Source: Dysidea avara
Taxonomy: Eukaryota > Porifera > Demospongiae > Dictyoceratida > Dysideidae
Direction of reading: 5' to 3'
Assembly (NCBI RefSeq): GCF_963678975.1
Contig: NC_089274.1
Span: forward strand, 20,979,133-21,043,132
DNA length: 64,000 nt
Part shown: positions 1 through 64,000 of the stretch, in pieces
Layout: the number at the start of each line of letters is the position of its first letter
Numbering within the stretch: position 1 is the stretch's first letter
The notes under the pieces: model-generated
The model's database searches: none
What the model was told of the DNA's origin: nothing
Seen by the model: only the letters and a program-made list of their open reading frames with translations
Made by a program: the position numbers and the translations under genes

Positions 1-441
1 TGCTACATTTTGAACACAGCATGCCCCACCCACCCAAATGGTCACAGAAACTTCAGCCTATTAACAAACAAGAGTTAAGGATTCATGATCAGGTGAACAT
101 GAGTATTAGCACAGGGGGATAGGCTGGTGTGGTTCTCATTATAAGTGGAGGAACTGCTACCTGGATCATTTAATAATTGACTCTTGTTAGTAAATTTTGT
201 ACTTTAGTAGTGTTTCAGTTAAGCAATTTGACAAAAACATAATGGGAAGAGTGTACATGTTTGTGATTTATATCAGCTAACAAACCAATCTCTCCTCATC
301 CCATGCCAGAAGCATGAAATGCAGTGGGTGTCTATTTTAATAGACTTGCTCATAGTTTTAGACACCAACACTCATGTAGTTTTAACCTTTACACATTCAA
401 TGGGTTGTCCACACTTTATGATGTCACACCATCCATTACAG
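1..441. other. Left edge, no gene part recognised
   Basis: This stretch precedes the first recognisable PP1 exon. I found no exon encoding the usual PP1 N-terminus here, so it is probably intron, with the first exon beyond the window edge. The reading frame that runs open from 319 into the exon at 442 has no PP1 similarity before 442 and is read as intron. Confidence 0.4.
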
Positions 442-3200
<2,759 letters not shown>

Positions 3201-4325
3201 CCACTCTACATCCATTAAATGATGGAACAATCGGCCACCCATGATGACAGTCAGGAGGGATACAGTGTACACTACAAACAACCTCGTCATAATACACACT
3301 CACTGTTTTGTAATGTTACTACTGTTTTCTCTTGTTGCTCTTGTCAACTGGTGGTGTATGTAAAAAGCTGCAACTTTCAGGGATATCACCACAAGTTAAT
3401 GTTATGCACCACAGCAGAAAGTCCCTTAATCTAGAACACCTACACAACTGTCACTGTTTATTGTACCAATAAGACTTTGTAACACCACCGTGATAACCCA
3501 ATGTGTAACAATGAGTGTTAGAGATGTCAGTGCACATACAGTGCTTGAGTCACTTTATGATATTTGGACAATGTAGCCATTGTGCGAACACTAGCTGTGG
3601 TAACTGACAGCCTCAAAAGCTTCCTCTAAATCTTGCCATGAACATCATAATTATTCAATTACGGCTAAAGTTGTACCTATTATGGTATGAAGTTCATACA
3701 CTTTTATACTGGCAATTCAGTTTTACACATTTATATGGGTACACAATGGTTTGTGATACTGCTGTGTGTATACATTATCTTGTCCATAGGTAGTATATAC
3801 CTCCTGACATCCAGTACGTACCATCTGAAGAATGCAAATTATGTAGCTTCGTAACAAGAGATATTTTTAGGCAATTATAAACTAAGATAACTGTCTAGAT
3901 AAATTTAATATGTTCAGCTGTAGCTTGCACACTAACTATGCTTTGAAGCAGCTTTCCTCGGCTATCTAACAGAGACACTTGACTGATGCTGTGAAATAAT
4001 ATCATTGAAATCTTGTATATTATGTATGGTACCTGCACAAGCAAATGTATAGTGAATTAGAGCACTCATATCTTCCCAGTTGTAATGATTCTGAGGGTCT
4101 TCAATGATTAGAGATTTACACTTGCATACTGAATCATGTTGTTCAGGATATTAAAAAATCTAAACTGCCACTTCTATAAGGAGGAAGAGACATCTGATTA
4201 ATTTTTGTTAAGTGACAATAAGTACTGGGGTCCAGATTCAGGGGTACCATGCACTGGGCGGACAGTACGGGAGCCCTGGCAAGACTTACACTATTAAATT
4301 ACAATACAAAAATTACTAATATATG
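3201..4325. other. Spacer downstream of PP1
   Basis: This is AT-rich sequence without a convincing reading frame on either strand. It holds the PP1 3' untranslated region at its start. I recognise no repeat or RNA gene in it. Confidence 0.4.
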
Positions 4326-4970
4326 TCATTCAAGAGATATAGCCATGAAGTAGTGATGAAAATGTGTGAATTGGACCAGAAGGTAGGTTGAGTGGTAAGT
4401 TATTCCACCACACCAATGTGCTATAACGAAAGAACTTCTTTGTGAAAGTGCACACCTCGGTAAGTTGGCAAAGTGAGAAGGACAGCGAGTTCTACTGTGG
4501 TCCAAACAATATAGGAGGGTCCAGTGAAAGGCTATGAGGATAACTATATTGGTGGTGCATAGCACAAAGTGACTTGGAAGGTAACCATATTACAAGAGCA
4601 ATGCAAGACGTTGGATAGAATGTTGAGGTAATGCTGTACCCCAAACAGGTAGGGGGTAATCCATACAAGATAGAACGAGGGAGTCAACCAACATTTTAAT
4701 AATAGAAGATGATAAACATCTGCAATGGGTATTGATCCAAAATAGGTAACGAAAGCTTTTTTGCAAACAGCAGAGACATGAGCAGTCCAATTAAGTTGAC
4801 TATATGGACACCTAGATACTTTTCAGAATGGTGTTATCAATGTACACTAGTATGCCCAAAGGACTTTGGCTTAAACCACACTTTAACACTTGATTTTGCA
4901 ACATTTAATTGCATTCTAGCTACCCGATTCTACTTGATGTCAACCATTCAATCTCGATGGAAATGAGATT
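4326..4970 (-). mobile_element. Decayed non-LTR retrotransposon, C-terminal part of reverse transcriptase ORF
   Basis: Read on the minus strand across several frameshifts and stops, the translation follows the end of a LINE reverse transcriptase. It starts with a QLNVAKSSV-like stretch, then KYLGVHI, then NWTAHVSAVCKKAFRYL, then LVDSLVLSCMDYPLPVWG, and ends with LVWWNNLPLNL. That motif order is typical of the RT connection region and the 3' end of the ORF in Jockey/CR1/RTE-like elements. At least two frameshifts and one in-frame stop show it is dead. I cannot assign the clade without a search. Confidence 0.75.
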
Positions 4971-5337
4971 GGTAGTTTAGGCCATGTATTTAAGCCATTC
5001 ATTATGAGTGTACAACAGTGAATGGGAATTTAATGGCGTAGCTAAGGTGGGTACTGGTAGGGAATATGCCCAACCAATCAGTTCCAGCATAGATAGTAGA
5101 TGGTTCCAGTGCCCTACCAACTCAGGTACTCACCGTACGTAGCTAACTATAGCTAAATTGTTCAATACGAGCTAGGTGTAATATGAAGCCTCCTACAGCT
5201 ACGTAACTAATATGCAAACATAACGTTCGTACAGCTAGTGTCCTACTAGAGATGACAAATTTTAGCTGCAAAATGCCACCAAGTTGGAATCTCAGCATGT
5301 AGTTTCAAAAATTTTCCTGGGAGGGCATCCCCCCAGT

Positions 5338-5647
5338 CAGGGGCGGATCCAGACTTATGGAAAGGGGGGGTCAAAAATGAACTGAGGCACTACATTGTCT
5401 CTGGTTTGATAAGGTGAGACCCAAAAAAAAAAAAAAGGTCACAGCCGGCTGACAATAGCTGCCCACCTCACCAACCACGTATTTATAGCTGATAAAGTAC
5501 ATAGAAAATCCTTAAATAGCTCACTACACATTGTCCTAATACTGTGACTGCTTTATTAGAGTGACTGCTCTATTAGAGTATCTCGATCTTGGAGGGGGGT
5601 CAAGAGCCCCCTTTGACCCCCCCCCCCCCCCCCTGTATCCGCCCCTG
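5338..5647. mobile_element. hAT-type MITE with perfect 8-bp target duplication
   Basis: The ends are inverted repeats: CAGGGGCGGATCCAGA on the left and CTGTATCCGCCCCTG on the right. The element is flanked on both sides by the identical 8 bases cccccagt (5330-5337 and 5648-5655), which is the hAT target-site length. It is 310 bp with no coding capacity. Near the right end it carries copies of TGACTGCTCTATTAGAGTA, a motif found at the same relative place in the MITE at 34821. A C-tract of about 20 bases lies next to the right terminus. Confidence 0.85.
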
Positions 5648-5925
5648 CCCCCAGTGCAGCTTGTACAAATACAATGGTACACCGGTGCCCTACCAATCCT
5701 TCTGGCTAGTGAATGGGATACAGCTTTAACTGCATATGTATAGCTACACTTGTACATCACGTCGTATTTTGGGGTTCGCAAGTCCACGTGAGTAGCATGC
5801 GCATTCGATGCAATACGGTTTGCACTAGAATTGACTTTTCTATGGTAATTAATTGAATTGTCATTATTAAATCATCGATAAATTTGTGTGTGTTCCTGTC
5901 AACGGCGGCGGCTCCAGTTACAGGG

Positions 5926-8900
5926 ATGGCCAATAGAGTAACCGTAGTGCAGAACAGTAGAGAGGTTTCTAACATGGCCGATAAGGAACTGAACTTGAGC
6001 GAAGAGGAACAGGCGCTTCTACGACAGATTCGAGACGAGAGAGAACAGTTATCGCGCGAGATACAAGTACGTGTAGTGATGGGTATTAGTGTATCGTGTA
6101 GTGTTTCTGTTGATGGTTGTGGTTAGTACCGTCCCACCCCGTACAGGAGTTACGTGTACAGATAGCTGATATTGATAACGAGCTGTCCGCCCTTGAGGAA
6201 GTGAAGAACGAGTAAGTGTCACTCCCCCACCCTCCCTGTGTTTCAAGTTCATGTCATGTATAGGGATGACAGACAAGAGAGGTTAACACAACAGCGATGG
6301 AAGACTGGCCGTAACAAATTCAATGCTAAACCTAAAGATGTGAGTCACCAGTTTTGTCTATGGTTTTGTACATGTCAAGAAGATATACTAGTTGTACACC
6401 ACCAACACAAGTATGTTTGGCCAAAGAGCTTGCATTGTTCACAAAATGCATCACCACAGAATGCAGCATAATTATGGGCTGTTCCATTGTGATAACAAAG
6501 GAAGGTGTGATATTTTTTATTCTACCATTGGGCTTTACTCATATGCATTTTAAGCATCTCAGTTATTTTTCCTGTAAACTTACAATATGGTGAACCAAAG
6601 GAAAAGAAAGAATGCACATACTGCATCAAAGGAAAGAATGATGCCAGACACATTTTAAAATGAATTGTGTGAGTGAACACACACCGTATTGAAAAAATTA
6701 AGTTCATTTTCATCTGTGTTCTACCCATTATACAGTGTTACAAACGAAGAACAGTATGAGAAGTACCTCTGCAATTCATCCAGCCAGTACAGAAATTATG
6801 ACAGTTCTCGTAATAGCCTGTACTGAAGCCATGACGTGTTACCGTGAATCAACACCTATGCAGTAGTGGAGTGGGGGGGAAAAGAGACAAAGGTAGTAAG
6901 TCCATTGTAGGTGCTGTGGTTGGCAGAAAAGCACATCTTGGGGCCAAACAGTGAAAAAGTAGTTATTCTTGAGTTAGATAGCAGAAAATTCAAATTTTAT
7001 AAAAACTTGTTGGAAAGGTTTGGGGGTCACTCTGTTTTTGGGTTTTAATTTTGCCTAACTAATACTGCCCAGCTTGCATGAAGGAAAGCGAGGCTGGTAT
7101 TTTTGAGCATTAAATAACATCTTCATCATCCCTACTATACAGTACTACCACACTGTGTGATACCACATTTCAAGGTGTTGTATATAGCAAAAAATTCTGT
7201 TTATACAAATTAAATTATGGTATTAAGTTGTCAAGTATATAATAATGTTTCCATTGTAAAATTACATGAGTCAAGAGTACTAGCCAGTATATCACCATGC
7301 ACCATATTCACTTCTACAAACAATATTATGGCTGGCATAAATGGTTTTTGAAAATCTCTATTTACTGTATCCCGTCACAACACAGTACAAACTTGTTAGA
7401 ACATCATATCCCCCCTATACATGGTTACTTTCAGTGTGTTGTTATAGCATATATTATGCTAAGTTGTTGTCATGTCTCGTTGTCTTCACTTTCACCAAGT
7501 CTGTGTCTATCATGCTGTGTTTGGTAGTGATTTATAATCAGATGAATTAGTACCAGCCAATATAATTTAATATTACCTTTTGAGAACTAGTATTACATCC
7601 ATTTGTGACCATTTCACCATGTTATAATCACACCCAAATGTTTGACTCACAATGAATGGTAAGGTATTTCCCATAGAAATGTTGTTGAATGTTGTGCCAT
7701 AAAATCTTCCCTGACATGGTATGTTGCAGCCTTATGTAAGAACATAAAATTTGCATGCAAATTGTACATACTATACTCTACAGGGAACAAAAGATAAGTT
7801 TACTTGAATTTCTGCACGTAGTCCTCCTCGTAATCAATGAGGTTTTGTTGAATAATCATGTTTTACTAGGTCTTTGCAAGCATCTGATGGTATAGTATTG
7901 TGGCATAAATGTACATAACATATGACATATTACTGTGTCATTACTGTTTCCCACTAATCTACCATTAGGGCATCAAGTATCTCGTAGAGGAAGGATTGAT
8001 CAAGGAGACATCAGATGCTATTGCTGAGTTTCTCTACAAGGAAGACATGCTCAATATGGTTTCTGTTGGGGAATACCTTGGGGAGAACCACGACCTAAAT
8101 ATTGAGGTGTTAAAGAAGCTTGTTGGGCTACACAAATTAGATAGACTGTCTTTGGTGGATGCCCTACGGTTAGTGTCCACTTATTTGTAGAAGTCGCTAT
8201 TATTTATGATTGTGGTAGTGAGTTTCTGAGTAGCTTCCATCTACCGGGAGAGGGACAGAAGATTGATAGAATCATGGAACACTTTGCTCAGGGATACTGT
8301 GCTGCTAACCCTACTTTATTCAGTAACTCAGGTGCGTGTGGTGTATGTGTGCTATATGTATGTGTGCTATATGTATGTGTGTAGTGTAGTTTGTGTGTTG
8401 TGTGTGTGTGTGTTTGCATGCATGTATGTGAGCTTGTAGTGTGTGTGTGGTGTGGTGTGGTGTTTTTATTGAAGTTGTTAATTATGTACTTATGAGTTAC
8501 CAAAGAAGCCTTTATCATTTGAGTACCTAATCCCCCACTTATTATCCTATTGTTCACTAATTGATATCAATAACAATAATTGGTTGTGTGATATTGTTTA
8601 CCATAGATCATACCACCTTTAAAGTTTCTCTCTTTTCTTTGTTGTTGGGTGTGTGTCCTGTTATCCTTTACGCCACACATAAGCGTGCACAAACACACAC
8701 ACTCGCATACACAGAAACACACACACTCGCATACACAGAAACACACACACTCGCATACACAGAAACACACACGGACACACACACTCGCATACACAGAAAC
8801 ACACACACTCGCATACACAGAAACACACACGGACACACACACTCACGCATAGTCATGTGCTATTCTATATGTATATTGTGTGTGTACCCTACACAGACAC

Positions 8901-11900
8901 ATGTTACGTACTGGCGTATGCTATCATAATGCTGAACACAAGCCTACACAATCCCAGTGTGAAGAATAAGGTGGGTAGTTGTTATGGAAATGTGAGAACA
9001 GCTATTTATCATATCACATGATCTCCACTAGCCGACACTAGAGAGCTTCATCAGCATGAACAGAGGGATCGATAATGGTAGTGATCTACCACCAGAACTG
9101 TTAACTGTGAGTGACTATAGGAGGTCATGGATAGCTGAGTCAGTCCATGAGCTCTGTTATATGTACAGTATGGGCAAGAGTTCATAATACTAAATAGTGA
9201 TGTATTTTATATTATGTGCTCTTGCTATGGTAACTGTCAGAGCTCTCATGTATGTACAATATCTTCATAATAGTTCTTAGTAACACTAGTCCTGTCAGGG
9301 GTGGTGGTGGAGTTTTATGTACACTGTGTTATAGGTAGAGTATTTAAGTGTGACTGTTCTATTAGAGTGATTGACTGCTCTATTAAAGTACTTTGATTTG
9401 TACAAGTGTGACCCTCCCGTTTGTACTACACACCTGTGTAATAGGTGAAAAATGAGGAATGCAAGTGGACTATACAGTAGATTTTTCAGCAAAGAAAGAC
9501 ATAACAAACTGTGTGGTCTTTAAAATCTCTGTTTGAAAAGTGGTGTAGTGTCAACACCTCAGTTTGTTGAAGTTTCCACCTTGTTACCTCTATCATAACC
9601 TCTATCAGCAATAGAGGTATTGCTGATAGTGATTTCCACCTTTCAAATCAATACCTCTATCAGCAATAGAGGTATTGATTTGATCAAATTAAATTGTACA
9701 GTTCCAGACTTCACAGCACTACTTGAAAACGTTTTGAGCATAGAAAAGAACAACAATGACAACACAATTTGACTATAAAGACTTCAACATGTAGTATTTT
9801 GCAACAAAAAGTATGTAGCTAGACTACCAACTAGATTTGTAGGGTCTTTGAAGTGCATAATGCAAAAAAAAAAGTTTTAGCAAATTTTTTTTGCCTATAC
9901 AGCAAATGAAGCCATGCATTATCAAAGAGTGTGTTGGTAGTTATGACTACCACACAACGTTGGGATGAGTTGAAAGGGAAGTGAAGACATTATAAACAGC
10001 AGATGGAAGCCATGCAGCAGTTATATTACAGAGCTCTTATATACTATATACCGTATTGCCTCGAATTACGGCCGGTCTCGTATAAACGCCTGGTCCTGTT
10101 TAGTTGTCGGGGGTATACAGCATCATAACAAAAATAAACACCGGGTATCAAATAAACGTCTAGTGCAGTCACTGTTTTTAACAATTCCGGGCGGTGTTAT
10201 AAACGATGAAATGAAGAACATTTTATAGAGTTCCTTGTAAGCTTGAATCTGTGAAATATGCTGAGGGAAACATCAAGGAGAGTCCAGGAGAGTACAACAC
10301 CAAGGTATGAAGTTGACTAGTAAATGCTGATCAGGTATATAAACGCTGGTCTTGTATAGTCGCCGGTCTCGTTTAGTGGCCGCGGTAAAAAGTTACTTGA
10401 AAGAAATAAACGCCTGGGCCGTAATTCAAGACAATATGGTAAGCCAAAATGTGTCAATACTTGAGGACATAGCCCAGATATGTAGTTAACATCCTGACTT
10501 GGAAAATCAGAATACTACTGGTTGTTTGCAGGGTCCATTGTGCAGTAAATCTGATAGTTGTGCTACAGGTTAGTTGCCTGTAAACAGGTTCATTCATTGC
10601 TAGCTGAGCACTCCTCTGCCACATGTACAGTGAGACCTCTCTTAACAAACTCTCCAAATTAAGCACACAATTAAAAAATAACTTCTATAACAAGGACAGA
10701 GATTTTAGCTTCATGTATTCTTACCTAAACCTCTTATTGCAGCGACAAATGGTTTATTAACTGGTAGTACGTCCTAAAATATGCATTAGTCAGAGGCTCC
10801 ACTGTAATACTGGTCATCACCATGGTTACTACCTGTTAGGAATTCTTTGAGGACATACGACGGGAACAGTTCAAGATCCCTGGGATGGGTAATCTTGCTG
10901 AGACATTCTTTAACCCTGAGAAAGAAGGATGGTTAACTAAGGAAGGAGGGAAGTACAAGACCAAACATCGTCGATGGTTTATATTGAAGGATAACATCTT
11001 GTATTACTTCAAACAGCCCTCGGTGAGTTGTGATCGTGTGAACACTGTGGAATCATGGGACAGATACTGTGTGTCCACTGTCCATATTATATTCTAAGTG
11101 TAATTGATACAACTCTTATCTACAGGATAGTGAACTAACTGGTAGTATACCACTGGACAATCTGTCTGTTCGTGAGGTGTCCGAGGTGAGTCATGTGGTG
11201 TAAAGTGGTTGCCCATGTGATGTAATTATGACAGGCATGCTTTGAGATATTTGCCCAAGATGGTGTCATCAAGGCATGGAAGAAAGACTCTGAAGGAAAA
11301 GTAGTGAAAGGTATGTATGTGGTAGTTGTATGTGGACATTGACACCAAAAATATCAATAGGAATATTAGTAGAGCAGTTCCCAGTCTATGTATGCAAATA
11401 GTGACTTAGTTAGAATACTTTTGTCTGTGCTTAATTTAGATTTCACTACCTTTGTTTGTACCAAGAGTTCATAATATAGAGAGGGAGCCCTCCCTCTTTA
11501 TATTATGAACTCTTGTTTGTACTGATTGTTTCTCAGGAGCCCATAATAGCTGCAAGTTTGCACCATGTGGTGCTAATGGGCTCCTGATAATAGCAACCAT
11601 GACTTTGAAAATATAGTGTACAAGTAGTTTGTGGAGTAGGTGACTGCTCTATTAGAGTAGTATCTTGATAATGTTTTACTTCAGAACAATCAGTTAATTA
11701 ACCCCCTCACCGCCAAATTTGTAGAGCCTCTTCTAAACTGCTGTAACTTACACACCATACCATATAATTCTATAAACTATATATATCTTTTTTTTTTACT
11801 CGCTATAGAACAAGGAATTTGATTATCGAGTTGCTGTTTACACAAGAGCAACCACAAATCCATTATATAACTTTAAAATGCAAAAATCGATCTAAGTGAA

Positions 11901-12621
11901 ACCAAACGTAAAATTTCACAACTTTACAGGCTAGCACTGTGTATAATAATGCAATAAACATCGCTAACCTGTTTACAGTTGAAACAATTATCTCCAAGTC
12001 TGGTTTTCCAGCATTTGAGCATGCGCATACAGGCACAAGGTCACTGTTTCGAGGTGTACAAAAGTAGCAACACGTACTCCAACCGATATTATTCCTCTCC
12101 TTACTGTTTCTCTTTATTAGTAGTGCCATTATCACTTCAAAGAATCATCTACAATGCTTGTTATTGATATTCCAAAAGTATGCAATTGCATCATCTAACT
12201 GCACAATAGTGCACGAGAGACCGGTTATCACTGTTCCTGTTCACTTAAGGGCATGCCTGCTACAGGATAAACGCAGGGGCTACTAGAATGCTCGACTGAA
12301 GTTACCCCACTGTTTTTTAACCATTAAAATAGCACCTGTTATAATGTATAATAGCTGGCATAACTTTAAGTGACTCTGGGAATAGTGTGATTATGTTATT
12401 TCAGTGGGTCAAGATAGGCAGTTACTTTATATCATGTGATTCTAGGTAACCACGATGTTTATCGGCTGGTGTGTGACACAAAGGAGGAAAAAGATGATTG
12501 GATTAAAAGCATCCAGGCCAGTGTTGCTAAGGCATCAATTCACGACACTTTAAAAGAGAAGAGACAAAAATTAACCAATGACCTCCAACAATTTGACTAT
12601 CTGTATTTCACTCCCAGTTGA
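5926..12621 (+). CDS. Cytohesin A, ARF guanine-nucleotide exchange factor (coiled coil-Sec7-PH)
   Basis: Cytohesins load GTP onto ARF GTPases at PIP3-rich membranes. Eleven exons join in phase: 5926-6066, 6147-6211, 6264-6339, 7969-8168, 8219-8331, 8897-8970, 9032-9106, 10840-11022, 11126-11185, 11235-11310 and 12446-12621, giving 412 residues, the usual family length. An N-terminal helix ([19 protein letters not shown]) is followed by Sec7 with [15 protein letters not shown] and [12 protein letters not shown]. The last holds the catalytic Glu finger of family motif [24 protein letters not shown] follows, then a PH domain ([20 protein letters not shown]). The PH loop has two glycines, the form known in vertebrates to favour PIP3. 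The tail (FDYLYFTPS) lacks the strongly polybasic end of mammalian cytohesins. I chose the ATG at 5926 as the first in frame; MADKEL at 5974 is an alternative start. AATAAA follows near 12660. A paralog lies at 23281-25773 on the other strand. Confidence 0.95.
8337..8460. repeat. Degenerate TG-rich microsatellite in a cytohesin A intron
   Basis: Interrupted TG runs (TGTGTGTGTG, TATATGTATGTG, GTGTGGTGTGG) follow the donor of the exon ending at 8331. There is no coding signal. It is near the minisatellite starting at 8691 in the same intron. Confidence 0.8.
8691..8848. repeat. 24-bp minisatellite in a cytohesin A intron
   Basis: About five copies of a unit resembling ACTCGCATACACAGAAACAC, set in CA-rich sequence, are arranged in two blocks separated by ACACGGACAC. 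The repeat makes long open frames on both strands, which are artefacts of the repeat and not genes. Confidence 0.9.
9175..9224. repeat. Imperfect hairpin of the CAAGAGTTCATAATA family
   Basis: It starts CAAGAGTTCATAATAC and ends TATTATGTGCTCTTG, a partial inverted repeat in a cytohesin A intron. The same outer sequence forms the arms of the palindromes at 11462 and 2185. Confidence 0.55.
9296..9437. mobile_element. Possible deleted hAT-MITE carrying the TGACTGCTCTATTAGAGTA motif
   Basis: It begins CAGGGGTGG, ends CACACCTG, and has two divergent copies of TGACTGYTCTATTARAGT near its right side, as in the MITEs at 5338 and 34821. No matching 8-base flanks are present, so the limits are uncertain. 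Confidence 0.4.
9602..9683. repeat. Two overlapping-sequence palindromes, perfect arms
   Basis: First hairpin: 9602-9613 pairs with 9618-9629 (CTATCAGCAATA, 12 of 12, loop GAGG). Second: 9643-9660 pairs with 9666-9683 (TCAAATCAATACCTCTAT, 18 of 18, loop CAGCA). Both contain CCTCTATCAGCAATAGAGG, so alternative pairings between them are possible. Confidence 0.85.
10051..10439. mobile_element. MITE with TA flanks and CCGTATTGCCTCGAATTACG ends
   Basis: The left end CCGTATTGCCTCGAATTACG and the right end CGTAATTCAAGACAATATGG are inverted repeats, flanked by TA on both sides (10049-10050 and 10440-10441). Inside, AAATAAACGCCTGG-like segments recur four times in both orientations. It lies within the cytohesin A intron between 9106 and 10840. 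I recall similar ends from repeats in several marine invertebrate genomes, but have not checked. Confidence 0.75.
11462..11515. repeat. Palindrome, CAAGAGTTCATAATATAGAG arms
   Basis: The 54-base sequence folds back on itself almost completely: the left arm begins CAAGAGTTCATAATATAGAG and the right arm ends TATATTATGAACTCTTG. It is in the last cytohesin A intron. Confidence 0.8.
11534..11586. repeat. Short hairpin, CAGGAGCCCAT arms
   Basis: CAGGAGCCCAT pairs with ATGGGCTCCTG across a loop of about 30 bases. A related hairpin with AGGAGCTTAT arms is at 18010-18048, and a single arm is seen near 47861. Confidence 0.6.
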
Positions 12622-12736
12622 TAATAATATAATTATACAAATACAGCATAAAATTCAATGAAATAAACAAGTTTTAAAAATTTGAAATAAATGGTGATAT
12701 GATGAATGCAAATTGGTAGATCCTATTATAACACAA

Positions 12737-15700
12737 TCATGACACTTTCTTGAGGAGGCATGACTGGCCATGATGTGTGATAGTGACAGTACAAGGATTC
12801 TGTAACCATGGCTCCCCGTCAACTTGAATTGGAAGGGCTTCATTTAGAACAATCTACAGTAAATTTAATGCAAATACTTGTGGTAATTAGGTAAAATACA
12901 GCAATCTCATGTACCAGTGGACTCAGTGAGACTTTACTTTGATGCATTTACAAATTCACACTTCATATAGTTATTATTAGCAAGGCAGCTCAAACACCAT
13001 CTTATTACTAAATCCCAACTAGCCAAAAGATATATGAAATCTCCTTGAAGACTTCAGATTATTTACACATCACAATAATTTTGTAATTTTCATATTCCTT
13101 TTACAAGAACTTAAGCATGTGTAGAGTCTTAGCTAATACACTTATTAGGTTGACAGGGCTATAGTGTAAGAACCAATCCACAATTTAAGGAAAACTTCTT
13201 GCAGTACAGGTTTCTTTATCAAGAAACATTTTGGAACTTTCAGTTTTTGTAATTAAAACTTCCTCTAACTAGCTGTTGGATAGTACAGTGCATACAGGCT
13301 CAGTGTTTTATACAGTATGTTTAAATTTCAAGAGAAAGAGTTTTATATTTCTAATATTCAATCCTCCAATTATTTGTGGTCCACATGCTACACAGTACAG
13401 TGGATACATTGGGATGGAGAACTATTGGCTCATTTTTACTACATTCATTATAGAGGTTGTCCTGTAACATAAAGCCAGATCAAAAAAAGTAATTTTTTAT
13501 CTATATCTATTGTGTTCTTGGGTTTGTTAATCTGTCACATCACATACAGAACACACCTTCACTTCAGAAGCTTGTCCAATACGCAATGGCTCAGCTAGAG
13601 ACACTTGTATTGTACCGATATGAAGTGATGAGTACATGCCAACCACTTCAATTAGTTTATCATCCATTCTGTAAGGGGTGTCATCATCACCATAGTAACC
13701 CAACATGACAGAGGAGGTTGGTCATCAAACATCTTGTGTCAATACCAAGTATTCTATTTGGTACATCCATGCAATACATGTCCCAGAACCCTTACAAACC
13801 TTCTTTCAGCCATCCCAACACAAAGCATTCCTAACTAAGGACAAATATTATCCATACTTCTTGTAAACACAACAAAGAGTTCCCAATACCAGGCACCATG
13901 TTTGATTGTACAATCACCAATGAAAGTAGGATGACTTCTGACCAACCTCCTTTGTTGCCATAGTTACCTGCAGGCTCCCATGCCATCCTTCTTACTATCA
14001 TCCCAAATAGTGCATCCTGCTGACCAGCTGTTGATGTTCAGTATGACCACACCTTCTAATTCAGGCAGCTCCATCTCCTGTCCATCCAGGAATAGCTGCA
14101 GAAAAGTGGGATGGCTATAGTACACTAGTAGAAAGGGTTCACACACCTTTATCTTCTGGTGAAGGTTTTTACAAGATTGCTCCAGTACGTCACGAGCACC
14201 GTAGCCCACATACCATGCCTAAGAAAGTAACCATGGTAACAGTACACGTTGAAAGTTTGGTATAAGCTTTGATGCTTTCATGCAAAACATTATCGTTGAC
14301 AAAAATATTATGTACTGAATACTTGAAAATATTGTGCAAAACCTTCCAAAACACAACTATGAGAGCAATACACCTGTAGACAAACAAAACTAAGTGTGGG
14401 ACTGACAGACAGACACACTAACACAGAGATAGACAAGCTAACACAGTAAATGGACAAACTAACACACAGATGGACACCTTGTTCAGCAACCGACTGGTAA
14501 ACAGCTCAGGTCTGGTTTGTCTTTGACGATGGAAGTTTAGAGCTACACCAGCATCACAACCTACCCCAAGGTAGTTGTTCACCTTCAACACCTGTAATGT
14601 GTGAGACATGGTTTACAACTGAATTAGAATTCCAGATCCCAGGATATGTGGCTCCTTGCTTAGATTGTCTCAACTGGGGCTTAATTCTGAGAGGTGAAAT
14701 TGTAAAAAGCCAGACTTAATGGCTTGTCCTCATTTCAGAGGTATATTTTCAGTGCTAAAAGAGGTTCTCTGGTCTAGAGTGTTAATGCATATCAAGTATT
14801 GTCAACCTGCTATGTACATCATAGATGCTGTTGTACCAACAGGCATGGCAGGCATGGCCCAGTGCAAGGGTGGATCAAAGGCAGACGGTATGAAGTGTAC
14901 TTATTACAGAAATGCAAAAAAAATTGACCATATACTGACTAGCCATAGCTAGAGTGTATTGAAGTGGTCATCTCAAGTTAGTGGTGTGGTTTATCTATAC
15001 CATAACTTCACTAACAGCTAATATCAAGCTGATGTAGTGATATATCTCAGTAAGGCTTAACAAGTCTGTGATATAACTGGCTTCTAGCTAATTACACTGT
15101 CTACCCTGTACCACTAGTTACTGTATGGTATATCAGTGTTACTCCTTTGATGATAATGGCTTCACTAACTGAATATACATGTACCATTTACTATTAGTTT
15201 TTTTTTTTTCAGGGAACAAAAGGTGTATTTGATGTAGTACAAGAATGCAGAGAACACTGTGGGAGAGCTAGGGGACATACTGATGAAGATTTTGATTTCT
15301 GACTGCTATTTTAATCATTTTAACATGGTACAATGGTGGATCATTTTGTTAAAGAGGACGGTTTATCCAAACCCACAAAACCCTTTGCCTTCAAGCCTGC
15401 TGAATTGTGACTGGGCCTACCAAAGTGAGTACATAAAAGCTGTTTACTTTTCAAATTTTCATAACTTTTTATGGCATCATGCTACGGCCATGCAATTTTC
15501 AGCCCTTATTAAAAATATATATTAAAAGTTATAAAATGTAAATATTGCATTACTGAGATATGACCAGTAGTGTGTTGTGCCAACATGCCCTACTGTATTT
15601 TTGCAGGCCCAGTCACATATGTTGAGGTGCTAACTTTCAGCAAACACATATGGAAGGATTTGTCTAGAGTGCAAGCACACATCCGACTCAGCAAATCTGT

Positions 15701-16885
15701 ATATAGCTACGCCCTCATAATAAGAGCCACTCCCCCACAATCAGTACATCTCTATAAGAGCCACACCTACCCTAGGAGATCTCCTGATACCAAGGTAACG
15801 TTGAGGTTGAATGATGACAGTCCATCGGTCCAACATGGACAATTGAGAGTGCTCAACATCTGACAAGATGTCCCCAATATCTTCATTCTCATAACCCTTA
15901 CCCCAACCCAACACTCTAGCTAGGTCATTGCCTGTCCCTAGAGGGAGTATGGCAACACGAGGGGGTAAGGGTAGGGATAATTCGTCCAACACAGCCAGTA
16001 CCCATCCAACAGTGCCATCACCCCCGCACACCAGTACACGCCATGTTACCCCTGGTAACATGCTGCACATTTGTAAGGCTTGAGCAGGAGGCACTTCATT
16101 AATGTCAACAACCTGAATAATGAAGCAATGGTTACCATGACAGTGTGATAACAACTAACCTGCACTGGGTTGAGAAGATTTCTGAATTTCCTCAAAATTC
16201 TTGCACCATCTTTCCCGCCACTTTTACAGTTAGCCAATACCAGCAGTGGGCTCCAATTAGGAATACCAACTGCTGGCTTTAGTTCATTGACACCCAACCG
16301 ACGCCTTCCTCTCCAACCAACCAGCTTCAAGGTGACACAGTTTGGAGGGATAATTAAAGTCTGATATGGCCCAAGACTACACTCTTCCACAGTCAATCGA
16401 TATTGTACTAGACACTTCTCATGAACAGTACGATGACACCATGCACACTTGTAGTCCGCCAGTCCTGGCTCATTACCACACTCAGTGTAACACTTAGAAC
16501 AGCTGCTGGCTAATGGCAGATTACCCCTGACCCAATGATGGGAACAAGAGCGACTGACAATTGCCGCCGGTTTACAAGTCTGATGCTTATCAGCACTATT
16601 AACACAATTGTCTTGGCTGCAAACACACAGTCCACAAGTGTCACAGTAGCTCCCTGATAGCACAGGCTCCATGCAGCTGTTACAATATGTCGGCTTGTCT
16701 AAGAAGTCAGTGTGGTACCAGCGGTGCAGCCGTTTGGTAGCCCAGCCTCGGAACAAGGCCGCCCTTGGTCGGCGACGCAAGAACCGCACAATGATCCAAC
16801 ACAGTATTAACACCATCACACATACAAAGGTCACTTGATAAAGGTCACCTCGCCACACCAACACTGCAGCAATCACCTCCATCAT
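12737..16885 (-). CDS. Diacylglycerol kinase epsilon type
   Basis: It phosphorylates diacylglycerol to phosphatidic acid at membranes. Seven exons join in phase: 16885-16160, 16112-15771, 14591-14478, 14218-14147, 14095-13968, 13668-13557 and 12853-12737, giving 536 residues (vertebrate DGKE about 567). The order matches DGKE. An N-terminal hydrophobic segment (about residues 15-38, [18 protein letters not shown]) comes first. Two C1 domains follow; the second is read from HHWVRGNLP through [14 protein letters not shown]. The catalytic region has the nucleotide-binding [14 protein letters not shown] and [16 protein letters not shown]. The accessory half has [36 protein letters not shown] and IQVDGEPW. 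The final codons SCLLKKVS end 115 bp from the stop of cytohesin A, so the two 3' untranslated regions may overlap. The start is the double ATG at 16885. Confidence 0.95.
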
Positions 16886-19800
16886 ACTGTAATAGTAGTA
16901 GTACCTACAAGATGATCAGGGGTAGTGGCATACACTACACAAAACAAAACTATGAAGGGACAAACAGCTGAATGTGAGCTGAGGGTTTTTAGATAGTGAC
17001 CTCAGAAACTGTCCTTTTTAGAGAGGTCAGTGTCCTTTATACAATTGGCCCCCAAGGACCCCCTGTACATGTAATGTACACATTAAAATGACCTCCCTAT
17101 GAATGAATAATACAACTTGTGAATAATGCTATTAATGATGTTTGTATAAAATGATATACATAAGCAATGATCTCAGGATGTTCCATGTTCCATGGAACAC
17201 TGCAGGAATTGTTTAGAAGTGTTATTTGAATACCATCTGACTACGGGGACTACACAAACACTTCCCTTCTCTTGTAGTACAGCTAGCCAACCATCAAATG
17301 ATGTTGACATCAATAAAGCTTCTGTGGACTTGATCGTACACCATAACAAATAAGAATTGGTAACTAAATACAATTGGTAACTAAACATGACAGTACAGTA
17401 TTAGAGACCAAAACTTGGAAAGTCAAAACATCAAGAGGACAGAAATTTGGCAATTTTACCATGTAGTTCATATGGATCAATAAAGTCCTACAGTTTGCAA
17501 TACTTTAGCTACTGCAAAGGAGACAGTACTCTGTAGAAGCAAGAGTTAATGTTAACTAGCCATGTGTGTTCACAGTAGTATGCCATGCCATTTTCTAGCT
17601 TTTCCCACACAGAAAATACACAATATTTTGTATCATCTCGCTGCAATTCTGAATAGTACTGAACTACTGGGTGCATCACCAAATAAGGCCACAACACCTA
17701 CAGTAGAGGTAGCCGGTCACAAAGATGACTACAAAGAGGTAACAACATCTACACACAAACCACTCGTGGGGGAAACAACATCCTAATAAGACAGTCCAGC
17801 GGATAAACTGATCAGGGTAGCACAATACTGGAGTTTTTTGGTTACAAATATAGGATCAAGAATTTCTATGTACTCTATACACTGACGTTATATATTTCCT
17901 TTGAAATGGATATTCGAATAATAGAATATTCGTTTGAGCCCTAAACTGTAATATTGAATAGATGAAAAAATAATTTGGTGAATTTCTGCATGGTACAGGA
18001 TTGCAATATAGGAGCTTATTTGCGTGCCGATGGTGCTTATAAGCTCCTGATAATATACATCCTATATTATCTATGATTGCAAGAAGCAAGGATGGTATGA
18101 TAGCACTTACATGGTCCTGGAACCACAAAGGGGACACACAGAGGTGAAGCCATATAGAGTTAACAACATTACAGTAACATGATATATTTGCTATTGATTG
18201 CCATCTATGGTATTGTATTGACAGGCGAGCACTCACACATGACAAACATGATAATCAAACCATTGAGTATAGAGTACACTGAACACTTGAGAGGTAATTA
18301 CTCAACTAATTGTTGCTATTATACAGGTGGTATGTGTTAAGGTATGGTCACTATGGGGACATGATTATGGTAACTACACATAATAAAAGTTACCCTTACA
18401 AAACCTACTCAATGTTGTTATTTGGTAATGGGCAGAAGTCATGTACCACCCTGTATGTATCAACATAATTATTGCTAAGTTTATTAGTATTGCCAGTAGA
18501 AAATTTTGAATATTGCATCACAACATGATAAATTATCACAACAATATAAATCGGCATGAAGCCATGGTGACAATTTTAGTACTCCTTTTTGAAATGTAGC
18601 AGTACAACACCCGACCTACTGGAAGTCTCTATTAAAGAAAATAAGTTTTGTAGTACTGTCTTAAATATCATTTCCAGTAAACTTTCTGTATAAGTGTTTC
18701 ACCATCATGTATCACAATATTAAAAAAAAAAATTAAACGTGATATAGAAATTCATCATGATAATCGATAATATTGATATATTACTCATCACTAAAGTACT
18801 AAAGTTTACAGTAGCTCAGATTATGGCAGCTAATTCATTGGTTTCAAAACATGCAAACTGTAGGAAAAGAATGTTCAAGAGAACTGTTACAGAAAATGAG
18901 CTCATGACAAAGTGACTATTGTACGGTCATGATTTACATTTCAACCTGAAAACCTACACCACAGGTAACTATGATAATGGGAAGTGACACATGACAACAG
19001 GAAATGTGTATCATCTAAATCCTCCTGTAGAACAACCTATCGAAAAGCTATGATGCAGCATTTCCGAATTTCCATTTTCTTAGTATAGCTAATGATGTCA
19101 TTAATTAAACATAATACATGCCTAACAACATTGCTAGCAACTGAACTAACTCGAGTACTAAGCGTTTCTTACTGAACTACAAAGTGTGCTTCATGCATTT
19201 ATACAAACAGCAAGGAATTTCTCACTAATACAGCTGTTCTGGGGTTCGCATGTGCTTCTATTGTAGCAGCAGAGCAAAAAGGTATAGGTGTGCTAGCACA
19301 GTTGAACATACAACTGTTTTGGTGCATTAAATTTACATGCAGTGCAAGACCTATTTCCCTATAAAAGGTTCATGGTGTTACAGTGAAGTAAGCCCCACCC
19401 TCTGAGCTAACAGTACAATCAGAGCATAGGGGCTCTAGGTTCTACTATTGTATATGCTAAATGTGTTTCCTGCCCACTGTCCACATCTGTTTACTACCAA
19501 CTCTAAAACACAAAAATTATATTCTCTATGAAAAAATAATCAACATGTTAACAAGTGTCAAGGATTGTTATTCCCACAGCAATACTTGCATAATGAAAGT
19601 ACAAGCTAAAGCTTCTATGCAGTTTATGTCAAATCATTAAGATGGAATGAATTGCCTGCTTCCCTTCTCACCCAAACAGGAAATTTATTTGAAGTGGCCA
19701 TACCTTCGAGAGTAAAGATTTTAAATGGACAAATTTTATAAAATCACAAAACACTGGTAACACAAATAGTTGTATAATCACAAGGGACAGTTGTTTTCCC

Positions 19801-20646
19801 AACACATCAACTTCTCTCCATCATTTCCGACAAAGCTCAGGCACAGTAATGCCTGCATAGTAAAAGCAAGTGCACACACTACGCATCAGTTTGATGATCA
19901 TCTGGCTTTATTCTCGATGACTTTTGGTAGAGATGTCACAAATTGATGCTCTCTTTGCATTACCACATTTTACAGGTGGTATAAATTGTACTAAGAATCA
20001 CATGCACACAATATCCTGGAAATACCTGTGGTAAACTACTACACAAAACACTCTATATAATTCAGTGATGTAGCAAATAGTGTAAGGTTGTTGTTACATA
20101 TCTCGGTGGTGTTACATAGTACAGTAAACGGCATTAGATAATATAGGTGTTTTAGATTATTAGTGTGTTCTGCATACTGGACACTATGATCTCATGCCAC
20201 CTTAATTTGTGATAAATATTACATACCAATAAAAGACAACACACACGCACACACAAACAGTAACTCACAACAAATCAATCATGTGACAGGCTGGTACGCG
20301 TTTCACTGTAGCCAGCAGTCAATTTTTCTAATAGCAACATAAAAAGCATCTTCTCAAGGGACTATCTGGTTATAAGACACACTCCTTGGTTATACCTCGG
20401 GTTATACTGGGTCATGTACATATAAAATTGTAAGACGGAAGTCGTTTGCATAAAAATCAGTACTAGAATATAGTACTACACACAGCCACCTACTAACATA
20501 CATCAATTATTTACCAGTTTACTTGTGTTCACATTCTGTCTCTATGGTCTCGCCACTTCGATGCATCAGCAGATCTGTATAAGCGCGTATTAAATAATTA
20601 TTTTACCCGAAGGTCACGTGACACATTTCACCTTCCTGCGATTGTC
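16886..20646. other. Spacer between the DGK-epsilon and SNX8-like gene starts
   Basis: This 3.8 kb separates two divergently transcribed genes and must hold both promoters. I see no convincing coding exon. It contains a hairpin at 18010-18048 (AGGAGCTTAT / ATAAGCTCCT), A/T runs and CA tracts near 20240. Short open frames at 17509-17786 and 17856-18245 lack recognisable similarity. Confidence 0.45.
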
Positions 20647-23121
20647 ATGTCGCTCACAGTTGGTAAGCTAGTTGTAATGGCGTGTACTAGGTAACAAATG
20701 GGTTCCTGCAGGCCGTATCCCATCATATTATCGGGACGTACATTCTAAATTGAGTGGTAGTGAGGGCGGGCGTATAAGCAGACAGGCGTGGCAGTCGTTA
20801 GCTGATACAGCTTCCCTACCTTCAGCAGTGCTAGACCAGGTTAGGGTAGTGTACTGCAGTGTGTACTGTGTAGTCTAATAGTTGTATGTAGATTTGGCGC
20901 CAATGTAACCGCGGACAAGACTCGCTTGGCCAAGACGGGTTGTTTAAGTCACTGGCGCTTATTGCGGTGGCACAATTAGGAAAACCCGTGGAGGACTGGG
21001 CGCTTGATGCATATGCAGAAAAGGGTAGGTGGGGCTGCGAGTATCACGTGCTGTACTGCACATACGCACAGACCTACCAATACCAAAGCTGGCACCTCTC
21101 AAGGAACCAGAAAAGGAAGTGGTTGTGAAGCCATCAGATGTTTCACCCACAACTTTTGGTTACACCTACTCTGACCTGCAGAAGATGGACAGCATCACAG
21201 TACAGATTGTGCCAGAGAAGAAAGGAATGGTGTTCAAATATCAGGAATATCTTGTTGAGAGTAAAGTGAGGGTACAGACCTAGCTAGTTACGTTGATAGT
21301 GACAGGCTAATGTGTGTAGGTATTAAAGGTTAGGGTAGTGAGGAGGTTTAGAGACTTTGCTGCATTCCACGAGTGTCTGCAGTGTCGATATCCATTCCGC
21401 CTTATACCTCGACTGCCGCCTAAGAAGATTGCAGGTTAGTTATCTTATTTCTGAAATATTTTTCATAACGTTATATAGCATCTCCATCATTTATTGAACA
21501 ACGCCGCAAGGCTTTGCGTCGGTTTTTGTTATTAATCAGACGTCATCCAGTTTTGAGAGATGATGAAATAGTTCGCTACTTTTTCTCCTTCACGGGAGCT
21601 GAGGTGGCACAACACATTAAGGAGAGGTACAAGGCTGTTTTGGATGAAGCTTCAACCAGTGAATATGCTCGGACAGCCAGGGTAGGTGTTTATCTGATAG
21701 TGTGTCTTATAACTGGATGTGTTATAGGAACATGTCAACAAGGATATGGTTACTAGGGCAGACAAGGCAAAATCACAAATATCTATTATGCTTCAAACTA
21801 TTGACAAACTATTGGGTGTGGCTCACCAGATGGAAGGCCATACTGATGGTGAGCATTAGTTGTAATTGTGGGCGTGGGTGAATTGTAGTTTTATAGCACT
21901 ATCAAAGAACATGAAGGTTTATGAGAAAGAACTGAGTAATATTGGTGGTGGGGGCAGTGCTCAGGACACTTCAGGACAGTTGTCACTATGGAATATTGGA
22001 GGTGGTGACTTGTGGAGCACAGTTAAGAAGGGTACCAGAGATCTGGCTCCAAAATTTTCTGATGTTGGGGAAAAGGCCACAGAGATGGTACTATTAGTTT
22101 AGTACAGGGTTCTGCCTCCAGTGTGGGCATAACTCTGGTTAGTATGTTGTGTGTCATAATTACCCCCTGCCTTGTCACAGTACAAGAAAGAGGTAGCAGT
22201 GACAGAAAAACTGGCATACTTTTACGACTTGTTATTGGCTTATCAAGATTTGTGTGAGCGTCGTGAGAAGAGCCACTCTAAGCACCACAAAGCTCTTACT
22301 AAAGCACAAACTGCTTTTAAAGAGAAAGATCGAATCACCAGTCAAGGACAGAGGCTGGTATGTGCTGGGATAATGTGTGTACAATGTGTGTACAATGTAT
22401 AATAAGTATAGCACACAGTGTAATATTGGGTGTCTTGAGACCACAATCAGTAGTGTCCTGATTTTCTCACATACAAAGGGATAGTTTGATTACAGCAACT
22501 AAATGTCTGGTTCATGTAGGGGTCCACAAGCAAGTGTCCACATTAACAGATTCTACATTACTACTTGTATAAGTGTGTAGCATATGTGTGGGTACACTAC
22601 TTTTATAATACACACACCACACACACATTACAACCCCTACATTATCACATGCTTAATGTTATTTAGTCACCAGAAGACACTGATAGAATAGAGCGGGTGA
22701 GTCACTTACCACACATGTCAATTGATGTGCACACCATTAATGTGTATAGAGAGATGACGAATTAGTTAGAGCTGAAGGCAAAAATTTTTTTGCAATCTTC
22801 TGTCTCCACTTGGAGTCCCAACTCGTACAAGCTAACCTTCAGTTGTTACTAGACGTCCTTCATGATATGGTCACCACACAGGTGGTCAGACATGAGCAAG
22901 TGAGGGAGTAACGGTAGGTGGGCATTAATTGATGTCTTTTACAGCTCCACAAAGCATGGAAAGAGCTGTTACCATTTGTCAGCAGGAGCAGCACCAGTGG
23001 TGTTAACGTAGCTAGTAGCCTCACCAGTAGTGGTAGTCCTGTACTAGCTGCTAAACATGATGGTTCAACAGCATCATCTCCACCAAAATCACAAGGATTT
23101 GGTGATTACTCTCCATGGTAA
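20647..23121 (+). CDS. SNX8-like sorting nexin, EH-like region + PX + BAR
   Basis: SNX8/Mvp1 proteins bind phosphoinositides and shape endosomal tubules. Twelve exons join in phase: 20647-20662, 20712-20839, 20892-21024, 21072-21265, 21320-21434, 21479-21681, 21728-21848, 21897-22087, 22181-22357, 22667-22696, 22750-22899 and 22945-23121, giving 544 residues. Residues about 5-85 look like an EH domain (YYRDVHSKL, GRISRQAWQSL, LPSAVLDQIW, LIAVAQLGKPV). The PX domain begins DSITVQIVPEKKGMVFKYQE, with the RRFRDFAAFHECL and YPFRLIPRLPPKK basic motifs. The rest is helical and matches the SNX8 BAR domain (YDLLLAYQDLCERREK). The end is a Ser-rich tail, GDYSPW. Human SNX8 is shorter and, as I recall, has no annotated EH domain. 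Confidence 0.9.
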
Positions 23122-23280
23122 CTGGATTAATTATTGTCATAAATATTAATTATCACAAATTCACATTCAATTGATACTTGTTCAGTTATAAAAATGTGGT
23201 GGTGTTTTATAAAATTGTTTGTGTTTACCGTTACTGCCTGTGCAATAAAAAAAAACAAGTCATATTTGGACCAGACATTG

Positions 23281-25773
23281 TTATAGTACAACGGTTTGTG
23301 AGGATTTAGATGACTGGGACACAGCCTGTCTCCTTTGTTGTAACATTTCAAAGAATGGGTCCCTGTGGATACTAGCTTTTATCTTCTTCATCCAGACTGT
23401 TTTCTCATTCTCATTGTTTGCCTGTATCCGGTATACTTCATGGTTACCTGCAGGAGTGGGTGGGGCTTAATTGCAGCACACAAGATGACTGCAGTTGTAC
23501 CTGTTACTACAGCATTGTTGGCATCCTTCACTTTACATGCCTTAATAGTCCCTAGGGCACTTCCCATCAGGTCCTGGAATATCTCAAACATGAACTATAG
23601 GGGAGATCACATGACACCATGCAATCATTATTTCAAAGCAGGACTTACCGGTTTCTTTGCATCATTGCCATCCCTGATTTGCAGGTTTTCTAGAGGGATA
23701 ATCCCTTTGGGTCCTTTGTCCTAAAAACATCTCATACAATTATTCTATATTATGATGCTTGTCGTAGTCATACCTGTGGAGACTTGAAGTAATATAGACA
23801 ATTGTCAGTGAGGATAAACCAGCGTTTCTTCCAGTTCTTGTGTTTACCCCCTTCCTTCACTAACCAGCCTTGGTGATCTGGACTGAAGAAGGTTTCTGCT
23901 AGGTCACTTCCATCCTCTGGTCTTGGTAAGGGATCCTTCTTAATACTATCATAATAATTCTACAGGTGTGTGTACATGTGATCAATATGGCAATGGTATT
24001 GTGCTCCAAACCGTTAATAGCTCATGTGGCAGGTCTTGTCCATTATCCAAGCCTTTGTTCATCATGATAAACTTCTCCACACTAGGCTGTATATGAGGGA
24101 CAGTGGAATATACGAGGTAAATTTACACTCTCAGGGTTCTGCTCACACTGGATGGCAGTAGTTCAGCAAATCAGTGTGCCAAGTAATGTGACAAATGTCC
24201 TTCAATTTTACCAAACATTTAGTCCCATCAGTTTATAATGGCCAGTACTCACAATTTTTTACCAGCATTGTTGCCACAGAATATCTATGTCTGAACTGTT
24301 TACAATTCGCATGCCCATGCCTTTTGTCTAATTGCGACTACCACTCTGTGAGCAGAACCCTGACCCTGTAAGATGCATACCTTATCCTTGACATTGGGAT
24401 TGTGTAGCCCAGTATTGAGCATTATGATGGAAAATGACAACACGTAGCAGGTATCTATGGTAACCACATCATGACATGTCACACAACATCACAAACACTA
24501 ACCTGTACAACTGAAGATGTGAGGGTTGCAGGAACAGTAGCGTGTGGCAAATGTCTCAATCATACGGTCAATTTGCTGTGACTCGCCTGGTAAGACGAAA
24601 CTCTTAAGAAACAATCTCAGTGCATTCACCAAGTCCATTGACTTGAATTGGTGTAGTTGTACAAAACATTTTAATACTGACTGGTTGAAATCTTTTCTGT
24701 AATGATAAATGTCAGTGTTACACAGTACAACATTAGGGATGTCACGCCCTTACACTGATCCTAAATACTCTCCAATGGCGACCTTATTTAGAATCTCTGC
24801 ACCCTCAAACAGGAAGACTGCTACGTCTTCAGCGGTCTTATTTAATAATCCATGTTCTATAAGGTATTTGATGCCCTACAAATGATTAATAACTACATCA
24901 CTGACTGAATATGTTATAAAATATATGAAACATTTTAACCACCCAGGCACAAATAGTATGACAATTATGATGAGTGAATAACTCTTGTTGCTACAATATA
25001 AACTACACACACAAGTTACCTCTGATGGGTGCTTGCTGAAACGCATCCTTCCTGTTCTCCATAGCTCTTTAGTGGGGATTTCCCTGCAGCACAGACACAC
25101 AATATTACCAACCCTAGACTATCAGCGACATAGCCACATCAGTTCTAGAAGTAATTATCAGAGATTTTGTCGGTCATGTTTGAAAGACTGAAAAAATTTT
25201 TGCAGGTTATTCATTGCTCTCCATTGAAAACTGGCCACATGCTGAAATTGGTTGTAAAATAATCAATGGCCAATTATTAGCATTACAGGGACAGTAGACA
25301 GATAAATGAGGTGATCGTGTAGCTACTAACTATTCTATGATTATCACAGGAGTGTGGTGTGGGTAGGGAAGCCCTCCTACACTGGCCAGCTACACATTCC
25401 ATTGCCAACACCATTAGTGCATAGCTCGTGTATATTGCTTACTTCTCCGCGTGTTGGATCAACTGCTCATATTCTTGTTGCCTGTTAGAATCTTCTCCCA
25501 TTTTTCTTATCTGGCTCTTCAGCTCCTATACAATACACGTCATGAGGCGGTAGTGTGTTAAGCTGTAAACTTGGCTGTACACCTTACTTCAATTTCCTTC
25601 TCTATTCGCTCCCTGAACTGACTGATTTGCTGAAGATCGCGTTGTTCCGCTGCCGTAATCGACGAGACGGACATACTCGGAGTCACTGACGGCCACGCGT
25701 GAAGCGTGTTTAACTCTTCCGTACTAGAAGACTTGCCGAACAATCCGGTAGGTAGCGGCAGCACTTCAGTCAT
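23281..25773 (-). CDS. Cytohesin B, ARF guanine-nucleotide exchange factor
   Basis: This is a second cytohesin. Eleven exons join in phase: 25773-25588, 25525-25443, 25083-25020, 24875-24754, 24696-24503, 24454-24381, 24086-24012, 23959-23774, 23720-23649, 23594-23501 and 23447-23281, giving 438 residues. The N-terminus is a Ser/Thr-rich leader ([16 protein letters not shown]) before the coiled coil. Sec7 has [10 protein letters not shown], the Glu finger in [13 protein letters not shown], and [22 protein letters not shown] has [20 protein letters not shown] (two glycines) and [10 protein letters not shown]. It is closer to vertebrate cytohesins than copy A. The loop after IGEYLG reads SVKDFN where the family has ER-EFN. 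Several exon borders match copy A exactly, for example the 74- and 75-base exons, so the genes are old duplicates. The donor at 24011 is GTTTGG, a weak but phase-consistent site. Start is the ATG of [10 protein letters not shown]. Confidence 0.94.
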
Positions 25774-26108
25774 GACGATTATCACCTCACCACTATACAG
25801 CTAACTCACTAAGCTGATGCTATCTCACGAACTGTTTGTATACAAAATGACGCGGTATATAATTCACCGATTTCTTACGTAATTCTTAGAATAAATTACC
25901 ACTACGAATATTAGTCTATGACGTATTAAATTACTATAGAAAAATGTGGGGGTGTGTGTGGCTAGCAGTATAGCAGTTCCTGTGGCTTTAGACTTTATTC
26001 ATCAGCTAATTTCAATCTACCTAACTGATGTAGCTAGCTATAAGCTTTGCTTTTGTGTGAGTGCATAAGTTTAGTTTTAATTTATTTTATTTTTTTGGTT
26101 TTGTGTGT

Positions 26109-26481
<373 letters not shown>

Positions 26482-26510
26482 CACAGAGAGAGAAAGCAGA
26501 GGGAGAGAGA

Positions 26511-26565
26511 GGGGCAGCATAGCCAAGTGGCTGGTAAACGAAAGATTCCAGGTTCAATGCCTAAT
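26511..26565 (+). repeat. tRNA-like sequence, probable SINE head
   Basis: GGGGCAGCATAGCCAAGTGG contains an A-box-like TAGCCAAGTGG, and about 20 bases later GGTTCAATGCC resembles a B box. The two are too close, and the arms pair too poorly, for a working tRNA. A tRNA-derived SINE fragment next to the microsatellite is more likely. Confidence 0.4.
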
Positions 26566-27692
26566 TTGCTGTGAAAACTTCAACAATGGATTTATTTAAG
26601 GTTATGCACTGCATGCACAGCGGATAGTTATTGAAAGAGTTTTGTAGTGTTAACTTTAAGTGTTTGACTACTGTATAGCTGCATGGTAAAGCATTTCATG
26701 ATGACAGCAGGAAGGAATATTTGGTAAACATCTTTCAGAACATTGCCGCTAGAAGAAAGAACAAAGAGGATGGGAGGGGTGTAGCATGTTCAGAGGATTC
26801 TGAAAAATCGATATAGTAGTTCTGGTCACTACTATACTATTGAAAATTTAAGGATTGTGACTATAGTAGTAACTTACATGCTTTACTGAGCTACACAGAT
26901 GTAGTTGATTGCTAATAACTCTTCACCTATAATAGTGAAATCTGTTAATCAGGACACTTGAAAATAAGGATACTTGTATAATCTGGACAATTGGTAATGG
27001 GTCCCAAAATATCCCTTTGCATGCATGTAAACTGCTCAGAGCCGGCACCTTGATAGTCATATTGGTTGTTCCAAAGGTGTCCTTAATACACGTAGACGTT
27101 TCACTATATATCAGAAACTATGTTGTTATAGTAGGGCTAAAACAAACCATTCAAATAGTTTGTTATTCAGATTCGATATATTTTGTCTTTTTTTATTTTT
27201 AAAGAATGGGGCTTGTAGTGGTTGTATTAACAGATCAGCACAAACGAAGCAGTTTTATTTCCTATGAAAGCATAATTGTGAATCAAATATATACATTTAG
27301 ACTATTCAAATATTCATTCTTTTAAAACTATTCATTTCATTGGCATTTAGACATTGGCATTTAGAATTCGTTAGCCCTAGTTGTTAGTGTACCAGAAAGC
27401 TGTTGATATTCATTATTGTGTTTAAGAATCATTGTGGACAGTCCAAGAACATAATTATTTGCATGTCCCACACAGTGCATGGTCGCAATTTTTCCAGTTT
27501 TGTACCAAACAAATGACTCAAGTGATTATTGTTCTGGCTGTTAGAATTTACCCCCAAAATTTCAAGTAAAGATGTAAGTGCATGACACTTAGCTACAAAC
27601 TGAATTGCATGGCTCAAGATACAGGAATGAAAAAAAAACACTCCCTCAAAACTTTTCCCATACTGGGCTATAGCCACAAGTGTATAGAAGAG
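26566..27692. other. Spacer with dispersed-repeat fragments
   Basis: No gene is recognised. The part at 26940-27050 contains TCAGGACACTTG and GTCCCAAAATATCCC. These belong to a dispersed family built around AATGTGGACACTTGAGGACA that also appears near 22520, 43705-43830, 44515, 47400-47520 and 57960-58440. Confidence 0.4.
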
Positions 27693-27948
27693 CAGGGGCA
27701 GATCCAGGGAGGGTTCCCCTTTTGGAAGAGCCTCAATAATTCAAGATACTCTAATAGAGCAGTCACAGTATTCAGAGAAGCAGTGTAGCAAGCTACGTAT
27801 GTAGTTATTAATAAAGAGATACAGTTGGTGGAGGGCAGCTATTGTCAGCAGGTAGTTTTCTTTTTTTTTTGTCTTTGGTTTACAGTTAGGACTGAAATTG
27901 CAATTCCAAAGTGGAACCCCCCCTTTTATAAGTCTGGATCTGCTCCTG
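27693..27948. mobile_element. hAT-type MITE, degraded flanks
   Basis: The ends are inverted: CAGGGGCAGATCCAG on the left and CTGGATCTGCTCCTG on the right, close to the MITE at 5338. Internally it has TACTCTAATAGAGCAGTCA, the motif in reverse orientation. The flanking eight bases (tagaagag and aagagaag) do not match exactly, so this copy looks older or the ends are off by a base. Confidence 0.65.
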
Positions 27949-30143
27949 AAGAGAAGCATCTTTCATAAGGTCAGCAGCAGGCCCATGCAGATGCCTATAG
28001 AGACTATATTAACACTGTATACTGCTGAGTTTCTATTGTGCCAACCTAGCTGTAAAATGAAAATATTAACAGACACAGCTGAACAGCATTCAGGGTGATA
28101 CCATCTTCCCTGATTAATATCAATGCCTTCTTGTTTGGTAAATTGTCTGATGGAATTAAACACTGTAAAAGCTGAAAGTACTTCCTGGACACCTATTTCT
28201 TCCAATATACAAACCACTCTCACCAGTGGTGTCTGGATACATTGGGACATTTAGGTGTCCCACTTCAGACTCAGGATATTACCATGAAGTCGTCAACCTC
28301 TCTACCTTCCCAACCTCTGTACTAAACATATATTCTATTGATATATAAATCTGTTTATAAGTTCTTGATGCTTATACTACAACCCATCTAAAGTAAATAC
28401 TGTACACGTCACGGCAGGTTGAAATCTTTTTCCTTCAATTTGTTAAAATTTCCTAGTATGTAGACTTGTGCCAATCATGCTGGCATGCATAATAGGCTAG
28501 CCAAAGCATCCAGTACAATGCCAACATATATAACAGGGAAATGCAGTTTTCAAAGTTGTAATTATAATTTGCAATACGCGTGCATGGCCAAAATATTATA
28601 CAATATACACTTTTCAGTAATGTAATCTAATAGAGCATGTGCATGCAGTCTCTTACTAAGCAGTTGGATTTCTATAACATAAGCTTGTTTGATATACCAG
28701 CTTTAATTTTTGAGCACAACTCAAAACCATAATAGATTAGCTCACATTTTGCTGGCTATAATCCTCCTGTCCTAATCACCTTTCTGTGCTTTTTTATTTA
28801 GTGTGTAATTGTTTCTTCAATCTTTCTCTAGGCCATTCCAGCATGGGTGAAACATCTAGAACACACTCGGCTTCTTTTTACTTCTTCAGTGTAATTTTAG
28901 TGAATTTTAGATCTATAGAGCATAATAATTATTCAAAGCTGCAATGTTGTCACCAACTGGTACTGTTACTGTGTGTGGCATGTCTTACTTCACATGTGTC
29001 ACGGTAACAGTGCTATGTTAAATCTTACACCACTGTCTATGTGGTCTCTCAAGACACTTTACTAACTGAAGTGTAAGTTGACTTTAATAACGGACATTTC
29101 TAGTCACATTTAAAGAGCCAGCTATAGTTTTTCACCAACTTGACATGTCTGAATATTGATAATTTACAGCAATTGATGTTAGCAAGTTTATATGAACTCA
29201 TGGTGTTAGCTCAACTTTCAATTTGCATGAATGAAATTCTTTGGCTGGGTGTTTGTTAATGTGTACTAATAAGAGGAAATATTACAATACTCCAGCTAAT
29301 AAAACAGTTAGAGAAAGTCACCAATAGCAATCAAAAACTCTTAGTTAAGAGCAGACTATCATTAGTTAATGCCTAATATGAAAAACACTCTAATAGAGCA
29401 GTCAGCATGATGACTGTTGTAATAGAGTGATTTATCAGTGCGTGTATCATTAGACACTTCCATGGCAGACGTTTGTTCTAAACATTTGGTAGCTAAACAG
29501 CTAGGTTTATTTGCTCTATAAGACCACAAAAAACATAGACATATGCTTTGCAACATAATGATGCCGGAATGTAAATAATTATTTATCTATTATTATTATT
29601 AGACAACTATCCCTCCAGGGACCTGCAAGGAGGTTAACAGTAAGCCTGTGAATCAGGGAGTCAGAAACCTGTCACTTAAAACTATGCTGAATGCTGAAAA
29701 AATCCCAGATGGTGACTTGATACACAAACAGCTTGCAGCCTAGGCAAGTTCTTGAGGAGCCACACAACCTGGGATCCAGGATTTTCTCTACATTCAGCCA
29801 GCACTTATAAAAATCTTGACTGCTTGTTTTTTTCATTAAGGGTCAATTTAATAGACAACTATCCATCTGTATCATTAAAAATTATATAATAGGCATTAGC
29901 ATCATTGCAGCCATTTCTTGGCCGCCACCAATGACTTCACATCTTTTTTCACTCCAGCTGTTTTGGTGGTGGCACTCTTTTTCACAGCTTGTTGTTTTGG
30001 TTTAGATATCACTTCTTTTTGTAATTACGTATTTGAAGCTTCCTTTTTAATTGTCTTTTTCTTTACTACAGGAAGAAGATATAGAATTTATTTTGTGCAT
30101 TTGGCTTTGTGTATTTTTTTGCATGTGTACATGTTGTTTTGCT
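27949..30143. other. Spacer, start of the duplicated block
   Basis: I see no supported gene. From about 29130 the sequence matches 35500-36090: both contain CTTGACATGTCTG, ACTCATGGTGTTAGCT, GTGTTTGTTAATGT and AACACTCTAATAGAGCAGTC. A segment at 29888-29925 (CATCATTGCAGCCATTTCTTG) is repeated as an inverted pair at 37253-37446. The open frame at 29918-30166 is hydrophobic low-complexity sequence. Confidence 0.45.
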
Positions 30144-30290
30144 ACTCTCTACAGGATGACTTGTAATATAGCTGAACTCTATATAGGATGACTTGAACTC
30201 TCTACATTGTGTGAAGCTGAACTCTTTACAGGGTGACTTGTTTGTAGCTGAACTCTCTACATGGCACCTGACTGTACAGGGATGACTTAC
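30144..30290. repeat. Degenerate tandem repeat, GCTGAACTCTCTACAGGATG
   Basis: About four diverged copies of a roughly 40-base unit alternate GCTGAACTCTCTACA with GGATGACTTG. There is no coding meaning. Confidence 0.7.
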
Positions 30291-31188
30291 ACTGAATGTT
30301 TTAATAGGATGACTGCATTATAGAGTATCTCAATTGAGCACTTGTTACATGTGTATAACTCTGTGAATTCTTCTAAACCACTGAAAGGATATTCTACAAT
30401 GATTAATCTATACAACTTATTCCTATATATGGTTAGCCTAGTAAGCGTGGAATCTAAACGTTATCTGCATATTAACAAAAGTTGATCTCATAACTTTTCC
30501 ATATAGCAATCCCTCAGTAACACCCTATGCACTTGTTTAAGTTATTTTTCATGAATGAAACAAAAACCAAGTGGCACAGATTGATGTAGAATTTTTTAAA
30601 GGCACAAAAAATTTTCAATGCTATGATGAAAATTGTGACACACATGTAGAGATGTTGAAATGGCTCTGTAATATTTATACACGTAAAAATAGTCTGTTCC
30701 TAGAAAGGAATGTTGCATATCTGCATGTATGTATGTGGTATAGTTGATGTAATTTTTAATATTTTCATATAATCATCAATCAAAGTTCTAATCAAAAAAA
30801 TCTTCTGTAACTTTACCACATGTGAACATATTAATTGTTTAGGTTGTACTAGACACACTTGATGTTTTGTTGAAAAAAACAACAAAACAAACAGGTTTAT
30901 TTACAGTGTTGCACCCACACATCTTTGCAAAAGTCTGAAATTAGCAGCAGCACCTTCTATCACTTAGATACAGAATTTAAAGTTGTGAGTTGGTTTTGGA
31001 AATTTATGGTAAGAACTACATTACAAATCTTATATATATTCATTTTACCTCAATGCGTTAATACTAAGCCCCAACTATGTGGCATACAAATGTTCAATAA
31101 TCTAGTTACCAAGTGCTTCTTCCATATACGTACCATGCATGTATAATTTTCCGTAAAACTTCAAAATATTTTATAACACATACACACA

Positions 31189-32712
31189 TTAAATAATTTC
31201 TGTCACAAAATGTATTTCACCCAGGTCACGCAGAGCTTGTTTGGCTGCTGATTCCTTGGCCTTAGCTAAATCAGCTGCCACTTCTCCTTCAAACTTGCCA
31301 TTCCTGGGAACTAGTACTGAGCTGACATAGCCATTACTATGGGTTTGAGCACTGTAACTAGGGGAACGATATCCCTTCTTTGAACAATAGGCTAACAGCT
31401 TTTCCTGATAAGACTCCACTACAGACCGACTGAATATCTCACTGTGGCCAATATTTGGTTCTGCCAGTGCTTGTTTGTTTACATCTTGTTTAGCTTCATC
31501 TCTGTCCCGATATGACTGTCTGCTACGGAACTTGTATGTCACCCCATTACTATGGCAATTAAGCTCACAAGAGTACCATGGTCTTCCATCCATCCCAGAA
31601 GGTGTCTCAGTGATCTGATATTGACAAGTGATGCCTTGGGCTGTCAACACCTCTCTCAAGTGGGATTGTGATGACCCTGTAGTAGTGTCCATCGCTTCAT
31701 CACTATTACTGGTTGATGTAGCAGTCAGTACCAGGGCATCAATGCTGGCAAGTTGTGGGCTTACAGTCATTGCAGGTGGCTGGTTAGTAGCAGTCATAAA
31801 AGCTTGCTGCGTGAAGGAAGGTTGTGGATCTACTGCTGCTGCTGCTGCTGGGTGATCCAGTGGTAGCTGGTCAGGAGTAGCAGGATTAACATGATGTATG
31901 AAGGGAGGGTTGGGAAATTGCATAGCTAACATAGGATGTTGAGGTATTGAGTACTGTTCCTCGGGCATGTTATTAGGTCGTTCTTTGAGGAAGTAAACAT
32001 TTTCTATTAAACTGTTGGTAAACTCTGCTGTCTGAATAGCATATTCTTTGGGTAATCTGCCGCAATATTCTGTCAACTTTTTGTTAGCATTGACAAGGAT
32101 TGATAAAAGACCTTCATTACATGTGCACATTTCATGAGCTAACAATTTCATCCACAGGCCTCCACTGGCATTCTCGTATGCTTTGTGATGTTTTGTAGTA
32201 GAGTAGGCCACGATAACCCCTGCTTCTGAGGAAAGTCTCTCTATAAAACTACCACCCTTTGGAGATCGGGATACTAGTGAGATACCTGGGTCAGATTTGC
32301 CTCCACGACAAGCGTCAATGAAGAACATTCTAATCGTGTTCACTAGAGTACGGTTAGCACGAGGCTTGAAGGCGTCTACAAGGTCTGCTACATTTATTGT
32401 ACTGTTATCCTGTAATATCAGCTCTCCATCTTGTCCGTGTCCAGAGAACACTACGGCAATACGCTTACACCCGTTAGCTGGCGAGTAGTCATAACTTCTC
32501 AGTTTAACACACTCTGACATAAGATCTTCTTTCTTCACATTTTGTCTTACGATCACCTCGTACCCAAGGAAGGTAAACGCCTGTTTCATCCTACGAGCAT
32601 CTTCCACTGTTCCAGATAACAAGTCTCTGTTTGGAGTATCTTTATAATCATTGGAGAAGATAAGAGCAACACCAACTTTCCCTGGAGAACACGCGCGATT
32701 GTTCCCGGCCAT
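31189..32712 (-). CDS. Caspase-fold (C14) protease fused to two dsRNA-binding domains, copy 1
   Basis: This is a single uninterrupted frame of 507 residues starting at MAGNNRACSP; an in-frame ATG at 32754 would add 14. The protease domain (about 10-250) starts KVGVALIFSNDY and has the catalytic His in VVFSGHG (His92) and Cys in FFIDACRGG (Cys135). A p10-like part has GVIVAYSTT and GGLWMKLLAHEM. The residue two before Cys is Asp, as in metacaspases and paracaspases, not Gln as in caspases, which suggests cleavage after Arg/Lys. A Pro/Thr/Gln-rich linker (about 260-345) leads to dsRBD1 (about 352-416, with YSCELNC, YKFRSRQSY, DEAKQDVNKQAL) and dsRBD2 (about 431-497, SYQEKLLAYC then KAKESAAKQALRDLG). 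Known dsRBDs bind A-form duplex RNA without sequence preference. I infer dsRNA-induced clustering and protease activation; this is untested. A tandem paralog is at 38628. Confidence 0.92.
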   Translation of the reverse strand: MAGNNRACSPGKVGVALIFSNDYKDTPNRDLLSGTVEDARRMKQAFTFLGYEVIVRQNVKKEDLMSECVKLRSYDYSPANGCKRIAVVFSGHGQDGELILQDNSTINVADLVDAFKPRANRTLVNTIRMFFIDACRGGKSDPGISLVSRSPKGGSFIERLSSEAGVIVAYSTTKHHKAYENASGGLWMKLLAHEMCTCNEGLLSILVNANKKLTEYCGRLPKEYAIQTAEFTNSLIENVYFLKERPNNMPEEQYSIPQHPMLAMQFPNPPFIHHVNPATPDQLPLDHPAAAAAVDPQPSFTQQAFMTATNQPPAMTVSPQLASIDALVLTATSTSNSDEAMDTTTGSSQSHLREVLTAQGITCQYQITETPSGMDGRPWYSCELNCHSNGVTYKFRSRQSYRDRDEAKQDVNKQALAEPNIGHSEIFSRSVVESYQEKLLAYCSKKGYRSPSYSAQTHSNGYVSSVLVPRNGKFEGEVAADLAKAKESAAKQALRDLGEIHFVTEII

Positions 32713-32802
32713 AGCTTCAATTAATTTGAAAAAAATCCCAATTACGTCATACAAACATAATTAAGTACAAAAAACACAATAAAATTATTATTATGGACGC
32801 AT

Positions 32803-34563
32803 TTAGAAGTCCCATTGAAGTGAGAACGGCTGGTTAATATTGAGAATACCAAAATCCACCACCAGTGCCTGCAAAGGAATAATATACACAGAAGATATAT
32901 TAATAGGCAGTGGTTTTAATAGAGCCTTTTCATCTCCTTGACAACCATTTTCGTCGGCCATATTGCTTAACAATTATGTATGCAGCAGGCCTATAGACAA
33001 GCTGAAATTAGCCAATCTGCATAAACCGCTACCAAGTAACAGTCCAAGCTGTGGTGTATGGGTTTGGTATTGGGTAAGAATTAACATAATATAAAATGCA
33101 CGCTAACCTGTAAAGTAGTTGGAAATATCCCCATAGAAAGCTTGATGCTGATGTTCGTAAACATGGCCGAAATACGGTGTAATAAACAAAAAATTACAGC
33201 ACCAATTTTGGTCATCAAGGAGATGGGAAAGCTCTATACCGAACCGAAAGTTGGTTCAACAAGGTAATGACAAATTAATCTTATGCTAGCGGGTCGCTGT
33301 ATGTAAATCACATGATCTCTTAACAGAGATCATGTCTTTACTACATGATCTCTTAAAAGAGATCAGTCTTTACTACACGATCTCTTAAAAAGAGATCATG
33401 TCTTTACTACATGATCTCTTAAAAAAGAGATCATGTCTTTACTACATGATCTCTTAAAAAGAGATCATGTCTTTACTACATGATCTCTTAAAAAGAGATC
33501 ATGTCATGTCAAAATCTTTGTCTTTACTATGGGATATTTTACCTAAACATACTAGAAGAGTTCACTGTAACTCACCATAGTAGTATTGACCCAGTGCCAG
33601 CCATAATCAGGTAGACCAGATCCATTTAGTGACATTTTACTGGGTGACTGGTCTAGTCCTAATATGGTTACATCACTGATGTTTGATGAGCTAGCAGGGG
33701 GATACCCTGATGACATTACTGTACTGATGAGTGAGGTCTAGAGGGTTCAGGATCACATGATCTCACATGATGCACACACATCACCTACCCCATTAGCAGT
33801 ATAACTGATCAAACTGTAGTTACCATTTTGTATTGTACCTGTATGGAGATTGAGAATTGTAATGAGTAGCTCCATCTATGTCGGTGGATACTCAACACTA
33901 AAAAAATGTTCTATGTGAATTCGCTGAGTCTCATTCATGGCTCACTCTATAATGGAATGCACACTCCAACAACAAAATATTCTAATTAAACAGACATTTT
34001 GGATAATCGAAGCAAGCTGTCCTCTTGTTAGCAAGCACATAAGAACTCAACTCGTGCTTGGAAATGATAGAGTCCCAAATAGAATCTACCATTTATAGAC
34101 ATCATAGTTTAGTACCAGCTATTGCTCCATTGCAATGTTATACCACAAGAGTCCAGAAAACTGGTAAACAAGCAAACTCCACAATTTAAGTGATTGCTCA
34201 ATCAAAATATGAGTGTTGTGATCAGTTATTCCAATAAGTCAATGTGCATTACACATCACTCTATTTTGGTCTCTCAACCACTCTATACAATAACACATAC
34301 TAATTGACTCTCCATCATCCAGAAATAGTAGCCCTGAGGCTGACTGGGAACTGTCTAGTGCCACAAGTAGGAAGAATGGGTTGTCACGGCTATGGGAGGG
34401 GGAGTAACTGAACACTGCAGCAACACATCGGCCACACCCACCTTGCATTAGTAGTCAGGTTTGGTTGTTGCTGTGGTAATATCTTCCCACCCCTGACATG
34501 TAGTGGTATGACCTTGATCGGAGCATCAAGTGTGACATGACCTTTATCAGTTACCTCCATCAT
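32803..34563 (-). pseudogene. 5'-truncated duplicate of the GH31 alpha-glucosidase gene (last five exons)
   Basis: The exons are 34563-34442, 34389-34301, 33838-33789, 33737-33576 and 32868-32803. They correspond one to one with the last five exons of the full gene (42025 to 40371). The first four have identical lengths (122, 89, 50 and 162), and the last is 66 versus 63 bases. All GT-AG borders and frames are intact: APIKVIPLHVRGGKILPQQQ, LFLDDGESI, TVMSSGYPPASSSNISDV, VVDFGILNINQPFSLQWDF. The 162-base exon differs from its partner at about 15 positions. No upstream GH31 exon exists between here and the next gene, and similarity stops just above 34570. Without the catalytic part it cannot be a glucosidase. 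I call it a pseudogene, though the preserved frames leave open use as a spliced-on alternative end. Confidence 0.85.
33311..33504. repeat. Tandem array of six hairpins, ATGATCTCTTAAAAAGAGAT
   Basis: There are six units of about 34 bases, each a palindrome of GATCTCTT and AAGAGATC around a short A-run, joined by CATGTCTTTACTACAT. It lies in an intron of the truncated GH31 copy. The corresponding intron of the full gene lacks it. Confidence 0.93.
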
Positions 34564-34820
34564 CTGTAACCAAACAATTAAAGTGCCACAACATGATCCT
34601 CAACACAATAGCAAAGAAGTCATGTCCACTTAGAGAGCATTCATGAGTCCTGCCTAGTTATATACTAGACCCAAGTAAGGACTCTGACAACCTCAATATT
34701 CAATACTAGACCACTAACAGATTTGGGCATATTGTGAAGAGTCTTAAAACGAGAATGTACAGTAGACCTGTAGTTATCTGAACCCCAATGTGTCTCAGGC
34801 AGATAACTGAAGCCCACATA
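34564..34820. other. Junction region of the segmental duplication
   Basis: Similarity to the full GH31 locus ends within a few bases of the exon at 34563, so the duplication breakpoint is here. The rest is AT-rich and unassigned. Confidence 0.45.
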
Positions 34821-35113
34821 CAGGGCTGCCAAGAGAAATTATGGGGCGCACAACTTCAGCCTAGCTATAAGCTGAAGACCAAAAAAAGGTCATTACATGC
34901 TAACAGTGACAATAGCTTCCCTCAGCAACTATATCTCCTTATTTATATATAAACTTGTTACACTACTCCTCTGAAGAATACTGTGACTGCTCTATTAGAG
35001 TATCTAGATCCGACTGCTCTATTAGAGTATATCGATCTTTTAAACAGGTATTCGGGGGGCCCTTGGTGGGGGCACCTGGGGCTCCTTTCAGGCTGGGGCC
35101 CGGGGCGGCCCTG
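34821..35113. mobile_element. hAT-type MITE with perfect 8-bp target duplication
   Basis: The ends are CAGGGCTGCC and GGCGGCCCTG, flanked by the identical 8 bases cccacata (34813-34820 and 35114-35121). It is 293 bp and non-coding. Two copies of GACTGCTCTATTAGAGTAT sit about 75-120 bases from the right end, the same place as in the MITE at 5338. Confidence 0.88.
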
Positions 35114-36364
35114 CCCACATATGCATTCATATACAGAACTATGTTGAAATACTCTAATAGAACATACACTTGTACTCTTAATAGAACAATTTCAGATAAA
35201 CAAATAACCATAGCCCTTACTCAACCCTGACCCTTAGATAATCAACTAAACAAGTGTCTACCTTGTGTCATGCATGCACCAACTGTAACAAAGGCCACTA
35301 CAAACGTGTGGGTACAAATGTTGGATACATACCATCCATGATCCATTCACTAACTGCTATGACCAAATTACTTTTCTCTGTCATTGGAAAATGGTCTGGT
35401 GGATTTTCAATGTATAGCCATCTTGTACACTGGAGACATGATGATTGGGTTCTAGAAGTCCTAAGTTCTATATATGTTACAATCATCTCCCGAAACAAGT
35501 CAACTTGACATGTCTGCTGAATATTGATAATGTATATACTGTTTAGTGTCATTGGAGAGTATCTGAACTCATGGTGTTAGCTATTTGGTCCCAACTTTTA
35601 ATTTGCATGAATAAGCTACTTTGGTTGAGTGTTTGTTAATGTATACTAGTAATGTTGATAACAGAGGGAAGTGTTAGAAACTACAGTTGTTCAATATTAC
35701 TTTACGTTGTTAACTAATTCCAACTAATGAACAGCATCAAACATTCAAAAATATCACAATGCTTCAGCTAATAGAACAGTTAAAGAAAGTGGCTGTGCAA
35801 AGCAAAAGTTACATCAAGTGCATTAATTAAGTATGTTAACCAATAGCAATCAAAAAAATCTTAGTTAAGACCAAACTATCATTGGTTAATATCTAATAAG
35901 AAAAACACTCTAATAGAGCAGTCAGTATGGTGACTTGTAATAGTGTGTGCATCATTAGACACTTCCATAGCAGAAGTTTTTTGGTAGCTAAAACAGCTAG
36001 TTAACTGTAGTATGCATGGATCACAGCCATGCTCTACATGACCACAGAAAATATGCTCAGACATGCGGTTGCAACATAATGATGCCGGAATGTTTTGTAG
36101 TATTAGAGAATTTGTACCACAGGTAGGTCTAATTAATCAATCAGGTTTTCTTAACTTGGTACTTATTAAACAAAAGGTATGTAGAAGAATATAACTTGGG
36201 ATTCCACCTTATATGGTATAGTAACACATGATAGTTCATATCCCACTTAAAATCAGGATTTACAACAGAAGTATTTCAAGATTGTTTACTAGACTCATTA
36301 ACTAGATAACTTATCTGATAAAACAGCATATAGCAGCATATATAACTAACTTAGTATTGATGTG
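35114..36364. other. Spacer, duplicated block, second copy
   Basis: 35500-36090 is the counterpart of 29130-29560. Part of 35200-35500 resembles 42660-42800 (CAAAGGCCA, GTGGATT, AGCCATCTTGTA). I recognise no gene. Confidence 0.45.
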
Positions 36365-36640
36365 CATTACTGGTCCTGATGGGATTAGTAATTTCTGCAC
36401 CCATACAGTGTAAAAAGTACATGGCGGATATATACCTAGTCTCATATTGTTTTAAAGGGAGAATGTTTGAATTATAGACCGATTATGCTCATTACAAGCA
36501 AAGTTTTAGATGTATAATTATTAGCATTCAAGACTCTTCAAATCAAACTCTCAGTATGACTTCAGACATAATTGATTACTCTTACTATACTTTATTTTAA
36601 AAGACTTTGCATGCAACGGCTTTTGATAAAGCTCCACACA
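36365..36640 (+). mobile_element. Decayed LINE reverse transcriptase fragment (RT domain 5' part)
   Basis: Across several frames and stops the translation reads GPDGISNF, then NYRPIMLITSKVLDV, then TAFDKAPHR. These are in the order of RT motifs for non-LTR elements. It is broken throughout. A further RT fragment on the same strand is at 37770. Confidence 0.6.
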
Positions 36641-37252
36641 GATGATGTTTATATCATACAAATTACATACAATGGTATAACTTGGCTAGTAAATGGCCAC
36701 TTCATTAACAAGACAGTGTCACTCATTGTGCATCCCATATATTATTATATAGGGATAACGGTCTTGAATATTTTGTGTCAGAGGCATGCACGTTATTTTG
36801 TTAACAGTTTATGCTATTGCTGTTCCATTAGAGTAATTACATGGCTGTTCTATTAAAGTCATCATTGCATTTTCTATTGTGACTTGCTGAACGAGACATG
36901 CATCCTCTTTTTACTTTCCATAGTCCCAAGTGCAAAACAAGTCACCAGCATTAGCTATGCCAGCTCTTTAGTTTTAATTCCCTATTTTTCATTAAAAAAT
37001 TAAATTTGATGCATCCCTATCTCATAAGTGGCCCTATTGATGAGGTCTTACCATGCATTTCTCAAAAGCCAAAAAAGATGTATTGCAAATTACAAATTAC
37101 AAATAAGTGGAGCATGGGAATTATAGACTGAAACTCTGAGCACTGCAGCATATAAAGTTGCACATTGTCAATAGCTATCTAAACTAAAACAGCCAAGCTG
37201 TGAAAAAAGTCTGCGGCCTCCATAAAAGCCAAAAAAAAAGTAAATCAGAGGT

Positions 37253-37446
37253 GGCAGCCAAGAAATAGCTGCAATGATGTTAATGCCAATAATTTTTAAT
37301 GATGAAATATAACATCTTTTACCAGGCTGCAGGACCAAGTGTCCTACAGACCTTCAGCACTTGTCCTGTAAAGCCTTTAAAATAAGTAAATAAGTGTGAT
37401 CATTTAATATGATAGGTATTAACATCATTGCAGCCATTTCTTGGCA
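37253..37446. repeat. Inverted repeat, about 31-base arms
   Basis: GCCAAGAAATAGCTGCAATG (left) pairs with CATTGCAGCCATTTCTTGGC (right) with one or two mismatches, and the pairing continues for about ten more bases. One arm is also found alone at 29888-29925. It is probably a small fold-back element. Confidence 0.7.
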
Positions 37447-37769
37447 GTCAACTTTGAAATTTCAGCTTGATTGGAGTCCGTATTAATTTTATGTTTTATG
37501 GTAGATTTTGCAAAGTGTGATAAAGTAGGGGGAAAAACAACTGGTCGCTTGTATCTCAGAAATGGCTGGGGCGATTCCTTCAAATTGTGGACTCCCTGCA
37601 TCTAATTTGTTCCAATCAGTCATGGTATCATAGAGCTACATATGTATGTGTAAAAATCCTCCTCACACAGTGTGGCGTGCCAGCTTCTCGGGGCACACGA
37701 CACATGTGTCTTGATATAAGTGGTTCCGAAGCTTCATGCAGGTAGTCCGCTCCAAGATAATTGCACATA

Positions 37770-37915
37770 AAACAATGGCCATATAATTCGGTGTCAATGG
37801 TCAAATATTTAATTGGATTAAAGATTTTCTGCTTGACAGGAAACAGCAAGTCATTCTTGGAAATGTGCACAGCTCATCTTGCAGTGTTTTTTCCTTACCA
37901 TAAATTTACAAAGTA
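37770..37915 (+). mobile_element. LINE reverse transcriptase fragment (FLxDRxQ region)
   Basis: One frame reads GVNGQIFNWIKDFLLDRKQQ and then VILGNVHSSSC, which is the conserved stretch before the RT active-site region in non-LTR elements. It stops before the FADD motif. It may be the same old insertion as 36365-36640. Confidence 0.7.
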
Positions 37916-38627
37916 TCAAAATGATGCTTTTAAAAACTTTCCCATATAGCAATCCCTCGGCAACACCCCATGCACTTGTTTAAGTTATTTTTCATGAATG
38001 AAACTAAAACCAATTAGCACAGATTGATCAGATACAGAAATTTTAAATGCACAAAAAAATTCAATGCACAAGCTATGCTAAAATGGCTTTGTAATTTTAT
38101 ACACATGTTATGTTCCTAGAAAGGAATGTCAATCTCTGCATGCATGTAGTAGTTTTAATATTATCACATAATCACTTTAAACATCAATCAAAGTAGTAAT
38201 CAAAAAAATCCTCAAAACTATTAAATCATTTAGGTTGTGGACTTAATGTTTTGTTACAAAAAAAATAACAGGTTTAGTTATGGCAATATGCATATGCAGT
38301 ACTGCACCCACACATCTTCACAAGTCAGAAATTAGCAGCAAATTCTGAAAATTTAGTGATGGTAGCACCTTCTATCACTTAGATACAAGATTTTGAGTTG
38401 GTATTGGAAATTTATGATAAGAACTATATTAAATTTTAACAAAATAGTACCATTTGCAATCTAATAGCTATATTATTCATTTTAGCCTCAATGTGTTAAT
38501 ACTAAGCCCTCTGTCTCCCGCTCCACTGCATACAAATTCTAGTCACCACGTAAACAGTGCTTCTTCCATACCATGTATCTTTCTTATGATTCCGTAAAAC
38601 TTCAAAAATATATGTAAAGCATAAACA
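37916..38627. other. 3' flank of caspase-dsRBD copy 2, duplicated
   Basis: This is non-coding and similar over most of its length to 30500-31188 (for example GCACTTGTTTAAGTTATTTT and ATGAATGAAAC in both). It marks the downstream part of the tandem duplication. Confidence 0.6.
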
Positions 38628-40088
38628 TTAAATAATCTCAGTCACAAAATGGATTTCACCCAGGTCACGTAGAGCTTGTTTGGCTGCTGATTCCTTGGCC
38701 TTGTCTAAATCAGCTGCCACTTCTCCCCCATACTTGCCATTCCTGGGAACTAGTACTGAGCTGACATAGCCATTACCACGCGTTTGAGCACTGTAACTAG
38801 GGGAGCGATATCCCTTCTTTGAACAATAGGCTAACAGCTTTTCTTGATAAGACTCCACTACAGACCGACTGAATAACTCACTGTGGCCAATATTTGGTTC
38901 TGCCAGTGCTTGTTTGTTTACATCTTGTTTAGCTTCATCTCTGTCCCGATATGACTGTCTGCTACGGAACTTGTATGTCACCCCATTATAATGGCAATTA
39001 AGCTCACAAGAGTACCATGGTCTTCCATCCATCCCAGAAGGTGTCTCAGTGATCTGATACTGACAAGTGATTCCCTGAGCTGTCAATACCTCTCTCAATT
39101 GGGACTGTGACGATCCTATACTAGTGTCCATTGTGTCATCACTACTTGAAGCTGGTGGAGGTACTTCATTCAAAGTGGGAGGATTAGGGTCAATACTTCC
39201 GGTATAGTTCACGGGTACATCCTCGGGTACATCAGTGCTGGTGACAGCTGGTTGCACCGTGGTAGTACTAGTAGTAGTATCATTTAGACTGGGGAATTGT
39301 ACCACTAATTGCGGAATGGATGGTCTCTCTTTTAGGAGATAAACATCTTTTGTCAACTGGCTAGTGAATTGTGCTGTTTGGAATGAGTGCTTACTGTTTT
39401 CAAAGTGTTTCGTCAGTTTATTGTTTGTGTCAGTCAGCACAGTTTGTAAACCTTTGTCAGAAGTACGCAACTCCTGAGCTAAATATTGCATCCACAAACC
39501 TCCTTTGGCCGGATCTTCGAAAGCCCTGTGTTGCTCTGTCGTAGAATAGGCAATGATTATTCCTGCTTCTGATGAAACTCTACCATCAAAGCGACCGCCT
39601 CTCGGACTGCGAGACAAAAGTGACTGACTAATTCCAGGGTCAGTATCATTACCACGACAAGCGTCAATAAAGAACATCCTCACAGTGTTAGCTAGAGTAA
39701 CGTTACCACTTGACAATGGCTTGAACGTGCTTACGAGTTCGTCCATTGTTACAACTTTATCATCTTGTAATATCAGCTTCTGCTCTAAGCCATGTCCAGA
39801 GAAAATAACGACAATTCTCTTACACCCATTGGACGAGTAGTCATATCCTGCTAATGTTTTGCACTCTGCAAGAAAGTTGTCCCGCGTTATATTTCTTCTT
39901 AGCACTATGTCATAGCCAAGGAAACTAAACGCGTCATACATCGTACGTGCATCTTTATCTGTGCCGGGTAGTTCTGGTCTACTGGTCCCCCGATAATCGT
40001 TTGAAACGATTAGCGCAATACCCACTTTGTGCCGTCCAACAGGAGGACGAACGCCTTGACATGCTTGAGTAGCCATACTGCTCGCCAT
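38628..40088 (-). CDS. Caspase-fold (C14) protease fused to two dsRNA-binding domains, copy 2
   Basis: This is an intronless frame of 486 residues from MASSMATQAC; the second Met (residue 5) is an alternative start. The protease domain begins KVGIALIVSNDY, with His99 in IFSGHG and Cys144 in FFIDACRGN. It has the same Asp two residues before Cys as copy 1, and GGLWMQYLAQEL in the p10-like part. The linker is shorter (Thr/Pro-rich). The two dsRBDs differ from copy 1 at only 7 of 156 positions, whereas the first 100 or so protease residues match at only about half. Every other complete gene in the window is interrupted by introns, so the intronless state is notable. The pair lies inside a segmental duplication and reads away from the GH31 gene's 3' end. 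The function is inferred from domains only. Confidence 0.92.
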   Translation of the reverse strand: MASSMATQACQGVRPPVGRHKVGIALIVSNDYRGTSRPELPGTDKDARTMYDAFSFLGYDIVLRRNITRDNFLAECKTLAGYDYSSNGCKRIVVIFSGHGLEQKLILQDDKVVTMDELVSTFKPLSSGNVTLANTVRMFFIDACRGNDTDPGISQSLLSRSPRGGRFDGRVSSEAGIIIAYSTTEQHRAFEDPAKGGLWMQYLAQELRTSDKGLQTVLTDTNNKLTKHFENSKHSFQTAQFTSQLTKDVYLLKERPSIPQLVVQFPSLNDTTTSTTTVQPAVTSTDVPEDVPVNYTGSIDPNPPTLNEVPPPASSSDDTMDTSIGSSQSQLREVLTAQGITCQYQITETPSGMDGRPWYSCELNCHYNGVTYKFRSRQSYRDRDEAKQDVNKQALAEPNIGHSELFSRSVVESYQEKLLAYCSKKGYRSPSYSAQTRGNGYVSSVLVPRNGKYGGEVAADLDKAKESAAKQALRDLGEIHFVTEII

Positions 40089-40370
40089 ACTGTGTAGTCA
40101 CTAGGGTATTCCCCATATAGATCCTGATATAAATATCACAAGTGAAACTACACAATGATCGAGACTTGTCACTATAGAGGGTCAATACGAGTCACCACTG
40201 CACCACGGGTGGGCTTTTTCAGTACTGGTACTAACAAGATTATACCTAGCTACCAGTTATCTATGCTGCAGTTTAACCTTCCTTAACAGCATTTACACAA
40301 AATAGTAAATAAAATGCATTTAGCATCATATTGTTGAAAAAATGCAATCACAGCACAGTACATATTACAA

Positions 40371-49671
<9,301 letters not shown>

Positions 49672-49878
49672 AGTTCTGCTTAAAGTAATTTTACGCCGCG
49701 CCCCTCGTGTTTAGCGAAGAGGGGCGGGCGGCACAATTGAGCTGTCACATGATCTATAGACACGCGTTTTAAAATTTATTTTAAACTCTATAAGTTTAAT
49801 TGTTTTATTAGGCGCTCACAAGCACTTGTTGATATATAAACCCAAACAAGGCCCCTATCACTACACAATCGAGACGTC
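49672..49878. promoter_or_regulatory. Bidirectional promoter between GH31 and the EMI-like gene
   Basis: Only 207 bases separate two start codons that read away from each other, so both promoters must share this space. It contains GATATATAAACCC at 49831, a TATA-like sequence about 40 bases upstream of the rightward ATG. A GC-rich part lies next to the GH31 start. This is inferred from spacing. Confidence 0.55.
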
Positions 49879-50815
49879 ATGAAGCTCTTGTTTGCTGTAC
49901 TACTACTACTGGAGGTGTCGTGGTGTTGGGCGGAGAATTATCGCAGAGATGATGACCGCACGGTAAATAATTATCAGCCAATAACTATAGCTAAATAGCT
50001 AGCTATATAACTATTCACTGTAGGAATTTCCAGACGACCTGGATGTTGAAGACGACGGTCCAGTTGAGTACTGCTTTAAGACAGTTGCCCGAACAGTGGG
50101 GGATCGCGATCCAGCTGAGAGGCAGATAACGCGACGATGCTGTGAAGGATGGTACACTCCGCAAGGGAAGGCACTGTGCTCCGCCAAACACAACTCAGAT
50201 GTCCCTCAACAGCTGAAAAACTGTGACAAGTGTAGCAAAGAGCTTAGAGATTTAAAGGAGAGAGTGGAGAGGTTTGAAAAGTTATTCAAGTCGCGACCAC
50301 ATGACATCAGCGGTCTTGAGAAGCAGGTAGAAATTTTAGAGAAGTTCAACCGGAACCATATTGAAAGGATCAGTGTCATGGAAGGACAGATATTGAACTT
50401 GACTATAGAAATGAGCCATATAGTGGCACAACAGCAAGGGATGATAGAGGAACGCTCCGCTACACTACCATCTGATCCTTGTTATGGTCTCACATGTCCT
50501 GATCACCCTGGGGCTATGTGTTTGGTGACGACCAGATGTGGCCAAGATGTAGCAGTGTTTGTTGATGAGAACTTCCATACAGTCAACTGTAACACAGATG
50601 GTTTGTGTGACCTACTCCCCCCTACCTACTGCACCACAGACCCTTGTCAAGGGCTAATATGTAATGGCTTCCCTGAGGCATTCTGTGTTGTAGCTGATTG
50701 TGATTGCACACCGACGTTCATGTTGCCTGATGGATCAAAACCACTCTGCTTAAATGATGATGACTCACCTACACCAGAATACCAAGCAACTCAAATTAGT
50801 AGTGTGATATCTTAA
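49879..50815 (+). CDS. Secreted EMI-like, coiled-coil, Cys-rich protein
   Basis: Two exons (49879-49962 and 50024-50815) give 291 residues. The N-terminus MKLLFAVLLLLEVSWCWA is a clear signal peptide. After an acidic stretch comes a Cys pattern, CFKTVARTV then RRCCEGWYTPQGKALC, which resembles the end of an EMI domain as found in emilins, multimerins and other matrix proteins. A heptad-like helix follows (LKERVERFEKLF, LEKQVEILEKF). The C-terminal third has two related Cys-rich units starting DPCYGLTCPDHPGAMC and DPCQGLICNGFPEAFC, then an acidic/Ser-Thr tail. I do not recognise an ortholog. The shape suggests an oligomeric extracellular protein. Confidence 0.85.
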
Positions 50816-50976
50816 AGTATAGCATATAAATGATATATACACATGTTTTTAATATATAATTCAATTGCAATTGCTTCATTACTTCACATAAAGCTATATA
50901 AGTACAATGTTCAATAGAAGATGATCATTCACTGTTCTTTAGGAAGAGGGAAGCCTGTGTTAGAGAATAACAGTAG

Positions 50977-53900
50977 TTAGGGCGTGCAGTATTGTTTGAA
51001 TGAAGCCCACCCTGATGCACATACAGACACAACATTACTCAACAGGATGACAACACTACACTTACTGACACTCTCGGCCAAACTCTTGTCTTCCTGTAAA
51101 CACCTGTAACAACAGGACCAGTGAACTGTTAACAATTGCCACATTTCTCATACACTATGTAGCATGAAATGTCAATAGACTCTGGTGGTTGTCAATAACT
51201 CTACTACAATATAACAACAGCTTCAGGATTAGTTACTATAAAGTGGGGAAATCAGCCAATCTGAAATGTGTCATGAGCATACAAAAATTAACCTACTCAA
51301 TTGTGCCATAGTAAAGTAAATAGCAACTAAATGTACTAGTTTTCTAAACTAAATGACTTGCCACCTACAGCTCTACTGAACATTATGACTAGCCTCTGTA
51401 TATTCTAACCCAGTCCTTAATAGCTAATCCTAACCCAGTCCTTAATAGCTAATCCTAACCCAGTCCTTAATAGCTAATCCTAACCCAGTCCTTAATAGCT
51501 AATCCTAACCCAGTCCTTAATAGCTAATCCTAACCCAGTCCTTAATAGCTAATCCTAACCCAGTCCTTAATAGCTAATCCTAACCCAGTCCTTAATAGCT
51601 AATCCTAACCCAGTCCTTAATAGCTAATCCTAACCCAGTCCTTAATAGCTAATCTTAACCCAGTCCTTAATAGCTAATCCTAACCCAGTCCTTAATGATG
51701 CTAAAAACTCCTTGTCCCTATTACCATTTATAAAAGTTAGTTGACACAAACCAAAGTGTCTGGTTACATCATGTGATGGCATCACCAAAATATGGCTGCC
51801 ATTAAGCCACACAGGACAATTTAGAAACAGATAATAATGCTTCCCACTTAACTATGGAATGTCAAGTTACCTGATCCGGTCATCTTCCAAATTTATCACT
51901 AGACGATTTCTCTGCTCCACCAGCTCCACATATTCTGCTACTAAAGCATCTTCTTCTAACTGTTGTCGTAGTGACTTAGCTAAAACAACAACCGCTATAT
52001 ATACCATTGACATGGTCTGGCATAGCCCAGAGGGTCTGGTGACCCTAGAAAAAGCCACTTGTGTTATTGGAATGCAATTGTGATGTAAGATTTCAGTGCG
52101 TGACAAAACTGTAGCATGGTTTTCACATTGACATATAAGACTTAGGCTGGCATGAAATTATTAGGTCTTTGTGTGTTTGAGGACCTCAGTATGTTAACTC
52201 AGGCCAGGAATGAGCTTTATTATTTTTTATGGTATAAGCTCAGATGAGGTATAGGATATGTGCTGCATGTCACGTATTTAATTGCCATTTAGTATTCATG
52301 TAATTATCAATATTCACAGTACAAAACCAACAAATCATGTGGTTTACTGGGGCTCAGTGGATATTCAGGTTGTAAGCTTCAAGGAAATGCACATTGTTTT
52401 GAAAGAGCCCCTTGATAAGTATGCACACTCTATATTTCACGAAGAAATCAAAAACAAAATACATAGCTTTTAGGCACACATGAAGTGCTATCTAGATATC
52501 TACTGATCCATCATTTGCTGGTTTTGTACTGATATTATTGAGAATTGTGTGAAATACCAATATGCAATTAGACAAGCAATGCACAACACATGTCTTACCT
52601 CCTCTGGTATAAACTGTTGCTCTTTGTTTAAGATAAGAATATATGATAAGTGTCTTCTAACTTTGAATTCATGCCTGGTGTCTTGATATGAAACGTGTGT
52701 ATAAAAAATTCAAGGCATTCTTTATACTTAAACTTGTCAATCCTTAACCCCTACCCCAAGCCACTCACAATTAGGGTCCTTGCTCATTGTTTGGTGTATT
52801 TCATCTTCTAGTTGATGCTGTCGATCAATTAGCTCCATATAACGAGCCCTGTGGTACAACTCACATGAGGTCACATGATGCTACTGATGACACACTCACA
52901 TGTATACCAAGTCAGCTTCTTGTCGGAGCAACTTGTTCTTATCACAGACGAGGTCAAACCATTCCTTCATCATGTCATCATTGTCATCTTCGTCTCCTCC
53001 TTTGGGCAACCACAAAACCATAAGTGGGTAAAATATTTTGGCTGGGTAAAATATTGGGGATAAACTAGTTAAATAGCAAAGGAAGGGTCTATACAACTTG
53101 TACGAGCTCAGAGTACACAGAGGCTCTTTAGCATTTAGAGACCCTGCTTTTGATAATAATATTTAAGTAGTATTCAAGTTGTTGAAGTAATAAAAGGACT
53201 GGGAAAATATAAGACAAAATATTTGAAGAGTAAATATTGAGAAATAAAATATCAGAGGGTTATTTTATTGCAGAGATAAAACATTGTGAGGCCGAATGCC
53301 TCTGGCATGAAAAAACGGCTTTTAGCTGAATGTAGGAATTAAATAAAAATTAATCAATTAATAAAAATACTGGAAGGGTAAAAATCTAAATATTGATATT
53401 AGAAGGTCATGCCAAGCTACATTTAAGCATTCCAACATTTGGTATCAGAGTTATATACTAGTTATGCTTTCTTGACCATTGTCCAATTATGTAGCCCTAT
53501 GTCTCATGAACTCCGGCACTCTGCTTCATTGCAATGGCTTGTAGTTTGATACAAAGGGACAAAATAACTGGGAAAAATCTTGGGAACAAAATTTTGGCTA
53601 GAAATATAAACTGGCTCCAACAAATTAAGTTAACTGAGATCGGCTACAGAAAAACAAAGATGGGAACAACATCCTGTGTGTCCCAAAGGGAAGAGAAAAC
53701 ACTGTAAACCCACTAGAATCTCTCCCTCACACCAAATTACCTTGTCTAAGCTTTTTCTCCATCTGAACACCCTGGAACTCTAGCTCGCTCAATTGTCGCT
53801 CCAACAAAGTGAGCTTATGGCTGATGTCCTGAAGAGTACCTCCCTTGCTGCCACTTATCCCCAGGGAGATCTCTGCCGTTGTAGCTCTGTGTACACCAGA

Positions 53901-56631
53901 GGGTGGAGCATTGGTGGATGTGGCTGCAACTGATTGAGACTCTGGAAGCTTTTTGACAATTTTTGGTGGAGGAGGACGGCTTGGCTTAGAAGGTGTGTGA
54001 TCTGTTGTTGGAGGTACATGGTCTGTCTTCAGCGGTGTGTGGTCTGCCTTTGGAGGTGTGCGGTCTGCTTTTAGAGGTGCAGAGTCTGGTCTAGGAGGTT
54101 CACTGTTAGTTCTTATTGAAAATTCAGGACCAGTAGGAGGTGCACTTTCTTCTTTAGTCTCTTGATTTTCTCCAACTTGATCCATTTTAGGAGGGAACTT
54201 TTGCTTGCGTGATCGAGGAGGCTTAACTGGAGGCAAATCTTTTGGCTGCTCTGGGGGCTTTGCTTGCTCCTGTTCAACTTTATCATGAGATATCTTCTTC
54301 AACTGCACTCCAAACCTGGACTCTCCTTCAGATGGTGCCCTCTCAACAGTTTCTGTACTTGGGTCATGAGCAGGTTTCACAACAGATGGCTTGTGACTTG
54401 ATAGTGGTACGGCCACTTTATTACTGATGGGCTTAAGATCTTTTGCTGACTTCTTTGATGCCTGCTTCTCTTCTTCATTCAACTGTTGCAGTGAGATACC
54501 TCGCTCTGCCATAGAACGCTTCATTGACATGCTGCGCACAAGGTTCCTGTAGTCAACTTTACAATAGAATTTATCTGAGGGTTGATCATAGAAATAATCA
54601 CCGGTATTCAGTAGACAATTACACTGACTACATTTCAGACAGGACCGATGGAACACGTGGTTCTCCACCGAGATACGCTCCAACAAGAACACTCGTTCAC
54701 CACATCCCTCACACTTTTCACTACCCATTATTGAGTCGCGTCTCAGCTGTTTGGAGCCTGCTCTTACTGTACGCTTAGGTATAGGTCTGTTAGGTAGGTC
54801 ATCTTGTGATGACATATTTGTTACTTTAATCACAGGAGGGCCAGTGGAGTCCTTGACTACTACTGGTTTAGCTTCATCACTTGATTTGGTCACAGGTTGC
54901 CTGCTCCACTTAGTTGCACCGACTTCTGGCTTATTTGAGCTGGGAGTAACAGCAACTGAAGAAACTGGTTTGGTGACTGTTGATACAGATGTAACTGGCG
55001 CTACTGGTTTAGTCACCACTGTGTGAGTAACTGGTGCAGCCGGTTTAATAACTGGAGTAGTTATCTTAGCAGGTACAACAGGTTGAGAACTGGTTGAAGT
55101 AACAGGTTTAGCAGCTGATGTGTGAACAAAAGACTTGGTAACCTCAGGAGCAGTTGGCTTATTAACAGTCACAGTAGTAGAAGTAACTGGTTTAGTAACT
55201 GATGAGTACGTAACTATTGGCTTAGTAACCACTGGAGCTGCTGGTCTAGCAGGTTTAGTGACAACAGGTGTAACTGGTTTAGTGACAACTGAACTAGCAG
55301 GTTTACTGACAACAGGCGCAACAGGTTTAGTGACTACCGAAGTAACAGGTTTGGTAGGTGGCATATAAATATTTGAAGTCGTTGTGGTCTTATTTGTAGC
55401 TGAAGTTGAGATTGGGGTGGAGTTGACAACAGCAGGAGGAGCCCCTCCCCCTAATTGCTTTGCTCCTTGCTGCCTGCTTTCTTTAGCTTGCATGGCACTA
55501 ATTAGAGAAGACAAGTTGCTACGAGCACCTGCAACTGATTGACTGGTTGGAGGCATTTTGGGAGTATGGCTAGCTGTTGTCTTAGTAATACTGCTAGGGG
55601 CTGAAGGGGTGTGACTAACAGTTGTCTTGGTTACATTGCTGGCAATTTTAGGAGTGTAGCTAGCTGTTGCCTTAGTAACGGTGCTGGGAGCTGAAGGAGT
55701 GTGACTAACAGTTGCCTTGGTTACATTGCTGGTAATCTTAGGGGTGTAGCTAGCTGTTGTCTTAGTAATGGTGCTGGAAGATGAAGGAGTGTGACTAACA
55801 GTTGCCTTGGTCATATTACTGGTAATTTTAGGAGTGTGGCTTGTTGCTGCAATAGTTGGCACCTTAACAGGTGGTGCTCTCACTTGATTGGCTGAAATGG
55901 TAGAGGGTGTGGCACTATATTGAGTGGGAGTGGGTGATTTAATGATGGCAGGAGCTGCAGCACTAAATGGAGGAGTGGTTCTGCTATTCGGCAGCTTCTG
56001 ATTGGCTACAACAGAAGGCTTGGAAGTTGCAGCAACAGTGGGTGTGGTTACTGCACTACTATATTTAGTAACAACAGGCTGATTATTTCTTGGTCCAACG
56101 TTCTCCACCTTAGGCTTCTTTATATCTGCTGCTGCCCCAGCCACACCTCCTGCAGAAGGAGCAGAAGGTTTGGCTCCCTGAGGGGTCTTATCCTTGAAAT
56201 AGTTGTAGTACTGGGACACATAGGTGCACACACTTAGCTTATCAGGAGTCTCAAGTGCTAACATGTCCTCAGCATCTAATAGTGCTGCAATGTTGAGCAC
56301 CCTTTCTGCTACATCAAATGCCTATTACATTACATTGCCATATAGGGTAAATGATATATTGTACACAGTTATCTCACCAATTGATTGTTTTTAATAATAT
56401 CACCAGGTTTTAACTGGTCAAATTTGCTACAAAAAACAAACTAGTATGATAAAGGCATTGATGAACAAAGAGGACGGCATACATTAGGTCAGGTCGGAAG
56501 TGATGTATAATAGCACAGAATGCCAGACCATCACGAAATGATGTGGTCATGTTCTTAATGTTCACACCAGGGTAGCCATCAGTGACATTCTTACACCATG
56601 CCTGCAGTGCCTTCACCCCTGACAGGGCCAT
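50977..56631 (-). CDS. MICAL-like protein (CH, LIM, bMERB domains)
   Basis: MICAL-like proteins link Rab GTPases on recycling endosomes to actin. In-phase exons are 56631-56483, 56426-56378, 56321-53741, 52999-52900, 52848-52769, 52613-52599 (optional 15-base exon), 51979-51871 and probably 51103-50977, giving about 1069 residues. The CH domain (about 1-105) reads [27 protein letters not shown] and [20 protein letters not shown] long Ser/Thr/Pro/Val-rich region with internal repeats follows. The LIM domain (about 602-659) shows CEGC, HRSC, CSQC and FYCKVDY zinc ligands. A Pro-rich stretch leads to the C-terminal bMERB coiled coil ([26 protein letters not shown]). There is no monooxygenase domain, so it is MICAL-L and not MICAL. 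The ATG at 56631 may follow a 5' untranslated intron. The last exon is the least certain part. Confidence 0.9.
51104..51403. other. Intron of the MICAL-like gene
   Basis: This separates the probable last exon (51103-50977) from the exon at 51979-51871. It is AT-rich and carries no feature before the tandem array that begins at 51404. Confidence 0.4.
51404..51700. repeat. 25-bp tandem repeat, 12 copies
   Basis: The unit is CTAACCCAGTCCTTAATAGC plus TAATC, copied 12 times with almost no change (one C to T at 51655). CTAACCC resembles the animal telomere hexamer, but only one partial hexamer occurs per unit. It is in a MICAL-like intron. Confidence 0.97.
53100..53700. other. Intron of the MICAL-like gene
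   Basis: This AT-rich intron contains runs of AAATATT and TAAAATAT. No inserted element with clear ends was found. Confidence 0.4.
55560..55860 (-). repeat. Coding tandem repeat in the MICAL-like gene
   Basis: Repeats of about 84 bases encode about 28-residue units of the form [11 protein letters not shown] then [10 protein letters not shown], roughly three and a half copies in frame. A second low-complexity stretch with TKPV-type units covers about 54950-55370. Both lie in the linker between CH and LIM and are probably disordered. Confidence 0.85.
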
Positions 56632-57046
56632 AACCTGCAGCAAGTTATTAATAGCACATATACACTAGGAATGCCATAGCTCCCACGATACTGGAAGATC
56701 TGGGTTGTATTACAAGCAACTAGTAAAGTTCCCAATCCCGAATATCTTTTAGAAACTACACAGCTGTTACAGGCTGGTATGCAACGATATTCACGAAGGT
56801 TTGCGGCCATTCGTGACTGCTTTACTAGTTTAGCCAGATCTCAAAACTCAATAGTGTATGCACAACACTTACCAGGTCTCCTTCAGTAGAGGGCAAAAGT
56901 ACACGGTTGTAGACGCCAAGGACGTTAAAGGAATCTAGGCGTGTCTAAAGAAGTCTTGCAAAGTTTTTTATTCGGGCGTTTATTTTTCATTTCAAGAGGC
57001 GCTTAGTTGTAAAAGCGTGAAGGACTTTAATTTATCACAGCAGAAG
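56632..57046. promoter_or_regulatory. Intergenic region between MICAL-like and U1-C starts
   Basis: The two genes read away from each other across 415 bases. A 5' untranslated exon of the MICAL-like gene probably lies here, since its ATG is preceded by an acceptor-like CTGCAG. No TATA box stands out. Confidence 0.4.
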
Positions 57047-57768
57047 ATGCCCAAGTGAGTTACGCAAGTGATTACATGCTAAGGAAAAGTCTTTACAGTT
57101 TACAATTTAGCACGATATAAATTTTAGTTGCTATAGTGATCATTATTTGGAATTCATTACAGGTATTTCTGTGACTACTGCGACACTCACTTAACACACG
57201 ACTCCGTAAGTTACCAGATCACGTGAAATTATTCACCCTATCCCCCCCGTACAGCCCTCAGTCAGGAAGACACACAATGGTGGCAGGAAACACAAGGACA
57301 ATGTCCGGCTGTACTACATGAGCTGGTTAGAGGAACAAGCTCAGTCCATGATAAGCCAAACTAGTATGGTCTCCATTTGTTGTGTACCATTGTTTATGTG
57401 GGTGTGTTTCAGCTGCTGCATTCAAAGCCCAACAAGGACTAATTGCACCTCCTTTCATGGCAGCAGGTATTCCCCCTCCTGGAATCATGCCACCTCCTAT
57501 GCGACCAGGAATCCCCCCTCGTTAGTTTCAGTTTGTACATGGTAGTTTTAATCAATATTTTACAGCAATAATTCCTGGTATACGACCACCAGTGTTACCC
57601 ACTGTAGGAGCTACACCATTTCCCGTAGGCATTCCCCCTCCAGCTGTTGGAGTAACACCTGGCATTCAGTCTACTGCAGGATCAGAGGGTGTGGCTAATC
57701 CACAAATGATGGCCCCACCCCCTGGAGTGTCTGTACCTCCACCAGCATCGTCATCGTCTAGTAGCTGA
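57047..57768 (+). CDS. SNRPC: U1 small nuclear ribonucleoprotein C
   Basis: U1-C helps the U1 snRNP recognise the 5' splice site in the nucleus. Five exons join in phase: 57047-57054, 57163-57205, 57255-57363, 57413-57520 and 57566-57768, giving 156 residues (human 159). The matrin-type zinc finger is intact with Cys6, Cys9, His24 and His30 ([28 protein letters not shown]). The helix [18 protein letters not shown] follows. The C-terminal half is the expected Pro/Gly/Met-rich low-complexity tail ([13 protein letters not shown]), ending in a Ser run. The first exon has only eight coding bases (ATGCCCAA), which is easily missed by gene finders. Confidence 0.97.
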
Positions 57769-58021
57769 CATCACATTAGCTAGATTGTAATGGTATTCTA
57801 ATGCAAAAATACACTTTATTACACTGATAAATATCATGTATCATGGAAATGAATAATTTCCGTAGTTCAAAAGTAACCGAAGTGAAAAAAATCATACATG
57901 CTGGAGCTTGTTTTATGTGCACACTTGGTAGACCTGAACATTAGTTTAAATTCCAAAGTATCCTTAGGACATTAACTAAAAATCAGGACATTGGATATTT
58001 TAATGTGGACACTTGAGCATC
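57769..58021. other. 3' flank of U1-C
   Basis: This contains the presumed U1-C 3' untranslated region and, from about 57960, fragments of the dispersed AATGTGGACACTTGAG repeat. Confidence 0.4.
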
Positions 58022-58183
58022 ATAGCCTAAACATTTTGAGGGGAAATATTTTCAAGGTTGTGAAATGATTAGTAAAAATTTTGCAGTTTGCAAATGATAT
58101 GTGTAGGTCCGAGTAGTTAATAAAATTTTACCAAAAGCCTTGAAATCAGCAACATTTTTCCCCTTGAACTATTCAGGCTATGT
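58022..58183. mobile_element. Small MITE with inverted ends TAGCCTAAACATTTTGAGGG
   Basis: TAGCCTAAACATTTTGAGGG at the left pairs imperfectly with CCCCTTGAACTATTCAGGCT at the right. A related copy follows directly. The target duplication is unclear. Confidence 0.6.
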
Positions 58184-58204
58184 AGTAATCCTGACACTTA
58201 GTTA

Positions 58205-58395
58205 CCATATAGCCTAAATATTATGAGGGGGGAAATTTTTGTTGTTACCAGCAAAACTTTTATCCTTGAAATATTTAGTCCTCCATATGGTCCAATGCAT
58301 TTTGGGAGCATTTGCAAATCCGCGAAAAAATTATTTTTAACAACATTGCTCAACCTTGAAAAATTAGCCACTTGAAATATTTAGGCTATACAGTA
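58205..58395. mobile_element. Second copy of the TAGCCTAAATATT MITE
   Basis: It begins ATATAGCCTAAATATTATGA and ends CACTTGAAATATTTAGGCTATA. An internal CCTTGAAATATTTAG suggests one copy nested or deleted within another. Confidence 0.6.
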
Positions 58396-59634
58396 GATCC
58401 CAGAGTATCCCTTAGTACATAAACTGACCAGGAAAATTAGGACTCTTGGTTGGTCCCACAAGGTGTCCATATTACACTGATATGCTCAGTCAGAGACCTA
58501 ATTTACCAACATAATATACTTACCTTATTAGCAACATACACATGTACATGGTAGTGTTGTATTTTCAACTTATAACTGCACGTTTTCCACTTAATTATGA
58601 ACATCATTTCAGAGCTTAATGGGCTTTCCACTTATCAGACCCACTGTATTTCACATCATCATTGTACAAGATAATTGGGGCAAGCCCCACAGTAGTGAGT
58701 CAGCGGTGTAATGGACATGTTAAGATATAAAGCAGATGGATCATGTTACAATCTACTGTAAAGTTGCTAGCCATAATAACTGAGCATGCATTACTTTATG
58801 TAATTGCACAGTGTATATAACTTTACAAAGGTTGTCTAGAGAAAAATGCTGTTAATAGTGAACAGTGCTTGTGTTATTGCTAGCAGTGGCTATATTTTCA
58901 ATGAGGTTTTTTCATCATTAAGTTTTACGTCTTATAGTGAATGGTGTTGTTTTCTAAAATTCTGGCTGTATAAAAGGCAAGAAAACAAAACAGAAACTGA
59001 AGTTCCATTGAATGGATACACGGCAGTCCCAGTACAATATAAAGACAAAATGGATGACTGTACATTCTACTGATCAGTGGACACTGTCAGTTTCCAGAAC
59101 ACACATTACCTTAAAATCTACTTGTAGTGTACGGATATTGCAATAGAGTGACAAAGTACCATAACATGTAGTATGTTGCAACCCAGTTTAATGTAGTGAT
59201 ATAGAATTACATGTAAATTTTGGTTGCTTTCTTGGTATAAAAACCTTTTGTGGTTACATTATGTTGTTATGTACAATGACATTAATGTCCATGACTTGAC
59301 AAAATTTCTATGTAGCAACATCCCTAGCAGAATGAGTAATGGAGTGGTAATGCCATAAAGTTGGCAATGGTGATGATTCAATTTAGGTATATATAAAGTT
59401 GTAAATGTTGGAGCTGATAATGCGCATGGAGAGCAACACAAGTGTGCTATATCTCTGGTGTGTGGTAACCATGATACACTTTCTATCATTAACTTTAACC
59501 TGAGCAGGCTGCCTAATGTAGCCACCAGTCTGCCCAACGAAAGGCTGGAATAGGGCTGTACACCTATACCCTATGTACCTGTAGCACCACCACTCTAGGA
59601 AAACGACACCTCATAATAGGTTAATTACTAATAT
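58396..59634. other. Spacer with one unassigned small open frame
   Basis: A plus-strand frame at 58846-59073 encodes 75 residues with a hydrophobic first half and a polar end (PLNGYTAVPVQYKDKMDD). It could be a last exon or a chance frame; no homology is recognised. The remainder is featureless. Confidence 0.3.
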
Positions 59635-59667
59635 CAAGAGTTAATAATCGTTTACTATTAACTCTTG
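59635..59667. repeat. Hairpin, CAAGAGTTAATA arms
   Basis: CAAGAGTTAATA pairs with TATTAACTCTTG across nine bases. A near-identical, almost loopless copy is at 61496-61518. Confidence 0.75.
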
Positions 59668-59710
59668 CTAATGTTTAATTGAGTGTGGGTGTGTAATGTG
59701 ATCATCACTA

Positions 59711-60485
59711 TTATAATAAGGAACAGTGTCTGGTCTTGCCATAGTGCTGTTTGATAAACTTATTACCAATGTTCTTGAGGTCTTTGGCCAAGTCCACAAA
59801 TATCTTGTTGGCCTTCTCAAATCCATCATCATTTTCATCCCACAATCGAATGCCCCGCCTTCCATCATGAAAATTAGCAACAAAATAAACATTTTGTTTG
59901 GTCAAGTCCAAGTGTTCAAACTCTGCCAAAATCTTATCAACCTTGCGGTCTTTCTCCACGTGGAAATTCCTGCCACCTTCACGACAATCTTTGTACAGTA
60001 CGTCAAGACATGTGATCACGATTACCGGTTCATACCCTGAGGGGATGAGAAACAACTAACATAAACACTTCAACCTCATGCTGAACAATAAATGCACTGA
60101 TGGTTGTGAGTATGTTTTTTTTTTTTTTTTGTATTTTTCTGACCACCACAAATACCATAAAACACACTCTTTTAATGGATAAAATATGATGGTTGTGCAC
60201 TTCCAAAACCACTCAACACTACTTCAAGCAGCACTTACCATGAGTGACAAAATCTTTGAAGACATTCTTGAAGAACTTCAACCCTTCTCCCTTAAGGAAA
60301 GGTTCCGTGGAGCCATCAAACACAAACACTACACAATGTGGAATGTCATTTAGAGTTCTCTCCCAGAAGAAACGCTGCTTCCAAAAGTGTTCACAGAACG
60401 CATGGAACCGACCCATTGGAGCTCCATCACGATAGAAACCTCGTACAGCCATGTCATGTACACTTCTCTCTACATCATCATATGC
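59711..60485 (-). CDS. GTPase-like protein, 3' part, with CaaX end (IFI44-like?)
   Basis: Two exons join in phase (60485-60239 and 60036-59711) and encode the last 190 or so residues of a longer protein. A hydrophobic strand HCVVFVFDGSTEPFL is followed by YEPVIVITCLDVLYKD, the arrangement of the last strands of a GTPase fold, with TCLD in place of the TKxD motif. The rest is charged and helical (RKVDKILAEFEHLDL, FVDLAKDLKNIGNKF). The end is CSLL, a CaaX box whose final Leu predicts geranylgeranylation. The pattern recalls the IFI44 family, but I could not find the P-loop exon upstream, so both the family and completeness are uncertain. Confidence 0.55.
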
Positions 60486-61495
60486 CTGAAACAATTAGAT
60501 ACACATCAAATCACTAAGTAAACCAACCAGTATACTATACAATGGATATGGCACTCACTAGAGCTCTTATTACTTCTGTTAGGACATTACATGATTTTAA
60601 AAAAACTCTATTGAATTACCATACTCCATCCTCATTTAAACTAAACCCAATACTCCAGTATCTAGTCATACACTTAGGGTTTCCCCTTAGAGGTAACTGG
60701 TATGATCATGTTTTTAACAACAGTTACTATAGAGATGACATGTTTGCTTAAAGGGCTCAGGCTAGTAAGCCATTACAATGGCTTTAGCAACACTGCACTT
60801 GACTTGCCAGCTAGCCAGTATTTTTTTCTTTGTCGGGGGGCGAGACTAACACTACACAGGTACTTGCATGAAACAATATATATTAAAACAGAAGTAAATA
60901 TGTGAACCGAAATCACATGCCTATGATTCTGTTGTGATGAACTTCTATATATACAACTTCCTAGAACACTACATTGGTAAGTGGTGGTTGAAAGGCCTCA
61001 TGAAATCTCCCCCACCCCTGTCCCTTTATGATGCAATCATGTGCAGAGCCCAAACACTGTTAACATTGAGGTAATCAAAGGTAACACATACTGGGTGTGG
61101 TGATAGGCAAACACTTTCCAATAACATGAACAACACTTGACTCAGCCTGTGCAATGATGGATATTATGGCATAGGAAACTTTAGTCACTGTGGACATACC
61201 AGCCAAGTTAGGATGGTACCCTACAGTACATTTAGCAGATGTTGTTATGATGTACAACCAACCTGACTTGTATGTGTAACTATAGTATGTTGTACTGTAT
61301 AGCAGGGAATGTTTGGTGGTGAATTCAGCAAGTGAGCGGTGTTTAGCCAAACTAAAACATAAATCTGTATTAGCTACTAACAAATTCGCCAACCTTTTTA
61401 TTGCCAAAATCCTATCGCAGCAAACTCACCAGAGTTTCCTACTGCCAACCTTTCCTGCTGTACGTTATGTGACACACGACAATTAATCACAATAC

Positions 61496-61518
61496 CAAGA
61501 GTTAATAATTAACTCTTG
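61496..61518. repeat. Near-perfect palindrome CAAGAGTTAAT/AATTAACTCTTG
   Basis: This 23-base palindrome has essentially no loop and the same arms as the hairpin at 59635. Confidence 0.75.
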
Positions 61519-62308
61519 ACGATACCATGGTTGTGTTGCAATTCTAAAACGCATTTTCATAGGTAATCATGGAATAGTGTAGTTTATACACTTTAACAAA
61601 TGTTGCTTATCAGTTTTTCAAAGTTTGTTATAACAGTGCAATAAAATTGTTAGTCACCCACAGACCTAGGTTCGTGATATCATTTATCGTATTGTGACTA
61701 TATACACAGGTGTATCATTATACATCACCAGTGTGCCTCAGTGCAGTATTTAGTGTTGTGTGTGTGCGCGCGTGCATGCGTGAAGGTGTTGGCACCTGAA
61801 GGTACAGGGTTACTAGTCCTGCCTGAGGAGGATTGACTCTTAGCGCCTAAGTAGCATCCCAGTGTCCTAGTGCTGGTTCACTGGGTAGGTGTGACTGTGC
61901 TAGCATGGTTGCTTTTGCTTGTGCACACACATGCCAGTGGTACAAGAGCCCCTGAAGCATTGTTCCACCATTACCACATGACTACAATGTGATATTACCA
62001 TATAAGGTCAAACCTTCACAGGGGATGTTACCCTAATTAATGCAGGAATAGCATATGGATGATCAAAAGCCATACCTTAGTGGAGGGACTATATGATAAA
62101 CTGATTGATAAACAATATGGCTTAGCTGTTTACTATAGCATTGTCATCTATTGTCATGAACACATGATTGTATTTCGGAGGTTCCGGATGCAAGGTAGCA
62201 CTGATTAACTTAAGGTATTGCCCCTACATTCTCTTGCATGACAGCATTTCAAAGCTGTAAATAAAACATTACCTTACTTCTGTCTACCACTTCTTTTTCT
62301 CTTGCTAG

Positions 62309-62346
62309 CAGCAGCAGCAGCAGCGGCGGCGGCGGCGGCAGCAGCA
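62309..62346. repeat. CAG/CGG trinucleotide run
   Basis: Interrupted triplets (GCA, GCG, GCA) would encode poly-Ala, poly-Ser/Gly or poly-Gln, depending on frame. No frame through it has support as a gene. Confidence 0.85.
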
Positions 62347-62919
62347 CACGTAGTGTACCTACCCAGGAAGGAGAACGTCACAGAGTGCAGCATTGGAGAA
62401 TATTTTGGAGACGATTTCCAGTGAGAGCTGTTTGAGGGACGCGCTTCTGAAGCACTTGCTGACTGGTCATGACAAGAACACAGTCCCACATCAACACATG
62501 AGCTCCTCTGGCTCATCTCACCAGACCAATGCTGTTCAGATATTGTTGACAACTCAAGCATCTCAACAAGAAATTCAACCTGCATTGGTTGTACAATCAG
62601 GAGAGAATTCTGTATTGGTCATAAGCGTGCATGATGTGTTAGATTACTTGCAATATTGACAGACCTCCCAGTTACTACTTCCAGACCACAATGATCTGCT
62701 ACTGAGTCCAGATCACACTCCCTCCAGCTGGAGGGGAGCTTGCACTTGACTGTCTGGCCTACACTATGAGATGCAAGGAATTTCTCAATGAGTTGCAGAC
62801 CTTGTCATCAGTTCCTGGCGAGGAAACACCAATTTTGCCTACAAGCATACAGTACATAGCTGGTGTGTCAACAAGGTGTCAATCTCATTTCAACATCTGT
62901 GGTAAACATCATACAGATC

Positions 62920-63610
62920 TGTTCTTCAGTAAACATGTTGAGATTAGCTATAACAACAACACATCCTGAGGTCAAAGGAACTGCAGTGGGAAGTCATCCA
63001 ATAGTTTCTTGACTTCTAAAAGGAATGTTTATAACAGCTGACCACTAGCACCATGTTACACAATCTCCTGGGATGTTAGGAAGGTTGTGGGATTTTTATC
63101 CGAATACAAGTCTACAACTCTATCCACTTTACAGCTTGGCAAAAAGGCAATCACTTTTTTAGCCTTAGTCAATGCAGATAGATGTCCTGATTTAGATCGG
63201 GATAAAATCAGGAGGATCCCGGATGGAATAGAATTTACTGTGGTGCAACTCCCTAAAACCTGATCTCCTAAATGAGCAGTGTCTCCAAGAAGAGTGTTCT
63301 ACTCTAGCTTTCAAGACAACAGTGAAATTTGTCCCATCACTGTTCTACATAGAGGCATAAGTGGACAGCAGCCACTGTTTATGACATCCAGAAGGCCTTT
63401 TCACAGAGTCAGGCCAAGTACAATCGGTAATTGTCTTGCAGCTGGCTGGAATTAATATACTATCTTTTTCTGCCCACTCCACAAGAAGTGCAAGCACATA
63501 AGCTTCAAAAGGTGTACCTATCAGTGATATTTTAAAAGCATCTAATTGGTCATCCAGTTCAACTTTGAGCAATTTTACTACCATCCAAACAATCCTGACA
63601 CTTATTTGAG
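62920..63610 (+). mobile_element. Broken tyrosine-recombinase transposon (DIRS/Crypton-type integrase)
   Basis: Reading across stops and frameshifts gives ITTTHPEVKGTAVGSHPIVS, then LGKKAITFLALVNADRCPDL, then RRIPDGIEFTVVQLPKT. These are followed by QPLFMTSRRPFHRVRPSTIG and SAHSTRSAST, then KGVPISDILKASNWSSSST. This is the C-terminal catalytic domain of a tyrosine recombinase, with the HxxR motif as HSTR at 63475. The expected Tyr block lies in another frame just after, so a single-base change broke it. At least four disabling changes show it is dead. Related recombinases belong to DIRS-like retroelements and Cryptons. I saw no reverse transcriptase nearby, so I cannot choose between them. 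Confidence 0.75.
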
Positions 63611-64000
63611 AACCACCCTCCAATCAACACAAGAAGAAAGGTACTAATGCTGTGTATACACTAATACTCTAGAACACAAGTATCATCAAGCTTTGAATGT
63701 ACCATAAGTTAATCAATGCTGTGAGCCTCCTACATACAATTCCCTGTGGACAAGCTCCATAAAGGGAATTGTGATGACAAGGTCCATAAAAGGAATTGTG
63801 ATTGTATGAGGAGGTGTAGGATACAAGGTACAGCACTATTCCACCCTAGTTTGTGTCTCTGTACAGTGAGGAACAGTTATTCATCTACAGACTTGTGGCC
63901 TGATGCTAGGCAATAATCCTGACATTTTTGATCTCAAGGTATAATTAATAATAGGTGTTTCTGATTTTGTGTATGGAGTTCATTTACAATGATTAATGTA
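63611..64000. other. Right edge, no gene recognised
   Basis: Two near-identical short segments, CCATAAAGGGAATTGTGATG and CCATAAAAGGAATTGTGATT, lie about 27 bases apart at 63757 and 63784. Nothing else is recognised. Confidence 0.35.

Follow-up and report, generated by a model that had tools for sequence, protein, structure and literature searches.

The window, a stretch of 64,000 nucleotides of the Dysidea avara genome, contains two tandem genes on the minus strand, as are all features located below. Gene A (31189..32712) is an unbroken open reading frame (ORF) of 507 amino acids with a caspase domain, a disordered linker, and two dsRNA-binding domain (dsRBD) folds. Gene B (38628..40088) is an unbroken ORF of 486 amino acids, and its layout follows that of gene A by alignment. 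Both ORFs begin just ahead of the caspase domain. In gene A, the caspase-fold domain spans residues 9-247 (31972..32688) and is followed by the linker (residues 248-346, 31675..31971; pLDDT below 50 at residues 260-348), the dsRBD1 fold (residues 347-417, 31462..31674), and the dsRBD2 fold (residues 435-496, 31225..31410). The corresponding parts of gene B are the caspase-fold domain (residues 23-250, 39339..40022), the dsRBD1 region (38901..39113), and dsRBD2 (38664..38849). A partial second copy of GH31-like 3' exons (32803..34599) belongs to the same tandem duplication, and its apparent stop codon (32803-32805) lies 90 bp ahead of the gene A ATG. These exons derive from the 3' end of a GH31-like gene with a trefoil exon and a TIM-barrel exon, located 5' of gene B (40371..49710, outer limits set by eye). 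We recognised no immune gene in the flanking DNA, most of which was inspected by eye, and neither Rfam at gathering scores nor ARAGORN gave a match in the window.

Pfam recognises the caspase domain in both proteins (E 1e-28 in gene A; PF00656, E about 1e-37 to 9.8e-37 in gene B), and gene B also matches caspase-7 (E 8.4e-20). Alignment with solved caspases places the His/Cys dyad on the caspase fold in both window proteins. The motifs are SGHG with catalytic His92 (32434..32445) and DACRG with catalytic Cys135 (32302..32316) in gene A, and SGHG (39789..39800) and DACRG (39651..39665) in gene B. The C14 caspase-fold domain with both motifs intact, as proposed in the sequence-only reading, is borne out by these results, and the domain is probably an active cysteine protease.

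The S1 residues of both window proteins are Leu/Asp/Glu, where Asp-specific caspases have Arg/Gln/Arg. In gene A, Leu32 (32617..32619) takes the place of caspase-7 Arg87, Asp133 in the DACRG motif that of Gln184, and Glu180 (32173..32175) that of Arg233. The trio is nearly constant in the 49-row family. Counting the rows with a letter, place 32 is Leu in 45 of 46 (the exception is Glu in P0049, perhaps misaligned), place 133 is Asp in 47 of 47, and place 180 is Glu in 45 of 47 (Thr in P0026 and P0027); P0020 and P0025 have no letter at any of the three places, and P0019 has none at place 32. According to PMC4357240 and PMC4626109, the S1 residues are Arg87, Gln184, and Arg233 for caspase-7 and Asp365, Asp462, and Glu500 for MALT1. 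The acidic residues Asp133 and Glu180 fall at the places of MALT1 Asp462 and Glu500, a comparison that covers these two of the three MALT1 residues. The S1 set resembles that of the Arg-specific MALT1, and such an acidic pocket would be expected to take Arg or Lys at P1, not Asp. The S1 assignment is based on aligned sequences, not on superposition of a bound ligand.

The intersubunit loop is basic in character. The pattern SR[SAG]P[KR]GGxF is present in all 19 rows P0001-P0019, with SRSPKGGSF in gene A (32245..32271), and AlphaFold gives pLDDT below 50 over residues 143-161 of this protein. The conserved motif of this loop is basic, with no conserved Asp across the 19 rows. SRSPKGGSF is a possible basic cleavage loop. 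Both observations bear on the earlier proposal taken literally, in which long dsRNA would turn on a death caspase of Asp specificity. The retained dyad would suit such an enzyme, and so would the nearest solved structures among the matches listed, which are caspases. However, all three residues that bind Asp at P1 are replaced, and the loop offers no conserved Asp. Because the S1 residues are MALT1-like, not Arg/Gln/Arg, an Asp-cutting death caspase is unlikely, and we give its long-dsRNA-switched version only a very small chance; the term "death-type protease" does not hold in the Asp-specific sense. The resemblance to MALT1 has its own bounds. MALT1 carries death and Ig domains, whereas Pfam at E up to 1 found neither domain in the ORF of gene A or gene B. 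The sensor-type part of the sponge proteins is the dsRBD tail. MALT1 was not among the 50 fold matches listed, which carries no weight against structural kinship.

In the AlphaFold model of gene A, both tail units have the alpha-beta-beta-beta-alpha topology of a dsRBD, and the dsRBD2 fold is also backed by structural superposition. As a counter-result, a cut model gave helix 1 of dsRBD1 as a strand. The Pfam dsrm scores of the window proteins are 13.7 and 17.2 bits against a gathering score of 23. Gene B dsRBD2 was assigned by a dsrm match under the cut-off (E 0.0077) together with the 95% protein identity of the two tails, which also places the dsRBD1 region of this gene. A profile of dsRBD1 (10 of 21 rows) found no match among the sequences of solved structures, a profile of dsRBD2 (9 of 21 rows) found HYL1 weakly (E 0.22), and a profile-profile comparison gave no mutual homology between the two units. 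The proposal of two dsRBDs in each gene was thus confirmed in part. The fused ORFs, the caspase domain (PF00656), the dyad motifs, and a well supported dsRBD2 stand, and structure prediction of gene A gave two dsRBD folds; dsrm stays below the gathering score in both window proteins, and dsRBD1 is a predicted fold that sequence profiles do not support.

We inspected the residues at the position of KKxAK, the RNA-contact motif of dsRBDs. The dsRBD1 of both genes reads R-D-E-A-K, keeping two of the three basic residues. The dsRBD2 reads L-A-K-A-K in gene A and L-D-K-A-K in gene B; it usually keeps one, with the first two lysines lost. The net charge of dsRBD1 is between -2 and +2 across 21 rows. 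Due to the lost lysines of dsRBD2, the near-zero charge of dsRBD1, and the lack of a dsRBD1 profile match, the tails may bind RNA weakly or not at all. The same residues would fit a tail of protein-interaction dsRBDs, which would associate with one another or with a protein of an RNA pathway, for example a Dicer-like one, and so bring the protease to a partner, not to RNA. The third dsRBD of TRBP, PACT, and Loqs is of this type. Consistent with it, gene A matches Pfam Dicer_dimer better than dsrm (E 0.0016 vs 0.097), and the first-ranked Foldseek match is the Dicer partner Loqs-PB. However, dsRBD2 is basic (net charge 0 to +6 in 21 rows; pI 8.8-9.8 in 20 of 21), all 19 rows of alignment A1 keep Arg404 and Lys408 in dsRBD1, and a relative of Ephydatia muelleri type has four clear-scoring dsRBDs. 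We regard a protein-docking tail as rather unlikely, while counting it the most serious alternative to RNA binding.

The two halves of the genes have different histories. Between genes A and B, dS is 0.18 in the tails and about 1.8 (1.82) in the protease halves, the latter being a rough figure near saturation; dS was infinite in two windows of the protease halves and in one that straddles the edge of the linker. The tails are nearly identical, and the protease halves are paralogs of old date. A second pair of relatives shows a like discordance of head and tail in trees (protease, 18 rows without P0019, P0020, and P0025; small subunit, 20 rows without P0025; tail, 21 rows) and in AU tests, whose clades were chosen after the trees had been viewed. 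P0005 and P0020 were assumed to come from the same species. Neither ORF contains an internal stop codon, and dN/dS between A and B is 0.17 for one half and 0.14 for the other (0.17, 0.27, and 0.14 over all three parts).

Genes A and B are real genes. A model artefact, in which separate genes or pseudogenes for the caspase and dsRBD halves are read as one ORF, would draw on the use of ORFs without transcripts and on the partial look of the adjoining duplicated GH31 piece. Against this, both ORFs are free of stops with dN/dS below 1 in three parts, and the fusion recurs in the 17 rows P0003-P0019 and in Em0022g187a. Selection and the relatives rule out a chance ORF, and we consider the artefact extremely improbable. 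The low dN/dS values, all well below 1, would also suit a developmental or housekeeping enzyme that is tethered to structured cellular RNA for Arg/Lys-directed trimming outside immunity. Cellular RNA is a frequent target of dsRBD proteins. A large number of diverged members, with paralogs that recombine, is more usual in defence genes, a weak argument against this role, which we judge improbable.

Relatives of identical layout lie on other contigs, and the fusion is present in 17 further rows (P0003-P0019, one N-terminally cut). Em0022g187a (P0045), whose name follows the style of the Ephydatia muelleri genome paper (PMC7385117), has a protease that is related and shares the S1 set Leu/Asp/Glu, and its dsRBDs are C-terminal. 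Unlike the window pair, it has four strong-scoring dsRBD stretches (dsrm E 1.1e-33). The dsrm gathering score was reached by P0045 and P0030 (E 1.2e-5) and missed by P0023, P0028, P0029, and P0031. Because of these same-layout relatives and the Em0022g187a-type fusion, the caspase-dsRBD fusion is, as judged from sequence, a sponge family with many members, not a local accident. P0044 nearly equals P0045 in the protease but has no such tail; the tail of P0045 therefore seems to lie in other exons, presumably behind an intron. Since ORF-derived rows may end at introns, as in P0044 and P0045, dsRBD gains are uncountable on the family tree (47 of 49 rows; P0020 and P0025 were too short). NCBIfam matched none of 19 rows at E up to 0.1. 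In a limited search, one scan of prokaryotic contigs and one of viral contigs, each with two short peptide patterns, matched 49 and 18 times, respectively, and none of the matches was confirmed as a relative.

From these features we infer, tentatively and at somewhat below even probability, a family of one-protein RNA-linked proteases with MALT1-like basic specificity. The C-terminal dsRBD folds would bind duplex or structured RNA, and several copies would collect along the same RNA molecule. The caspase domains, inactive while monomeric, would then pair and become active, perhaps cutting the basic loop SRxP(K/R)GG. The likeliest use would be to sense dsRNA of viral or other foreign origin, leading to cell death or a signalling cut; dsRNA is reported to trigger apoptosis in a cnidarian (PMC11251625). 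The one-protein switch suggested in the sequence-only reading is anatomically sound because protease and sensor-type domains share one frame under dN/dS of 0.17 and 0.14 in a family of many members; its death-type protease, if read as Asp-specific, is the part that lacks support. With one tail type on two diverged proteases, both members of the tandem pair would answer one signal with different cuts.

Among the closest described systems are two caspases of oysters, Cg3C-like A and Cg3C-like B, each of which carries two DSRM domains in the one protein (PMC7836458). A report of dsRBD caspases from sponges, mentioned tentatively in the sequence-only reading, was not recognised among the matches listed in the open-access literature; this bivalve report was found instead. 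According to it, the oyster genes lie close together on one pseudo-chromosome, which is read as duplication, and a viral-detector role is a proposal. By that description, the oyster DSRMs are N-terminal in the prodomain, whereas in the sponge proteins a long linker leads from the protease to dsRBDs at the C-terminus. The oyster proteins group with executioner caspases and have a QACXG site per legend, whereas the sponge proteins have DACRG and a non-caspase S1. The sponge proteins would share a sensor-effector logic with PKR and with DRACO, a caspase oligomerizer that was engineered to respond to dsRNA (PMC3144912): putative dsRNA-binding motifs are joined to an effector that would work by proximity on long dsRNA. 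The PKR effector, however, is a kinase, and DRACO is man-made.

The DRACO abstract describes its direct linkage as one "which viruses have never encountered" (PMC3144912), and the sponge proteins are a natural candidate for it. A dsRNA-responsive caspase exists in engineered form (DRACO) and, in the oyster report, as a proposal. In a full counterpart of DRACO, duplex RNA would gather Arg/Lys-specific proteases, paralog recombination would supply a common tail, and diverged heads would give several cuts per signal; we hold this more specific version to be somewhat unlikely. If dsRNA activates the sponge proteases, sensing and killing or signalling could do without an adaptor, a helicase, a kinase, or a death-fold relay as separate parts, and the route from dsRNA to proteolysis would be unusually short in a group of animals that branched off among the earliest. 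With their different histories, heads and tails would also offer a natural example in which the sensor stays fixed and the effectors vary. With an acidic S1 pocket, the usual DEVD substrates and zVAD inhibitors would be expected to miss the activity, and caspase assays may therefore overlook these enzymes in sponges.

Caspase-7 holds the P1 Asp of its substrate via Arg87, Gln184, and Arg233, and MALT1 has Asp365, Asp462, and Glu500 at similar places, according to passages in PMC4357240 and also PMC4626109. Alignments to caspases place Leu32, Asp133, and Glu180 of gene A (31189-32712, minus strand; protein P0001) at these S1 positions, with equivalents in gene B (38628-40088, minus strand; P0002). 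Similarity searches gave a family of 49 proteins, including these two, in which place 32 is Leu in 45 of the 46 rows having a letter there, place 133 is Asp in 47/47, and place 180 is Glu in 45/47 and Thr in the other two. Since the 49 rows came from similarity searches seeded with the window proteins and P0023, these counts describe this family and not sponge caspases generally. The sequence-only reading had proposed a caspase-fold, death-type protease with intact motifs. The dyad His and Cys are kept in 47/47 rows having a letter there, so the intact motifs stand, whereas the Leu/Asp/Glu set argues against the death-type part in its Asp-specific sense; the protease is probably not Asp-cutting. 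The intersubunit loop reads SR[SAG]P[KR]GGxF in all 19 rows of alignment A1 (P0001-P0019), with no conserved Asp. A predicted basic P1 preference and a predicted basic self-cleavage loop would be mutually consistent.

The window proteins score under the Pfam dsrm cut-off, and their second domain (dsRBD2) is the sole scoring one. At E values up to 1, the A1 rows match dsrm (17/19), DND1_DSRM (16/19), and Dicer_dimer (12/19), the best at 2e-4. P0030 passes the dsrm cut-off with 26.2 bits, and P0045 (Em0022g187a) matches dsrm over four stretches (E 1.1e-33). Names of the latter style follow the scheme used for the genome of Ephydatia muelleri (PMC7385117). Because these relatives carry dsrm, the family carries dsRBDs, and the tail is a dsRBD tail. 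The earlier claim of two such domains holds up unevenly, with dsRBD2 well supported despite its sub-cut-off score. For dsRBD1 alone, none of the ten rows given matched a Pfam dsRBD, and a profile of the same ten rows matched no dsRBD among PDB sequences; a profile comparison with dsRBD2 was likewise negative. This first unit is called a dsRBD solely from its predicted fold, and its first helix is modelled as a strand when the tail is cut out alone.

KKxAK is the RNA-contact motif of dsRBDs. Of it, dsRBD1 retains Arg404 and Lys408, both invariant in 19/19 rows, and the same place in dsRBD2 reads L-A-K-A-K (gene A) or L-D-K-A-K (gene B). RNA binding by the tail is a plausible prediction. We tentatively favor, at somewhat less than even confidence, a protease with basic specificity that is scaffolded on RNA, activated by proximity, and directed at foreign dsRNA. 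Its computed support is the fusion, the dyad, the S1 change, the dsRBD2 fold, and conservation. In such a scheme the tail would bind RNA, the caspase-fold domains would activate by pairing on it, a self-cut would fall inside the intersubunit loop, and the outcome would be antiviral. The main rival, in which the tail binds a protein, we rate as less likely.

The dsRBD-caspase kind is already known. Passages in PMC7836458 (2021) report oyster caspases with two N-terminal DSRMs, state that no caspase had been described with this motif before, and call these proteins potential viral detectors; for Mytilus, a caspase paper (PMC10967218) mentions DSRM in a figure legend. DRACO (PMC3144912) is an engineered version of the dsRNA-linked caspase idea. 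The window proteins differ in their C-terminal dsRBD order, a non-caspase S1 set, and a tail common to diverged heads (protease halves). Among the matches listed from open-access main texts, no paper on sponge dsRBD-caspases was found.

Within the family, the complete layout with two dsRBDs is seen in P0001-P0018; P0019 is missing its N-terminus, and P0020 and P0025 are tail-side fragments. P0023 and P0028-P0031 each have a single C-terminal dsrm match (only P0030 over the cut-off), and P0022 has a weak Dicer_dimer match (E 0.16). A tailless row does not prove tail absence, because the protease of P0044 is nearly identical to that of P0045, yet the P0044 ORF stops before any dsRBD. The E. muelleri-type relatives point to a sponge origin for the window. 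Prokaryotic contigs and viral contigs were scanned once each, and neither scan yielded a confirmed relative. P0045 and P0048 (Em0022g185a) have near-by model numbers and almost the same protease domain; P0045 has four dsRBDs, whereas P0048 ends in a GIDR-type repeat. They may represent another tandem pair, or else one gene model that has been split. P0001 and P0002 fall on two listed contigs, of 50.26 Mb and 4.88 Mb, though both lie inside one window, perhaps reflecting two assemblies or haplotypes.

The tails of A and B share 95% protein identity (dS 0.18), whereas the protease halves share 56% (dS 1.82, near saturation). The protease-domain tree groups P0001 with P0003, P0004, and P0005 (99/99) and P0002 with P0006 (100/99), whereas the tail tree groups P0001 with P0002 (85/84) and P0005 with P0020 (100/98). 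AU tests rejected a B-type clade (p 1e-4) and an A-type clade (p 7e-4) for tails, P0001+P0002 for proteases (p 4e-5), and P0005+P0020 for the small-subunit stretch (p 1e-47). The simplest account is two old protease types with a common tail kept alike by recombination or gene conversion, at least twice; alternatively, one of the protease halves may have been replaced after a recent duplication. Under both accounts, the history of the heads differs from that of the tails.

Two stretches of GH31 exons that were duplicated alongside genes A and B have dS 0.22 and 0.32, two further rows of that comparison having been set aside, and the duplicated copies are mostly 7.3-7.6 kb apart. The longer GH31-like gene (40371-49710, minus strand), with gene B downstream, has a 5'-terminal trefoil exon (E 2e-10) and a TIM-barrel exon (E 1.6e-15). 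The partial copy (32803-34599, minus strand) consists of duplicated 3' exons, no 5' exons being recognized in it, and gene A starts 90 bp past its apparent stop codon. No immune partner was recognized in the adjoining genes, with flanks read by eye except the GH31 stretches. From ORFs read by eye, we tentatively take 15744-16915, 21029-22399, and 53730-56664 to be diacylglycerol-kinase-like, sorting-nexin-like, and MICAL-like genes, respectively. A (TG)n tract of 190 copies lies at 26102-26480. Between gene A and the duplicated GH31 exons, about six tandem 34-bp units (33310-33505; consensus ACATGATCTCTTAAAAAGAGATCATGTCTTTACT) each contain an inverted repeat.
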